IMG/VR virus record: IMGVR_UViG_3300006802_015709
Coordinates: 1 to 53,593 of that record
Reading direction: 5' to 3' (one strand)
DNA: 53,593 bases
From: a virus
Shown: one piece after another, positions 1-53,593 of the stretch
Numbering within the stretch: position 1 is the first letter of the stretch
Layout of the letters: every line of letters begins with the position of its first letter
Notes under the pieces: generated by a model
Told to the model about the DNA's origin: nothing
Databases searched by the model: none
Seen by the model: only the letters and a program-made list of their open reading frames with translations
Program-made: the position numbers and the translations under genes

Positions 1-1
1 A

Positions 2-766
2 TTTCCAACAGAAATTGTAACATTGCCATCTAAAGGATTGCTATATCCAAAAGACAATCCATTGGCATCTGGTAAAGTTGAAATGAAATATATGACGGCT
101 CGAGAAGAAGATATTCTTACTACACAATCATATATTCAGCAGGGAGTTGTATTAGACAAATTGTTTCAGTCTCTAATAGTAGGAAATGGTGAAGGTCAAA
201 AAATCAATTACAATGATTTGCTAGTAGGTGATAAAAATGCAATTATGATTGCAGCACGTATTTTAGGATATGGTAAAGAATATGTAACAGAGGTTACTAC
301 ACCATCCGGTAAGAAGCAGGAAGAAACAATCGACCTTACTACTATTCAAGATCGTCCATTTAACGAAGAGTTAATCGAACCTGGGGTAAATGAATTCTCA
401 TTCCAGCTACCAGCCAGTAAACGTGTTATAACGTTCAAAGTACTATCGCATAGAGATAATGATGCTATTGAGTCGGAAATGAAAGGCCTTAAGAAACTCC
501 AGCGAAAGACCGGCGGAGCAGATCCTCAATTAACTACCAGATTGGCACATGCTATTGTATCCGTTGATGGAGATGATGACAAAGCTAAAATTCGTAATTT
601 TGTTCGAGAAGAGTTATATGCTATAGATTCTCGAGCATTGAGAGAGTATATGAAAACAGTTCAACCTGACGTTGATATGGATATTGAATTTATTGATGAG
701 GAGACTGGTGAGCCATTTACTTTAAGCTTGCCGATAGGAGTCAACTTTTTTTGGCCTGACGCCTAG
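2..766 (+). CDS. 26: T4 gp26-like baseplate/tail assembly protein (5' partial)
   Basis: The open frame enters from the left edge, so the true start lies outside the window; a TTG at 23 is internal to the conserved LPSKGLLYP motif and is not the start. The motifs LPSKGLLYP, KYMTAREEDILT and GVVLDKLFQSLI are what I associate with the T4 gp26-like base plate family, a protein needed for tail hub assembly. The middle part (about residues 120-190) holds the VITFKVLSHRDND segment, and the protein ends FFWPDA. The last 29 bases overlap a second open frame (738-971) that lacks a good start. Its place two genes before the tape measure is where other long-tailed phages keep the frameshifted tail assembly chaperone, so that role is a reasonable inference. 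Family call is fairly sure; function is less so. Confidence 0.8.
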   Translation, partial: FPTEIVTLPSKGLLYPKDNPLASGKVEMKYMTAREEDILTTQSYIQQGVVLDKLFQSLIVGNGEGQKINYNDLLVGDKNAIMIAARILGYGKEYVTEVTTPSGKKQEETIDLTTIQDRPFNEELIEPGVNEFSFQLPASKRVITFKVLSHRDNDAIESEMKGLKKLQRKTGGADPQLTTRLAHAIVSVDGDDDKAKIRNFVREELYAIDSRALREYMKTVQPDVDMDIEFIDEETGEPFTLSLPIGVNFFWPDA

Positions 767-971
767 CTACCGACTTACACTCCATAAACAAATATTTGAT
801 CTTGTGTATTGGGGCAAGGGTGGTTTCACCTGGTCTGATGTGTATGATATGCCTGTTTGGTTACGCACGTTCTATATTAGAAGTGTTGACAATGTGCATA
901 AACAAAAAGCCAAGGCCGAAGAGGATGCTGTTAAAAAGGCCAAGGCAAAAGGGTCAGGAAAGCGCAGATAA
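738..971 (+). CDS. 51: gp51-like C-terminal extension, probably reached by frameshifting
   Basis: This frame is open from 738 to the TAA at 969-971 and reads FFGLTPSYRLTLHKQIF, then DLVYWGKGGFTWSDVYDMP and VWLRTFYI, ending in a Lys/Ala-rich basic tail. There is no ATG before the one inside the conserved YDMP segment (849), so independent translation would lose the conserved part. The frame overlaps the end of the gp26-like gene, is +1 relative to it, and the overlap contains seven Ts (746-752). Shifting there joins the two proteins into one of over 320 residues. The conserved-looking WSDVYDMP stretch shows the frame is coding. The gp51 label rests on position and general resemblance only. A standalone ORF in another frame (796-993) is a shadow. 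Confidence 0.65.
   Translation, partial: ESTFFGLTPSYRLTLHKQIFDLVYWGKGGFTWSDVYDMPVWLRTFYIRSVDNVHKQKAKAEEDAVKKAKAKGSGKRR
743..755 (+). other. Candidate programmed frameshift site (T7 run)
   Basis: The gp26-like frame reads AAC TTT TTT TGG; the extension frame reads TTT TTT GGC. A +1 slip, or a -2 slip of tRNA-Phe back along the Ts, moves the ribosome between them. The zero-frame stop follows at 764-766. Tail assembly chaperone genes use such overlaps (-1 in lambda, -2 in Mu). I see no obvious downstream pseudoknot by eye. Confidence 0.55.
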
Positions 972-984
972 TTTGATATCCTTA

Positions 985-992
985 TATTTATA
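985..992 (+). promoter_or_regulatory. Class A motif TATTTATA before the tape-measure operon
   Basis: TATTTATA lies 18 nt before the ATG at 1011, with an AGAAGG ribosome-binding site between them. The same octamer or a one-base variant recurs before seven other genes or operons in the window. Probably a phage promoter element; its class (middle or late) is unknown. Confidence 0.5.
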
Positions 993-1010
993 AGAAAGAA
1001 GGGTACTGTT

Positions 1011-1274
1011 ATGGCAAAAGATCCATTAGAACATTATGGTAAGCAAATTAACGAATCTATTATGGGATCGTTGTTAGGATTAATGTTTGCACCTAAACTA
1101 AAAAAGATGTTTGGAAAGCTATATAAGCAAGCAAATAACGATCCAGAATTAAAAGCAGCCTTAATAGATTATGCTAAACAAGGTAGCCGGCTTAAGGATA
1201 TAATGGATACATTATGCGACCGTAACCCAGATTTTCCTGAATGCAAAAAACGACGACGTAGACATAGGAGATAA
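1011..1274 (+). CDS. Small basic protein upstream of tape measure
   Basis: 87 residues, not recognised. It starts MAKDPLEHYGKQINESIMG, has a hydrophobic helix near residues 18-27 (MGSLLGLMFAP), and ends in an arginine-rich tail (KKRRRRHRR) preceded by two cysteines (LCDRNPDFPECKK). An AGAAGG ribosome-binding site supports the ATG. It ends 2 nt before the tape measure start, so the two are probably co-translated. The position suggests a tail assembly or tape-measure partner, but nothing in the sequence proves it. Confidence 0.65.
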   Translation: MAKDPLEHYGKQINESIMGSLLGLMFAPKLKKMFGKLYKQANNDPELKAALIDYAKQGSRLKDIMDTLCDRNPDFPECKKRRRRHRR

Positions 1275-1276
1275 TA

Positions 1277-3511
1277 ATGGCAAACCAAATGTCTCCGGAA
1301 GAATTAGCAAGATTAGAAGCTCAATTAACTAGTTTAGCTGATAAATTACAACAACAACAACGATTATCAGTAAAGGTAAATCAAGATCAATTAGATCAAT
1401 TTGATGATATTACCAGTAAGCTAGAAGAGCAAGTACGATTATATTATCAAAGTGACACGGCATTAAAAAAATTAGTCGGAGATGCTAGAGATTTTGTTAC
1501 AGTGCAGGATGCTATTAATAAAAAACTAAAGACTAATTCGAAAGGTATATTAAGTATGGCACGTGCCATGAATGGATTGGTTTCAGAATTAGATAGATTT
1601 GTTGATATGCTTCCTGGTGGCAAAATATTAACTGAGTTACTTGGAGTAAATGATTTACGTGATAATTTACAAGAAGCATTAGATGTTGGTATTAAAACAT
1701 TAGGAGAAAGTTTAGCTAACGGTGCAGATGAAGCAGATGCATTGCAAGCAGCTGCTCAGGCCTTTACTGGACATTTAGCTGTTGGTAGATTAGCGGCACT
1801 TGGATTAGTAGCAGCTATTGGTGCATTAGTAACATTAGCAGTCTCATTAGAAAAACAATTTGCAGGTATAGCAAAAGAAACAGGTATTACGGTATCACAA
1901 TCAGAAGAATTAGCTAAATCATCACAAGCTGTAGCAAATAGATTAGATGCTCAACTAATAACGATGGGAGATGTATTAGCAGTACAAAAGGCTACTATAA
2001 AAGAATTTGGTACTATGGCTATGATAACTCCAGAGATAGCAGCAGAAGTTGCTAATATTGGAGAGGCATTTGGGTATGGTGCAGAGGAAGCTGCAAAAGT
2101 AAATAATGCATTATTAGGATTAGGTGTACCTGCAAAAGAAGCCGCAGATGCACAAAGGGAATTGGCGGCAGAGGCCTTAAAGGCCGGAGTTAACGTAGGA
2201 ACGGTTACAGCTGATATAGCTACAAATGCAAAATCTACAGCAAAATTCTTTGGAGGAAATGTTAAAGCATTAACCAATGCCGCTGTAGAAGCTGCTAAAT
2301 TAGGCGTAAGTTTAGATCAAATGGTTAAAACGGCTGATTCCTTATTAGATATAGAATCTAGCTTAGCTAATCAATTTGAATTTATGGCCTTAACTGGTAA
2401 AGAAATTAATTTTGATGAGGCACGTCGATTAGCAGCAAATAATGACATTGCAGGTGCTACTAAGCTAATATTAGACGGAATGGGTGGAATTGCCGAATTT
2501 CAAGAAATGGATACATTCCAAAAAGAAGCCGCAGCTAAGGCAGCGGGAATGTCTGTTGAAGAATTATCTAAATCGTTAGCAATTCAAGAAAAATTAGGCG
2601 ATGCTACTGCAGACCAATTGGCCGCTGCGCAAGGCTTAGGTTTGACGGCAGCCGAAATAGCTAACTTAAGCGATGAAGATCTGCAGACTCGGTTAGAACA
2701 AGAACAATCTGCTAAAAAACTAAATGCAAATTTTACAGATTTAGGAAATGAATTGAAATTATCATTGCTACCTGTAGCAGAATCATTATTAGCTATTATA
2801 TCAGCCATCAGCCCAGTCTTAAAAGTCGTTGGAATCTTAGTTAAAGCGATTATGTCACCATTAATAGGTGTATATGAAATGTTCGATGCTATGTATAAAA
2901 TATTAACAGGTTCTACCGATCAATTATCTGCAATGGGTGAAGTACTTGGTGTCGTTGGTATTGCATTAGCTGCAATTGGCTCGGCAATAGCAATAGGCTT
3001 TTTACCAGCTATAATATCTGCAGCATATGGAGCGTTGGCCATGGCAGGTAGCTTAATTGCTGGTGCATTTGCAGCATTGGGTCCATTTGGTATTCCATTA
3101 GGAATTGCTGCAATAGCCGGCTTAGCATCAATGGTAATGCCTAGTATTTTTAAGGCAGAATCGGCAGGCGATATGTTCTCCCCGGCCGATGGTAGAACTC
3201 AAATATCAACTAAAGAGGGTGGATTATTTCAATTATCTAAAAATGATGATGTTATAGCAGCCCCTGGCCTGGCAAATGCAATGGCTGGAATAACATCTCC
3301 TGAAACAATAATCGCACCGCCAGCTGGAACAAATACTAATACCGCCGGTAGCACAGATATGAGCACAACAAATGCATTACTAAATCAATTGGTAAACAAT
3401 ATAAGTGCATTATCAAATAGACCAGTACAAATAGTAATAGGTGGTAGAGTAGTAGATGAAATCAAAGCACAGGCAGATATTAATAGTACTTATGTAGTAG
3501 GAGCGGGATAA
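1277..3511 (+). CDS. Tail tape measure protein
   Basis: 744 residues, Ala-rich and mostly helical, with an N-terminal coiled-coil region (about 1-100) rich in Gln, Leu and Lys and several long hydrophobic stretches (about 168-190, 495-525 and 555-620). This is the usual make-up of tape measure proteins, which set tail length and line the tube, and whose hydrophobic parts are thought to help DNA cross the host membrane. It is among the longest genes of the tail module and follows the chaperone-like genes. It is shorter than many tape measures, so a short tail or a second tape-like protein is possible. Its TAA overlaps the next gene's ATG by one base. Confidence 0.8.
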   Translation: MANQMSPEELARLEAQLTSLADKLQQQQRLSVKVNQDQLDQFDDITSKLEEQVRLYYQSDTALKKLVGDARDFVTVQDAINKKLKTNSKGILSMARAMNGLVSELDRFVDMLPGGKILTELLGVNDLRDNLQEALDVGIKTLGESLANGADEADALQAAAQAFTGHLAVGRLAALGLVAAIGALVTLAVSLEKQFAGIAKETGITVSQSEELAKSSQAVANRLDAQLITMGDVLAVQKATIKEFGTMAMITPEIAAEVANIGEAFGYGAEEAAKVNNALLGLGVPAKEAADAQRELAAEALKAGVNVGTVTADIATNAKSTAKFFGGNVKALTNAAVEAAKLGVSLDQMVKTADSLLDIESSLANQFEFMALTGKEINFDEARRLAANNDIAGATKLILDGMGGIAEFQEMDTFQKEAAAKAAGMSVEELSKSLAIQEKLGDATADQLAAAQGLGLTAAEIANLSDEDLQTRLEQEQSAKKLNANFTDLGNELKLSLLPVAESLLAIISAISPVLKVVGILVKAIMSPLIGVYEMFDAMYKILTGSTDQLSAMGEVLGVVGIALAAIGSAIAIGFLPAIISAAYGALAMAGSLIAGAFAALGPFGIPLGIAAIAGLASMVMPSIFKAESAGDMFSPADGRTQISTKEGGLFQLSKNDDVIAAPGLANAMAGITSPETIIAPPAGTNTNTAGSTDMSTTNALLNQLVNNISALSNRPVQIVIGGRVVDEIKAQADINSTYVVGAG

Positions 3512-5628
3512 TGGCATTAACAGAATTAGTATCGAATTTATCAACCGGCCAAGTTGGATTGCCATTATCCGCTACTCCATATGCAGAAGAAACCACATAT
3601 CCATTTCCGGCACCTACCGGTCCAGGAAGCGGTAATGGAGCTCCTCAGGATGGTACTTTATTTAATGATAGTGATAACAATGGTATTCCGGACAGAATGC
3701 GTCGCGGATTTAGCACTACCGGTTTAGTAACTGATTTTGGATTGAAAGAAGCTTCTTATAACAAATTCAATTTAAGAACGGATTCCTGGAATGCAAATAG
3801 CCTAGGACCTGCAACGGATCAACCTTTCATATTACGAGGTTTGCAAAGAGCCGGAGAAACGGAACCTCAATACTGGGGAGGATTTGCAGATACTATTAGC
3901 GATACTCCTCGAGGCGGTATTTCTGCATTTGTAGAAAGAGATTTAGTAGATAAAGTAAGAATAGGAAAATTTCTACTATCACCAAAAGGATTAGCATATT
4001 CAGCTAAGCAATTTGGATTGCAGGTAATGAATCCAAATGTAGAAAGTTTCTTAGGAGTACCAATACCAATACCGGCCCCATTAACGAACAAATTTTACAA
4101 TCCACTATCACCGCTTTATCAGAATCCATTATTAGGAGTTCGTGCACGTAGAGATACTATATTGCCGGTTGATATAGGCTATCGTTATGGAGATATATTT
4201 ACTATACGTAATGTTACTGGATTAGGTACTCAATTCAACCGTCTAAATTTATTAAGACAAGAAACCTTTGGTCCTATAGGAACTGCAACCGGTGCTGCAG
4301 TAGGAATAGCACCAGGATTACCGTTTCTTACATTAACATCTGTAACTGGTCCTAAATCGGTATTTGGATTAGGTATTACACCTATAAGTCGATATACCAA
4401 TACATCGCTATCACAATATAATTTATTAGGTCCGAATTTCACTAACGGATTGGCATTTGTTACTAATCCTATAGCATTGATAGATGTGACGAAACAATCT
4501 ACGGCTGCGAGTGGAATAGCTTATAATGCAGCTAGATATACAGATCTTAAACCATATTTAGGATTAGTACCATCCTATGATCCGGGATCAGATGATTCCA
4601 TATGGTCTAATACAGGAAATGCTAAGCTTAGTAAAATAATAAAAGACCCTACATCATTCCCAGGAAATTCCAAAGTATTAGGTAATGATCGTAATTTAAC
4701 TGATTTTACTAAGCGATATAATACAGTAGCGTATGGTCAGCTAGAACGTAATACTGCAATACATGATTTTAGATCGGATTTATCTAATCCAGTTGATTAT
4801 CCGTTCGGTATAAAATCAACTAATACCGGCATCGGTAAAAATGCTAAGGATCAAGAGTACAAGGATAGCAATTTAGTTAAAAGAATTGGTATTGGTGATT
4901 ACGGTGCAATAAATTTAGATAGAAGTGATCCACGATATGTACTAGATAACAATACCACTGTTATTACATCGCACAAAGACAAAGCCGACCAATTGGTATT
5001 AGGTAATAGTACGAAAGATTTGGTTCAATTTGTAATACAGATATTTGAAGACAACCAATATAAAACTGTAACACGATTTAGATCGTATATTGATAGTGTA
5101 TCAACTAGCTTCAATCTAAGTGTTAAATCAGTATTTCCAGCAAACGCTGTTATACCATTCGATGCTTATGATAGAACGGTACGTCAATTGAGCGTTGATT
5201 TTAAAGTACCTATATTATCTGCTGTAGAACGTGAAATTATTATGGGTAAATTAAATACTCTAGCTAAGCTACAATACGGTATACGCAGTACTACAAATTC
5301 TGGTAATGATGCAGCTTCGAGTGCAGAATTCTCAGATCCCCGTCTCAATGATAATGACAACGATGCTAATGAAACGACCCCGGGAGATGTTTCGGATGAA
5401 AAGCCCCAAGCAGCTCCTCTTAGAATTAAAATTGGTAACTTTACAAGTATAGGATGTATAATAAATAGTTTATCATATGATATTGATAATGAAACACCAT
5501 GGGATATAGATTATGAAACGCCAATGATTGTTAATGTATCATTACAGGCAACAGAAACTGCAGCTGCATATAGAGCAGATGAAATTTCAAATTTTGCATA
5601 TAGACAATCAGGTAAACTAATAGGATAA
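3511..5628 (+). CDS. Baseplate/tail tube initiator-like structural protein
   Basis: 705 residues. The N-terminal part (about 1-90) is Gly/Pro-rich and includes a DSDNNGIPDRMRRG stretch that looks like a calcium-binding DxDxNGxxD loop. The C-terminal 190 residues look like a tube-type beta domain: VQFVIQIFEDN, then RFRSYIDSVSTSFN, and a final segment IGCIINSLSYDIDNETPWD. This resembles T4 gp48/gp54 tube cap proteins in general pattern, and the place after the tape measure fits. Product assignment is an inference; a structural role in the baseplate is likely. Confidence 0.5.
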   Translation: MALTELVSNLSTGQVGLPLSATPYAEETTYPFPAPTGPGSGNGAPQDGTLFNDSDNNGIPDRMRRGFSTTGLVTDFGLKEASYNKFNLRTDSWNANSLGPATDQPFILRGLQRAGETEPQYWGGFADTISDTPRGGISAFVERDLVDKVRIGKFLLSPKGLAYSAKQFGLQVMNPNVESFLGVPIPIPAPLTNKFYNPLSPLYQNPLLGVRARRDTILPVDIGYRYGDIFTIRNVTGLGTQFNRLNLLRQETFGPIGTATGAAVGIAPGLPFLTLTSVTGPKSVFGLGITPISRYTNTSLSQYNLLGPNFTNGLAFVTNPIALIDVTKQSTAASGIAYNAARYTDLKPYLGLVPSYDPGSDDSIWSNTGNAKLSKIIKDPTSFPGNSKVLGNDRNLTDFTKRYNTVAYGQLERNTAIHDFRSDLSNPVDYPFGIKSTNTGIGKNAKDQEYKDSNLVKRIGIGDYGAINLDRSDPRYVLDNNTTVITSHKDKADQLVLGNSTKDLVQFVIQIFEDNQYKTVTRFRSYIDSVSTSFNLSVKSVFPANAVIPFDAYDRTVRQLSVDFKVPILSAVEREIIMGKLNTLAKLQYGIRSTTNSGNDAASSAEFSDPRLNDNDNDANETTPGDVSDEKPQAAPLRIKIGNFTSIGCIINSLSYDIDNETPWDIDYETPMIVNVSLQATETAAAYRADEISNFAYRQSGKLIG

Positions 5629-5631
5629 TTT

Positions 5632-5916
5632 ATGTATCGAGGAATATCAACCAATAAAATTGCCAGAGAAAATATTAATGGAACTTTAGGTCCTAAATAT
5701 TATAGATCTAGTATTATAGATAGTTACGTGCCAGATTCCCGTGATACATATTTTTATTCACGTGAAGGTGATCGTTTAGATTTGCTAGCTAATGAATTTT
5801 ACAATGATGTCACATTGTGGTGGGTTATAGCATCAGCAAATAATCTAGGAAAAGGTACATTCTCTATACCACCTGGAAAATTAATACGAATACCGTATAA
5901 TCGAGATTTTAAATAG
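5632..5916 (+). CDS. LysM-like baseplate wedge protein (gp53-like)
   Basis: 94 residues. The C-terminal half is a LysM-type fold: DRLDLLANEFYNDVTLWWVI, ASANNLGKG, then IPPGKLIRIP. T4 gp53 and P2 gpX carry such a domain in the baseplate, where it does not bind a free substrate but fastens other wedge or hub proteins. The N-terminal half (SSIIDSYVPDSRDTYFYSR) probably packs on neighbours. It sits between the tube-initiator and hub candidates, 3 and 5 nt from them. Confidence 0.65.
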   Translation: MYRGISTNKIARENINGTLGPKYYRSSIIDSYVPDSRDTYFYSREGDRLDLLANEFYNDVTLWWVIASANNLGKGTFSIPPGKLIRIPYNRDFK

Positions 5917-5921
5917 TTATT

Positions 5922-8003
5922 ATGGCTAGCGATATATTTTTTAATACTACTTATAAAGATACTCTTATTGCAGACCTAGGAAATCGGTTCGGAGCCTTAT
6001 CAGAAAAAGTACAAGTGAGAAATAAACTCTCGAAACTGTCACCGGTAGTAAATAATATTAAAGTTAATGCTGTTTTTTTTGATAATACCAATGAACAAAC
6101 TATAATCGCTAGATTTAAAAATGAATTATTGACTAAATATACAAATAAAAATGGAGAAACGGTTGAAGTTCCTTTTCAATCAACAAGAACTAATACAACT
6201 CCACAAATAACAGATATTAATATTGATATTGGCGGAACTGATAAAACAGGTCGAGTTGTAAAAGGTTCAATGACGATAGAACTTACAGGTCATAATAATC
6301 TGGAAATTTTATTATCTAATGTAGCTGTAATAGGCAACTCATTTGTAATTGGCGTAAAAAATGTATGGAATAAAGGTATATTAGCATATCCTGAAGCCAA
6401 TGAATTATCATTTCAATGTAGAGTATTTAATTTTAGTTATACTGCCGGAGGAGAATATGAAACAAGCTGGAAGGTAACAATTGACTTTATGTCTTCCAGT
6501 ACTGGATATTCTAATCTTAATGTGTTTTCACCGATAAATATAAAGTCTGATAAGATACCATCCTGGTGGCCGAAATCATTTAGAGCCCGAGATGAATCTG
6601 GTGACGTGACAACTGAATCTGAAAATGTGACCAACCTTAATGAACTATTTTTAGCTATTTATGATGAGCTTGATCAATCTACAAAATTTAAAGATGCAGT
6701 TCCTCTAAAAGTTAAAGACAAATATATAGTACTAAAGCAAACAGTAAAGGCAAATGACATTGAAGCCCCATGGTGGGATGGACAGCCAACTACTTTAACT
6801 GAATATTATATAACTTTAGATGGTATTATAAATATCGTTAATTCATATATCAAATATCAGGCTAAAGAATCTGAAGATGAACAACTAGAAGAATTCGAGA
6901 TTACATATCCATTAGATGAAGCTGGAAATAAGGTATATACTGGTAATTGGACTGAATATATAATATCTGCAGACCCTGGCAGGATATTATTATTAAATAC
7001 CAAATCTAGATTTTTTAATTTTAAAACGTCGACAGGTCCTAGTACGGTATATAAAGCTACTAAATCTAAATATGAAAATTCTATATCTTATTATAATACA
7101 GATACTACACGAGGCGATATACGTAATATTTTTATATCCAGAACTGTATTAATAGAAATTGCAGATAAAATTTTAACAAATAAATCATCTGATGAAACCA
7201 TTAAGGCAAAGTCTATCAATCTTTTTTTTAAAAAAATATTTGATGAAATAAAATTACAGACAGGTAATATTATCGATTTAAGATTATCACCGAATGTACA
7301 AGCAGCATCTACGGGTAATAATGATACTAATTTAACAGTTATCGATTTTAATGCAACTCCAAAGCTTGAAGCATTACCTGAGCCTATAGGATTTTATATA
7401 TATCCCGGAACCCAAGGACATATTATTAATTTTGAAGAAAAAAATGGATTTACAATAACAGGAAAGGTACCGCAATCTTTAGCATCAAAAGCATTTGTTA
7501 AAAATGCTAATATCATAGCATCGCCTGAAAATTCAAATACTCCTAATAATCAAATAATTGCAACATTAACGGATTCAGAAATTAATACACTTAAAGATAA
7601 GTTAAAAACGCTTACTAGTAAATATGGTAGTAATTTAGATAAGCTAAGTAGCGATACGACCTTAATACAGGATATTTTAAGAGAATTATATAATGCGAAT
7701 ATAATAAATACTGAAAGCAAGACGGTACCAAATACAACTGATATTATTGAAAGCAAGCGAGTAACAACAACATTAGAGTTAAGCATACAATCAAATGGTA
7801 TTAATGGATTTGAATGGGGACATGGATTAGTAATTAAGCCATTACCATCTACTGTACCAGATAACACAGCATTTATGATAACTAAAATTAATCATAAAGT
7901 TGCAACTCCAAAAGACAGTACTGAAAAGCAATGGATTACAACATTAACTTGTCAAGCTACAATAAAAAAATTCAAACCACCACAAATTTATTATGGAGAA
8001 TAA
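5922..8003 (+). CDS. Baseplate hub-like protein (gp27/gpD type candidate)
   Basis: 693 residues, beta-rich. The C-terminal part reads FEWGHGLVIKPLPSTVP, MITKINHKVA, then WITTLTCQATIKKF, which follows the pattern of tail hub proteins (a final beta strand set with an H-x(n)-W-x-T signature). Residues 75-200 (GRVVKGSMTIELTGHNN, GGEYETSWKVTIDFM) look like a second beta domain. The protein is larger than T4 gp27, and I see no lysozyme motif. It directly precedes another structural candidate with its stop next to the following ATG. The hub role is an inference from position and pattern. Confidence 0.5.
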   Translation: MASDIFFNTTYKDTLIADLGNRFGALSEKVQVRNKLSKLSPVVNNIKVNAVFFDNTNEQTIIARFKNELLTKYTNKNGETVEVPFQSTRTNTTPQITDINIDIGGTDKTGRVVKGSMTIELTGHNNLEILLSNVAVIGNSFVIGVKNVWNKGILAYPEANELSFQCRVFNFSYTAGGEYETSWKVTIDFMSSSTGYSNLNVFSPINIKSDKIPSWWPKSFRARDESGDVTTESENVTNLNELFLAIYDELDQSTKFKDAVPLKVKDKYIVLKQTVKANDIEAPWWDGQPTTLTEYYITLDGIINIVNSYIKYQAKESEDEQLEEFEITYPLDEAGNKVYTGNWTEYIISADPGRILLLNTKSRFFNFKTSTGPSTVYKATKSKYENSISYYNTDTTRGDIRNIFISRTVLIEIADKILTNKSSDETIKAKSINLFFKKIFDEIKLQTGNIIDLRLSPNVQAASTGNNDTNLTVIDFNATPKLEALPEPIGFYIYPGTQGHIINFEEKNGFTITGKVPQSLASKAFVKNANIIASPENSNTPNNQIIATLTDSEINTLKDKLKTLTSKYGSNLDKLSSDTTLIQDILRELYNANIINTESKTVPNTTDIIESKRVTTTLELSIQSNGINGFEWGHGLVIKPLPSTVPDNTAFMITKINHKVATPKDSTEKQWITTLTCQATIKKFKPPQIYYGE

Positions 8004-8573
8004 ATGAGTCGATGGAAAACTAAAATACGATATGGATATACCACTAACGGTGAATTCATAAACACGCTCACAACAGAAACATATGAAGGACCATTCTTTG
8101 AACTGCGTGGTCGGTATTATGAATCTAATCCCAATAGCCAAACATTGAGTCAATACGAACTAACAAGAATACCGGTATCACTAAACAACGCAAACACAAA
8201 AAAGTATAATGAATTAACGGATGGCACATTCCAACCAAGACGCATAATTCAACCTTACTTTCCAGTACCAACAGAATCGGATTATCAAAACTCATTCTTT
8301 ACTCGATATATAGTGCAAAAGCGAAACGAGCGTCAATTCATATATGAAGTATCAGCTGCCAATTACGCAGAGATATCTGCTTCTCCGCTATTTGCTTCGG
8401 CTACACTACAATGGCAATTGATAGGTACGGAATCAGATGTTGCAAAAAAGAATGCTGATGAGATCCGAAAGGCATCTGCAAATATTATTGGATTACGAGA
8501 TTTTCTTACTATATTAACTGAGTTTCGAGTACCGTTTAAAACTGATGCAGAATTCAGCGAAACGAAACTTTGA
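8004..8573 (+). CDS. Unknown protein of the baseplate cluster
   Basis: 189 residues, not recognised. It is rich in aromatic residues and polar beta-type segments (IRYGYTTNGEFINTL, GRYYESNPNSQTLSQYELTR), followed by a helical C-terminal segment (about 140-175). It begins immediately after the stop of the hub candidate, which implies co-translation and a virion or assembly role. There is no signal peptide, membrane segment or cysteine. Confidence 0.6.
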   Translation: MSRWKTKIRYGYTTNGEFINTLTTETYEGPFFELRGRYYESNPNSQTLSQYELTRIPVSLNNANTKKYNELTDGTFQPRRIIQPYFPVPTESDYQNSFFTRYIVQKRNERQFIYEVSAANYAEISASPLFASATLQWQLIGTESDVAKKNADEIRKASANIIGLRDFLTILTEFRVPFKTDAEFSETKL

Positions 8574-8575
8574 TA

Positions 8576-8583
8576 TATTTATA
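8576..8583 (+). promoter_or_regulatory. Class A motif TATTTATA before the LRR gene
   Basis: TATTTATA followed by TTAAAGG, 14 nt before the ATG at 8598. The stretch TTATATTAAAGG is repeated nearly exactly before the gene at 36727. It overlaps the end of the preceding coding region. Confidence 0.5.
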
Positions 8584-8597
8584 TTAAAGGTTAAAGT

Positions 8598-9971
8598 ATG
8601 AATCCATCCTCTTTACGCATATCATTAGTATCATTACTCAATGAGATAACTCCCGGCCAATTGAAAAATAAATTGATAAAGGGAGTACCTTTAACCCCTG
8701 AAGAATTAAATGTACGTAAGCTCGATTTACGCAATACTGATATCACTTCATTACCTCCCGGCCTTAGAGTTAAAGGTAATCTCGATTTAGAAGGTACCAA
8801 AATCACCACATTACCTGATGATCTTGAAGTTGGTGGTAATCTCGATTTAGAAGGTACCAAAATCACCACATTACCCAACGACCTTAAGGTTGGTGGATTT
8901 CTTGTTATTAACAAGACTGAAATTACCACATTACCCAACGACTTAGGGGTTAGTGGTATTAATGCCATCGGTTCAAAGCTCACATCGCTACCTGACAATC
9001 TCGAAGTTGATAGTCATCTTTATTTAAGTGATACCCCAATCACTTCATTGCCTAAAAATCTTAAGGTGGGTGGTAGTCTTTATTTAAAAAATACCAAAAT
9101 TACTTCGCTACCTGACAATCTCGAAGTCGGACTAGATCCAGCCTATATAGGGTACGCCGATCTCGATTTAAGGGGTACCCCAATCACTTCATTACCTAAA
9201 GGACTCAAAGTTGGTGGTAATCTTAAATTACAAGATACCAAAATTGCTTCATTACCTGATGACGTCGAGGCCCAAATAATCTGGATGCGTGGTACCCCAA
9301 TCACTTCATTACCTGATAATTTTACGTTTAATGGTTCACTTGATTTAAGTGAAACCGGAATCACCAAACTACCAGATAATCTTAAGGTCAGTGGTCATCT
9401 TTGGTTAGATGATACCAAAATCGCTTCACTGCCTAATAATCTTAAGGTTGGCAAAGACCTCAGGTTAACTAATACTCCAATCACTTCATTACCCGACGAT
9501 CTCGAAGTTGGCGGCGGGTTTGATTTAAGGGATACCGAACTCACTTCGCTGCCTGCAGGATTCAAAGTTAAAGGCAATCTTATCGTACCTAAAGCTACCA
9601 CTTCATTACCAGCCGATCTTACTGTTCGCGGCAGTTTAAAATTAGGTGGTACTGCGATCACTTCATTACCAGATGATCTTAAGGTAGGTGACACCCTCGA
9701 TTTACGTGATACTGGAATCGTATCGATACCTAATAGGCTTAGGGTTGGTTATGCTCGGCCTGTTCAATATAATGAACAATTAGGTTATCATCTTGATTTG
9801 AGAGATACTCCGTTAGCTAAACAATATAGAAAACAAGCTAAAATTGTACGCAGTGCGCCTGGGTATGTTCCGAAATTTTCTAATAGCGAAAGCGATGGGG
9901 ATGTTGCAGGTAGGCTACTTAGACGAGATATTGAATCGAAAGGTGGTAAAGTCGGTAGAATATTTATCTAG
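8598..9971 (+). CDS. Leucine-rich-repeat protein
   Basis: 457 residues. After a 45-residue N-terminal segment (MNPSSLRISLVSLLNEITPG) the protein is built of about 17 repeats of 20-23 residues with the pattern LDLxxTxITSLPDNLxVGG, close to the 20-residue LRR type of bacterial surface and effector proteins. Each unit should form one turn of a solenoid. The C-terminal 60 residues (from about 395) are non-repetitive and basic (RLLRRDIESKGGKVG). No signal peptide is seen. Placed at the end of the tail module with its own class A motif, it could be a virion adhesin or an injected or early-acting protein; the sequence does not decide. Confidence 0.75.
   Translation: MNPSSLRISLVSLLNEITPGQLKNKLIKGVPLTPEELNVRKLDLRNTDITSLPPGLRVKGNLDLEGTKITTLPDDLEVGGNLDLEGTKITTLPNDLKVGGFLVINKTEITTLPNDLGVSGINAIGSKLTSLPDNLEVDSHLYLSDTPITSLPKNLKVGGSLYLKNTKITSLPDNLEVGLDPAYIGYADLDLRGTPITSLPKGLKVGGNLKLQDTKIASLPDDVEAQIIWMRGTPITSLPDNFTFNGSLDLSETGITKLPDNLKVSGHLWLDDTKIASLPNNLKVGKDLRLTNTPITSLPDDLEVGGGFDLRDTELTSLPAGFKVKGNLIVPKATTSLPADLTVRGSLKLGGTAITSLPDDLKVGDTLDLRDTGIVSIPNRLRVGYARPVQYNEQLGYHLDLRDTPLAKQYRKQAKIVRSAPGYVPKFSNSESDGDVAGRLLRRDIESKGGKVGRIFI
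8775..8875 (+). repeat. Near-perfect tandem duplication inside the LRR gene
   Basis: Forty-one bases at 8775-8815 (starting GGTAATCTCGATTTAGAAGG) recur identically at 8835-8875, exactly 60 nt later, i.e. one LRR unit. Other units in the gene keep the period but differ more, so this pair is the youngest duplication and shows the array grows by whole units. Confidence 0.8.
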
Positions 9972-9976
9972 GATTA

Positions 9977-9997
9977 TTGAAATTATTTTCTTAAATT
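9977..9997 (+). promoter_or_regulatory. Class B motif TTG-N12-TAAATT
   Basis: TTG, 12 bases (AAATTATTTTCT), then TAAATT, ending 6 nt before the GTG start at 10004. There is no Shine-Dalgarno sequence between motif and start. If TAAATT is a -10 element, transcription would begin at or next to the start codon. Confidence 0.5.
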
Positions 9998-10003
9998 CAT
10001 TAT

Positions 10004-11356
10004 GTGAGAATAATTGAGAGTATACCGGAACTAGAGAACTTCAAAGATGAGTTAGCTAAGTCTAGGAGCTTTTGGATTCCAATCTATTCAGACCAATATC
10101 AGCATTACGTAAACACCCGATTATCATTCTTATACATTTATTTAATTGATTTAGATGATGCTTATATAGTACCATTCAATCATAAAGATTGTATATGCCT
10201 GGAAATCGAACGTCTACGTGAACTTACCTCGCCACGTGATATCTATGTATTAAACAAGAAACGATTTATACATTTCTATTCAAACGAAGTCTATGACGCT
10301 GATTTGGTATCTTATTGGCAAACGAATTTATCGTTGGATTTAGAAGATACGGAAACTCCGGCTCATGCATGGTTTGCCAAATGGTATCACAATGAAACCA
10401 ATATCAATGATATCATACCAATAACTCGACATTATGAGAGATGTGGTGATATTGTGAAGAAGTTCATGAAGTCATACAACACGTTCAGTAAAGATGATTT
10501 GTTTGTGATATACGACCATATGGTAATAGATAATTTGTATTCTATTGAACAATCTGGATTGCAAGTTGATTATCCTAAATTCTTAGAATCATTTAAAACT
10601 AACAATCTATTCCGCAATACAGCTTATACAGAATACAATATATATACATCCACCGGAAGGCCTTCTAATAAATTTGGAGGAGTAAATTATGCTGCTTTGA
10701 ATAAAGAAGATGGTTGCCGAAAGTCATTCGTATCTAGATATTCAGCTGGAATGCTTATTGAAATGGATTATGATTCATATCACTTACGGTTAATGGCTAA
10801 ACTGATAGGATATGAGTTGCCAAAGGAATCCATACATGCTTATTTTGGTAAGCATTATTTTGGCACGGATAATCTGAGTCCGGAACAGTATGAGGAAAGC
10901 AAACAGATAACGTTCCGGCAACTATATGGAAGAGTGGATGACAAATATGCACATATAGAATTCTTTCAAAACACAAGCAAATTCATTGAAGAATTATATC
11001 AATCGTTTCATACCAACGGATATATTGCAACACCATTGTTTGGAAGGCGTATTACGAAATCTGCTAATCCAGGAATGACAGCAACCAAATTATTCAATTA
11101 TTATTTGCAAGCAACAGAAACGGAATACAGTATATCATCCATACAAGCAGTTAATGAAGTGTTACAAAATCGTAATAGCAAACTAATACTATATACTTAT
11201 GATTCTCTGCTATTTGATTATGATATGCGCGATGGTAAAGAATGTATTATTGAACTAAAAGAAGCAATGAGTAATAGCGGAGACTTTCCAGTTAAGATCA
11301 AAGCTGGCGCCAATTTACATGATATGATTGACGTTACCGGTAAAGTATTGGTTTAG
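10004..11356 (+). CDS. Family A DNA-polymerase-like protein
   Basis: 450 residues from a GTG start (an ATG at 10002 is followed by a stop). The C-terminal 240 residues align by eye with the pol I core: TGRPSN (217-222), motif A MDYDSYHLR (254-262), motif B KQITFRQLYG (300-309) with the K, F, Y and G of the fingers helix at the right spacing, GYIATPLFGRRI (339-350), and motif C ILYTYDSLLFD (395-405). Oddities: the motif A glutamate that gates ribonucleotides is His260, and the motif C HDE is YDS, keeping only Asp400. The N-terminal 130 residues may be a decayed 3'-5' exonuclease domain. The genome also has a full family B polymerase, so this may do repair, have altered sugar choice, or be inactive. 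Confidence 0.75.
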   Translation: MRIIESIPELENFKDELAKSRSFWIPIYSDQYQHYVNTRLSFLYIYLIDLDDAYIVPFNHKDCICLEIERLRELTSPRDIYVLNKKRFIHFYSNEVYDADLVSYWQTNLSLDLEDTETPAHAWFAKWYHNETNINDIIPITRHYERCGDIVKKFMKSYNTFSKDDLFVIYDHMVIDNLYSIEQSGLQVDYPKFLESFKTNNLFRNTAYTEYNIYTSTGRPSNKFGGVNYAALNKEDGCRKSFVSRYSAGMLIEMDYDSYHLRLMAKLIGYELPKESIHAYFGKHYFGTDNLSPEQYEESKQITFRQLYGRVDDKYAHIEFFQNTSKFIEELYQSFHTNGYIATPLFGRRITKSANPGMTATKLFNYYLQATETEYSISSIQAVNEVLQNRNSKLILYTYDSLLFDYDMRDGKECIIELKEAMSNSGDFPVKIKAGANLHDMIDVTGKVLV

Positions 11357-11361
11357 GTCGA

Positions 11362-11369
11362 TATTTATT
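11362..11369 (+). promoter_or_regulatory. Class A-like motif TATTTATT
   Basis: TATTTATT, one base off the class A octamer, 21 nt before the ATG at 11391 in a 34-nt gap. A short GCCGGA precedes the ATG. Confidence 0.35.
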
Positions 11370-11390
11370 TAAAACGTAAACTAGGCCGGA

Positions 11391-12359
11391 ATGAATATTA
11401 ATGACGATGTAATACGTGAATGGTTTTATCGACTACCAAAAGGTTATGCAGAAGCTCCTTATTCAGAATCAGAATTGTCAGTATTAGCGGATGTAATTGC
11501 TGAACATGATGCCACTATAAAAAAGGTTATACCAGAAGCAGTGGAGTTGGTTACTGAGGAAGATGAAGTTGATGATGTACAACCTTCCACTGAAACTAAA
11601 CCATTAGGAATAAATGCTAGTGATTGGAGTGAAATATTAATCCAAATCTCAAATGCTAAATCTAAATTAAATGAAATAGCTATATTAGCACAAGCGACAA
11701 TGGACCATTATACACCAACATGGGCTAAACCATTAGGATTTAATGATGCAGGATTTATGATATTTAAAAATTGGAAATCATATGCTGATAAATACTTAGA
11801 AAATTTAGGACAATCCAGTACTGGAATATCTGCTGGTCTTCTAGTTGAATATGCTATATCACAACTTGCTACAGAAAAAGGACTAGATGTAGCTGAACTT
11901 GCAGGAGCAGGAGCAACTCGAAAAGGTGTTGATGTTATAATCGCAGGAGATGATATAGAAGTAAAGTCTAGCCAAAAGCCATCGGCAGTTAACTTGCAGC
12001 TGCAAACGTCATTTCCTAAAGATAATCCTGATGCATATTATATAGTAGCTTCTGGTACTAGCACTAACGATTTAAATCTTTTGTTAGTTAATTCGCAACT
12101 TTTACGACGGGCGCTGTTAGGTGAAGAATTATATGATACAAAGATTAATGCGGCTGCATTGGAAAAAGCAATAGATAATGTATTAGCTAGTTATAATCTT
12201 AAGGATTTACTTTTAAAATCAATTGCTGGGGATGATACATCAGAAATTAAAAAGGCATATTCATTAGGAAATGGTGTTGCTATTAATTTCAAAGTATTCT
12301 TTTCAATTAATTCACTACGCGATTTAGAATCAGCTGCCAAAGCTAATAACAAAGGGTAA
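11391..12359 (+). CDS. Putative PD-(D/E)XK endonuclease
   Basis: 322 residues. Residues about 150-210 carry the order expected of a PD-(D/E)XK core: a helix with Glu (GLLVEYAISQLA), then GVDVIIAG with the acidic residue, and DDIEVKSSQKP with the E-x-K catalytic pair, followed by a strand ending DAYYIVAS. The first 100 residues are acidic and helical (VTEEDEVDDVQ) and look like a binding or linker region. It follows the family A polymerase-like gene, which suggests a DNA-processing role such as repair, branch resolution or host DNA breakdown. The fold call is by motif only; catalytic activity is an inference. Confidence 0.5.
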   Translation: MNINDDVIREWFYRLPKGYAEAPYSESELSVLADVIAEHDATIKKVIPEAVELVTEEDEVDDVQPSTETKPLGINASDWSEILIQISNAKSKLNEIAILAQATMDHYTPTWAKPLGFNDAGFMIFKNWKSYADKYLENLGQSSTGISAGLLVEYAISQLATEKGLDVAELAGAGATRKGVDVIIAGDDIEVKSSQKPSAVNLQLQTSFPKDNPDAYYIVASGTSTNDLNLLLVNSQLLRRALLGEELYDTKINAAALEKAIDNVLASYNLKDLLLKSIAGDDTSEIKKAYSLGNGVAINFKVFFSINSLRDLESAAKANNKG

Positions 12360-12362
12360 TGA

Positions 12363-12749
12363 GTGAGGCCACAACTGCTATGTACATTTGCACATCGCAA
12401 TGATTTAAATATCATTATAGATTATGTCACGGCCTCTTACACAATACCAGAGAATAGATTGTTTGTGTTTAGTAATGCAGATACCCCAGATGATTTATAC
12501 ATAACATTTAATATAGAACCAGGTGCAGCTAAAAGAACTAGCAATACAATATCAATACACCGTAAAAAAGAAACCAATACATTATATACAGTTAACGCAT
12601 TGAATGCAGTTGTAAAATCATGTAACAATGGAGTTTTAGATAAAAGTTTCATTATCGATTGGAATCGTTACAAAAATTCCTTATTATTAACAGCCGAGGA
12701 TGAATTACGGCATATTAGATTGGATTTTTATAGGCGCGTGAATTTGTAA
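12363..12749 (+). CDS. Unknown protein, 128 residues
   Basis: Starts with GTG 3 nt after the preceding stop. Not recognised. It has alternating beta-type segments (LFVFSNADTPDDLYITFNIE) and a phrase, NTISIHRKKETNTLYTVN, of the kind seen in compact phage proteins. It ends in a basic helix (DELRHIRLDFYRRVNL). Tight linkage to the nuclease candidate suggests a related function. The ATG at 12359 in another frame gives only a short peptide. Confidence 0.55.
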   Translation: MRPQLLCTFAHRNDLNIIIDYVTASYTIPENRLFVFSNADTPDDLYITFNIEPGAAKRTSNTISIHRKKETNTLYTVNALNAVVKSCNNGVLDKSFIIDWNRYKNSLLLTAEDELRHIRLDFYRRVNL

Positions 12750-12757
12750 CGCAAACA

Positions 12758-12765
12758 TATTTATA
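12758..12765 (+). promoter_or_regulatory. Class A motif TATTTATA
   Basis: TATTTATA in the 47-nt gap after 12749, 31 nt before the ATG at 12797. Confidence 0.45.
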
Positions 12766-12796
12766 AACGAATACTATTAATAACAGGAAACACCGA

Positions 12797-13273
12797 ATGG
12801 CAAATTTAAAATCACAATACCGAAGATTATTTGAAGGAAGAACATCCTCTAATGATAGTGCTTTACTTCGAGAGGATGCAAAATCAGATTTCGAGAGCAT
12901 GGAGTTTGGTAAGCAATTAAAGAAAGAATTTGACGCAGATAAATCATATGAAAGTGATATTGCGCGTCAGTTTGATATGCTATTAGCAGCACATGTGCGC
13001 GCTCATGATGAATTTCCTGACGAATATGAAGAATTCGAAGCGTTAGATAATTTAAGTGATGATCTTCGCAAAATACCATATAATCAGGAAGGACTTTCTG
13101 GAGAATGGGCAGATCCTTATTATAAAGGTATGAGCCTAAATAATATGCCAAATGAAATAGGTGGCCTAAGCGATTTAGTTGATGAAGGAGCTCCAGATGA
13201 GGTGCTAGCACAATATCTACCAACGATGTACCAAAGCGCCGCACGACTTGGACCATATGGATATGATATATAA
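12797..13273 (+). CDS. Unknown acidic protein, possible virion protein
   Basis: 158 residues, strongly acidic, with a short basic N-terminus (MANLKSQYRRLFEGR). The middle is helical (DIARQFDMLLAAHVRAHDEF). Not recognised. The 12 bases AAACACCGAATG around its start recur at the next gene's start, so the two may share translational control. A 145-codon reverse frame over the gene (12849-13286) is judged a shadow. Confidence 0.6.
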   Translation: MANLKSQYRRLFEGRTSSNDSALLREDAKSDFESMEFGKQLKKEFDADKSYESDIARQFDMLLAAHVRAHDEFPDEYEEFEALDNLSDDLRKIPYNQEGLSGEWADPYYKGMSLNNMPNEIGGLSDLVDEGAPDEVLAQYLPTMYQSAARLGPYGYDI

Positions 13274-13289
13274 CAAAAGAAAACACCGA

Positions 13290-13697
13290 ATGAAAAAACC
13301 ATTACTAGATACATTTAAACGCATTGGCGGAAAGCTCAATGAAGCATATGCATGGGAACGTCAACCAGGCAAACCATTACCAACAATAAAAGACGTTGCC
13401 GCAGCACATCAATCTAAATCATTGCGAGAAGCCGACGAAGATGGAAAGCCATGGGAATCGAGTGATGGATGGGATGAATATTGGTTTGAGGATACAGGTG
13501 TAATGGAAGTATTAGATCTAGCCCAGAGAATTCAATATGAAATTAAGAATGCTAGACGTGGGTCCTATGCCATCGATGAAGATAGTATATTTGCAATGAA
13601 AGATGCACTAGTCGAGATTCAGGAAATGCTTCGTGATGCAATTGATAACATTGAGGCTGAGATTCCAGATGATATGTCAGATCCATATTATAATTGA
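13290..13697 (+). CDS. Unknown acidic protein, 135 residues
   Basis: The ATG at 13290 is chosen over an upstream in-frame ATG (13248) because the latter lies inside the previous gene and because 13290 carries the same AAACACCGAATG start context as 12797. The N-terminus MKKPLLDTFKRIGGKLNEAY is amphipathic and basic; the rest is acidic and helical (GVMEVLDLAQRIQYEIKNA, AMKDALVEIQEMLRDAIDNI). Not recognised. It may act with the preceding acidic protein. Confidence 0.6.
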   Translation: MKKPLLDTFKRIGGKLNEAYAWERQPGKPLPTIKDVAAAHQSKSLREADEDGKPWESSDGWDEYWFEDTGVMEVLDLAQRIQYEIKNARRGSYAIDEDSIFAMKDALVEIQEMLRDAIDNIEAEIPDDMSDPYYN

Positions 13698-13712
13698 TCG
13701 ACATACCAAATA

Positions 13713-13733
13713 AATTAACAATTAACAATTAAC
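13713..13733 (+). repeat. Three tandem AATTAAC repeats upstream of the ssDNA-binding protein gene
   Basis: AATTAAC occurs three times in a row and is followed by AATTTTTTT. Related TTAATTATTAAC and ATTAAC words recur at about 13796-13812, close to the start at 13835. In T4, gp32 represses its own translation by binding AU-rich unstructured repeats before gene 32; these repeats may serve the same purpose. Confidence 0.45.
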
Positions 13734-13782
13734 AATTTTTTTCAATACTTTTTTACAATTCATTAGGATTCGTGAAAGAAAG

Positions 13783-13790
13783 TATTTATA
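13783..13790 (+). promoter_or_regulatory. Class A motif TATTTATA before gene 32
   Basis: TATTTATA lies 44 nt before the ATG at 13835 and is followed by an AT-rich, repeat-containing leader and an AAAAAGG ribosome-binding site. Confidence 0.5.
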
Positions 13791-13834
13791 TTACCAATTA
13801 ATTATTAACCATTAACAAAAAAAAGGATTAAAAA

Positions 13835-14596
13835 ATGGCAATTAATTTAGATGCAATCCGAAGCAAACTTGACAAGCTTCAAAATCAGACAACCAAGCAA
13901 AACAACCTTTGGAAGCCTGAACCTGGTAAGCAACAAATCAGAATCGTTCCTTATCAGCACAACAAAGAAAATCCATTCCTGGAAATGCATTTTCATTACG
14001 ACTTAGCTAAGCGTAATTATTTATCACCAATGACATATGGTCGTCCTGATCCGGTAATTGAATTCGCTGAAAAGCTAAAGTCATCTGGTAATTCCGATGA
14101 ATGGAAGCTAGGTAAGAAAATGGAACCTAAGATGCGTACTTATGTACCTATTGTTGTACGTGGTAAAGAATCTGAAGGTGTTAAGTTTTGGGGCTTTGGA
14201 AAAACAGTTTATACTGAACTATTAGGATTTATCGCAGATCCTGATTATGGTGATATTACGGATCCAATGAACGGCCGTGATATTAGTGTAGAATTTACGC
14301 CATCTGATTCTCCAGGAACATATCCTAAGACAGCAATTCGTGTAAAACCTAATACATCTCCAATAACTGAAGATCGTAATATCGCTGAACTAATAGCTAG
14401 CAAGCAACCAAATATCTCGGATATCTTCAAAGAGCCTACTTATGAGGAACTAGAGAAGGCTTTAGAGAATTGGTTGAATCCTGAAGAAGGAGAAGAGGCT
14501 AGTACGTCACAAGCATCAAATGATACTGCACAACCAGCTCCAGCTAGTAAAGTTGATAATGTTGCAGATGCATTTGATGAATTGTTCAACAATTAA
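13835..14596 (+). CDS. 32: Single-stranded DNA-binding protein (gp32)
   Basis: 253 residues with the gp32 layout: a basic N-terminal segment for cooperativity (AIRSKLDKLQNQTTKQ), a core OB-type region with aromatic residues (about 25-190, including VPYQHNKENPFLEMHFHYDL and KFWGFGKTVY), and a long acidic, low-complexity tail ending DAFDELFNN that would dock other replication proteins. It differs from T4 gp32 in having no cysteine at all, so the zinc site is absent, and it is shorter than T4's 301 residues. It coats ssDNA in replication and recombination, and heads the uvsX-exonuclease gene group. Confidence 0.85.
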   Translation: MAINLDAIRSKLDKLQNQTTKQNNLWKPEPGKQQIRIVPYQHNKENPFLEMHFHYDLAKRNYLSPMTYGRPDPVIEFAEKLKSSGNSDEWKLGKKMEPKMRTYVPIVVRGKESEGVKFWGFGKTVYTELLGFIADPDYGDITDPMNGRDISVEFTPSDSPGTYPKTAIRVKPNTSPITEDRNIAELIASKQPNISDIFKEPTYEELEKALENWLNPEEGEEASTSQASNDTAQPAPASKVDNVADAFDELFNN

Positions 14597-14615
14597 TTTA
14601 TAGAAAAGGTTATAA

Positions 14616-15755
14616 ATGGCTAAAACAAAGCAAGAACAAACTGATGATCTGGCCGGAGAGTTAGCAGCTGCATTGAATAGTAAATTTAAAAATACTAATC
14701 ATAAAACAGCTTTCTTTCTAGACGGAGATACCGATACACCAGCTGATGTAAAAGGCTGGGTTGGTACCGGTTCATCAATGCTTGATCTCGCTATATCAAA
14801 TCGACCTAACGGTGGATTTCCAGTTGGCCGTATAACAGAAATTACAGGTCTAGAAGCATCGGGTAAGTCATTATTGGCTGCCCATGCTCTAGCCAATACT
14901 CAAAAGCAAGGTGGAATGGCAGTGTATATAGATACAGAAAATGCTATTAGCCGAGAGTTTTTAGAAGCTATTGGATTGGACTTGCAAAAACTGTTATATG
15001 TTCCATTGGAGACGGTTGAGGATATATTCGAGGCGATTGAGAGTATTATCGCATCTGTTCGTAAATCTAATAAGGATCGTCTGGTTACAATTGTTGTGGA
15101 TTCTGTAATGGGAGCATCAACAAAACCAGAAATGGAAAAAGAATACGATAAGGATGGTTATGCAACTCAGAAAGCAATTATCTTATCTAAAGGTATGCGA
15201 AAGCTAACCAACATGATTGGCCGTGAAAAGATCTGTCTATTGTTTACTAACCAATTACGTACGCGATTGGGAGTAAGTTTTGGTGATCCATGGACAACTT
15301 CTGGTGGTAAAGCAATTCCGTTTCATTCTTCAGTAAGATTAAGATTGAAATCAATCGGACAAATCAAAATGAAAGTCAAAGGAATTGATCAAATCATAGG
15401 TATCAAAACACGAGCTCAGGTTATTAAAAACAGAATGGGACCACCATTGAAATCAATTGATTATGAAATATATTTCGAATCAGGTATTGATGATTTTGGT
15501 GGATGGTTACATGTCATGAAGGATCATAAAATTGTTAAGCAAGCTGGCGCTTGGTACACGTATACTACTGATGCTGGAGATGACGTTAAGTTCCAGTCTA
15601 AGGATTTCGAGAAACTAGTTACTGCAGATGATGAGCTGCGTGATGAAATCTACAAGAAAATTTGTGATTCATATATCTTTACTTATAAACCAGGTGAGGA
15701 TATTGGTATTGATGATGTTTCCGTTGATGAAGAATTTGTAAATGAAGAAGGATAG
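14616..15755 (+). CDS. uvsX: UvsX RecA-like recombinase
   Basis: 379 residues. Walker A is GLEASGKS (78-85); the Walker B region is VTIVVDSV. The catalytic and DNA-binding features of a RecA core follow (LLFTNQLRTRLGVSFGDPW, TTSGGKAIPFHSSVRLRL). The C-terminus is acidic (DIGIDDVSVDEEFVNEEG). It forms filaments on ssDNA and starts recombination-dependent replication with gp32. It lies 19 nt after gp32, and its last 14 bases overlap the start of the exonuclease gene. Confidence 0.92.
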   Translation: MAKTKQEQTDDLAGELAAALNSKFKNTNHKTAFFLDGDTDTPADVKGWVGTGSSMLDLAISNRPNGGFPVGRITEITGLEASGKSLLAAHALANTQKQGGMAVYIDTENAISREFLEAIGLDLQKLLYVPLETVEDIFEAIESIIASVRKSNKDRLVTIVVDSVMGASTKPEMEKEYDKDGYATQKAIILSKGMRKLTNMIGREKICLLFTNQLRTRLGVSFGDPWTTSGGKAIPFHSSVRLRLKSIGQIKMKVKGIDQIIGIKTRAQVIKNRMGPPLKSIDYEIYFESGIDDFGGWLHVMKDHKIVKQAGAWYTYTTDAGDDVKFQSKDFEKLVTADDELRDEIYKKICDSYIFTYKPGEDIGIDDVSVDEEFVNEEG

Positions 15756-16803
15756 GTTTCAAGAGATATTGGCTGAAATCAATAACGATAAGTTAGAACA
15801 GGAAGGCCAAAATCAAAATAGTCATATTATGGTAGTGGATGGACTTAACATGTTTATCCGAGTATTCTCAGCAATACCATCCTTAAATGATGATGGAGAC
15901 CATATTGGTGGTGTTGTCGGATTTCTGCGGTCATTAGCTGCAGTTATCCGGCAGCATAAGCCAACGCGTTGCATTGTGGTATTTGATGGTAAAGGTGGTT
16001 CAGCTCGACGCCGAAAAATATATCCAGACTACAAGGCAAACCGAGCTGTTAAAACAAGACTCAATCGTCATGAAGAATTTGATAATATTGAAGATGAACA
16101 AGCTTCGATGCGACGACAATTTTCTCGAATGATTGAGTATCTAAATCTACTACCATTAACAGTTATGGCTATAGATAATATCGAGGCAGATGATGCAATA
16201 GCATATATTGCAAATGAGATTTATACAAAGGCAAGTCAGAAGGTTACTATAGTATCAACGGATAGAGACTTCCTGCAATTAGTTAATAATCGAATTCAGG
16301 TGTGGAGTCCGGTTAAAAAGAAACTATATACACCTGAGGTTGTTGTGCAAGAGACAGATATCCATTGTGATAACTATCTTCTGTACAGAACGTTTAGTGG
16401 GGATATATCAGACAATATACCAGGAGTTGATGGTGTAGGGTTAAAAACACTTATAAAAAACTATCCAATGTTACAAACACAAAAAATGTCATTGGATGAA
16501 ATCAAAGAATATACAGCAGATCAAGTAAATAATAGCAAGCTTAAAATATATCAAAAAGTACAAGCTGGAATTGATTCCGGTATACTAGATCGTAATTATC
16601 GATTAATGCAATTGCAGGAAGTTGATATCTCTGGCTCAGCAAAAATGCTGATATTAGATAAAACGAGAGAAACGGTGCACTGTACAAATATACTAGAGTT
16701 TAAAAAGTTATTCATGCTTGATAAATTATACACGTCTATTAAAGATGTTGATAGTTGGATGCTAAACTCTTTTAATTCATTAAATGCTTATGCAAGCATT
16801 TGA
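15742..16803 (+). CDS. 5'-3' exonuclease / flap endonuclease (RNase H-like)
   Basis: 353 residues. The metal-binding acidic residues of the FEN family are visible: MVVDGLNMFIR, IVVFDGKGGSARRRKIYP, DNIEADDAIAYIA, and VTIVSTDRDFLQLV, followed by the helix-hairpin-helix region GDISDNIPGVDGVGLKT. It should remove RNA primers or flaps on the lagging strand, as T4 RNase H does. The start is inside uvsX, which suggests translational coupling. About 30 N-terminal residues precede the domain. Confidence 0.88.
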   Translation: MKKDRFQEILAEINNDKLEQEGQNQNSHIMVVDGLNMFIRVFSAIPSLNDDGDHIGGVVGFLRSLAAVIRQHKPTRCIVVFDGKGGSARRRKIYPDYKANRAVKTRLNRHEEFDNIEDEQASMRRQFSRMIEYLNLLPLTVMAIDNIEADDAIAYIANEIYTKASQKVTIVSTDRDFLQLVNNRIQVWSPVKKKLYTPEVVVQETDIHCDNYLLYRTFSGDISDNIPGVDGVGLKTLIKNYPMLQTQKMSLDEIKEYTADQVNNSKLKIYQKVQAGIDSGILDRNYRLMQLQEVDISGSAKMLILDKTRETVHCTNILEFKKLFMLDKLYTSIKDVDSWMLNSFNSLNAYASI

Positions 16804-16806
16804 TAT

Positions 16807-16827
16807 TTGAAAAATTTATTATATAAT
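16807..16827 (+). promoter_or_regulatory. Class B motif TTG-N12-TATAAT before gene 41
   Basis: TTG, 12 bases (AAAAATTTATTA), TATAAT, ending 6 nt before the ATG at 16834. No ribosome-binding site is visible between them. Confidence 0.55.
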
Positions 16828-16833
16828 TGATGT

Positions 16834-18189
16834 ATGACCGATCGCTTAGCTAATTTTGGATATACATTCCAAATCAAAGTAATAACATCCTTATTGGCAG
16901 ATAAAGTATTTATGCAGCAGATATCTGATATCTTGTTGCCTACCTATTTTGAATCAGAAGCAAACCAATGGATAGTTGATACTATATTGGAATATGGACA
17001 GGAGTATAAATCATCTCCAACTCTTGAAGTAATGAAAGTCAAGCTTGAAGATGTAGATAATGATATACTTAAAACTCAGATCGTAGATCATTTAAAAGAT
17101 GCATGGAAGTATGTAGGTGCAGAAGATTTAGAGTTTATTAAAGAACAAGCTATTAATTTTTGCCGTAATCAAGAAATTAAAAAAGCTATATTAGATTCAG
17201 TACCACTATTAAATAAAGGTGAGTATGAGGCTATTAAAGGTAAGATTGACACTGCTTTAAAGGCAGGTGGTGATAAAGATATAGGACACGAATATATGAC
17301 TAGTATAGATGAACGATATACAGAATCGGTTAGATTTCCTCAAGAAACCCCATGGGATGTTATTAACGATTTAACAGATGGTGGTTTAGGAAAAGGGGAA
17401 TTAGGAGTAATGGTTGCTCCTGCAGGTATTGGTAAGTCTTGGGCGTTAATGAATATCGGAGCACATAATGTTAAAAAAGGCAAAACTGTATTGCATTATA
17501 CATTAGAGCTTAATGAGGCATATGTTGGTCTTCGGTATGATTCAGTTATAACCGGCATTGCAAATCAAAATCTTAAGCATTATCAAGATGAGGTAAAAGA
17601 GAAATTATCTAAGATTGAAGGTGAATTAATTATCAAATACTATCCAACTAAAACAGTATCAGTATTAGGTATCAAATCACATGTTGAAAAATGCATAATG
17701 CAAGGAAAGAAACCAGATGTGGTAATTGTAGATTATGCCGATTTGCTACGAGGACACGGTCAAGAGAAACGACATGAACTAGAAGGTATTTATGAAGACC
17801 TTAGAGGACTAGCAGGGGAATATGAAATACCAGTCTGGACCGCATCGCAAGCGAATCGGTCAGCTCTCGAGGAAGATATAATTGGAGCGGATAAGATTGC
17901 AGAATCATATGGTAAAGTAATGGTAGCTGATTTCATTATATCACTATCTAGAAAGGTAACAGATAAATTAGCTGGTACTGGTAGATGGCACGTAATTAAA
18001 AATCGATTCGGTCCTGATGGTATTACATTGCCAAGTAAAATGAATACATCTAACGGGCAATTTGACATCTATAATGATAATTCAGTACAAGGTAAAGATA
18101 CTCAGAAACAAATGTCTAATGGAAATGAATTAGCAAGGAAGATGTTGTCTCAAAAATTTAAGGAAATTAAGAGCGGCGATTTTGGATAA
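16834..18189 (+). CDS. 41: Replicative DNA helicase (gp41, DnaB-type)
   Basis: 451 residues. An N-terminal helical domain (1-150) precedes a RecA-type ATPase core with Walker A APAGIGKS (195-202), a conserved Glu strand (LHYTLELNEAYVGLR), Walker B VVIVDYADLL and the sensor WTASQANRSAL. This is the DnaB/gp41 pattern. It unwinds the fork 5'-3' on the lagging strand. The neighbouring class B motif predicts a leaderless or very short leader mRNA. No primase (gp61) or loader (gp59) gene is seen in the window. Confidence 0.9.
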   Translation: MTDRLANFGYTFQIKVITSLLADKVFMQQISDILLPTYFESEANQWIVDTILEYGQEYKSSPTLEVMKVKLEDVDNDILKTQIVDHLKDAWKYVGAEDLEFIKEQAINFCRNQEIKKAILDSVPLLNKGEYEAIKGKIDTALKAGGDKDIGHEYMTSIDERYTESVRFPQETPWDVINDLTDGGLGKGELGVMVAPAGIGKSWALMNIGAHNVKKGKTVLHYTLELNEAYVGLRYDSVITGIANQNLKHYQDEVKEKLSKIEGELIIKYYPTKTVSVLGIKSHVEKCIMQGKKPDVVIVDYADLLRGHGQEKRHELEGIYEDLRGLAGEYEIPVWTASQANRSALEEDIIGADKIAESYGKVMVADFIISLSRKVTDKLAGTGRWHVIKNRFGPDGITLPSKMNTSNGQFDIYNDNSVQGKDTQKQMSNGNELARKMLSQKFKEIKSGDFG

Positions 18190-18241
18190 AAAAACTTAAC
18201 TTTATTAACTCAAAATATAGCGTATTAGTGATGCGCGTTCA

Positions 18242-18249
18242 TATTTATA
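18242..18249 (+). promoter_or_regulatory. Class A motif TATTTATA within an inverted repeat
   Basis: The octamer lies in a 125-nt gap before the ribonucleotide reductase gene. ATATTTAT (18241-18248) and ATAAATAT (18259-18266) form a perfect 8-nt inverted repeat with a 10-nt spacer, so CATAAATA, near the T4 late -10 sequence, also appears on the + strand. The start is 65 nt downstream. Confidence 0.45.
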
Positions 18250-18314
18250 TAAGAATTCATAAATATCGAGGCGCGTCGGTTATTAAATAATCATTAAAAA
18301 AATTAAGGTCGTAA

Positions 18315-20171
18315 ATGGAACTATCTAACCGGATACTCAGCGATATCACAGTACATATGAAGTATGCAAAATATCAGCCTGAGCTACAAAGACGTGAAAC
18401 ATGGGAAGAATTAGTAACACGTAATAAAGAAATGCATATCAAAAAATATCCTGCTATTAAAGATGAAATCGAGGCAGCATATCAATTTGTATATGATAAA
18501 AAAGTATTACCATCAATGCGTAGTTTGCAGTTTGGTGGTAAGCCTATTGAAATATCTCCAAACAGAGTTTACAATTGTGCGTATTTACCAATAGATGATT
18601 GGAGATCATTCTCAGAAGTTATGTTCTTGTTGTTAGGTGGTACTGGAGTAGGGTATTCAGTTCAACAGCATCATGTTGATGCATTACCAGAAATACATAA
18701 ACCTAATTTTGAACGTAACCGTAGATATTTAATTGCGGATTCAATTGAAGGATGGGCAGATGCTATAAAAGTTTTAATGAAGAGCTATTTCTTTGGAGGG
18801 TCTAGACTGAAATTCGATTTCAGTGATATTAGACCAAAAGGTGCTCGTTTAGTTACATCAGGTGGTAAAGCACCTGGTCCTCAACCTCTTAAAGAGGCGT
18901 TGGTAAAAATAGAGGGAATACTAAATGAGAAACAGAATGGCGAGAAGCTCAAAGCTATTGATGTTCATGATATCGTTTGTCATATTGCTGATGCCGTTCT
19001 CGCTGGTGGTATTAGGCGTGCTGCACTTATATCGCTATTTTCGGCAGACGATGATGAAATGATTGCATGTAAAGCTGGTAATTGGTGGGAATTGAATCCA
19101 CAGAGAGGCCGAGCTAATAATTCAGCAGTACTAATGCGACATAAAATTACAAAGGAGTTCTTTATGAGCCTTTGGAAGCGTATTGAAGCATCTGGTGCTG
19201 GAGAACCTGGCATATATCTTTCAAATGATAAAGATTGGGGTACTAATCCGTGTTGTGAAATAGCACTAAGACCATACCAATTCTGTAACCTATGTGAGGT
19301 AAATGCATCGGATATCGAATCACAAGAAGATTACGAATCCAGAGTAAAGGCAGCTACATTTATTGGTACACTTCAAGCTGGATATACCGATTTTCATTAT
19401 TTAAGGCCAGTTTGGCAAAGAACAACAGAAAAGGATGCTCTTATTGGTATTTCAATGACCGGTATAGGATCAGGTACAGTATTAGGTTATAATATGAAGT
19501 CCGCTGCTAAACTAGTTAAAGAAGAAAATGCCAGAGTAGCAGAATTAATTGGTATCAATAAATCAGCAAGATGTACAACCGTTAAACCTGCAGGAACAAC
19601 TTCATTAACCTTAGGAACGTCATCTGGTATTCATGCATGGCACAATGATTATTATATTAGGCGAGTGAGAGTAGGTAAGAATGAAGCTATTTATACATAT
19701 CTAGCTATTCATCATCCAGAATTAATTGAAGATGAGTATTTCCGGCCACATGATACAGCTGTGATATCAGTACCACAAAAAGCACCAGCTGGGTCAATAT
19801 TGAGAACCGAATCACCATTTCAATTATTAGAAAGAGTAAAGCGAGTTCATTTAGAATGGATCAAGTCAGGTCACCGGTCCGGTTCAAATACTCATAATGT
19901 ATCTGCTACTATATCAATTCGAGATCATGAATGGGATTCTGTAGGAGAGTGGCTTTGGAACGAACGCGCGCATTATAATGGATTATCCGTATTACCATAT
20001 TCAGATCATACATATAACCAAGCTCCATTCGAAGATATCACAGAAAGCGAGTATGAGCGATTAATGAAATCATTATCTAATATAGACTTGTCAAAGATTG
20101 TTGAATTAGATGATGATACAGATCTATCGGGAGAATTAGCTTGTTCTGGAGCTAGTTGTGAAATAATTTAA
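18315..20171 (+). CDS. nrdJ: Adenosylcobalamin-dependent ribonucleotide reductase (class II)
   Basis: 618 residues. The sequence follows the class II ribonucleoside-triphosphate reductase family: LPSMRSLQFGG, NCAYLPIDDW, LLGGTGVGYSVQ, NPCCEIALRP with FCNLCEVN (thiyl and acceptor Cys and Glu region), VKPAGTTSLTLG, and a C-terminal cysteine pair (LACSGASCEII) for re-reduction. It turns ribonucleotides into deoxyribonucleotides for phage DNA. It needs coenzyme B12 from the host, so the host must make or import cobalamin. No small subunit is needed. A GIY-YIG endonuclease gene follows, as is common at phage nucleotide-metabolism genes. Confidence 0.88.
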   Translation: MELSNRILSDITVHMKYAKYQPELQRRETWEELVTRNKEMHIKKYPAIKDEIEAAYQFVYDKKVLPSMRSLQFGGKPIEISPNRVYNCAYLPIDDWRSFSEVMFLLLGGTGVGYSVQQHHVDALPEIHKPNFERNRRYLIADSIEGWADAIKVLMKSYFFGGSRLKFDFSDIRPKGARLVTSGGKAPGPQPLKEALVKIEGILNEKQNGEKLKAIDVHDIVCHIADAVLAGGIRRAALISLFSADDDEMIACKAGNWWELNPQRGRANNSAVLMRHKITKEFFMSLWKRIEASGAGEPGIYLSNDKDWGTNPCCEIALRPYQFCNLCEVNASDIESQEDYESRVKAATFIGTLQAGYTDFHYLRPVWQRTTEKDALIGISMTGIGSGTVLGYNMKSAAKLVKEENARVAELIGINKSARCTTVKPAGTTSLTLGTSSGIHAWHNDYYIRRVRVGKNEAIYTYLAIHHPELIEDEYFRPHDTAVISVPQKAPAGSILRTESPFQLLERVKRVHLEWIKSGHRSGSNTHNVSATISIRDHEWDSVGEWLWNERAHYNGLSVLPYSDHTYNQAPFEDITESEYERLMKSLSNIDLSKIVELDDDTDLSGELACSGASCEII

Positions 20172-20196
20172 TTTATAAAATTTTGTTCGTCTTGTA

Positions 20197-20204
20197 TATT
20201 TATT
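20197..20204 (+). promoter_or_regulatory. Class A-like motif TATTTATT
   Basis: TATTTATT within the 49-nt gap after nrdJ, 16 nt before the ATG at 20221 of the homing endonuclease. It suggests the endonuclease has its own promoter. Confidence 0.35.
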
Positions 20205-20220
20205 AATATAAACCATTATA

Positions 20221-20943
20221 ATGGATACTATTATGATAATATACAAGACAACAAATTTAATTAATGGAAAAATCTATATCGGAAAGGATAAACATAATAA
20301 TCCTAACTATATAGGTTCTGGTTTAAGTTTACAGAATGCTATTAAAAAATATGGTAAAGTCAATTTTCAAAAAGAAATTTTAGAATATTGTGATTCAGAG
20401 GAACATATGTTAGAGCGAGAAATAATTTGGATACATAAGCTTAATTCAACAGATCGTGCAATTGGATATAACATGACAGTTGGTGGTAACGGAGGTAATA
20501 CTAGAATAAATTATACAGACCAACAACTAACTGAATATAAAGATAAACTATCACATGGATTGCGTAATTCTAAAAAATATGCTACCTTTATTAAAAATAA
20601 AACAGGTACTAAACGACCAGACCATTCGAAAAAAATGAAAGAATTATATCGATCGGGTAAACTAGTACCGCACAATAAAGGAGTTCCATGTCCACAGCAT
20701 GTAAAAGATATCTTATCTAAAAGATTAAAAGGAGTAAAATTAACCGAGGAGCATAAAGCTAAGATTGGAAAAAGTAAATGTAAAGCAGTTGAAGTGTATA
20801 CATTGGAAGATGTTTATATTGAGACTTTGCCTAGTATAAAAACAGCTTCTAAGAAATATAATGTAGGCCGCGACAGTATTTATGGGTGTTGTATAGGCAA
20901 GTATAAACAAGGAGCAGGATATAAATGGAAATATGCGAGGTAG
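20221..20943 (+). CDS. GIY-YIG homing endonuclease
   Basis: 240 residues. The N-terminal catalytic domain shows IYKTTNLINGKIYIGK, with conserved Arg/Glu positions after it (LEREIIWIHKLN, IGYNMTVGGNGG). The middle has NUMOD3-type DNA-binding pieces (TEEHKAKIGKSKCK), and the end a NUMOD1/IENR-like helix-turn-helix (SIKTASKKYNVGRDSIYGC, then GYKWKY). It is free-standing, not inside an intron, and probably cuts a phage-related allele near nrdJ. The start could also be the ATG at 20233; no clear ribosome-binding site separates the two. Confidence 0.88.
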   Translation: MDTIMIIYKTTNLINGKIYIGKDKHNNPNYIGSGLSLQNAIKKYGKVNFQKEILEYCDSEEHMLEREIIWIHKLNSTDRAIGYNMTVGGNGGNTRINYTDQQLTEYKDKLSHGLRNSKKYATFIKNKTGTKRPDHSKKMKELYRSGKLVPHNKGVPCPQHVKDILSKRLKGVKLTEEHKAKIGKSKCKAVEVYTLEDVYIETLPSIKTASKKYNVGRDSIYGCCIGKYKQGAGYKWKYAR

Positions 20944-20975
20944 TTTAACATATTCATATTTAGGTACGGAGGATT

Positions 20976-20996
20976 GGATATACACCATGTATATCC
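20976..20996 (+). terminator. Rho-independent terminator after the homing endonuclease
   Basis: GGATATACA and TGTATATCC form a perfect 9-bp stem with a 3-nt loop (CCA), followed by TTTCTT. It closes the nrdJ-endonuclease segment before the small-gene cluster. The U-tract is imperfect, so efficiency may be moderate. Confidence 0.65.
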
Positions 20997-21038
20997 TTTC
21001 TTCACCTAAAAAAAGTTGAAAAAAAGTTTCTGAAAAGG

Positions 21039-21068
21039 TTGGTCGCGTACGTTTTTTTCTTATCTTTA
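21039..21068 (+). promoter_or_regulatory. Host-type promoter candidate, TTG-N19-TATCTTTA
   Basis: TTG at 21039-21041, 19 bases, then TATCTTTA at 21061-21068, 25 nt before the ATG at 21094. This fits the Bacteroidota housekeeping pattern TTTG-N17-23-TAnnTTTG with one mismatch at each end. It follows a terminator and opens a run of small genes, as expected of an early promoter. Confidence 0.45.
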
Positions 21069-21093
21069 GATATAACCTTTAAAGAAAGAGAAA

Positions 21094-21306
21094 ATGAGAA
21101 AAGTTGAAATGATTGTCCTGAGCCATTTGAATGATGCAATGTTAGAGATGCATATGGAATCGCTGAAAGATCAAGCTTATATGAGATTGCGATTTGTGAA
21201 ATATCTAATCTTTCATTATCCAGATACCACCGTTGAAATCGATGTAAAGGCTGAGTTCAAGAAATTCCAGTCTGAAGAATCCGTAATTGAAAACCTTAAT
21301 AAATAA
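21094..21306 (+). CDS. Small unknown protein, 70 residues
   Basis: First gene after the host-like promoter, preceded by AAAGAAAGAG. Helical N-terminal two thirds (HLNDAMLEMHMESLKDQAYM) and a charged C-terminus. Not recognised. Its place at the head of the small-gene cluster suggests early expression. Confidence 0.6.
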   Translation: MRKVEMIVLSHLNDAMLEMHMESLKDQAYMRLRFVKYLIFHYPDTTVEIDVKAEFKKFQSEESVIENLNK

Positions 21307-21313
21307 TAAAAAA

Positions 21314-21643
21314 ATGAAAAAGTTATATTTCATAGCATTTGCTGTGCTTATTGCATTTGTATGTGTTTATCCAGTTACTTATTATAGTCAATGGGATACT
21401 CAAACAGCTACCGTTACCGGTAAAGAAAGAATCACCAAAGTATCAGACGGTAATGATAATAGTTATTATCTCGTCTATACAGATAAAGGTACCTTTAAGG
21501 TAAAGGATTCACTCATTCTGTTCCGGTTCAATTCCAGTGATCTATATGGTAGTATCAAAGCTGATAGTACCTATACATTCAGAACAGTAGGCTTCAGAGC
21601 CGGATTCTTATCAGAATATCCTAATGTAGTAACCATTAACTAA
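21314..21643 (+). CDS. Membrane-anchored DUF1523-like protein
   Basis: 109 residues from the ATG at 21314, preferred over an upstream in-frame ATG (21287) inside the previous gene because it directly precedes the lysine-rich membrane anchor. Residues 4-24 (LYFIAFAVLIAFVCVYPVTY) form a signal anchor. The outer domain has the pattern of DUF1523: ATVTGKERITK, YLVYTDKGTFKVKDS, FRFNSSDLYG, then GFRAGFLSEYPNVVTI. Function is unknown; it would face the periplasm. The family match is by recalled pattern. Confidence 0.6.
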   Translation: MKKLYFIAFAVLIAFVCVYPVTYYSQWDTQTATVTGKERITKVSDGNDNSYYLVYTDKGTFKVKDSLILFRFNSSDLYGSIKADSTYTFRTVGFRAGFLSEYPNVVTIN

Positions 21644-21650
21644 TTAACTA

Positions 21651-21881
21651 ATGTCAGAAGCAGAATTTTTAGCAGATGGTTGGGAGAAAGTAAATCTCGA
21701 CGAAGGTAATGTGAACATAGGCGATAATATCGTTAATGGAAATGGATGTTTTGGCACTCTTGCCAAGATTACTAAGAAAGGCAAGTATGCGGTAAGATTT
21801 GATATGGATTATTCAGATGAACCGTTAACTAAATTTAGTCCGGCTAAATTCGAAAGATTCTTTCTTGTAGATAAGCGATAA
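21651..21881 (+). CDS. Small unknown protein, 76 residues
   Basis: Acidic N-terminus (MSEAEFLADGWEKVNLDEGN), then a short beta-rich, SH3-like segment (VNIGDNIVNGNGCFGTLAKI, KYAVRFDMDY). Begins 7 nt after the previous gene. Not recognised. Confidence 0.55.
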   Translation: MSEAEFLADGWEKVNLDEGNVNIGDNIVNGNGCFGTLAKITKKGKYAVRFDMDYSDEPLTKFSPAKFERFFLVDKR

Positions 21882-21882
21882 T

Positions 21883-22080
21883 ATGGCATTTGTAGACGCA
21901 CCAATCACAATAACATACAAGCTAAGTGAGAAAGCCAAGAAGGTACATAAAAAGACCTTCTATGGCACTCATATAGATCGTATTATTGATAAGCTTGAAA
22001 AGAACCGGTTACCAGGATTTACAGCTCGAACTGTAATCATGCATATAGGAATAGGAAAAAGATTTATAGATGGAAACTAA
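21883..22080 (+). CDS. Small unknown basic protein, 65 residues
   Basis: Starts one base after the previous stop, ATG at 21883. Basic and helical (KLSEKAKKVHKKTFYGTHID), ending in IGKRFIDGN. Overlaps the next gene's start by 11 nt. Not recognised. Confidence 0.5.
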   Translation: MAFVDAPITITYKLSEKAKKVHKKTFYGTHIDRIIDKLEKNRLPGFTARTVIMHIGIGKRFIDGN

Positions 22081-22324
22081 CAGAACTACAATACCATATA
22101 TGTCATTATATGATTATTATGGAAAGCCAATGGGTCGATGCTCATTAAGCGCGGATATATTCAATACTGCCCGGCGGTATGCTATTAAAATAGAAACGCG
22201 TCAGGTAAAAACAAAAACATATAGCGGTGATGTCATGCTATATCCAAAAGACTTCCTAGAGGCGTATGCAAAATTTCGGAAGGTAATAGATAACCTACCG
22301 GATTCTGCTAGACGTAAATTTTGA
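22070..22324 (+). CDS. Small unknown protein, 84 residues
   Basis: Start overlaps the previous gene. The sequence MSLYDYYGKPMGRCSLSADI, then YAIKIETRQVKTKTYSGDVM, then a short helix (DFLEAYAKFRKVIDNL) gives no recognised family. Followed by a class B motif, so it ends the small operon. Confidence 0.55.
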   Translation: METNRTTIPYMSLYDYYGKPMGRCSLSADIFNTARRYAIKIETRQVKTKTYSGDVMLYPKDFLEAYAKFRKVIDNLPDSARRKF

Positions 22325-22327
22325 TAA

Positions 22328-22348
22328 TTGAGTTTTAATCGTTATATT
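22328..22348 (+). promoter_or_regulatory. Class B motif TTG-N12-TATATT
   Basis: TTG, 12 bases (AGTTTTAATCGT), TATATT, ending 21 nt before the ATG at 22370. One of only two class B sites with room for a leader; it would drive the genes leading into queD. Confidence 0.5.
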
Positions 22349-22369
22349 ATATAAATCAAAACAATAAAA

Positions 22370-22672
22370 ATGAGTAAGCAAAAAGGTTTCAATTACAAAG
22401 AGATTGCAATGGATTTCAATTGGTATAAAATTCCATCATGCGATCAGGAATATCTACGTACCATGATGATGGAAACGGTTACTGATAATTCAGTTAAGTC
22501 CACAGGCATATCTTTCCGGGATACATATCCAAATGCATCTAATTTTGCATTGTTCCAGTCTGAAGATAACAAAGATAACTATGCAGCAGAGTTCGCATTG
22601 CCAACGGCAGGTACGGCATCACATCTATTGCATGGACGTAAATATTATGCAGTTTGGACATATGAAGGATAA
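22370..22672 (+). CDS. Unknown protein, 100 residues
   Basis: Mixed sequence with MDFNWYKIPSCDQEYLRTMM at the N-terminus and a C-terminal segment HLLHGRKYYAVWTYEG. Not recognised. First gene after the class B motif; its end overlaps the next start (22662) by 11 nt. Confidence 0.55.
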   Translation: MSKQKGFNYKEIAMDFNWYKIPSCDQEYLRTMMMETVTDNSVKSTGISFRDTYPNASNFALFQSEDNKDNYAAEFALPTAGTASHLLHGRKYYAVWTYEG

Positions 22673-22868
22673 GTATTATGGAATTCTGGTTACGTATAAT
22701 CCATTTGTAAATAAATGGTGTACATTTAGTCGTAACGATGAAAAATATTACTGGATTGGAGAAGCCAAAACAGTAGGAAAAGGAGATTCTCCGGTTGCAG
22801 CTTTGGAAAATTATTTCTATATTATAGACAAAGAAAAGGATATAAATGGGAAAGTATCAATCAACTAA
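22662..22868 (+). CDS. Small unknown protein, 68 residues
   Basis: The ATG at 22662 is used; the longer frame from 22533 is rejected because it lies inside the previous gene. The sequence MKDKYYGILVTYNPFVNKWC, then YYWIGEAKTVGKGDSPVAAL, then ENYFYIID, looks like a small alpha/beta domain. The end overlaps queD by 23 nt, suggesting coupled translation. Confidence 0.5.
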   Translation: MKDKYYGILVTYNPFVNKWCTFSRNDEKYYWIGEAKTVGKGDSPVAALENYFYIIDKEKDINGKVSIN

Positions 22869-23331
22869 ATTGTTTGAAAACTATTCTGTAGCTATTAGAC
22901 AATGGAAAGCTCAGCATTCACATTGCCAATTGTTACATGGATATGCATTGAAATTCAAAGTATGGTTCGAATCTAATACTCCAGATGATGAGAATATGGG
23001 GTTAGATGATATGAATTGGATCGTTGATTATGGTGGATTCCAAGATCCTCCACGTGGCAATGGACTTAAAGCCTGGATGGACCATATGTGGGATCATACA
23101 TTACTAATACAAGCAGACGATCCATATAGAGATGTATTTGAACAGATGGGTCAAATGGGTCTAGCTAAAGTTCATTTTCTTGAGAAGATGGGAGCTGAAT
23201 CTTGTGCTAAAATAGTATTTGACCATTTTAATGATGTCTTATCTAAAACAGATGCTGGTAGATGTAGAGTCGTTAAAGTCGAGTGTTTTGAAAATGATAA
23301 TAATTCAAGTATTTACGAGGAAACTAAATAA
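22846..23331 (+). CDS. queD: QueD-like 6-carboxy-tetrahydropterin synthase
   Basis: 161 residues of the PTPS/QueD fold, the second step of 7-deazaguanine synthesis (after FolE). Catalytic Cys27 in HSHCQLLHGYAL, a DHTLL segment with the active-site His, and the Glu-containing GAESCAKIVF near the C-terminus are present. Two zinc-ligand positions look changed: the His of the usual FSAAH segment is Ile17 (YSVAIRQW), and the second His of HGH is Tyr33. It also has an insertion FQDPPRGNGLKAWMDHMW. It overlaps queE by one base. The family is clear; whether it makes CPH4 with the normal metal site is open. Confidence 0.8.
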   Translation: MGKYQSTKLFENYSVAIRQWKAQHSHCQLLHGYALKFKVWFESNTPDDENMGLDDMNWIVDYGGFQDPPRGNGLKAWMDHMWDHTLLIQADDPYRDVFEQMGQMGLAKVHFLEKMGAESCAKIVFDHFNDVLSKTDAGRCRVVKVECFENDNNSSIYEETK

Positions 23332-24170
23332 TGGCAAATTCAGAAGAAGGTAAATTATTGATCTCTGAGGATTTCTATTCTATTCAAGGAGAAGGTAAAA
23401 CGACAGGAGTACCATCTTATTTCATTAGATTAGCTAATTGCAATCTAACATGTGGTGCTACTGCGGCTTTTGTTAATAGGTTTAAGAAAGAAGAACGTGA
23501 TGATACACCGGGTTCATTTCGAGGTGATCTAGAGCAGGCAGGTAAAGCTACATGGACATGTGATTCTATTCCAGAATGGGCGAAAGGTGTTAATCAGCCT
23601 TATGATTATCTAATCGAAAGATGGAAGGATGAAGGTATCTTACATGATATCGCATCCGGACTAATCCATATCATATGGACTGGCGGTGAGCCTAATATAC
23701 CAATGCATCAGCGCGCAATCGTAGGATTCATGGAATACTTTGAAGAATATTGCTATGCATGTGATATTCCATTTACACCTTTCTGTGAAATAGAAACAAA
23801 TGGTACTATTCCATTAACAAAAGAATTGGAATATTATATCGATCAAATCAATTGCTCGCCAAAGCTATCTAATTCCGGTATGAATGCTAAGCAACGTATT
23901 AGAGAGAATGCATTGGATTCTATTAGGTCACATCCTAATTATCAATTCAAATTTGTAATTTCAAATGAAGATGATATCAAAGAGATGTTTGATGATTTTA
24001 TCAATGCATTTAACATTCCACTTACTAATGTATGTTGTATGCCTGGAATGGATTCGCGAGAAAATTTCCATGAACTAACTAAATGGGTAATGGAAATGGG
24101 TAAAAAGTATAAATTTATAGCATTGTCTAGAATGCACATTTCAGCTTACGACCAGACCACTGGTGTTTAA
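23331..24170 (+). CDS. queE: QueE-like 7-carboxy-7-deazaguanine synthase (radical SAM)
   Basis: 279 residues. The N-terminus SEDFYSIQGEGKTTGVPSYF and RLANCNLTC is typical of QueE; HIIWTGGEPN is the SAM-binding GGEP motif and EIETNGT the next core strand. The cluster cysteines are Cys37, Cys41 and, after an inserted loop of about 33 residues, Cys77 in TWTCDS, so the spacing is C-x3-C-x35-C instead of C-x3-C-x2-C. The reaction makes CDG from the QueD product. It sits between queD and the GroES-like gene. Confidence 0.85.
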   Translation: MANSEEGKLLISEDFYSIQGEGKTTGVPSYFIRLANCNLTCGATAAFVNRFKKEERDDTPGSFRGDLEQAGKATWTCDSIPEWAKGVNQPYDYLIERWKDEGILHDIASGLIHIIWTGGEPNIPMHQRAIVGFMEYFEEYCYACDIPFTPFCEIETNGTIPLTKELEYYIDQINCSPKLSNSGMNAKQRIRENALDSIRSHPNYQFKFVISNEDDIKEMFDDFINAFNIPLTNVCCMPGMDSRENFHELTKWVMEMGKKYKFIALSRMHISAYDQTTGV

Positions 24171-24184
24171 AAACAGGAGAAACT

Positions 24185-24484
24185 ATGAAAATGAAACCAA
24201 TGGGAGATATGCTCCTAATCAAAGTAACGGAAGAAGAAAAGAAAACTAGTTCAGGTATTCTACTAACTGCCAGTCAATCTGGATATGTATATGGTAAGGT
24301 TGCAGCAGTAGGTACAGGATTATTTACTCAGACTGGTGATAAAATACCAATGACTGCACGAGTAGGTGATACTGTATTAATGCAACAACATTTAATTAAT
24401 GATGGTCGTAAAGTAAGACTTGAGAATGAGGAGTATGCACTAATCAGAGAATCAGAATTATCAATGATATCAACAGGAGAATGA
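24185..24484 (+). CDS. GroES-like co-chaperonin
   Basis: 99 residues with the Cpn10 pattern: MKPMGDMLLIKVTEEE, the mobile loop SSGILLTASQSG with the GIxL residues that contact GroEL, GKVAAVGTG, VGDTVLMQQH, and a C-terminal EEYALIRESELSMIS. It should cap host GroEL to fold phage proteins, as T4 gp31 does. An AACAGGAGAA ribosome-binding site supports the ATG. It is placed inside the 7-deazaguanine genes, with its stop overlapping folE; no large chaperonin subunit is seen. Confidence 0.85.
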   Translation: MKMKPMGDMLLIKVTEEEKKTSSGILLTASQSGYVYGKVAAVGTGLFTQTGDKIPMTARVGDTVLMQQHLINDGRKVRLENEEYALIRESELSMISTGE

Positions 24485-25191
24485 AAATGGGAGAAAATAA
24501 AAATACATCAATTGAATTAGTCAAGACCGGTTTTGCCAATGGTATTTCTACTCAACTAGCTGAAATTCAAGCAATACACGGACCTACAGTAGGTTTGACT
24601 GATTTGAATAAAGCTGATATTATTGATAAGGCAGAAAAAGCTTTTGGAGAATTTCTAGATGCATTAGGAGTAGATTGGCGCAATGATCCTAATTCAATGG
24701 GAACTCCTAGACGTGTTGCTAAAGCATATGTAAATGATCTATGGGCTGGCAGATATGAACCAGCACCATCAATTACAGCTTTTCCTAGTGATGGATATGA
24801 CGGAATGGTATTTGAAGGTGGCATTCCATTAACATCAATGTGCTCGCACCATCATCAGACCATACAAGGCCTAGTTCATGTAGCATATATTCCTGGCCAG
24901 GATAGTAAAGTAATTGGATTATCTAAGCTAAATCGATTGGTAGAACACTTTGGAAGACGAGGCGCTATCCAAGAGCAATTAACAGTTGCTATACATAATG
25001 CAGTAAGCACTATCATTAATGATAATAATGGTGTAGCTGTTATGGTTGAAGCTACTCACAATTGTGTACAATGTCGTGGTGTTAAGCATGGCGGAGCTAG
25101 TATGAAAACTAGTAAATTAACAGGTGCATTTAAAGATGATGCAGCAACGAGGAATGAATTTTATGAGTTCGTTAGAGGTTACCAAAAGTAA
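24481..25191 (+). CDS. folE: GTP cyclohydrolase I
   Basis: 236 residues. The zinc and active-site residues are visible: MCSHHHQTIQG (Cys-x-His-His), VIGLSKLNRLVEHFGRRGAI, QEQLTVAIHNAV, and THNCVQCRGVKHGG with the second zinc Cys. It converts GTP to dihydroneopterin triphosphate, the entry to 7-deazaguanine (and folate) synthesis. An N-terminal extension of about 45 residues precedes the domain. Translation is coupled to the GroES-like gene by overlap (ATGA). Confidence 0.9.
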   Translation: MKMGENKNTSIELVKTGFANGISTQLAEIQAIHGPTVGLTDLNKADIIDKAEKAFGEFLDALGVDWRNDPNSMGTPRRVAKAYVNDLWAGRYEPAPSITAFPSDGYDGMVFEGGIPLTSMCSHHHQTIQGLVHVAYIPGQDSKVIGLSKLNRLVEHFGRRGAIQEQLTVAIHNAVSTIINDNNGVAVMVEATHNCVQCRGVKHGGASMKTSKLTGAFKDDAATRNEFYEFVRGYQK

Positions 25192-25360
25192 AGAAGAGCA
25201 TAAAATAGAAATTGAGTATATCCGTACTAAACTACATCTAGCAGGACGTATTGGAATGGATGCTGAATTAGTATTCAATGCACTGCTATTAGCTAAATAC
25301 GGAGAATTTGAAACCCCATTTGAAGCATTTGTTTCATCAGTAGAAGACATATTAGAATGA
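25163..25360 (+). CDS. Small unknown protein, 65 residues
   Basis: The ATG at 25163 is chosen because GAGGA lies 9 nt upstream; a start at 25154 would sit against that site. The frame overlaps the end of folE. Helical, charged protein (KSKEEHKIEIEYIRTKLHLA, DAELVFNALLLAKYGEF). Its last bases overlap the phosphoribosyltransferase start. Not recognised. Confidence 0.55.
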   Translation: MSSLEVTKSKEEHKIEIEYIRTKLHLAGRIGMDAELVFNALLLAKYGEFETPFEAFVSSVEDILE

Positions 25361-25863
25361 ACATAGTAATACCTGAATACAAAATAGAACGACGTGTTAG
25401 AGCAATGGCACATACACTATCCGAAGAACACCGTAATAGTGGATCACCATATCCACCGGTGATGATTTGTGTATTAAATGGCGCTTTCATGTTCTTTACG
25501 GACCTAGTGAAAGATATGGGTATAGATATTGAGGTTGATTTTATCCGTCCAAAATCTTATATTGGTAAAGATAATTCAGGTGGAGTTACATTTACTAAAG
25601 ATATTGAGTTGTCACTTAAAGGTAAGCGAGTTTATATAGTTGAGGATATTGTGGATACCGGCCAGACAATGATGGAAATATTGAAGCGTGTAGATTCAGA
25701 AATGCCAGCTGAGATTAAAGTAGTAACGCTTGTTCATCGCGAAGGAAATAATGTTCCTGTAGATCATTATTGTCTTGAAGTGCAAGACCAATGGCTAGCT
25801 GGATTTGGCTTTGATGATAATGGTCTTAAACGTAATTATAGAAATTTATACGAAATTAATTAA
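25357..25863 (+). CDS. hpt: Hypoxanthine-guanine phosphoribosyltransferase
   Basis: 168 residues. PRPP-binding motif VEDIVDTGQT (95-104), the flexible-loop region DFIRPKSYIGKDNSGG, the N-terminal CVLNGAFMFFTDL, and the C-terminal purine-contact segment WLAGFGFDDNGLKRNY match the HGPRT family. It should convert hypoxanthine or guanine plus PRPP to the nucleotide. Lying among folE, queE and dpdA, it could recycle guanine freed when DpdA swaps bases; that link is an inference. Its stop overlaps the polymerase start. Confidence 0.88.
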   Translation: MNIVIPEYKIERRVRAMAHTLSEEHRNSGSPYPPVMICVLNGAFMFFTDLVKDMGIDIEVDFIRPKSYIGKDNSGGVTFTKDIELSLKGKRVYIVEDIVDTGQTMMEILKRVDSEMPAEIKVVTLVHREGNNVPVDHYCLEVQDQWLAGFGFDDNGLKRNYRNLYEIN

Positions 25864-28538
25864 TGTACCAATCGATATACTACCAACGTAAGACCGGTAC
25901 AATTCATCTTTGGGATGATATTGAAGGCTACAAGAAAATAAAATATAAACCATATGCATATCGAAAAGCTCCATATGGACCGTATGTAGCATTAGATGGT
26001 ACTCAATTGGATAAAGTTACTCCTACTAGAGAAGATACCGATTTATATGAATCAGATGTAAGACCAGAAGTAAGAGTATTAATTGACCGATATACGGATT
26101 CAGATGAGTCTAGTGTCGGTCATCGTATTATGACTTTCGATATCGAGGTTGATATTGAAGGTGGTTATCCGGATATGGAGACGGCTGACAAGGCTGTTAC
26201 TTCTATAGCATATTATGATCATCAGATGGATATGCGTTATGTATTCATCTTAGATAAATTTCGAAAAGTAGAATCGCGCGAAGAATCTGGTTTTGAATTG
26301 TTATCTTGTCAGACTGAGGAAGAACTCCTAACTAAATTCTTATACAAATATCATGCAACTAAACCAACTATATTAACTGGTTGGAATATTGATGGGTTTG
26401 ATATTCCATATCTATATCGTAGATTAGCTCTAGTGTTAGGCAATACAATGGCTAATACGCTATCACCTATTAAAGAAGTAGTGTATGACGCTCATAATGA
26501 TTCTTATAATATTGCCGGTGTATCATCTTTGGATTACATGGCATTATATAAGAACTTTACATATTCAGAAGAGTCATCATATGCATTAGAAGCAATATCA
26601 CAAAAAGAATTAGGTAAAGGTAAGATTGAATATGATGGTGATTTGAATACCTTATTCACTACGGATATTCAAAAGTATATTGAGTATAACATGACTGACG
26701 TTGATTTGGTTGTTGAACTAGATCAGAAAATGAAGCTGATAGACCTTGCTATTAGCATTTGTCATAAAGGACATGTTCCATATGAAGATGTATATTATTC
26801 TACTAGATATCTAGATGGCGCGGCTTTAACTTATCTCAAGCGTAATAATATTGTAGCACCATCCAGAAAGCGAAGAGCTAAAATTCAAACAAAAGATTAC
26901 ATAGCTGGTTCGACTGAATTACATGTTAATACAATTCCAAAAGATACTCCACCATCAGGTCAAGTAAAAATACATACATCTAAAAGTGGTAGTGAGAAAG
27001 CAGAATATATTGATATAGATTTCAAGCGCAATGTGTTCATACTTAAAAAAGGTATCAATAAGCCTCTTAAGAGTGGATATGACGTTGCAATAGATTTGTT
27101 AGGGGCATTTGTTAAGTCACCTACTCCAGGTTTGTATAAGTGGGTATATGACCTGGATTTAACATCGCTATATCCATCTATTATCATGACATGCAATATC
27201 TCACCTGAAACTAAGATAGGTAAGATAGTTGGGTTTGATGGACATAAGTTTGTGCGTAATGAAGAGATGCATATGACTTTAATGCCTGGTAAGCATGGAT
27301 TTACTACTGCTACTCTTAAAGAATGGTTAACGGATAACAATTATAGTATTGCAGCAAATGGAGTTGTATACAATACAGATTCACCAGGCCTGATACCTGT
27401 TATTCTAGACAAATGGTTTAATGAACGTGTAGAATATAAAAACCTAAGAAAGAAGTATGAAAAAGAAGGTGATCCTGGAAAAGCTGAATATTACGATAGG
27501 CTACAGCTAGTTACTAAAATTATGCTTAACTCTTTCTATGGTGCATTAGGTAACGCTGGATTTAGATTCTATGATCCAGATAATACCATTGGTGTTACCA
27601 GTACTGGCCAGCAATTGATCAAGTTTACTGCTGATATTGGTAATAAGTATTATATAAATCAGTTAGGTAAAGAAAAAGATTATTGCATATATACAGATAC
27701 AGATTCAACTTTCTTTTCATCACTTCCTATTATTGAACACCGATATCCAGAGTTTGATATTAAAGATGAAGGCTGGATGGCTGAGAAGACTATTGAGGTT
27801 GCAGATGAAGTACAAGCGTTTATTAACAAGGCATATGATATTTATGCCAAGCGATTTCATAATGTAGATTCGCATCGATTTGATATCAAGCAGGAGAATG
27901 TTGCAAAAGCTGGTCTCTGGATTGCTAAGAAACGTTATGCTCAATGGATTATCAATGTAGAAGGTCATGCTGTATCAAAACTAGATGTGAAAGGATTGGA
28001 TGTTGTTCGATCATCATTTCCTCCGGCATTTAGAAGATTCATGGCTGAAGTGTTAGAAGATATGCTTAAGCTAACGGATAAAGAAGACGTTGATAAGAAA
28101 ATATTAGATTTCAAAGAGCATATTAAAACATTGCCATTGATTCAGGTAATGTTTCCTATAGGTGTAAAAGAGCTTAAGAAATGGGAGACTGGCCAGCTAT
28201 TTGGAAAGAGGCTTAATCGTACTCCTGTACATGTAAAGGCTGCTTTGAGTTATAATGACTTTTTGAAGTATCACAATAATACAGCTATACAACCTATTAT
28301 GGATGGTCAGAAGATCAAATGGACGTATCTTAAATCAAATTCATTTGGTATCAATGAATTAGCAATTAAAGGTTTTGAAGATTTGCCTGAAGCGGTAAAA
28401 CTAATAGAATCGCATATCGATTATGAAAAAATATTTAATAGAGCATTTGAAAATAAACTGAATGACTTCTATGATGCTTGTGGTTGGGGTACTATACCTC
28501 AAAATGCAGCATTAAATCAATTCTTTTCTTTTGGCTAA
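25863..28538 (+). CDS. 43: Family B DNA polymerase (gp43)
   Basis: 891 residues. The 3'-5' exonuclease Exo I motif is FDIE (92-95), with GWNIDGFDIPYLYRR as Exo II. The polymerase motifs are DLDLTSLYPSI (motif A, about 430), KIMLNSFYGALGN (motif B, about 552) and YTDTDST (motif C, about 610). Length and order match T4 gp43. This is the replicative polymerase; its C-terminal tip (about 885-891, FFSFG) fits a clamp-binding peptide for gp45. It is complete, with no intein or intron. Confidence 0.95.
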   Translation: MYQSIYYQRKTGTIHLWDDIEGYKKIKYKPYAYRKAPYGPYVALDGTQLDKVTPTREDTDLYESDVRPEVRVLIDRYTDSDESSVGHRIMTFDIEVDIEGGYPDMETADKAVTSIAYYDHQMDMRYVFILDKFRKVESREESGFELLSCQTEEELLTKFLYKYHATKPTILTGWNIDGFDIPYLYRRLALVLGNTMANTLSPIKEVVYDAHNDSYNIAGVSSLDYMALYKNFTYSEESSYALEAISQKELGKGKIEYDGDLNTLFTTDIQKYIEYNMTDVDLVVELDQKMKLIDLAISICHKGHVPYEDVYYSTRYLDGAALTYLKRNNIVAPSRKRRAKIQTKDYIAGSTELHVNTIPKDTPPSGQVKIHTSKSGSEKAEYIDIDFKRNVFILKKGINKPLKSGYDVAIDLLGAFVKSPTPGLYKWVYDLDLTSLYPSIIMTCNISPETKIGKIVGFDGHKFVRNEEMHMTLMPGKHGFTTATLKEWLTDNNYSIAANGVVYNTDSPGLIPVILDKWFNERVEYKNLRKKYEKEGDPGKAEYYDRLQLVTKIMLNSFYGALGNAGFRFYDPDNTIGVTSTGQQLIKFTADIGNKYYINQLGKEKDYCIYTDTDSTFFSSLPIIEHRYPEFDIKDEGWMAEKTIEVADEVQAFINKAYDIYAKRFHNVDSHRFDIKQENVAKAGLWIAKKRYAQWIINVEGHAVSKLDVKGLDVVRSSFPPAFRRFMAEVLEDMLKLTDKEDVDKKILDFKEHIKTLPLIQVMFPIGVKELKKWETGQLFGKRLNRTPVHVKAALSYNDFLKYHNNTAIQPIMDGQKIKWTYLKSNSFGINELAIKGFEDLPEAVKLIESHIDYEKIFNRAFENKLNDFYDACGWGTIPQNAALNQFFSFG

Positions 28539-28559
28539 TTGAAATTAATTTCTTATATT
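28539..28559 (+). promoter_or_regulatory. Class B motif TTG-N12-TATATT after gene 43
   Basis: TTG, 12 bases (AAATTAATTTCT), TATATT; the site closest to the consensus. It begins right after the polymerase stop and lies 55 nt before the next ATG, with AAAAAGGAGAAA as ribosome-binding site. Confidence 0.55.
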
Positions 28560-28574
28560 ACTAACAAATTAATG

Positions 28575-28945
28575 GATGGTAGCCGTTCTTTGATGTTATA
28601 AAAAAGGAGAAAATATGGAAACATTATCATTTATAGTAGGTGCAGGTATGGTTGTGGGTATTCTTGCAGTTGTATTTGCGGTTAGATTTTATAAAGAGTT
28701 TCAAACATTAAAAGAACAATACCAAAATCATTTAGTGGATTATAATGACACTAGACGAAATATGTGGGAACAAATGGATAGAAATGCACGTGATGTTAGT
28801 AGCAGTATTGATGGCGTATATAACACTTTCCATCCTCAATTCGATGAAGTTTATAGACAAATGGATTCCCGCTTCGATAAATTCGAAAACAAAATCAGTA
28901 AAAAACAAGTATTAAACGACTAAAAAACTGATAAGAACGGCTATC
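28575..28945 (+). repeat. Inverted repeat flanking the 102-residue gene
   Basis: GGTAGCCGTTCTT (28578-28590) and AAGAACGGCTATC (28933-28945) are reverse complements with one mismatch, about 340 nt apart, one arm before and one after the gene at 28615-28923. Both lie in non-coding gaps. They could pair in the mRNA or be paired protein sites. Confidence 0.5.
28615..28923 (+). CDS. Single-pass membrane protein with coiled coil
   Basis: 102 residues. Residues 4-25 (LSFIVGAGMVVGILAVVFAV) are one membrane helix; the rest is a charged coiled coil (RFYKEFQTLKEQYQNHL, then WEQMDRNARDVSSSIDGVY) facing the cytoplasm by the positive-inside rule. A strong AAAAAGGAG site precedes the ATG. Function unknown; the gene is framed by an inverted repeat. 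Confidence 0.6.
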   Translation: METLSFIVGAGMVVGILAVVFAVRFYKEFQTLKEQYQNHLVDYNDTRRNMWEQMDRNARDVSSSIDGVYNTFHPQFDEVYRQMDSRFDKFENKISKKQVLND

Positions 28946-28970
28946 AATCTATTAATAAAAAAGTTACAAT

Positions 28971-29393
28971 ATGAAAGGAAAAAGCAATTGGTATGGAAGA
29001 GAATGCGAAGGTCGATATTCAGATATTGATACGGTATTCGTAAGGATAGATATTCCAGATAATTTTAAAGATTATCCTCATATCTATTTCACAATTGAAT
29101 ATATTAGAGAAGCAGTTAAGCGCAATTCATGGGATTCGATTTTAGCGATTCTTGAAACTCGTCAGATAGTTACTATTGAAGCAGATGCTGGTACTATTGA
29201 ACAAATTCCATTAGGAGTATTCAATCGAGTGCATATTATCTATAGAATTGTTGATCCACTAGCAATTCATCATCTCAAGAAAACAGATACAATTTCAATT
29301 GATACTGGCAGATATGCATCTATCCAATCTATGAAAGGTTGCATGCAGCATATCACTCCAGATGATTACAAATATGATAGGAATGAACAATGA
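28971..29393 (+). CDS. Unknown protein, 140 residues
   Basis: Not recognised. Mixed alpha/beta sequence with a basic start (MKGKSNWYGRECEGRYSDID), a strand ATVFVRID-like region (DTVFVRIDIPDNF), and a C-terminal GCMQHITPDDYKYDRNEQ. It overlaps the following zinc-ribbon gene by 4 nt (ATGA). Confidence 0.55.
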   Translation: MKGKSNWYGRECEGRYSDIDTVFVRIDIPDNFKDYPHIYFTIEYIREAVKRNSWDSILAILETRQIVTIEADAGTIEQIPLGVFNRVHIIYRIVDPLAIHHLKKTDTISIDTGRYASIQSMKGCMQHITPDDYKYDRNEQ

Positions 29394-29560
29394 CGTATAG
29401 TTACAAGTGTCAAGGTAAATGTGGAGAGATAAAAGATCATCAACATGGTATGAATGAATCTCCTGTTTATAAATGTTGTGGAAAAGAAATGAAACGATAT
29501 TATGGTACGCCGCCATTAGGAATACATGGAGCTAACTCTGGTACTAGATCAGGAACATAA
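29390..29560 (+). CDS. Small FmdB-like zinc-ribbon protein
   Basis: 56 residues. It reads MTYSYKCQGKCGEI, then PVYKCCGKEMKRYYGTPPLG, with two cysteine pairs (C-x3-C and CC) separated by about 18 residues, as in FmdB-type zinc ribbons (YEYxCxxCG...CxxCG). A zinc-binding regulatory or structural role is likely. The ATG overlaps the previous stop, and the coding frame is intact to TAA. Confidence 0.6.
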   Translation: MTYSYKCQGKCGEIKDHQHGMNESPVYKCCGKEMKRYYGTPPLGIHGANSGTRSGT

Positions 29561-29573
29561 ATTAAACAGTAAT

Positions 29574-30224
29574 ATGAGTAGAAAGAAAAAAGTATGGTAT
29601 TTAGGACTTGAACCTCTTAAAGCAAGGTATACAGGTCAGTTGACAGAAGATTGGATGCCAGCAGCATTTGATCAATTTAAAAGTGATGTAGATTTTATAT
29701 CAGTCCCAGGTGATTATGACCCTGATCAGGAAATCAAAGTTGGCGCTGTATTAGATGCAGTTGGCCGTGGAGTATTTGCAATGAGCCAGGTAACTCGATT
29801 GCTTGACGCTATTCGATTCAATGATTTTCAGGATGGTGATATTGTATACATTCAAGATATGTGGCATCCAGGAGTTGAAGCATTGTTTTATGCTTGGGAC
29901 TTGTATGGATATAAAGATGTAAAAGTATATACAAGATGTTGGGCACAATCAGTTGATGAATATGATTTCACGTTTCCGATGAGAGAATGGATGCGTTATT
30001 ATGAATTAGGATTTGATAAATATCTAACTGGTATTTTCGTAGCAAGTACAATTCATAGAGATCAATTGAGAGAAGCAGGATTTACAGCACCTATTCATGT
30101 ATTAGGATTGCCAGTTCATTCTGAATCAGTTCGTAATACCGCTGGTAATACTAAAAAACAATTCAAAGACAATGTAGTAGTTATACTTCAAGATTTGATA
30201 AAGAAAAGAATCCATTCTTTATGA
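29574..30224 (+). CDS. Glycosyltransferase (GT-B), N-terminal part, broken by frameshift
   Basis: 216 residues from the ATG at 29574 (an in-frame ATG at 29526 with AGGA upstream is an alternative). The N-terminal Rossmann half of a phage GT-B enzyme is seen: VWYLGLEPLKARYTGQL, DIVYIQDMWHPGVEALFYAW and IFVASTIHRDQLREAGF. At about 30182 the frame leaves the conserved sequence and ends QDLIKKRIHSL; the -1 frame at that point reads TSRFDKEKNPFFMMEVAK, the normal start of the second GT-B half. One missing base near 30182 would explain it. Either a real mutation or a sequence error. Confidence 0.7.
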   Translation: MSRKKKVWYLGLEPLKARYTGQLTEDWMPAAFDQFKSDVDFISVPGDYDPDQEIKVGAVLDAVGRGVFAMSQVTRLLDAIRFNDFQDGDIVYIQDMWHPGVEALFYAWDLYGYKDVKVYTRCWAQSVDEYDFTFPMREWMRYYELGFDKYLTGIFVASTIHRDQLREAGFTAPIHVLGLPVHSESVRNTAGNTKKQFKDNVVVILQDLIKKRIHSL

Positions 30225-30754
30225 TGGAGGTTGCTAAGCAGTTTCTAGAACAGAATCCTAATTGGGAATGGCATATAACTACATCAGGTAAGGAAATTCG
30301 AAGCATGATGCCTGGAACGGTAGAAGCATTACGAGAACTATCGACGGTAGAACCTAGATTTAAAATCTGTGAAGGTATTAGTAAGCAAGAGTATTATACT
30401 AAACTCAAGACATCTGAAATTCAATTCAATACTGCATTGCAAGATTATGTAGCATTTACAGCAGTTGAGGGTGATGTATTTGAAGCTGATTTGGTTTATC
30501 CTGATTTCAGATCTTTCAAAGAAACAGTAGATGCTAGCAGAAGATATGTTCCTTTCAAAGTCGATAGTGCTTTAGAGGTATTGAATAATGCTATCAAAAC
30601 AAAAAGACCAAATCATGGAATTGCAGAAGCATGTGATATTGGTATATTAACAGAGGCAATGATCGTTTCCAATGGAATTGATTATGAATTAAATGTTTGG
30701 CATGAAAAAGAGTTATGCCGACATCTATTAACAAGAAAAGGTATTAATGTATGA
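30221..30754 (+). CDS. Glycosyltransferase (GT-B), C-terminal part, same broken gene
   Basis: 177 residues from ATG 30221, but the same frame is open from 30155 and its conserved part begins upstream (TSRFDKEKNPFF at 30185-30220), so the ATG is not the natural start. It carries the C-terminal GT-B half (FLEQNPNWEWHITTSG, ISKQEYYTKLKTSEIQFNTA, and EGDVFEADLVYPDF in the usual acceptor/nucleotide-binding place). Ends ATGA onto dpdA. Read with the gene at 29574 it is one enzyme of about 390 residues. Confidence 0.7.
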   Translation: MMEVAKQFLEQNPNWEWHITTSGKEIRSMMPGTVEALRELSTVEPRFKICEGISKQEYYTKLKTSEIQFNTALQDYVAFTAVEGDVFEADLVYPDFRSFKETVDASRRYVPFKVDSALEVLNNAIKTKRPNHGIAEACDIGILTEAMIVSNGIDYELNVWHEKELCRHLLTRKGINV

Positions 30755-31938
30755 GTAAAGAATTAATATACTATCCTTCATTATCAGCAGGAGGTAGTGC
30801 AGATGCTCTGAAAAAGAATAAGGAGGTTAAGCCTGGTTTAACTGCTAGATTCTATGACAAGTCATTTCCAGAGCGATGGCGGCATCCATATTTCCTAATT
30901 ACCGCCGGGCATCATTACAAGGATATGGAAGCCAGGCAGAAGTATGGCTGTGGTGATGATGTTCAGGTTATAGGAGATTCCGGGGGATTCCAATTGGTAA
31001 CAGGAGCTATCAAATGGTCACCAGAAATCAAAGAGAAGATCTTCCATTGGTTAGAAGCTAATTCAGATATTGCTGTTAATTTGGATATACCGCCTCGTAT
31101 TAAGTATGAAGGTAAGTTCCGTGAATGCCTGGATATCTCATATGAAAATTTCAAATATTTTGCAGAGAATCAATCAGGTAAGACTCAATTCTTAAATGTT
31201 ATTCAAGGTAACAATATTGCAGAATATGAGACCTGGTATAATCGAGTTAAGGATTTTGATTTCAATGGTTGGTGTATTGGTGGTGCTCAGAAACGTCTAT
31301 CGATGTTCTTTAGTGGACTAGCACCTTTACTTAAGCATCGAGAATTTGAAAATCCGCGTAACAAGTATGTACATGTATTAGGTATTTCCAAAATCTCAGA
31401 TTTCTTCCTACTTGCTTATTTTCAAAAGATGATAAATAAGTATTATGGTGGCAGGATTCAAATATCAACAGATTCATCCTCTCCAGGATTATATCCAGTA
31501 TACGGTACATATTTGCATTCTCCTCAATTAAGTAAGATGACGTTTACCGATCTGTATTTTCCAAAAGGAGAAAATCTACCCTATGAGCCAGGCACGCTAG
31601 TACCTAATCCATATGGACATCCGGTTGGTGAAGGCTTTACTTTTGATGAAGTTGCTAAATATGATGCAAATGTATATAACAAGATGACGCTTAATAATCT
31701 ATTTGTATATACAGAAACAGTTCGTCAGATTAAAGAGCTAGTAAACGCTCATGATGAGTTATTAGAAAAAGTAGTACCGCGTGATTTTTATCTTGTATTG
31801 AAGAGTATGGAAGAAATGTTCCAATCAGAAGATCCATATATGGTATATGAGAAGCATGTGAATCTATATAACAAGTTCGGTGGCCAGACTTTAACAATGG
31901 CTAACAATGAAACATTCAACAAATTCTTTGAAGTTTAA
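30751..31938 (+). CDS. dpdA: DpdA-like 7-deazaguanine DNA transglycosylase
   Basis: 395 residues of the tRNA-guanine transglycosylase superfamily. The base-binding motif GDSGGFQ has Asp76; GWCIGGAQKR matches the GGL-type strand; and the nucleophile Asp is probably Asp241 in QISTDSSSPG. The TGT zinc motif (CxCxxC) is not seen. Given the queD, queE and folE genes, it most likely exchanges guanine in phage DNA for a 7-deazaguanine, protecting the genome from restriction. A tRNA-acting enzyme is the alternative, but the DpdA-type sequence is favoured. Starts by overlap (ATGA) with the glycosyltransferase. Confidence 0.8.
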   Translation: MSKELIYYPSLSAGGSADALKKNKEVKPGLTARFYDKSFPERWRHPYFLITAGHHYKDMEARQKYGCGDDVQVIGDSGGFQLVTGAIKWSPEIKEKIFHWLEANSDIAVNLDIPPRIKYEGKFRECLDISYENFKYFAENQSGKTQFLNVIQGNNIAEYETWYNRVKDFDFNGWCIGGAQKRLSMFFSGLAPLLKHREFENPRNKYVHVLGISKISDFFLLAYFQKMINKYYGGRIQISTDSSSPGLYPVYGTYLHSPQLSKMTFTDLYFPKGENLPYEPGTLVPNPYGHPVGEGFTFDEVAKYDANVYNKMTLNNLFVYTETVRQIKELVNAHDELLEKVVPRDFYLVLKSMEEMFQSEDPYMVYEKHVNLYNKFGGQTLTMANNETFNKFFEV

Positions 31939-31955
31939 CATTAATTTATTATAAT
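31935..31955 (+). promoter_or_regulatory. Class B motif TTA-N12-TATAAT before gene 45
   Basis: TTA, 12 bases (ACATTAATTTAT), TATAAT, ending 6 nt before the ATG at 31962. It overlaps the last codons of dpdA. No ribosome-binding site is visible between motif and start. Confidence 0.5.
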
Positions 31956-31961
31956 AAGAGT

Positions 31962-32678
31962 ATGGAAAAGAAAAAACTAATATCGTTTATTGACAAGTAT
32001 CATCTTGCTGGTAATGCTAGTAGTGTCAAGCTAGTAGTTGCAGATAAAACATTATCATGTGATTTTATTACCGATGATCAGAATGTAGTAGGTAAAGTAA
32101 GTGCTACCGGATTTGATTTGCCAGATGGCGAATTAGGTGTATATGCAACTCCTCAACTAGTTAAAATGCTATCAGCATTGGATTCTGTTATTGATGCAGA
32201 TGTTAAGAAAGCTGATCAGACTGCATATAGCCTAGTGCTATCAGATTCTAGTACAGATGCAACTTTCATGTTAGCAGATCTAGCTGTTATCCGCGCAGTA
32301 CCATCAATGAAACAGGTACCAGACTTCACAGTGAAAATTAATCTGAATAAAGAGTTTACGGATAGATTTATCAAAGCTAAAAATGCAATTCCGGAATCTG
32401 TTAACTTTGCTGTTAATACTTCTAATAATGAGGCTCAGGTAATTGTTAACTATTCTAGTATGAAAACTAGTAGAATTGTGTTCAATGTAGATGCAACGAT
32501 AGATTCAGATGTATCAAATATTTGTTTCAATGCAAATCTATTCAAAGAGATTTTGACAGCTAATAAAGATGCTGAATCTGGTACATTGGAAGTATCAGGC
32601 GCTGGATTGGCTCGAGTTACTTTCAAAGGAACTGAATTTGAAAGCACGTATTACTTAGTACAAATGCAAGCATCCTAA
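31962..32678 (+). CDS. 45: DNA polymerase sliding clamp (gp45)
   Basis: 238 residues with the T4-type clamp pattern: LPDGELGVYATPQLVKMLSA, repeated beta-alpha-beta segments, NFAVNTSNNEAQVIVNYSS, and a C-terminal LARVTFKGTEFESTYYLVQM. It should form a trimeric ring that tethers gp43 and, in T4, activates late transcription. It starts a clamp-clamp-loader operon and overlaps dut by one base. Confidence 0.85.
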   Translation: MEKKKLISFIDKYHLAGNASSVKLVVADKTLSCDFITDDQNVVGKVSATGFDLPDGELGVYATPQLVKMLSALDSVIDADVKKADQTAYSLVLSDSSTDATFMLADLAVIRAVPSMKQVPDFTVKINLNKEFTDRFIKAKNAIPESVNFAVNTSNNEAQVIVNYSSMKTSRIVFNVDATIDSDVSNICFNANLFKEILTANKDAESGTLEVSGAGLARVTFKGTEFESTYYLVQMQAS

Positions 32679-33109
32679 TGAAAGTACGTGTAAAAAAATT
32701 ATCAAAGAACGCTGTTATACCATCTTATGCTAAAGCAGGAGATGCCGGAATGGATTTCACTGCCATTGCAATGGAGGTAAACAAAGATTATATTGAATAC
32801 TTCACAGGTATTGCAGTAGAGATACCAGAAGGTCATGTAGGTTTGATTTTTCCTCGCAGTTCAATTAGCAAGACAAACCTGACACTATCAAATTCCGTAG
32901 GCGTTATTGATTCTGGCTATAGAGGAGAAATCAAATTTCGATTCCGATTCCCTGAGGGTATGCCATTCCCAATGGTTCGTAGATATTCAGAAGGAGATAG
33001 AATTGGTCAATTGATTATAATGCCATATCCTCAAATTGAAATGGAAGAAGTATCTGAATTAAGTGATACTGATAGAGGTGATGGTGGTTTTGGTTCATCT
33101 GGAAATTAA
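32678..33109 (+). CDS. dut: dUTP pyrophosphatase
   Basis: 143 residues. All five trimeric dUTPase motifs are seen: AGDAGMDFTA, GLIFPRSSISKT, NSVGVIDSGYRGEIK, EGDRIGQLIIM, and RGDGGFGSSGN. It removes dUTP and supplies dUMP for ThyX. It lies between gp45 and gp44 genes, 6 nt before the latter. Confidence 0.95.
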   Translation: MKVRVKKLSKNAVIPSYAKAGDAGMDFTAIAMEVNKDYIEYFTGIAVEIPEGHVGLIFPRSSISKTNLTLSNSVGVIDSGYRGEIKFRFRFPEGMPFPMVRRYSEGDRIGQLIIMPYPQIEMEEVSELSDTDRGDGGFGSSGN

Positions 33110-33115
33110 TATTAT

Positions 33116-34048
33116 ATGTTTGGAAATGTAGAAAATAGTCTATGGGTAGAGGCCGAAAGGCCTGCTACTCTAGACGGATATGTTGGAAATGAGCATATCG
33201 TAAGTAAAGTAAAAGTATATTTAGAATCAGGAGATGTACCTCATCTTCTATTATATGGTAGTGCAGGTACTGGTAAAACTACATTAGCTAAAATCATTGC
33301 TAATAATGTTGATGCCGATGTAATGTATCTAAATGCATCTGATGAGAACAATGTAGAAACGGTTAGAGAGAAAGTTAAAAACTTTGCTAGTACCATTGGA
33401 TTCCGTAGATGGAAGATTTGTATATTGGATGAGTCAGATTACTTAACGGCCAATGCTCAAGCAGCTCTTCGTAATCTAATGGAGACATTTTCCAAGACTA
33501 CGAGATTTATATTAACATGTAATTATGTTGAAAAGATCATCGATCCCATTCAATCTCGCTGCCAGGTATTTGGAATAGAGCCACCATCGAAATCGGAAGT
33601 AGCTAAGCGAGTAGTATCTATATTACAAAAGAGAAATATTACATTTGATAATAGTGATATAGTTACAGTTGTCAATAACGGTTATCCAGATATTCGTAGA
33701 ATACTTAATACATGCCAGAGTCATGTAGTTAATGATACATTGAAACTAGATAATCATAGTATCGTACAAGCCAACTACATGACTAAATTACTTGCAATAT
33801 TGCAAAGTGATCTAGATAAAAAAGAAAGTTTTAAACAAATTCGTCAATTGCTTGCGGATAGTAAAGTAAGAGATTTTACAGCACTATATCGCTTTCTTTT
33901 TGATGAAATTGATAATTACGCAAGTGGACATATTGCAAGTTGTATTTTGATACTTGCAGAAACACAAGCACAAGATGCTATGGTAGTAGATAAAGAATTA
34001 CATGTCATGGCTATGATGGTAAAATTACTAACAGAAATAAAAGGATAA
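33116..34048 (+). CDS. 44: Clamp loader large subunit (gp44)
   Basis: 310 residues. AAA+ motifs are GSAGTGKTT (48-56), CILDESDYLTANAQAAL (Walker B and following), a sensor FILTCNYVEKI, and the QSRCQ arginine-finger SRC motif. With gp62 it loads the gp45 ring on primed DNA. It is followed 2 nt later by a zinc-ribbon gene and then gene 62. Confidence 0.92.
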   Translation: MFGNVENSLWVEAERPATLDGYVGNEHIVSKVKVYLESGDVPHLLLYGSAGTGKTTLAKIIANNVDADVMYLNASDENNVETVREKVKNFASTIGFRRWKICILDESDYLTANAQAALRNLMETFSKTTRFILTCNYVEKIIDPIQSRCQVFGIEPPSKSEVAKRVVSILQKRNITFDNSDIVTVVNNGYPDIRRILNTCQSHVVNDTLKLDNHSIVQANYMTKLLAILQSDLDKKESFKQIRQLLADSKVRDFTALYRFLFDEIDNYASGHIASCILILAETQAQDAMVVDKELHVMAMMVKLLTEIKG

Positions 34049-34049
34049 A

Positions 34050-34292
34050 ATGAGTAAAGTTCTAGGAATGGATGGTCAGCAACAAGACCCGACACAATTA
34101 CGCATTAATGCAAAAGATCTTAAAGATCTGACATGTGATGAATGTGGAAGTAAAGTATTTCGTGAGGCGACAATGTTTAAGCGGCTATCGGCTTTAGTAT
34201 CACCTACTGGTAAGGAACAGATTATACCTATTCCGGTTTTCAGATGTGATGAGTGTAACAATATCAATGATGAATTCTTGCCTAAGGGATAA
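34050..34292 (+). CDS. Small zinc-ribbon protein
   Basis: 80 residues with two C-x2-C knuckles: DLTCDECGSKVFRE and VFRCDECNNIND, separated by about 36 residues. This fits a zinc ribbon. It is embedded between genes 44 and 62 and overlaps the latter by one base, so it may be a replisome or transcription accessory. Not further recognised. Confidence 0.65.
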   Translation: MSKVLGMDGQQQDPTQLRINAKDLKDLTCDECGSKVFREATMFKRLSALVSPTGKEQIIPIPVFRCDECNNINDEFLPKG

Positions 34293-34738
34293 TGACCGCG
34301 AAAAAACCAGCAACCATATTTGATCATCTTGCCAATTTAACTCATAAGAAAGTCTCATGGGATAAATTAAGCGAGGCAGATCAGAAGTCGTTTAGCCCGT
34401 ATTTGATAAACCGCTGGCTTTCTATGAATCCGGATTTTATTGAATTAGTTGATATGTTACAGCAATATACTATCGGTATATTAGATAAAAAGCAGGTATA
34501 TCAACTGTATTACGAGTTGTTACCTCGGCAAAAGACCTTTTCTAAGTATATCAAAGGAAAGAAAGAGAACAAGTATAATGCTGATCTCTTGAAGTTCATA
34601 TGTGAACGATTTTGGGTGAATAAAGATGAAGCAGCTGAATATTTAGAATTACTTCCAAAAGAGGAATTGATATCTGAATTAAAGCGCTACGGCAACGATG
34701 ACGGTACTATTAAAAAATTATTAAGGAAGCCAAAATGA
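34292..34738 (+). CDS. 62: Clamp loader small subunit (gp62)
   Basis: 148 residues matching the gp62 pattern of T4-type phages: TIFDHLANLTHKKVSWDKLS, SFSPYLINRWLSMNPDFIEL, KYIKGKKENKY, and a C-terminal LISELKRYGNDDGTIKKLL. It has no ATPase motif, as expected; it completes the loader with gp44. Overlaps the next gene by 4 nt. Confidence 0.82.
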   Translation: MTAKKPATIFDHLANLTHKKVSWDKLSEADQKSFSPYLINRWLSMNPDFIELVDMLQQYTIGILDKKQVYQLYYELLPRQKTFSKYIKGKKENKYNADLLKFICERFWVNKDEAAEYLELLPKEELISELKRYGNDDGTIKKLLRKPK

Positions 34739-35100
34739 CAAAAAATCAAGATGTGAAACCACAATCTATAAATTATATAGCAATTCTAGAGCGCGAATAT
34801 CCAACTATATTCGAAGGCTATAATCAGATCTTACATGAACAATTTGAATTATTTGCTAAAAAGCATCTCGATTACGGTATGGGAAATATTTCTCAGGGCA
34901 CTAATTTAGAAACAGCAGATGAAAAAGAATTTGCATTATCAGGATTGTTCTTCAGGTTAAATGATAAAGTAAACCGATGGAAGAATTTGCTAGTAAATAA
35001 ACGTGAAGCAAATAACGAATCATTGGTAGATACTTACCGAGATATCACAAATTATGGTATTATTGCTCAGCTAGTAGAACGCGGTCAATGGAAAAAGTAA
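34735..35100 (+). CDS. Nmad1-like (DUF1599) protein
   Basis: 121 residues. FAKKHLDYGMGNISQGTNL, LSGLFFRLNDKVNRWKNL and SLVDTYRDITNYGIIAQLV follow the nucleotide-modification-associated domain 1 pattern (DUF1599). The family is often found near DNA base-modification or nucleotide genes, and its reaction is unknown to me. Here it follows gp62 and precedes a nuclease. Confidence 0.65.
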   Translation: MTKNQDVKPQSINYIAILEREYPTIFEGYNQILHEQFELFAKKHLDYGMGNISQGTNLETADEKEFALSGLFFRLNDKVNRWKNLLVNKREANNESLVDTYRDITNYGIIAQLVERGQWKK

Positions 35101-35108
35101 TTTGTATA

Positions 35109-35129
35109 TTGCAATAAATTTCTTATATT
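35109..35129 (+). promoter_or_regulatory. Class B motif TTG-N12-TATATT
   Basis: TTG, 12 bases (CAATAAATTTCT), TATATT, ending 5 nt before the ATG at 35135. It explains why the upstream in-frame start at 35102 is unlikely: that start lies inside the motif region. Confidence 0.55.
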
Positions 35130-35134
35130 TAAGT

Positions 35135-36088
35135 ATGAAAGAATCTAATTATTTAAGTCCATTAGTAAAGTTTAGCATTCGCGAGCCACAAAAGGATGAG
35201 AGAAAGATTTCTTATTCCCAATACTCGATGTATGAAACATGTCCCAAATCTTGGGAATTAGCTTATGCACGTGGATTAAGAGAATATCAGCAATCTATTC
35301 ATACTCTCTTTGGCACTGCTTTCCACGAAACACTGCAGACATATCTAACAGTAATGTATACCAAATCAATTAAAGCTGCAGATGAACTTCCATTGCAAGA
35401 AATGCTACAAAATAGCATGAAGGAAGAATATATCAAAGCAACTGAAGCTGGTATAACTGGATTCACTACCAAAGAAGAAATGGCTGAGTTTTATACTCAT
35501 GGAGTTGAGATTTTGGAATGGATTAAGAAAAATCGCGGTAAGTATTTTACCAATCAGAATTGGGAGCTAGTAGGAATAGAAGTACCGATATGCCATCCGG
35601 TATCCGAATCAAATGACCATGTTATAATGATTGGATTTCTAGATGTAGTATTGCGTAATACAAAGACAGATGAAATTGTCATTATAGATATCAAGACTAG
35701 CACAGCTGGTTGGAATAAGTATCAGAAAGCAAATAAGCTTAAGGCATCTCAATTGGTATTATATAAGGAATATTATGCTAAACAATTCGGAGTTGATGTT
35801 GAAAAGATACATATTGAATACTTTATAGTAAAGCGTACTCTAATGGAAGGTGCAATGTTTCCTCAGAAAAGAGTGCAACAATTCAGACCCGCTTCAGGTA
35901 AGCCAACTCGTAACAAGCTTATTAAGAGTTTAGATTCATTTGTTGAATCTTCATTTGGTAAAGATGGCTCATATAATCTTGATAGAGAATATCCAGCTGT
36001 AGGTGGAAAGGGGTTGAAAAATTGCCGTTACTGTTTGTTTGCAGACCGCGAAGATCTTTGTCCTAAGGCAAATAGAATACGAGAATGA
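35135..36088 (+). CDS. PD-(D/E)XK nuclease with Fe-S cysteines (AddB/Cas4-like)
   Basis: 317 residues from the ATG at 35135. The core is SYSQYSMYETCPKSWELAYA, GTAFHETLQTYL, then EIVIIDIKTSTAGW, where D-x-K is the catalytic pair, and QLVLYKEYYAKQFGV. Four cysteines, one in ETCPKSW and three in LKNCRYCLFADREDLCPK near the end, fit the 4Fe-4S cluster of AddB/Cas4-type nucleases. It probably trims DNA ends in recombination or degrades host DNA. It overlaps the SLOG gene by 4 nt. Confidence 0.8.
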   Translation: MKESNYLSPLVKFSIREPQKDERKISYSQYSMYETCPKSWELAYARGLREYQQSIHTLFGTAFHETLQTYLTVMYTKSIKAADELPLQEMLQNSMKEEYIKATEAGITGFTTKEEMAEFYTHGVEILEWIKKNRGKYFTNQNWELVGIEVPICHPVSESNDHVIMIGFLDVVLRNTKTDEIVIIDIKTSTAGWNKYQKANKLKASQLVLYKEYYAKQFGVDVEKIHIEYFIVKRTLMEGAMFPQKRVQQFRPASGKPTRNKLIKSLDSFVESSFGKDGSYNLDREYPAVGGKGLKNCRYCLFADREDLCPKANRIRE

Positions 36089-36483
36089 AGATAGCTATTA
36101 TTGGTAGTAGAGAATGGAGCAATACACGTAAAATAAAAGACTTGCTATCATCTCTCAAACAAAAATTTGGTGATGATTTGGTTATTATTAGTGGCGGTGC
36201 GAAGGATGGTGCTGATGCATATGTAAAAAAATATGCTATTGAATTTGGATTGAATTATCAAGAATATAATCCAGCACATACGCAGCGCAATCTATATTCA
36301 GCAATGCCAGATTCATACTATTCAAAGCCATATCATGTAACTCAGTTCCATCATAGGAATATGTTAATAGCAAAAGCATGTGATCGAATGATTGCTTTGG
36401 TACCTGGAGAAGTTACAAAAGGAACTGCCAGTGCAATCAAATATGCAAAAAAATTAGATAAACCAGTAGTAATATTATCATGA
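36085..36483 (+). CDS. SLOG-family nucleotide-binding protein (DUF2493-like)
   Basis: 132 residues. KIAIIGSREWSNTRKI, VIISGGAKDGADAYVKKYA and ALVPGEVTKGTASAIKYA mark the SLOG Rossmann-like fold that binds nucleotides. An insertion with HVTQFHHRNMLIAKACDRM follows the usual pattern. Possible roles are sensing nucleotide derivatives or nucleotide metabolism. Coupled to the nuclease gene before it and the membrane protein after it. Confidence 0.75.
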   Translation: MKIAIIGSREWSNTRKIKDLLSSLKQKFGDDLVIISGGAKDGADAYVKKYAIEFGLNYQEYNPAHTQRNLYSAMPDSYYSKPYHVTQFHHRNMLIAKACDRMIALVPGEVTKGTASAIKYAKKLDKPVVILS

Positions 36484-36692
36484 AAACAGTTAAAAGTTAT
36501 TTCACAAAGACCTTTGGCAAATATATGGCTAAATGGCAAGCAGGATTCTTTATAACCACTCCATGCATGTATCTATTTACAGATGTGCTAGAGTGGCCAC
36601 ATTGGGCAACTGTTATAGGATTCCAATGTGTAGGTGCCATTGTATTTTGGCCTATTGATACTTACATTTTCTCTAAGAAAAATGAAGATTAA
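36480..36692 (+). CDS. Small two-helix membrane protein
   Basis: 70 residues with two hydrophobic helices, about 19-37 (WQAGFFITTPCMYLFTDVL) and 43-61 (ATVIGFQCVGAIVFWPIDTY), and lysine-rich ends. Not recognised. Overlaps the SLOG gene by 4 nt, so it ends the operon started at 31962. Confidence 0.6.
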   Translation: MKTVKSYFTKTFGKYMAKWQAGFFITTPCMYLFTDVLEWPHWATVIGFQCVGAIVFWPIDTYIFSKKNED

Positions 36693-36705
36693 ACACGTTA
36701 ATGCA

Positions 36706-36713
36706 TATTTATA
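36706..36713 (+). promoter_or_regulatory. Class A motif TATTTATA before the glycosyltransferase pair
   Basis: TATTTATA followed by TTAAAGGAG, 13 nt before the ATG at 36727. Together with its ribosome-binding site this is the best class A example after 8576. Confidence 0.55.
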
Positions 36714-36726
36714 TTAAAGGAGTTAC

Positions 36727-38181
36727 ATGCAACAAATCAAGCTTCCGAAGTTACGGAAAATAGATCCAAACAAACCTAAAAAGAAGAAAATACTTCTGTT
36801 ATCAGATGACCTGCGAATGCATTCCGGCATTGCCACGATGTCACGTGAGTTTGTATTAGGTACCTGTGCACATTATGATTGGGTTCAAATAGGTGGCGCT
36901 ATCAAACATCCTGATCAGGGTAAGGTATTTGATATTTCAGCTGATGTGGCAAAAGAAACGGGTGTAGAAGATGCATCCATTAAAATATATCCATGTGATG
37001 GATATGGTAATGCCACTATACTACGACAAGTCATCCAAATTGAAAAACCAGATGCAATACTACATTTCACTGATCCTAGATTTTGGCAATGGCTATATCA
37101 AATAGAACATGAAATTCGTCAAAATATTCCGTTGATGTATTATAACATATGGGATGATTTGCCTTATCCAACCTGGAACGAGTCATATTACGAATCATGT
37201 GATTTGCTTATGAACATATCTAGACAAACACAAAATATTGTAAAAAATGTATTACAGAAATTTCCTAAGCCGGATTGGGCAGTGCAATGGGTACCTCATG
37301 GCGTTAACGAGAAAAAGTTTTATCCTATTACTCCTTTGTCTGCAGATTATGATGAGTATACTAAATTCAAAGAAGAATTTCAAAAAACAAATAATGTAGA
37401 TTTCATTGTATTTTGGAATAACCGAAATATTCATAGGAAGCATCCAGGAGATGTAATTCTAGCATTTAATGAGTTTTGCAATTCACTACCAAAGGAAAAA
37501 GCTGAAAAATGTGCATTGCTAATGCATACACAACCTGTAGATCAGAATGGTACGGATTTATATGCAGTTAAACAAGCTGTATGTCCTAAGTACAAGGTAA
37601 TCTTCAGTGATAAGCCTTTAGATACCAAAATGATGAACTTCCTTTATAATATTGCAGATGTAACTATCAATATTGCATCAAATGAAGGATTTGGTATTTC
37701 TTGGTGTGAATCACTTCATACTGGTACCCCTATTATTAATAATGTAACCGGTGGTTTGCAGGATGGATGTAGATTTGTGGATGACGAAGGTAAGTGGATT
37801 GAATTTGATACAGAATTCCCTACCAACCATACAGGTAAATACACATTCCATGGCAGATGGTCTAAACCGGTATTTCCTAGCAATAGATCTTTAGCAGGTT
37901 CGCCATCGACACCGTTTATATTTGATGATAGAGCAGATTTCCGAGATGCAGCCCAAGCTATTAAGTATTGGTATGATATCACTCCAGAGGATAGAGAAAT
38001 AATGGGTAATGATGGTAGAGAGTGGGTATTAGGAAATGAATCAAATATGTCGGCACGAAGAATGTCAGAACGATTTATCGAATGTATTGATGAGTGTTTA
38101 GAAAAATGGACGCCACGTGAAAGGTTTATATTGCATGCGGTTAAGCCTCAAAAGATTAATGAAAATATGGGAGTATTATGA
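36727..38181 (+). CDS. GT-B glycosyltransferase 1 with KLPKL tag
   Basis: 484 residues. N-terminal GT-B domain (KILLLSDDLRMHSGIATMS, LHFTDPRFWQWLYQ, YYNIWDDLPYPTWNESYY) and C-terminal domain (VDFIVFWNNRNIHRKHPGD, NIASNEGFGISWCESLHTGT) with the acidic EGFG motif of GT4-type enzymes. Residues 4-12 read IKLPKLRKI, a tag repeated at the C-terminus of the next enzyme. It likely transfers a sugar to an unknown acceptor. Overlaps the next gene by 4 nt. Confidence 0.8.
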   Translation: MQQIKLPKLRKIDPNKPKKKKILLLSDDLRMHSGIATMSREFVLGTCAHYDWVQIGGAIKHPDQGKVFDISADVAKETGVEDASIKIYPCDGYGNATILRQVIQIEKPDAILHFTDPRFWQWLYQIEHEIRQNIPLMYYNIWDDLPYPTWNESYYESCDLLMNISRQTQNIVKNVLQKFPKPDWAVQWVPHGVNEKKFYPITPLSADYDEYTKFKEEFQKTNNVDFIVFWNNRNIHRKHPGDVILAFNEFCNSLPKEKAEKCALLMHTQPVDQNGTDLYAVKQAVCPKYKVIFSDKPLDTKMMNFLYNIADVTINIASNEGFGISWCESLHTGTPIINNVTGGLQDGCRFVDDEGKWIEFDTEFPTNHTGKYTFHGRWSKPVFPSNRSLAGSPSTPFIFDDRADFRDAAQAIKYWYDITPEDREIMGNDGREWVLGNESNMSARRMSERFIECIDECLEKWTPRERFILHAVKPQKINENMGVL

Positions 38182-39497
38182 AAAAGACAGTTATAGTAAT
38201 GGGGCCAGTAGCTACACGAAGCGGGTACGGAAATCATACAAGAGATATTGTTAGATCGCTTATCAACTCGGATAAGTATGATGTGAAAGTAATATCATTA
38301 CCATGGGGCGAATGTCCTATGACAGCATTAGATCCGGAAGCAGATGTAGATATTATCAATTGCATTGCAACTACACAAATCAATTATCAACCTGATATTC
38401 ATATACAGGTATCAGTACCAAATGAGTTTCAAGCTTTTGGTAAATACAATATTGGTATTACCGCAGGTATTGAAACAACGGTCTGTGCTCCTGAATGGAT
38501 TGAAGGTTGCAATCGAATGGATAAAATCATTACAGTATCAGAGCACTCAAAGAAAGTATTTCAGGATACGGTATTTGATAAAGTAGATGATAAGACCAAA
38601 CAAAAAGTTGGTGAGCTTAAGTTGGAAAAGCCAATTGAAGTGCTATTCGAAGGCGTTGATGTTGATATATTCCATAAAGAATCCAATATCGAACAAACGG
38701 TTATTGACCAGCTTCGAGAAGTAAAAGAATCATTTGCTTTCTTGTTTGTTGGGCATTGGTTGAAAGGTGATATTGGCCAGGATAGAAAAGATGTTGGAAT
38801 GCTTATCAAAGTTTTTGCCGAGGCATTTAAGAATAAAACATCACGCAATAAACCAGCATTGATTCTTAAGACTAGCGGTGCTACATTTAGCATTATGGAT
38901 AGGGATGCCATAATGGCTCGTATTAGTTCAATATTGGCGCCATACGGCAATAAAGCTCCAAATGTATATCTATTGCATGGAGACATGACTGAAGAGGAAA
39001 TCAATTCGTTATATAACCATCCTAAGGTCAAAGCAATGGTATCACTTACTAAAGGAGAAGGATATGGTCGACCATTAGCAGAATTTGGTACTAGTGAAAA
39101 ACCTATCATTGCTAGTGGATGGTCAGGTCATGTAGATTTCCTTAAGCCAGATTGCAGTATATTGCTTCCAGGTAAATTAACTGATGTACATGCTTCTGCC
39201 ACGGATAATCATATACTTGCACAAGGAAAGTGGTTTACGGTTGATTATGCAGTGGCAGCAAAAGCAATGCATGATGTAATGGAAAATTACGATCGATATA
39301 AAATAGGAGCTAAAAAGCAGGCTGAACATATCAATACCAATTTCACATTGGAAAAGATGGAAGAAAAGCTTGTTGAAATGATTGATTCGGCTGCTGCGAG
39401 TATACCACAACCGGTAGCACTTAAATTGCCTAAGCTTAAGAAAGTCGGTGAGGCCGAAGCACCAAAAATTAAATTACCAAAACTACAAAAGATTTGA
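38178..39497 (+). CDS. GT-B glycosyltransferase 2 with C-terminal KLPKL tags
   Basis: 439 residues. Rossmann halves VIVMGPVATRSGYGNHTRDI and AFLFVGHWLKGDIGQDRKDV, with the sugar-nucleotide motif VSLTKGEGYGRPLAEFG. The last 25 residues carry two copies of the tag, LKLPKLKKV (415-423) and IKLPKLQKI (431-439). The tag also opens the preceding enzyme, which suggests the two enzymes act together or bind one partner. Donor and acceptor are unknown. Confidence 0.8.
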   Translation: MKKTVIVMGPVATRSGYGNHTRDIVRSLINSDKYDVKVISLPWGECPMTALDPEADVDIINCIATTQINYQPDIHIQVSVPNEFQAFGKYNIGITAGIETTVCAPEWIEGCNRMDKIITVSEHSKKVFQDTVFDKVDDKTKQKVGELKLEKPIEVLFEGVDVDIFHKESNIEQTVIDQLREVKESFAFLFVGHWLKGDIGQDRKDVGMLIKVFAEAFKNKTSRNKPALILKTSGATFSIMDRDAIMARISSILAPYGNKAPNVYLLHGDMTEEEINSLYNHPKVKAMVSLTKGEGYGRPLAEFGTSEKPIIASGWSGHVDFLKPDCSILLPGKLTDVHASATDNHILAQGKWFTVDYAVAAKAMHDVMENYDRYKIGAKKQAEHINTNFTLEKMEEKLVEMIDSAAASIPQPVALKLPKLKKVGEAEAPKIKLPKLQKI

Positions 39498-39501
39498 AAA
39501 C

Positions 39502-40011
39502 ATGGAAATGAAATTAGATTACGATGAGGTATCTCCGGTAACCGGAAACAAATGTGTAATAGTAGAAGCAGATCCACATAATGGAGAAAATTCACGACTA
39601 TGTATGGAATCAGGATATACTACTAAAGATTCATGGAAAACTGGTTCAGAAGTCATAGAGAAGTATGAAGAGCATATAACTCAATTAATGCGAGATCTTA
39701 AACATGAAGATGATGATTTGGGATTAACATGGTATCCATCTACAATGGTTACTGGCACTACAATGCTATATCCTAAAGGAGAAACAAATGAAGATTGGGT
39801 ATGGGAAGTAGTAAAGGTAGTACCTATCATAGGAGATGATCGATTGAATTATCCAGTACCAGGTACGGAAGATCAATACTATACTAGTCGAGTTGACTTG
39901 GATAATGCCAAACAATATGCTCAAGCTGAATTTGTAAAAGCATTGGATGACTTTTATGCAAATGTAATAGAGGCCATTGCAAAAGCAGAAGAGGAGGTTG
40001 TTAATGGATGA
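39502..40011 (+). CDS. Unknown protein, 169 residues
   Basis: The ATG at 39502 is chosen; a longer frame from 39448 overlaps the previous gene. Sequence MEMKLDYDEVSPVTGNKCVI, with helices SEVIEKYEEHITQLMRDLKH and AEFVKALDDFYANVIEAI. Not recognised. Its length and the LTWYPSTMVTGTTMLYP segment suggest a globular protein. Overlaps the next start by 8 nt. Confidence 0.6.
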   Translation: MEMKLDYDEVSPVTGNKCVIVEADPHNGENSRLCMESGYTTKDSWKTGSEVIEKYEEHITQLMRDLKHEDDDLGLTWYPSTMVTGTTMLYPKGETNEDWVWEVVKVVPIIGDDRLNYPVPGTEDQYYTSRVDLDNAKQYAQAEFVKALDDFYANVIEAIAKAEEEVVNG

Positions 40012-40165
40012 GGCAGTAAAAAAACTAGTTGAGAAATATCCTAATGATGATGAACTAGGATATTGGCTCCGCGTACAATATTACCGGGAGCGAGAGAAAG
40101 AAAAGGAAACTATATCCCCAAACCAATTGAAAATGGATTTCAGTCATGAAAAGGAAAATGAATGA
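40004..40165 (+). CDS. Small charged protein, 53 residues
   Basis: The ATG at 40004 has GAGGAGG 6 nt before it. Sequence MDEAVKKLVEKYPNDDELGY, then WLRVQYYREREKEKETISPN. Helical and highly charged. Not recognised. Confidence 0.6.
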   Translation: MDEAVKKLVEKYPNDDELGYWLRVQYYREREKEKETISPNQLKMDFSHEKENE

Positions 40166-40241
40166 AAATAACGAATGGTTGCTATGGGCAGTTAGCTTAG
40201 CCACTATCATGTCATTGATGTTACTTAATTTTATGCAATGA
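40146..40241 (+). CDS. Very small membrane peptide, 31 residues
   Basis: The frame reads MKRKMNENNEWLLWAVSLAT, then IMSLMLLNFMQ: a basic start and one hydrophobic helix. It overlaps both neighbours, ending ATGA onto thyX. The start may be ATG 40146 or 40158. It could be a real toxin-like or regulatory peptide, or spurious. Confidence 0.4.
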   Translation: MKRKMNENNEWLLWAVSLATIMSLMLLNFMQ

Positions 40242-40879
40242 AGAATACTATAGAATTATTAGGCTATTATGGTTCAGACTTAACTCATGCGCAGTCTGCC
40301 TGGACATCTACATCTCGCGATTTGACAGAAGATAAACTAGCAAGAGTAGATAAACTACTCGATATGTTAGCCTCGGAAGGCCATCATACACCGTTTGAAA
40401 AGTCATCCTTGCATTTCCTGGTAACAGTAGATCAGGCAACTCATATACACCTCTTAAAACACCGTATAGGGGTGTCTATTAATGGAGAATCTGCTCGATA
40501 TAAAGAATTGAAAGAAGATAAGTCATATATACCACCGGATTGGCTAAATCAATTGAATTCTGATAAATGGGCAGGCTTATTGGAAGAATATTCTGCTCGA
40601 GCAAACGAAGCATATCATGAATGCCTAGAAGAACTAACTCCGGTATTAGGAAGAAAACGAGCTAAAGAATCGGCGCGGTTTTTCAAAATGATGAATAGTC
40701 AACTCACAATGGATGTAATGTTCAATTGGAGATCATTTTATCATTTTCAGAAACTACGTAATGATGAACACGCGCAATTGGAGGTACGGGAATTGGCACG
40801 AGAGATGTTGGAGTTGGTGAAGAATATCGAAGGTAATCCATTTGAAAAAACAATAAAGGCTTTTGGATTATTGAATTAA
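40238..40879 (+). CDS. thyX: Flavin-dependent thymidylate synthase ThyX
   Basis: 213 residues. SEGHHTPFEKSSLHFLVTVD, the signature KHRIGVSINGESARY (RHR-x7-S family, here K-HR and one residue longer), MNSQLTMDVMFNWRSFYHFQ and RNDEHAQLEVRELAREML mark ThyX. It converts dUMP to dTMP with FAD and methylene-tetrahydrofolate. Dut, RNR and ThyX together give the phage its dTTP supply. Confidence 0.9.
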   Translation: MKNTIELLGYYGSDLTHAQSAWTSTSRDLTEDKLARVDKLLDMLASEGHHTPFEKSSLHFLVTVDQATHIHLLKHRIGVSINGESARYKELKEDKSYIPPDWLNQLNSDKWAGLLEEYSARANEAYHECLEELTPVLGRKRAKESARFFKMMNSQLTMDVMFNWRSFYHFQKLRNDEHAQLEVRELAREMLELVKNIEGNPFEKTIKAFGLLN

Positions 40880-40891
40880 ATTCCATATATT
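40871..40891 (+). promoter_or_regulatory. Class B motif TTG-N12-TATATT before the glycan island
   Basis: TTG, 12 bases (AATTAAATTCCA), TATATT, ending 8 nt before the ATG at 40900. It overlaps the end of thyX. Confidence 0.5.
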
Positions 40892-40899
40892 GATAAGAT

Positions 40900-41535
40900 A
40901 TGAGAATAAGTTACGCTATACCAGTTTGCAACGAAATCAAGGAAATAAAACGTTTACTTGAATTTCTAATCAAAGCTAAACGTCGACAAGATGAAATTGT
41001 TATCCTTGTCGATGAACAGAATGGTACTGAAGAGGTAAAAGATTATGTTGAAGATTTCGCTCATCAGTATTTAGATTTCGATTTTGTTAATGTTTATTAT
41101 CATCCTCTGAACCGAGATTTTGCAGCACATAAGAATTTCTTAAACGGCTGCTGTAAAGGAGATTACATCTTTCAAATTGATGCAGATGAACTTCCAGATG
41201 AATCATTATTGGAATACTTGCCAGAAATACTTGAACTAAATGCAATTGATGCTATATGGATACCAAGAATCAATATTGTTAACGGAATTACTCCTAACCA
41301 TATTGCAAAATGGGGATGGAATTGCAACGAGAATGGCTGGATTAATTGGCCTAATGATGCTCAGCTTCGTGTGTATGCTAATAAACCTGAAATTAAATGG
41401 GAAAGGAAAGTACACGAACGATTAACGGGATATAAAACCATAAGTAAATTTCCTGATCAAAAGGAATTTGCATTATGGCATGTTAAAGATATAGCGCGCC
41501 AAGAACGGCAGAATGAGTTTTATGAGACGATATGA
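40900..41535 (+). CDS. Family 2 glycosyltransferase (GT-A)
   Basis: 211 residues. ISYAIPVCNEIKEIKRLLEF, EIVILVDEQNG, then the D-x-D metal site IFQIDADELPDESLLEYLP, and VHERLTGYKT in the acceptor region, as in WaaE/SpsA-like GT2 enzymes. It overlaps the next gene by 4 nt. Probably transfers a sugar onto a glycan or protein. Confidence 0.8.
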   Translation: MRISYAIPVCNEIKEIKRLLEFLIKAKRRQDEIVILVDEQNGTEEVKDYVEDFAHQYLDFDFVNVYYHPLNRDFAAHKNFLNGCCKGDYIFQIDADELPDESLLEYLPEILELNAIDAIWIPRINIVNGITPNHIAKWGWNCNENGWINWPNDAQLRVYANKPEIKWERKVHERLTGYKTISKFPDQKEFALWHVKDIARQERQNEFYETI

Positions 41536-42107
41536 AAGAAAATAATATAAAAAAAATAGCATATCTAGTATTAGGCACTGAGAGTTCAGCTACTAGATTT
41601 GTAACTAAATGCCTGATTCAGGCCGGTTGCTTTGGTGATTCTGATCACCATCAGCGATTAGACTTCGAAGATCCAGTAACAGATACTATAGTTTGGAGAC
41701 GGAGTTATCCACATAAATGGGATGATCCGGATAATTTTCCATATAATATTAAAAATACTATTGGCTGGCCAGATACAGATGCAATGTTAAATAGATTAAC
41801 ATCATTAGGATATAATGTTAAAGTAATAGTTACTACGCGTGATTGGCATGCAATTAACGGATCAGCGACTCGTATTAAATACAGACCTCATACACAAACT
41901 ACTGAGAGATGTATTAATAATACTAAAGAATCATATAAACGTATATTCAACTTCATATGTAAGCATGATTTAGATTATGTAATGTTTAGTTATGAAGCAG
42001 CTATCTTACATGGAGATATGTATATTAATAAAATCATGGGGTTTCTTGGGCTTGACGAAGTATCCGGATTTAATATGAATAACCAAAATTCAAAATATTA
42101 TGAGTAA
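41532..42107 (+). CDS. Sulfotransferase-like P-loop protein
   Basis: 191 residues. AYLVLGTESSATRFVTKCLI has the phosphate-binding loop seen in PAPS-dependent sulfotransferases, and VIVTTRDWHAINGSATRIKY resembles the 3'-phosphate motif. The C-terminus VMFSYEAAILHGDMYINKIM follows the usual helix. Amid sugar genes, it may sulfate a glycan; the donor is not proven. Confidence 0.55.
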   Translation: MKENNIKKIAYLVLGTESSATRFVTKCLIQAGCFGDSDHHQRLDFEDPVTDTIVWRRSYPHKWDDPDNFPYNIKNTIGWPDTDAMLNRLTSLGYNVKVIVTTRDWHAINGSATRIKYRPHTQTTERCINNTKESYKRIFNFICKHDLDYVMFSYEAAILHGDMYINKIMGFLGLDEVSGFNMNNQNSKYYE

Positions 42108-42882
42108 AAAAGTAAGCGATTATGTAAGTATAGTGTCGACGTGTTGTGCTCGACTATTTAATGATAAACATCAAGGACTATGGAATGATATACAAAAGTA
42201 CTATCCAGATGTTAATTATTATTTTTATCATGAAAATTCATATGAAAATAAGACCTCAGGCCAAAGTATCGATTTTGATAGTTTAGATATTCCATCATCA
42301 TATCATATTTATGATTTATTTAAAGAATTTGGTGATCTAGAAGACTTCCTAGCCACTTCTAAATTTAATACATGTGGTTCATATGATAAAGCTGATATGA
42401 ATCAAGGATATTGGAAAGCAAACTCGTTATATTGGTTTAGAAAAGCTCCTTCGATATATCATGCGGCTAAGCAATGCAAAACACCATTACTTATTTTCTT
42501 AGACGCGGATCAAAATATCACGCCTGTAGGATCTAATACATCGGAAGATGAATATACAATTGATGATCTATATATAGAGTGGGCTAGTAAACATGATGTA
42601 TTATCTAGACACCGACCTGGGCTATGGACTGAAACAGGACATATTGTTTTTAATTTAGATGCAGGTGGAAAGGAATTTATAGAAAGATTTTATGATTTCT
42701 ATAAAAGCGGTAAGGTATTTGAATTATATAGATGGGACGATTGTTGGGTATTTGACACACTTACCAAAGAAATGAGAATTAATAACGGACCATTATCAAA
42801 AAAAACAGGCGCGCCTGAGGATTTTGAAGGCATCGTAGATCATCATAAAGGTAAATGGCAACATATTAGAGTAAGGAAATAA
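42100..42882 (+). CDS. Putative GT-A glycosyltransferase
   Basis: 260 residues. VSIVSTCCARLFNDKHQGLW at the start and TPLLIFLDADQNI, with an LDAD metal-type motif, then WTETGHIVFNLDAGGKEFIE. Fits a nucleotide-sugar transferase with a D-x-D pair, though not a clear family. Follows the sulfotransferase by overlap; gmd starts 4 nt after its stop. Confidence 0.6.
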   Translation: MSKKVSDYVSIVSTCCARLFNDKHQGLWNDIQKYYPDVNYYFYHENSYENKTSGQSIDFDSLDIPSSYHIYDLFKEFGDLEDFLATSKFNTCGSYDKADMNQGYWKANSLYWFRKAPSIYHAAKQCKTPLLIFLDADQNITPVGSNTSEDEYTIDDLYIEWASKHDVLSRHRPGLWTETGHIVFNLDAGGKEFIERFYDFYKSGKVFELYRWDDCWVFDTLTKEMRINNGPLSKKTGAPEDFEGIVDHHKGKWQHIRVRK

Positions 42883-42886
42883 CTAT

Positions 42887-43849
42887 ATGAAACGAGCATT
42901 GATTACAGGTATAAATGGCATGGACGGTAGTCATTTAGCTGATTTATTACTTAGTAAAGGATATGAAGTATTTGGGGTAGAACGAAGGTCATCATCAAAA
43001 AATAGAACAAATACCGCGCATCTTGAAGATAAAATTACATTCCTAGTAGGAGATCTGACAGATCAAAATAGTTTATATCGTTGTTTAGCAGCTGCTAAGC
43101 CTCATGAGGTATATAATTTAGCAGCACAATCATTTGTCGGTGAAAGTTGGAATACGCCTGAATATACATCTGATGTAACAGGATTAGGAGTATTACGAAT
43201 GCTTGAAGCTATTAGAGAATATGATAAATCAATTAAGTTTTATCAGGCTAGTAGCTCGGAAATGTTTGGCAGAATGGTTGAAAACCCAGCTAAAGAATCT
43301 ACTGCATTTTATCCAAGATCACCATATGGTGTAGCTAAATTATACGGTCATTGGATAACTAAAAACTATAGAGAATCATATAATATGTTTGCTTGCTCGG
43401 GAATTTTATTTAACCACGAATCTGAAAGAAGAGGAATAGAATTTGTAACTCGGAAAATATCTGATGGTGTTGCTAAAATTAAGCTAGGATTAGCTGGCCA
43501 TATTTCCTTAGGAAATTTAGACGCTAAGCGAGATTGGGGGTATGCACCTGATTATGTAGAGGCGATGTGGCTAATGTTACAACAAGATATACCGGATGAT
43601 TATGTTATAGCTACAAATGAAACATATTCAATTAGAGATTTTTTAGATGTAGCATTTAACCATATCGGCATTACAACTTGGACTCCATATATTAAACAAG
43701 ATCCAAAATTCTTGCGTCCTGCTGAGGTCGATGTATTACGTGGAGATTACAGTAAAGCTAAAAAATCTTTAGGATGGGAACCAAAAACTAATTTTACTGA
43801 ATTAGTAAAAATTATGGTTAATAATGATATAAATAAACTTATGCAATGA
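42887..43849 (+). CDS. gmd: GDP-mannose 4,6-dehydratase
   Basis: 320 residues. ALITGINGMDGSHLADLLLS with GxxGxxG (8-14), DLTDQNSLYRCLAAAKPHEV, YNLAAQSFVGESWNTPEYT, SSSEMFGRM, YPRSPYGVAKLYGHW with the YxxxK pair, and NHESERRGIEFVTRK are all Gmd features. It yields GDP-4-keto-6-deoxymannose, a precursor of fucose, rhamnose or perosamine-type sugars. It overlaps the methyltransferase gene by 4 nt. Confidence 0.92.
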   Translation: MKRALITGINGMDGSHLADLLLSKGYEVFGVERRSSSKNRTNTAHLEDKITFLVGDLTDQNSLYRCLAAAKPHEVYNLAAQSFVGESWNTPEYTSDVTGLGVLRMLEAIREYDKSIKFYQASSSEMFGRMVENPAKESTAFYPRSPYGVAKLYGHWITKNYRESYNMFACSGILFNHESERRGIEFVTRKISDGVAKIKLGLAGHISLGNLDAKRDWGYAPDYVEAMWLMLQQDIPDDYVIATNETYSIRDFLDVAFNHIGITTWTPYIKQDPKFLRPAEVDVLRGDYSKAKKSLGWEPKTNFTELVKIMVNNDINKLMQ

Positions 43850-45009
43850 AAATTAAATTTTTAGATCTAGGCGATCAGCCTATTGCAAATAGATTTTTAA
43901 CTACTGATAATGTTACAGATGAATTTTTTTATAATTTATCCGTAGGATTTGATAATGATACTAAATTAGTTACTCATATGGAATATGTAGATCCTCCATT
44001 AATGTTTAATGAAAATTACGTATACCGGGGTTCTATGTCAACTACAATGCAAAATCATTTCAAGCAATTTAGTTCTCGGTTTTCTCCGGATTTAAAAATA
44101 TTAGAAATAGGAAGCAATGATGGCGTTTTTATTAAGAATTGGAATAAGTCGACAGCAATTGCCGTAGAACCATGTAAGAATTTCGCAGAAGAAACTACAG
44201 CCTTAGGATATACTACTTATAATGAATTCTGGACTATAGAATTAGCGGAGGACATTAAGGAGAAGCATGGTCAACAGAATATTATTTTCGCGGCTAATTG
44301 TATATGTCATATACCAGATCTGGATAATACCTTTAAGGCAGTATCTAATTTATTAACACATGATGGCGTATTTATTTTCGAAGATCCATCATTAGCTGAA
44401 ATGATTAATAATGGTTCTTATGATCAGATTTATGATGAGCACCCGCATATATTTTCTGTAATTGCATTAGATAATATATTGCAGAGAAACGGGTTGGAAA
44501 TAGTACGTGTAGAAAATTTATCGGTACATGGAGGCTCGAATAGAATATATGCTAAAAAGATAGGGACATCCGAAATAGATGAATCTGTAGAACAGAATAA
44601 AGCATACGAGAAAATATTAGGGGTAGATAATATAGAAACTTTTATACGGTTTGCGCAAAAAGTAAAGCAATCACGCGATGATTTAATTAGGATACTATTT
44701 AAATGTAAAGAAGAAGGTAAAAAAGTTATATCATATGGCGCGACATCAAAGTCGACCACAGTATTCAATTATTGTGGTATAGACCAATCATTAATAGAAT
44801 ATGTATCAGATACAACACCCGAAAAACAAAATAAATTAACGCCTGGTTCACATATACCTGTTATGTTTAAAGATAAAATTGAAGACGATGTTGATTATGT
44901 ATATTTGGGTGCTTGGAATTTCCTAAATGAGATTAAAGAAAAAGAATCTGACTTCGTTAAACGTGGCGGCAAGTTTATAACACACGTACCAATAGTAAAA
45001 TTTGATTAA
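43846..45009 (+). CDS. Sugar C-methyltransferase-like protein
   Basis: 387 residues. FLDLGDQPIANRFL at the N-terminus, the SAM-binding loop ILEIGSNDGVFIKNW, and FAANCICHIPDLDNTF, with a C-terminal Rossmann part (VISYGATSKSTTVFNYCG) as in NovU/TylCIII-type deoxysugar C-methyltransferases. The N-terminal zinc ribbon of this family is missing, so the protein begins where that domain would end. Right after gmd, it may methylate a keto-deoxysugar. Confidence 0.75.
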   Translation: MKIKFLDLGDQPIANRFLTTDNVTDEFFYNLSVGFDNDTKLVTHMEYVDPPLMFNENYVYRGSMSTTMQNHFKQFSSRFSPDLKILEIGSNDGVFIKNWNKSTAIAVEPCKNFAEETTALGYTTYNEFWTIELAEDIKEKHGQQNIIFAANCICHIPDLDNTFKAVSNLLTHDGVFIFEDPSLAEMINNGSYDQIYDEHPHIFSVIALDNILQRNGLEIVRVENLSVHGGSNRIYAKKIGTSEIDESVEQNKAYEKILGVDNIETFIRFAQKVKQSRDDLIRILFKCKEEGKKVISYGATSKSTTVFNYCGIDQSLIEYVSDTTPEKQNKLTPGSHIPVMFKDKIEDDVDYVYLGAWNFLNEIKEKESDFVKRGGKFITHVPIVKFD

Positions 45010-45010
45010 T

Positions 45011-45499
45011 ATGGATATGAATGATTTAGGAACATTGATTGTTCAATATAATGAAGATGATAGAGCTCAACGATGTTTAGATATATTTAGTGAGTTACCT
45101 GGCCAGGTGAACTTATCATATGTAAATAGTACAGAACATATTGTAGCGTGGCATAAACACGAGAAACAAACTGATTATTGGTTTTGTGTTAAAGGTTCGT
45201 TTAAAGTTGGTATAGCTTATGAAGAATATGCTATTTCATTTGATGGTGACATGATTGATGCTACCGGTAATGTAGTACGAAAGGGTGATGCAGAAAAACA
45301 ATGGGTAGTGGAATGGTACTACTTATCAGATAAAAATCAAGAAGTTTTAAAAATACCACCTGGTGCATACCACGGGTATAAAGCATTAGAACCAAATTCT
45401 ATATTAATGTATGGGTTGACACACAAATATGACCCTAATGATGAATTTAAAGTAAAACCTGGTCATTTTAATGAAAATTGGAAAACAGAGGATAAATGA
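45011..45499 (+). CDS. RmlC-like cupin (sugar epimerase related)
   Basis: 162 residues from the ATG at 45011, 1 nt after the previous stop (a TTG at 45002 is unlikely). VAWHKHEKQTDYWFCVKGSF, KIPPGAYHGYKAL and LTHKYDPNDEFKVKPGHF resemble dTDP-4-keto-rhamnose 3,5-epimerase-type cupins. It may epimerise a keto sugar. Overlaps the next gene by 4 nt. Confidence 0.6.
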   Translation: MDMNDLGTLIVQYNEDDRAQRCLDIFSELPGQVNLSYVNSTEHIVAWHKHEKQTDYWFCVKGSFKVGIAYEEYAISFDGDMIDATGNVVRKGDAEKQWVVEWYYLSDKNQEVLKIPPGAYHGYKALEPNSILMYGLTHKYDPNDEFKVKPGHFNENWKTEDK

Positions 45500-45909
45500 A
45501 AAAAACTAGTCTGAATGATGTAATGTGTTTCAAAATGAAACAATTAATCGAAGATAACGGGATTCTTATGCCGGTTGAATTAAATAAAGAAATTCCATTT
45601 AATGTAAAAAGAACATTTTTTGTTACAGACGTACCTGACCATAATCCCAGAGGAATGCATTCACATTTCAAAACAAAACAACTAATTATATGTTTAAAGG
45701 GTGAAATTGAAGTAAAATTACACGATGGTATCCTTGAAAAACAATATGTTATGAAACAAGGTGATGCAATATATATTCCGAATATGATATGGGATGAACA
45801 GATATATAAAACAAAAGATACAATATTAATTTCTTTATGTAATACTCACTATAATATGGAGGATTACATTCACGATTTCGATATTTTTTTAAATTTAAAA
45901 AATGGATAA
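45496..45909 (+). CDS. FdtA/QdtA-like sugar ketoisomerase cupin
   Basis: 137 residues. RTFFVTDVPDHNPRGMHSHF, KTKQLIICLKGEIEVKLHDG, DAIYIPNMIWDEQIY and HYNMEDYIHDFDIFL match the FdtA/WxcM-like 3,4-ketoisomerase family. It shifts the keto group of a dTDP-sugar so that an aminotransferase can act at C3. Coupled to its neighbours by overlap. Confidence 0.75.
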   Translation: MKKTSLNDVMCFKMKQLIEDNGILMPVELNKEIPFNVKRTFFVTDVPDHNPRGMHSHFKTKQLIICLKGEIEVKLHDGILEKQYVMKQGDAIYIPNMIWDEQIYKTKDTILISLCNTHYNMEDYIHDFDIFLNLKNG

Positions 45910-46819
45910 TATATTAATTACAGGTGTATGTGGCCATATTGGTTCACATTTATATAAAATGATAGGTAATTACATTGATTGTAATGTAATTGGTGTTGAT
46001 AATATGATGACACAACGTTATTGTTCATTATTTGATAATTCTACTATAAATTTCAAATTTATTGAAGATGATTTTATGAATATTGACATTCCCGAAAATA
46101 GTATCGTTATACATTTGGCCGCAATAACAAATGCGGCAGGCACAATGTTAAACACTACTGAATTGGAAAATGTAAATATTGAAAAAACAAAACAATTTAT
46201 TGACAAGTGTATAGACTCCAACGTTAAAAAATTTATATTCCCATCATCTACTAGTATATACGGTGTGGCAGCTGATATTGTAGACGAGGATAATGTGTTA
46301 TTTGAAAATCCACAAAGTCCTTATGCCGAATCAAAACTAATAATTGAAAGGTACTTAGAATCGAAATCCGAACATTTGGACTATTTGATTTTTAGGTTTG
46401 GTACAATATATGGCTTTACTAAAGGTACACGGTTTCATACAGCAATTAATAAATTCTGTTGGCAAGCTTCTATTAATCAACCTATAACAGTATGGGAACA
46501 AAATTACGAACAAGTTAGACCTTATTTATGGATTTCTGATGCATGTCATTCTATTGTACACGCTATAACAAATAATATAACTAGTAGAACGAAATACAAC
46601 ATTTTAAGTGGAAACCATAAATTAAGTGAAATTGTGAATATAATCAAACAAAAAGTTCCTAATTTATCAATTAAGATGGTGGATACACCTTTATTAAACC
46701 AATACACATATAATGTCAGTGATAAAAAAATAAAAGAAACTGGTTTTGTACCAAATGGTGCATTAGAGATTAGTATATCACATACATTACACAATCTAAA
46801 AAATTTATATAATGTATAA
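45902..46819 (+). CDS. NAD-dependent sugar epimerase/dehydratase
   Basis: 305 residues of the extended SDR family. ILITGVCGHIGSHLYKMIGN has the dinucleotide loop GxxGxxG, with IVIHLAAITNAAGT, FIFPSSTSIYGVAAD, PYAESKLIIERYLE (YxxxK) and FRFGTIYG. Substrate unknown; most likely a nucleotide sugar of the pathway encoded around it. Its DNA is more AT-rich than the replication genes. Confidence 0.8.
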   Translation: MDNILITGVCGHIGSHLYKMIGNYIDCNVIGVDNMMTQRYCSLFDNSTINFKFIEDDFMNIDIPENSIVIHLAAITNAAGTMLNTTELENVNIEKTKQFIDKCIDSNVKKFIFPSSTSIYGVAADIVDEDNVLFENPQSPYAESKLIIERYLESKSEHLDYLIFRFGTIYGFTKGTRFHTAINKFCWQASINQPITVWEQNYEQVRPYLWISDACHSIVHAITNNITSRTKYNILSGNHKLSEIVNIIKQKVPNLSIKMVDTPLLNQYTYNVSDKKIKETGFVPNGALEISISHTLHNLKNLYNV

Positions 46820-47450
46820 CTTGGTTTTATATGGTGGAACTGGTCAAGCTAAAGTAATACACAGTATATTACCGAATGATGTCAAAGTAATTGCTATAAT
46901 AGATGATACTCCAAATTTACCTAGTCCGATACAAGACGTTCCTATTTTTTGTGGACTTGATAATTTTATAAATTTTTACAAAACACTACAAGAAAAGTGT
47001 TATTTTTTGGTAACTATAGGTAATCCTTACGGTAAAGCAAGACAAGAAATATCAAATGCATTAATTGAACTAGGTTTAGTGTCATATAGTTGTATATCAG
47101 AAAAAAGTGTTGTATATTCAACCAATATAGGAAATGGAATTCAAATACATCCGGGTTCTATTATTATGACGAATGTTACTATTGGTGATTACTGTATATT
47201 AAATACACTTTCTTTAGTAGAACACGATTGTATTTTAGAAAACGGTGTAGAAATAGGTCCAAGTGCAACTGTAGCTGGTGAAGTTTATATTGAAGAAAAT
47301 ACTTGGATTGGTGCAGGAGCAGTTATATTGGATAAATTGCATATTGGAAAAAATGTTATTGTAGGTGCAGGAGCAGTTGTTACTAAAGACATTCCCGACT
47401 CAGTTGTTGTAGTTGGAAACCCTGCTAAAATTTTAAAAGAAAATAAATAA
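46812..47450 (+). CDS. NeuD/PglD-like sugar O- or N-acyltransferase
   Basis: 212 residues. N-terminal PglD-type domain (YNLVLYGGTGQAKVIHSILP) followed by left-handed beta-helix hexapeptide repeats (VYSTNIGNGIQIHPGSIIMT, VTIGDYCILNTLSLVEHDCI) and the closing IPDSVVVVGNPAKI. It should acetylate an amino sugar. Fits beside the two aminotransferases. Confidence 0.85.
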   Translation: MYNLVLYGGTGQAKVIHSILPNDVKVIAIIDDTPNLPSPIQDVPIFCGLDNFINFYKTLQEKCYFLVTIGNPYGKARQEISNALIELGLVSYSCISEKSVVYSTNIGNGIQIHPGSIIMTNVTIGDYCILNTLSLVEHDCILENGVEIGPSATVAGEVYIEENTWIGAGAVILDKLHIGKNVIVGAGAVVTKDIPDSVVVVGNPAKILKENK

Positions 47451-47452
47451 AG

Positions 47453-48571
47453 ATGAATAAAATTTATATGGCTGGAGCATCTGTTGGTGAGTTAGAAATT
47501 AAGTACGTAACAGACGCTTTGAAAAATGGTTGGTATGAGGATAAATACTATTATGTTGAAAAACTTGAGGCCTTGTTTGCAAAATATCATACCAGAAAAT
47601 ATGCATTAATGACTCCTAATTGTACAACAGCAATACATTTATTATTGGCTGGATTAGGTATTGGCCCAGGTGACGAAGTGATAGTACCGGAATGTACGTG
47701 GATAGCCACATCAGTTTCGACTGTACATTTAGGTGCTAAGTTAGTATTATGTGATATTGAAAAGGATAGCTGGTGTATAGACCCAAACTCTATTCGTAAA
47801 TCAATTACACCAAACACAAAGGCTATAATAGCAGTTGATTTGTTTGGTAATATGGCAAATTGGGAAGAACTATATAAAATATCAGAAGAATATAATATAC
47901 CATTAATTGAAGATGCGGCAGAAGCATTAGGGTCTACGTTGAATGGAAAAAGGGCTGGAAGTTTTGGTATAGGTTCTGTTTTTAGTTTTCACAATACAAA
48001 AACTATGACAACTGGCGAAGGTGGCATGTTATTGATAGATGACGATATTTTATTTGAAAAATGTGTTAAATTACGTGACCTAGGTAGAGGACCTGATACT
48101 AAACCTTATTTCAATGAAATTATAGGTTTTAAATTTATGCCATTTAATATACAAGCAGCTTTAGGATTAGCTCAATTTGAACGATTGGATGAATTGGTTG
48201 CTATTAAAAGAAAACATTTTGAATATTATAAAACTCAATTAAAGGATTATGATGTTACATTTAATTTTGAACCAACTGGTGTTTACAATAGTGCTTGGAT
48301 AACTTCAATGGTGTTAGGTGAATCATATAAAATGAATAAACATATATTTATTAAAAAGTTAGAAGAATTGGGAGTACCAATCAGACCATTCTTTTATCCA
48401 TTATCCAATATCCCAGCATATAATAACCAATTTAAAGAAAATTATTTAAAAAACAAAAATAGTTACAACATTTCAAATCGGGGAGTAAATTTACCCGGAG
48501 CAGCAAATTTAACGATTGATAATTTAGAATTTATTTGTAATAATATAAAAAAGGTTTTAGACAATGTATAA
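47453..48571 (+). CDS. DegT/DnrJ/EryC1 sugar aminotransferase
   Basis: 372 residues. MTPNCTTAIHLLLAGLGIGP, GDEVIVPECTWIATS, IEDAAEALGST, and FHNTKTMTTGEGGMLL with the PLP lysine in the TKTMTTGEGG motif. It transfers an amino group to a keto nucleotide sugar such as those FdtA makes. Overlaps the second aminotransferase gene by 8 nt. Confidence 0.9.
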   Translation: MNKIYMAGASVGELEIKYVTDALKNGWYEDKYYYVEKLEALFAKYHTRKYALMTPNCTTAIHLLLAGLGIGPGDEVIVPECTWIATSVSTVHLGAKLVLCDIEKDSWCIDPNSIRKSITPNTKAIIAVDLFGNMANWEELYKISEEYNIPLIEDAAEALGSTLNGKRAGSFGIGSVFSFHNTKTMTTGEGGMLLIDDDILFEKCVKLRDLGRGPDTKPYFNEIIGFKFMPFNIQAALGLAQFERLDELVAIKRKHFEYYKTQLKDYDVTFNFEPTGVYNSAWITSMVLGESYKMNKHIFIKKLEELGVPIRPFFYPLSNIPAYNNQFKENYLKNKNSYNISNRGVNLPGAANLTIDNLEFICNNIKKVLDNV

Positions 48572-49496
48572 TTTATTTCATATACCAAACCACACAATTG
48601 ATACGTCAAAATATACACATTATTTACACGGTAAAAATGTTGCTGATTTTGAACAAAGGTTTGCTGATTATGTAGGAGCAAAATATGCCGTGGGTGTAAA
48701 TAGTGCTACTACTGCTATATTTCTGATATTTAAAAAATATCAAAATTTAGTTGTTGATGTACCATCGATGATACCACCCGTAGTATTAAATGCAATATTG
48801 ACATCTGATAATAAAGTAAACTTTGTGGATAACACTCAATGGATAGGTGGCGCATATCTATTACATGATTTTGGAGATTATAAATTATATGATTCAGCCC
48901 AGCAAGTAGATAAAAATCAATTTAAAAATATGGCTTCTGATAATGACTTGATGTTTTTTAGTTTTTATCCAACAAAACCAGTTGGTAGTTCCGATGGTGG
49001 TATTATTGTTAGTAACGATAAAGATAAAATTGAGTGGTTACGAACTTTGGCTTATAATGGTATGTCAATGGAACAAAATAATTGGGAAAGACAGATTATT
49101 GTTCCGGGATATAAAATGTATTTAAGTAGTATTCAAGCTGACCTAGCTAACCGAAATCTAGATTTGCTGGAAGAAAAACAAAACAGACTTGGTGACATAA
49201 GAAGGATGTATAACGATGCATTTAATCTTAATAATACTAGTAATCACTTGTATAGGATATTGGTAAATAATAGGGACACTTTTATACAAAATATGAAACA
49301 ACATAATATCATATGTGGAATACATTACCAAACTATGCACAATAATAATGTATATACGAATGGTAAATTTTTTAATTGCCCACTATCAGATGATATAACA
49401 CTGAAAACAGTAAGTATTCCATTTAATGAAACATTGACAAATGAAGATGTGGAATATATAATTAAATGTGTAAATAAATTTGGTTTTATTAAATAA
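48564..49496 (+). CDS. Second, shorter DegT/DnrJ-like aminotransferase
   Basis: 310 residues, about 60 shorter than the first. KYAVGVNSATTAIFLIFKKY, DFGDYKLYDSAQ and MFFSFYPTKPVGSSDGGIIV retain the PLP Lys (TKP) and the GG motif, but the early loops are trimmed. It may be a partner subunit, a distinct specificity, or decayed. Overlap with the preceding gene suggests co-translation. Confidence 0.75.
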   Translation: MYNLFHIPNHTIDTSKYTHYLHGKNVADFEQRFADYVGAKYAVGVNSATTAIFLIFKKYQNLVVDVPSMIPPVVLNAILTSDNKVNFVDNTQWIGGAYLLHDFGDYKLYDSAQQVDKNQFKNMASDNDLMFFSFYPTKPVGSSDGGIIVSNDKDKIEWLRTLAYNGMSMEQNNWERQIIVPGYKMYLSSIQADLANRNLDLLEEKQNRLGDIRRMYNDAFNLNNTSNHLYRILVNNRDTFIQNMKQHNIICGIHYQTMHNNNVYTNGKFFNCPLSDDITLKTVSIPFNETLTNEDVEYIIKCVNKFGFIK

Positions 49497-49502
49497 AATA
49501 TG

Positions 49503-49508
49503 TATATT
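49503..49508 (+). promoter_or_regulatory. Weaker class B-like TATATT
   Basis: TATATT ends 5 nt before the ATG at 49514, and the preceding 12 bases begin AAAT as in other class B sites, but the TTG is ATT here. Considered a degenerate member. Confidence 0.3.
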
Positions 49509-49513
49509 GTGTT

Positions 49514-50104
49514 ATGGGTTATAGAAAAATAGAAAACAATTTACGTAGACATCAATGGAGTGGATATCCTCAAGATTTCCTAGAGTTCATTTATAATGAG
49601 GTTATACATAACAAGCCTAAGAGAATTTTAGAATTCGGTACAGGATTTGGATTTGTGACAACTGCATTGGGATTAGGCGTACTTGATAATGGGGTAGGTA
49701 CTATAGATAGTTATGATTCATATTCACCTAATCGTATTTGGAAGATACCAAATAATGTATCATTGGTATATAATCACCTCAACAACTATGGACTAACGGA
49801 CATTGTAAATTTACATGAAATTGATGATATATTTAGTTGGTTTGATACACCTAAAGAATTTGATATGGCATTCATTGATATTGACAATGATGGGGATAAA
49901 CTGAATAAAGTGTTCAATTCGGATTTTTTTAAGAATCAGATAAATAATGGTGCAAACGTATATTTTTGTGGTGGTTCATCAGAACGAGATAAAATAAATA
50001 TACAACGGGGGGAAACTCCTATTACCAATGTTGATTGTAATATTGAATGTGTATTTGGTAAAACACAAAAAAATTGTATTTCAAAGGTTATTGGATATGA
50101 ATAA
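49514..50104 (+). CDS. SAM-dependent methyltransferase (class I)
   Basis: 196 residues. RILEFGTGFGFVTTALGLGV is the SAM loop; VGTIDSYDSYSPNR and FDMAFIDIDNDGD are the following strands. Fits the Methyltransf_24-type fold. Substrate unknown, possibly a sugar. Overlaps the next gene by 8 nt. Confidence 0.7.
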   Translation: MGYRKIENNLRRHQWSGYPQDFLEFIYNEVIHNKPKRILEFGTGFGFVTTALGLGVLDNGVGTIDSYDSYSPNRIWKIPNNVSLVYNHLNNYGLTDIVNLHEIDDIFSWFDTPKEFDMAFIDIDNDGDKLNKVFNSDFFKNQINNGANVYFCGGSSERDKINIQRGETPITNVDCNIECVFGKTQKNCISKVIGYE

Positions 50105-50966
50105 GAAACTTGCAGTTATCATACTAGGCTGGCATTATCCGGAGTATTTTTACAAACAATTAGTTGAGCAAAAAATACCTGAAGGTTGGGTAATTGATTT
50201 TTTTTGTGTATCTCATAGAGACCCATCTGATGCAAAAGATGAGAAGGTAATTGATAACAATACTAACAATATATTTGATAAATTGGATTCTCATTTTTAT
50301 AAAAAAATAACAACTAAAGTCGCATTAGAATCATTAGGATGGAATTACCTAGTTAAACCTAATGTATATGGTGATTGGTCACAATTTAATCAATGGACAG
50401 AAGATTATGATTATAAAGAATACGATGTGTTTTTAATTTCCGGTGATGATAATTTATTTATAACGGATACATTATTTACAGACATACTAAATTCTGATAT
50501 GGATACTATAATTGATAACGGAAAAGTAGGAAAAACACATACGTCTAAAATAGTTCCGTATAATTATGATGATTGGTGGGTAATATCTAATTCTGTACAT
50601 CATGGACGAGGAGTACTTCGAGGTTCTATGGAATTTTTTAAACGAGAAATGTTTGATGTGTTAGGAGGAACATTTGATTTAAACACAACAGATGTACGTA
50701 TCGATTCTACATCGTCTCCTAGTAAGTATAGTTCATTAGATCAGATAGGATGGAATAAACAAGTGTATCCTTTTATGATTACATTAGAAAAACTTAACTT
50801 ATATGATAAAGTTAGATTCTTATCACCGAATTATAGAGTAAGTAATTATTGTATAGAAGGTGAACGGGGTATGTTTAAAAACAATAATTGTTTACCGTAT
50901 AAGAATTTTTATTACAACGGAGTATTGGAATTATTACAAACAAAAAAATTAGATAAATTTATATGA
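50097..50966 (+). CDS. Putative GT-A glycosyltransferase
   Basis: 289 residues from the ATG at 50097 (the frame from 50028 runs inside the previous gene). KLAVIILGWHYPEYFYKQLV, FFCVSHRDPSD, VFLISGDDNLFITDTLF with an acidic metal-type motif, and SSLDQIGWNKQVYP. Resembles nucleotide-sugar transferases and the truncated gene at 52952. Overlaps the next start by 4 nt. Confidence 0.6.
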   Translation: MNKKLAVIILGWHYPEYFYKQLVEQKIPEGWVIDFFCVSHRDPSDAKDEKVIDNNTNNIFDKLDSHFYKKITTKVALESLGWNYLVKPNVYGDWSQFNQWTEDYDYKEYDVFLISGDDNLFITDTLFTDILNSDMDTIIDNGKVGKTHTSKIVPYNYDDWWVISNSVHHGRGVLRGSMEFFKREMFDVLGGTFDLNTTDVRIDSTSSPSKYSSLDQIGWNKQVYPFMITLEKLNLYDKVRFLSPNYRVSNYCIEGERGMFKNNNCLPYKNFYYNGVLELLQTKKLDKFI

Positions 50967-51709
50967 AAAAAAATATTTTATTTTTTACCGCATTAAAAGC
51001 AAACGATCCTAATATGCACTCATATCAAGAATGGTCTCTAAAAACATGGAAATGGTATGCACAAAAGCATGATATGGAGCTGTTTATATTAAATGAGCCA
51101 TTGTATGATACAGAATGGATGAGGCCGACCTGGCAGCGCTGGTATGTATATGATTTACTTGAAGCAAATGGGATTGAATATAATCAAGTAGCTTTAATAG
51201 ATATTGATACTATGGTAAGATGGGATTGTCCTGATATATTTGAATTAGCTGGCGATTCGTATGCCGGAGTAATCGATGATTTTAGTCTAGAATGGACAAA
51301 TAATAGTATATGGGGATACCAAAAGTTCTTTCCAGAAGTTGTTTTAGAATGGACAAACTATATTAATAATGGGATGTTAGTATTGCCTACTAATGGTAAG
51401 GAATTCTGTGATAAAGTAAAAAAATTCTATATGGATAATGTCGACGAATTACGACAAATGCAACACCATACTCTAAAAAAGGGAACAGACCAAACACCAA
51501 TAAACTTTTTAGCTAGAGAATTTTTTGGCGATTCTATAAATTATCTCCCAAAGAAGTTTAATATGACGCATTTACATGCGACTCATGCACTAATAGATAA
51601 CATTTATATTAAATGTGGATACATATGGCATTTCAATGGATTACCTAGAGAACACCGAAATGGATTAATGATGCAAACATGGGATTTAATTAAACAAAAT
51701 TATATTTAA
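50963..51709 (+). CDS. Nucleotide-diphospho-sugar transferase (GT-A)
   Basis: 248 residues. NILFFTALKANDPNMHSYQE, ALIDIDTMVRWDCPDIFE (DxD) and NYINNGMLVLPTN, then KGTDQTPINFLARE, follow the GT8-like order (DxD, then a later NxGxxxL and DQ motif). Acceptor unknown. Followed 4 nt later by a methyltransferase gene with different codon use. Confidence 0.65.
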   Translation: MKKNILFFTALKANDPNMHSYQEWSLKTWKWYAQKHDMELFILNEPLYDTEWMRPTWQRWYVYDLLEANGIEYNQVALIDIDTMVRWDCPDIFELAGDSYAGVIDDFSLEWTNNSIWGYQKFFPEVVLEWTNYINNGMLVLPTNGKEFCDKVKKFYMDNVDELRQMQHHTLKKGTDQTPINFLAREFFGDSINYLPKKFNMTHLHATHALIDNIYIKCGYIWHFNGLPREHRNGLMMQTWDLIKQNYI

Positions 51710-51713
51710 AATT

Positions 51714-52373
51714 ATGGATTTAAAAGAATATCAAAAATTAGGTGAAAAAATTCACAATAGTGGGATTTTTGTGGGATGTAATATAAAAGAATTTGCACGA
51801 ATATCCCAACTCCCCCTCGAAATAGCAAAACAAAATGACCTTACCCCTGAAAGTAAAGTTTTGGACTTAGGATGTGGCTGTTGTAGAACTGGGTATTGGT
51901 TCATGGAATTCCTAAATCCTGGAAATTACTATGGTATTGAACCTAATAAAGAAATGTTAAATGCTGGGAAAGAATTTCTTTTCCCTAACTTAATAGATAA
52001 AAAATCCCCTACATTTGATAATAATGACCAATTTGACTTAAATATATTTAATACTCAATTTGATATGATAATAGCATTTTCAATTTGGTCACATGCTTCC
52101 AAACAACAAATTGAAAAAGTATTAAAACAGTTATCTGAAATGAGTAATAAATGTTCTTTTATAGGAACAGTTGTAATTACTAAGGACCCCAAACAAGAAT
52201 ATAATGGAGAAGAATGGGTTGGGAAAAGTCATAAAAGTAAAGATAGAGGTATAGTAAAATACACCCCCCAATATCTGCAATCTATTTGTGATAAATTTAA
52301 TTGCACCTTAGAATATTTAAACCACCCCCAAACAGATCACCAAACCTGGATAAAAATTACAAATAATGAATAA
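51714..52373 (+). CDS. SAM methyltransferase with foreign codon use
   Basis: 219 residues. KVLDLGCGCCRTGYWFMEFL is a classic SAM motif, with NYYGIEPNKEMLNAG and FDMIIAFSIWSHAS next. Proline is coded CCC four times and CCT the rest with no CCA, while the neighbouring gene at 50963 uses CCA, CCT and CCG but no CCC. The gene was probably taken up recently. Overlaps the next by 8 nt. Confidence 0.75.
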   Translation: MDLKEYQKLGEKIHNSGIFVGCNIKEFARISQLPLEIAKQNDLTPESKVLDLGCGCCRTGYWFMEFLNPGNYYGIEPNKEMLNAGKEFLFPNLIDKKSPTFDNNDQFDLNIFNTQFDMIIAFSIWSHASKQQIEKVLKQLSEMSNKCSFIGTVVITKDPKQEYNGEEWVGKSHKSKDRGIVKYTPQYLQSICDKFNCTLEYLNHPQTDHQTWIKITNNE

Positions 52374-52962
52374 TAAACTATTAGAGCAAATACCTGATAA
52401 ACAACTAGAGTGGAAAGATACTACAAGTCGTTTGTGGAAGAAAGATATGTATGAGTTTTTTAAGGATAAAGATGTAAAAAAATGTCTTGAAATAGGAACA
52501 AATCATGGCTGGACTGCTTTGTGGTGTTCTGAAATGTTTGATGAAGTTTATACAATTGAATATGATCCTGGGAGATTTCAATCTGCACAAAAACATTGTG
52601 CAGGGAGAGACAATATTAATTTCATAAATGGTGATGCTTATAATGATGCTACTTACCTTAATATCCCAATTGATATAGATGTTGTAGTAATTGATTGTAT
52701 TCATACATTTGAGGCAGTTATTATGGATATTAATAGAGCACTTAAATATTATAAAGAAGGTAAAAAAGTTTACCTAGTATTTGATGATTATGGTCACCCC
52801 CAATCTACCGGAGTATACCAGGCAATTCATCAAGCAATAGACCAAGGATTAACAATAGAAGAATATATAGGCCAACCAGCTGGATATGTTGTTCAAAGAC
52901 CAAATAATACTCAATTTCAATTAATTCATCAAGAAGGTATAATTTTAAGTTATGGAATCTAA
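52366..52962 (+). CDS. SAM-dependent methyltransferase (class I)
   Basis: 198 residues. KCLEIGTNHGWTALWCSEMF, VYTIEYDPGRFQSAQKHCAG, DVVVIDCIHTFEAVIMDINR and VYLVFDDYGHPQSTGVYQAI match Methyltransf_24-type proteins. Overlap by 8 nt with the upstream gene and 11 nt with the downstream one indicates an operon. Confidence 0.7.
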   Translation: MNNKLLEQIPDKQLEWKDTTSRLWKKDMYEFFKDKDVKKCLEIGTNHGWTALWCSEMFDEVYTIEYDPGRFQSAQKHCAGRDNINFINGDAYNDATYLNIPIDIDVVVIDCIHTFEAVIMDINRALKYYKEGKKVYLVFDDYGHPQSTGVYQAIHQAIDQGLTIEEYIGQPAGYVVQRPNNTQFQLIHQEGIILSYGI

Positions 52963-53593
52963 AACTAAATTTGCAATAGGATGCCTAGTCCAATGGTATG
53001 AAGTAGATATCATTGGAGAATACGTAGAAACACTTAAAGAAGCTATTGAACACTATGACGGTGAAGTGTTTGTTGATTTCTGTATAACAGATTCCGAGAC
53101 ATTAGAGAAGTGTGTATCCAAAGAAAAATTAGATGAACTTGTAATGGAAGTTGCTCGTAAAACTAATATAGGAGTTGGATATAAAGTTACACGATTTACT
53201 GAAGGTGGATTGACAACAATAGCGGATTACAGACGTGAATTCAACGACAAATATTGTGAGTTAGTCGACGTTTTGGTTTGGGGTGAAAGTGATATGTTAG
53301 TACCAAAGCAAGCATTTGTAATACTAGATCAGATTCATCAAATGTCCTTGCAACGAAATGCTCCTAAATATCTAGCTACATTTGGTATTTGCAAGATGTG
53401 GGATGATACATGGAAGTCTCTAGAACATCCCGATTTTACAGATAAACCATTCATTGAAAATGATTATGATAATTGGTGGTCATTGAAATATACAATGACG
53501 GCAGAGGAAATGAATGATATCAATGACCGTACGGATGAAGTGGACCTAAGGGTATTGCCACAACACAAATTCAACGGTTGTGGATTGGTAATA
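52952..53593 (+). CDS. GT-A glycosyltransferase-like protein (3' partial)
   Basis: The frame from the ATG at 52952 runs 214 codons to the window end without stop. FAIGCLVQWYEVDIIGEYVE, GEVFVDFCITDSETLEK and DVLVWGESDMLVPKQAFVIL, with an acidic ESD, then WWSLKYTMTAEEMNDIND. Looks like a GT-A-fold sugar transferase related to the one at 50097. Incomplete, so domain limits are unknown. Confidence 0.6.
   Translation, partial: MESKTKFAIGCLVQWYEVDIIGEYVETLKEAIEHYDGEVFVDFCITDSETLEKCVSKEKLDELVMEVARKTNIGVGYKVTRFTEGGLTTIADYRREFNDKYCELVDVLVWGESDMLVPKQAFVILDQIHQMSLQRNAPKYLATFGICKMWDDTWKSLEHPDFTDKPFIENDYDNWWSLKYTMTAEEMNDINDRTDEVDLRVLPQHKFNGCGLVI

Follow-up and report, generated by a model that had tools for sequence, protein, structure and literature searches.

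A probable +1 frameshift adds a T domain to the gp26-like tail assembly chaperone of T4-type phages

The window analyzed here, a viral record, is 53,593 bases long, and its first gene, which is incomplete at the contig end, encodes a gp26-like protein. A second open frame overlaps the end of this gene by 29 nt, and the overlap spans a run of seven Ts (positions 746-752). A preliminary description of this DNA had given a start-less frame at 738-971, its 29-nt overlap with the gp26-like frame, and the seven Ts, and all of these are present (Table 1). The same description placed the two frames just before the tape measure gene; they do belong to that locus, but a small basic ORF (1011-1274) intervenes between the T domain and the tape measure gene, and the two are therefore not strictly adjacent. 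Matches to this small ORF were found in just 7 loci among those searched. Downstream of the tail genes, the window also carries a replication block (13835-28538) with genes for a single-stranded DNA-binding protein, a UvsX-like recombinase, a DnaB-like helicase, a ribonucleotide reductase, and a DNA polymerase.

Table 1. Features of the putative chaperone locus, in window coordinates
Feature	Positions	Strand	Remarks
gp26-like frame, proposed short chaperone form (N part)	2-766	+	5' end and start lie off the contig; stop TAG at 764-766
Second frame, +1 (equivalently -2) relative to the gp26-like frame	738-971	+	preceding stop TGA at 735-737; ends with TAA at 969-971
Part of the second frame read after the putative shift (T domain)	753-968	+	72 residues
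Candidate slip site, TTT TTT TGG CC in frame 0	746-756	+	same bases in 114 of the 122 distinct junctions
Proposed long form, 2-751 joined to 753-968	2-971	+	322 residues visible; predicted from the layout
Tape measure protein gene, which anchors the locus	1277-3511	+	tblastn match (E = 1e-10) to the region annotated as tape measure in phage immuto

The gp26-like protein matched the baseplate hub family phrog_150 (E = 2.3e-9). Among Pfam families, the TAC (tail assembly chaperone) families gave no match, and PF12322 (T4_baseplate) alone was recovered, at 21.5 bits (E = 2e-4), which is below its cut-off of 24.5. TAC families are highly divergent in sequence. The predicted structure of the window protein (pLDDT 93.5) matched baseplate hub proteins with a best TM score of 0.83, and the models of this protein and of a T4-type gp51 retrieved overlapping sets of baseplate hub matches; the models suggest that the gp26-like body has the fold of the T4 gp26/gp51 family. 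Among solved structures, no credible match was found by sequence, and none was found by fold for gp51. The T4-type gp51 model was also matched (E = 8e-4) by a 545-residue "Tape measure chaperone" of Citrobacter phage Moon (BFVD A0A0A0YVM8). Pfam and PHROG searches with the second frame alone returned no match.

A tblastn search of phage records uncovered relatives in Flavobacterium phage immuto (55% identity), Microcystis phage Mel-JY01 (48%), an uncultured 484-kb phage, Listeria phage LIS04, and Streptococcus phage GXN1. In these relatives the gp26-like frame stops shortly past an F-F or F-L pair, while an overlapping +1 frame continues for 69-89 codons beyond that stop; a frameshift is annotated in none of them. 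In immuto and Mel-JY01, the chaperone locus lies between the tail tube and tape measure genes. All distinct junctions of this first set of relatives have a long open +1 extension, with the sole exception of the uncultured 595-kb phage LR756511 (L006:3654-3923). That phage, a more remote relative, carries a -1 extension at T TTT TTC, yet its gp26-like protein also resembles the window family.

With IMG/VR searches the set grew to 122 distinct junctions, which come both from viral contigs and from the isolated phages immuto and Mel-JY01. The layout is the same throughout, and the second frame is in the +1 register in every one. Since the 122 sequences share ancestry, such counts overstate the number of independent events; the pattern is the same in 54 representatives, that is, lineages with <70% amino acid identity to each other. 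Three remote relatives with unusual sites (L003, TTT CTA TTC; L004, TTT TTT AGT; L005, TTC TTT CGT) were left out of this set, and each of these sites, as we read them, would permit a +1 slip on a UUU codon that precedes a pyrimidine.

The candidate slip site hardly varies. The frame-0 codons TTT TTT TGG CC, i.e., TTTTTTTGGCC, occur in 114 of the 122 junctions, and the remaining sites are TTT CTT TGG (n = 3), TTT TTT TTC (n = 2), TTT CTT TAC, CTT TTT TGG, and GCT TTT TGG (n = 1 each). Although TTC makes up 22% of the Phe codons elsewhere in the gp26 frame, it was found at neither of the two slip positions. In frame 0, Trp (119/122) and Pro (122/122) are encoded across the overlap, and the T frame resumes with GGC after the slip in 119 of 122 junctions (vs 9% background) and has CTG in 66 of 122 (vs 2%). 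Judged from this codon usage, the overlap bases are constrained in both frames. As to possible stimulators, no upstream Shine-Dalgarno-like element is conserved (one is present in 3 of the 54 representatives), and downstream RNA structure gave no conserved signal (mean z of -0.7 with mononucleotide shuffles).

We then considered the stretch of 31 codons that runs from the slip to the first conserved Met. Over these codons the +1 frame displayed a pN/pS of 0.21 with no stops (49 pairs, each sequence used once), close to the 0.25 of the gp26 frame, whereas the ratio in the other two frames was 1.77 (391 stops) and 1.21 (146 stops). These ratios indicate that the first 31 extension codons are under purifying selection as protein, in keeping with the conserved look that had been ascribed to the second frame before relatives were compared. 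That frame had also been described as having no usable start. It does lack an ATG ahead of the VYDMP motif, but a single candidate start, GTG at 804, exists there, at a position that is not conserved.

Sequencing or assembly errors typically arise at sites such as a seven-base homopolymer in a metagenomic contig, and the two frames could in principle be one miscalled, or broken, gene. We give this reading practically no weight: 122 distinct sequences, including those of two isolated phages, share the frame relation, frame 0 always ends shortly past the site, and both frames are constrained. The relatives rule it out, and in no case does a change in the T run merge the frames into a single gene. 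Expression of the second frame as a separate protein, from its own start codon or by stop-start coupling, is also quite improbable. It would have GTG 804 at its disposal in the window, as well as the Met of VYDMP (ATG in 101/122), and a TAATG overlap is present in a few remote relatives (Pseudomonas phage Cygsa01, L100; Vibrio phage D532, L191). However, 115 of the 122 sequences have no ATG within the first 25 extension codons, 29 have no ATG, GTG, or TTG at all from the opening of the frame to codon 25, and the conserved Met sits 32 residues into the extension, behind residues under strong selection. An internal start therefore has no conserved position ahead of the selected residues, and alignment of the overlap across relatives, which the preliminary description had proposed as a check, retained the layout in 122 of 122 with no conserved downstream start.

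Two further explanations would yield the same fusion by other means. In one, RNA polymerase slips on the seven Ts, so that a minority of mRNAs has one base fewer and encodes the fusion in frame. A T7 run is indeed found in most sequences, but it is broken or short in six junctions (TTTCTTT, GCTTTTTGG) whose frame relation is nevertheless kept, and shorter T runs are expected to slip poorly in transcription; we regard this explanation as just as improbable as a separate start. In the other, the ribosome moves back by two bases at the T run, as in phage Mu, with one extra Phe in the product. The final frame would be identical, and the site in the window permits such a shift, as do 117 of the 122 junctions. 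Codon-anticodon pairing after a -2 slip of the same tRNA fails, however, in five diverged junctions (TTT CTT and GCT TTT types), whereas every junction has YTT followed by T and thus allows the P-site tRNA to move by +1 (UUU to UUU or CUU to UUU). Because the YUU-U slip works in 122 of 122 and the -2 slip does not, we favor +1 and consider -2 unlikely, albeit marginally less so than polymerase slippage; the diverged sites disfavor both. The "+1/-2" shift of the preliminary description is accordingly retained as a frame relation and as a ribosomal shift, but not with its two directions on a par.

Collectively, the 122 junctions, the selection that acts before any conserved Met, and the conservation of the site support the frameshift by which the two frames had been proposed to be fused, and the locus very probably encodes a G/GT-type tail assembly chaperone of a T4-type phage, with the T domain added by a +1 frameshift. 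According to this model, the majority of ribosomes would terminate at 764-766 and produce the short form. A minority would pause at the UGG of UUU-UUU-UGG, a pause that we infer, as we do the fusion itself, its ratio, and the binding partners named below. The tRNA-Phe on the second TTT would then slip one base forward and re-pair from UUU to the overlapping UUU, and reading would resume at GGC (753), adding the 72-residue T domain. The lambda analogy suggests that the short form may associate with the tape measure protein and that its longer counterpart may bring in tail tube subunits, with both forms leaving before the tail is completed.

The layout recurs, with a -1 shift, in the gp26 genes of cyanophages and in some others. 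Their site is T TTT TTC in 61 of 67 distinct junctions, and the six exceptions comprise T TTT TTT (n = 2), T TTT TTG (n = 1), a TAATG overlap (n = 2), and Salmonella phage Vi01. In the two phages with TAATG, Cygsa01 (L100:3309) and D532 (L191 ~2220), this stop-start overlap replaces the slippery site; Vi01 (L185 ~2240) keeps the layout but lacks both a slippery site and an ATG. Syn1 (L193:2268-2399), HTVC008M (L187:2253-2390), OLIVR6 (L189:2184-2324), and P-TIM68 (L186:2223-2396) each have a tiny gene that is annotated as gp51 or as base plate hub assembly catalyst. The starts given for these genes are probably not genuine, because each gene lies in a frame with no stop between it and the -1 slip site of gp26.

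Profile comparisons link these extensions to one another. The window-clade extension matched the cyanophage -1 extension with E = 3e-7 (shuffled controls reached 3e-3 at best), and the latter matched the C-terminus of T4 gp51 with E = 1e-13 (shuffled controls, 2e-4 at best), as well as phrog_634 and the last 50 positions of phrog_150. Direct matches of the window-clade extension were weak, both to the gp51 C-terminus (E = 2.6e-3) and to phrog_634 (0.023), and for this reason the link to gp51 is routed through the cyanophage family. Judged by these profiles, the extension is probably a T domain whose kinship with the gp51 C-terminus of T4 is traced by way of the cyanophages. The second frame had been called gp51-like, which is apt for this C-terminal T domain but not for gp51 as a whole, whose body is gp26-like.

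T4 gp26 and gp51 are paralogues, with gp51 consisting of a gp26-like body and an extra C-terminal domain. In our tree, the gp51 sequences form one clade, and gp26 and gp51 lie apart from the -1 group; the branches are long, and the deeper order is unsure. Two PF12322 genes were found in T4 and one each in cyanophage, Listeria, and Streptococcus phages, and the window-clade profile hit a single gene in each of the window, immuto, Mel-JY01, and two large contigs. By these gene counts, T4 uses two genes where window-type phages would use one gene and a frameshift.

The T4-type family is already known to belong to the G/GT kind. Atkins et al. (2016) described G-T frameshifting in long-tailed phages as widely conserved "except T4" (PMC5009743), and T4 gp26 and gp51 have been listed as hub assembly chaperones (PMC3004832). 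As cited in PMC10885494, Vladimirov, Gautam and Davidson (Virology, 2022) reported that the chaperone genes of T4-like phages consist of a short gene and a fused longer gene, and PMC12846349 cites the same work for poly-T -1 slippery sites in T4-like phages. The proposal that gp26/gp51-like proteins are the T4-type counterpart of G/GT chaperones consequently holds but had been published, at least as these citing papers convey it, and the -1 case is probably known too. In the literature examined, with Vladimirov et al. represented by those papers, we found no report of the +1 arrangement in the window lineage, and the conserved +1 version looks new.

Several known systems invite comparison. The window locus shares with T4 gp26/gp51 the body family, the short and long forms, and a T domain in the long form that is probably related to the gp51 C-terminus, and differs in having one gene with a putative +1 shift rather than two genes. 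It resembles cyanophage gp26 in layout, in the position of the junction within the protein, and in a related T domain; the sites differ, however, with a -1 shift at T TTT TTC there and a +1 shift proposed at TTT TTT TGG here, and the cyanophage extension is often annotated as a tiny gp51. Lambda gpG/gpGT, short and long chaperone forms for the tape measure and tail tube, likewise has overlapping frames upstream of the tape measure gene and a minority long form made by frameshifting (PMC5009743), to which the proposed long form here would be analogous; the lambda shift is -1, and sequence searches matched the window protein to no TAC family. Both UUU-U and CUU-U have been described as slippery in +1 shifts (PMC10885494). 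The CUU-UGA site of RF2 (prfB) uses the same YUU-U re-pairing, and its exact CUU-U is found in four of our junctions, but the A-site codon here is a sense codon (UGG in 119/122) and not a stop, and no Shine-Dalgarno-like stimulator is conserved. A +1 shift is also very likely in the tail chaperone gene of the haloarchaeal myovirus HSTV-2 (PMC5009743), which is likened to the window by description alone.

These observations lead us to a broader interpretation, which we hold with some reserve though we think it likelier to be right than wrong. One chaperone family would obtain its long form in at least three ways, i.e., by a +1 slip in the window lineage, by a -1 slip in cyanophages and others, and by gene duplication in T4, with a stop-start overlap in a few members. 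The net loss of one base, or gain of two, within the T run would convert the -1 arrangement to the +1 arrangement, so that the direction of the shift could be exchanged, and TTTTTTTGGCC would represent a phage +1 frameshift motif of wide conservation with no need for a stop codon. Forward frameshifts have so far yielded no general motif (PMC10885494), and a +1 site that is conserved and places a sense codon in the A site is therefore useful. In relatives, the extension is misannotated: it is passed over, labeled a hypothetical protein, or called a tiny gp51 whose start lacks support. A large and mostly uncultured lineage seems to solve, by a +1 shift at a nearly invariant site, the problem that T4 answers with two genes, and the family may offer a system for asking how a protein ratio persists after the genetic device behind it has been exchanged for another.
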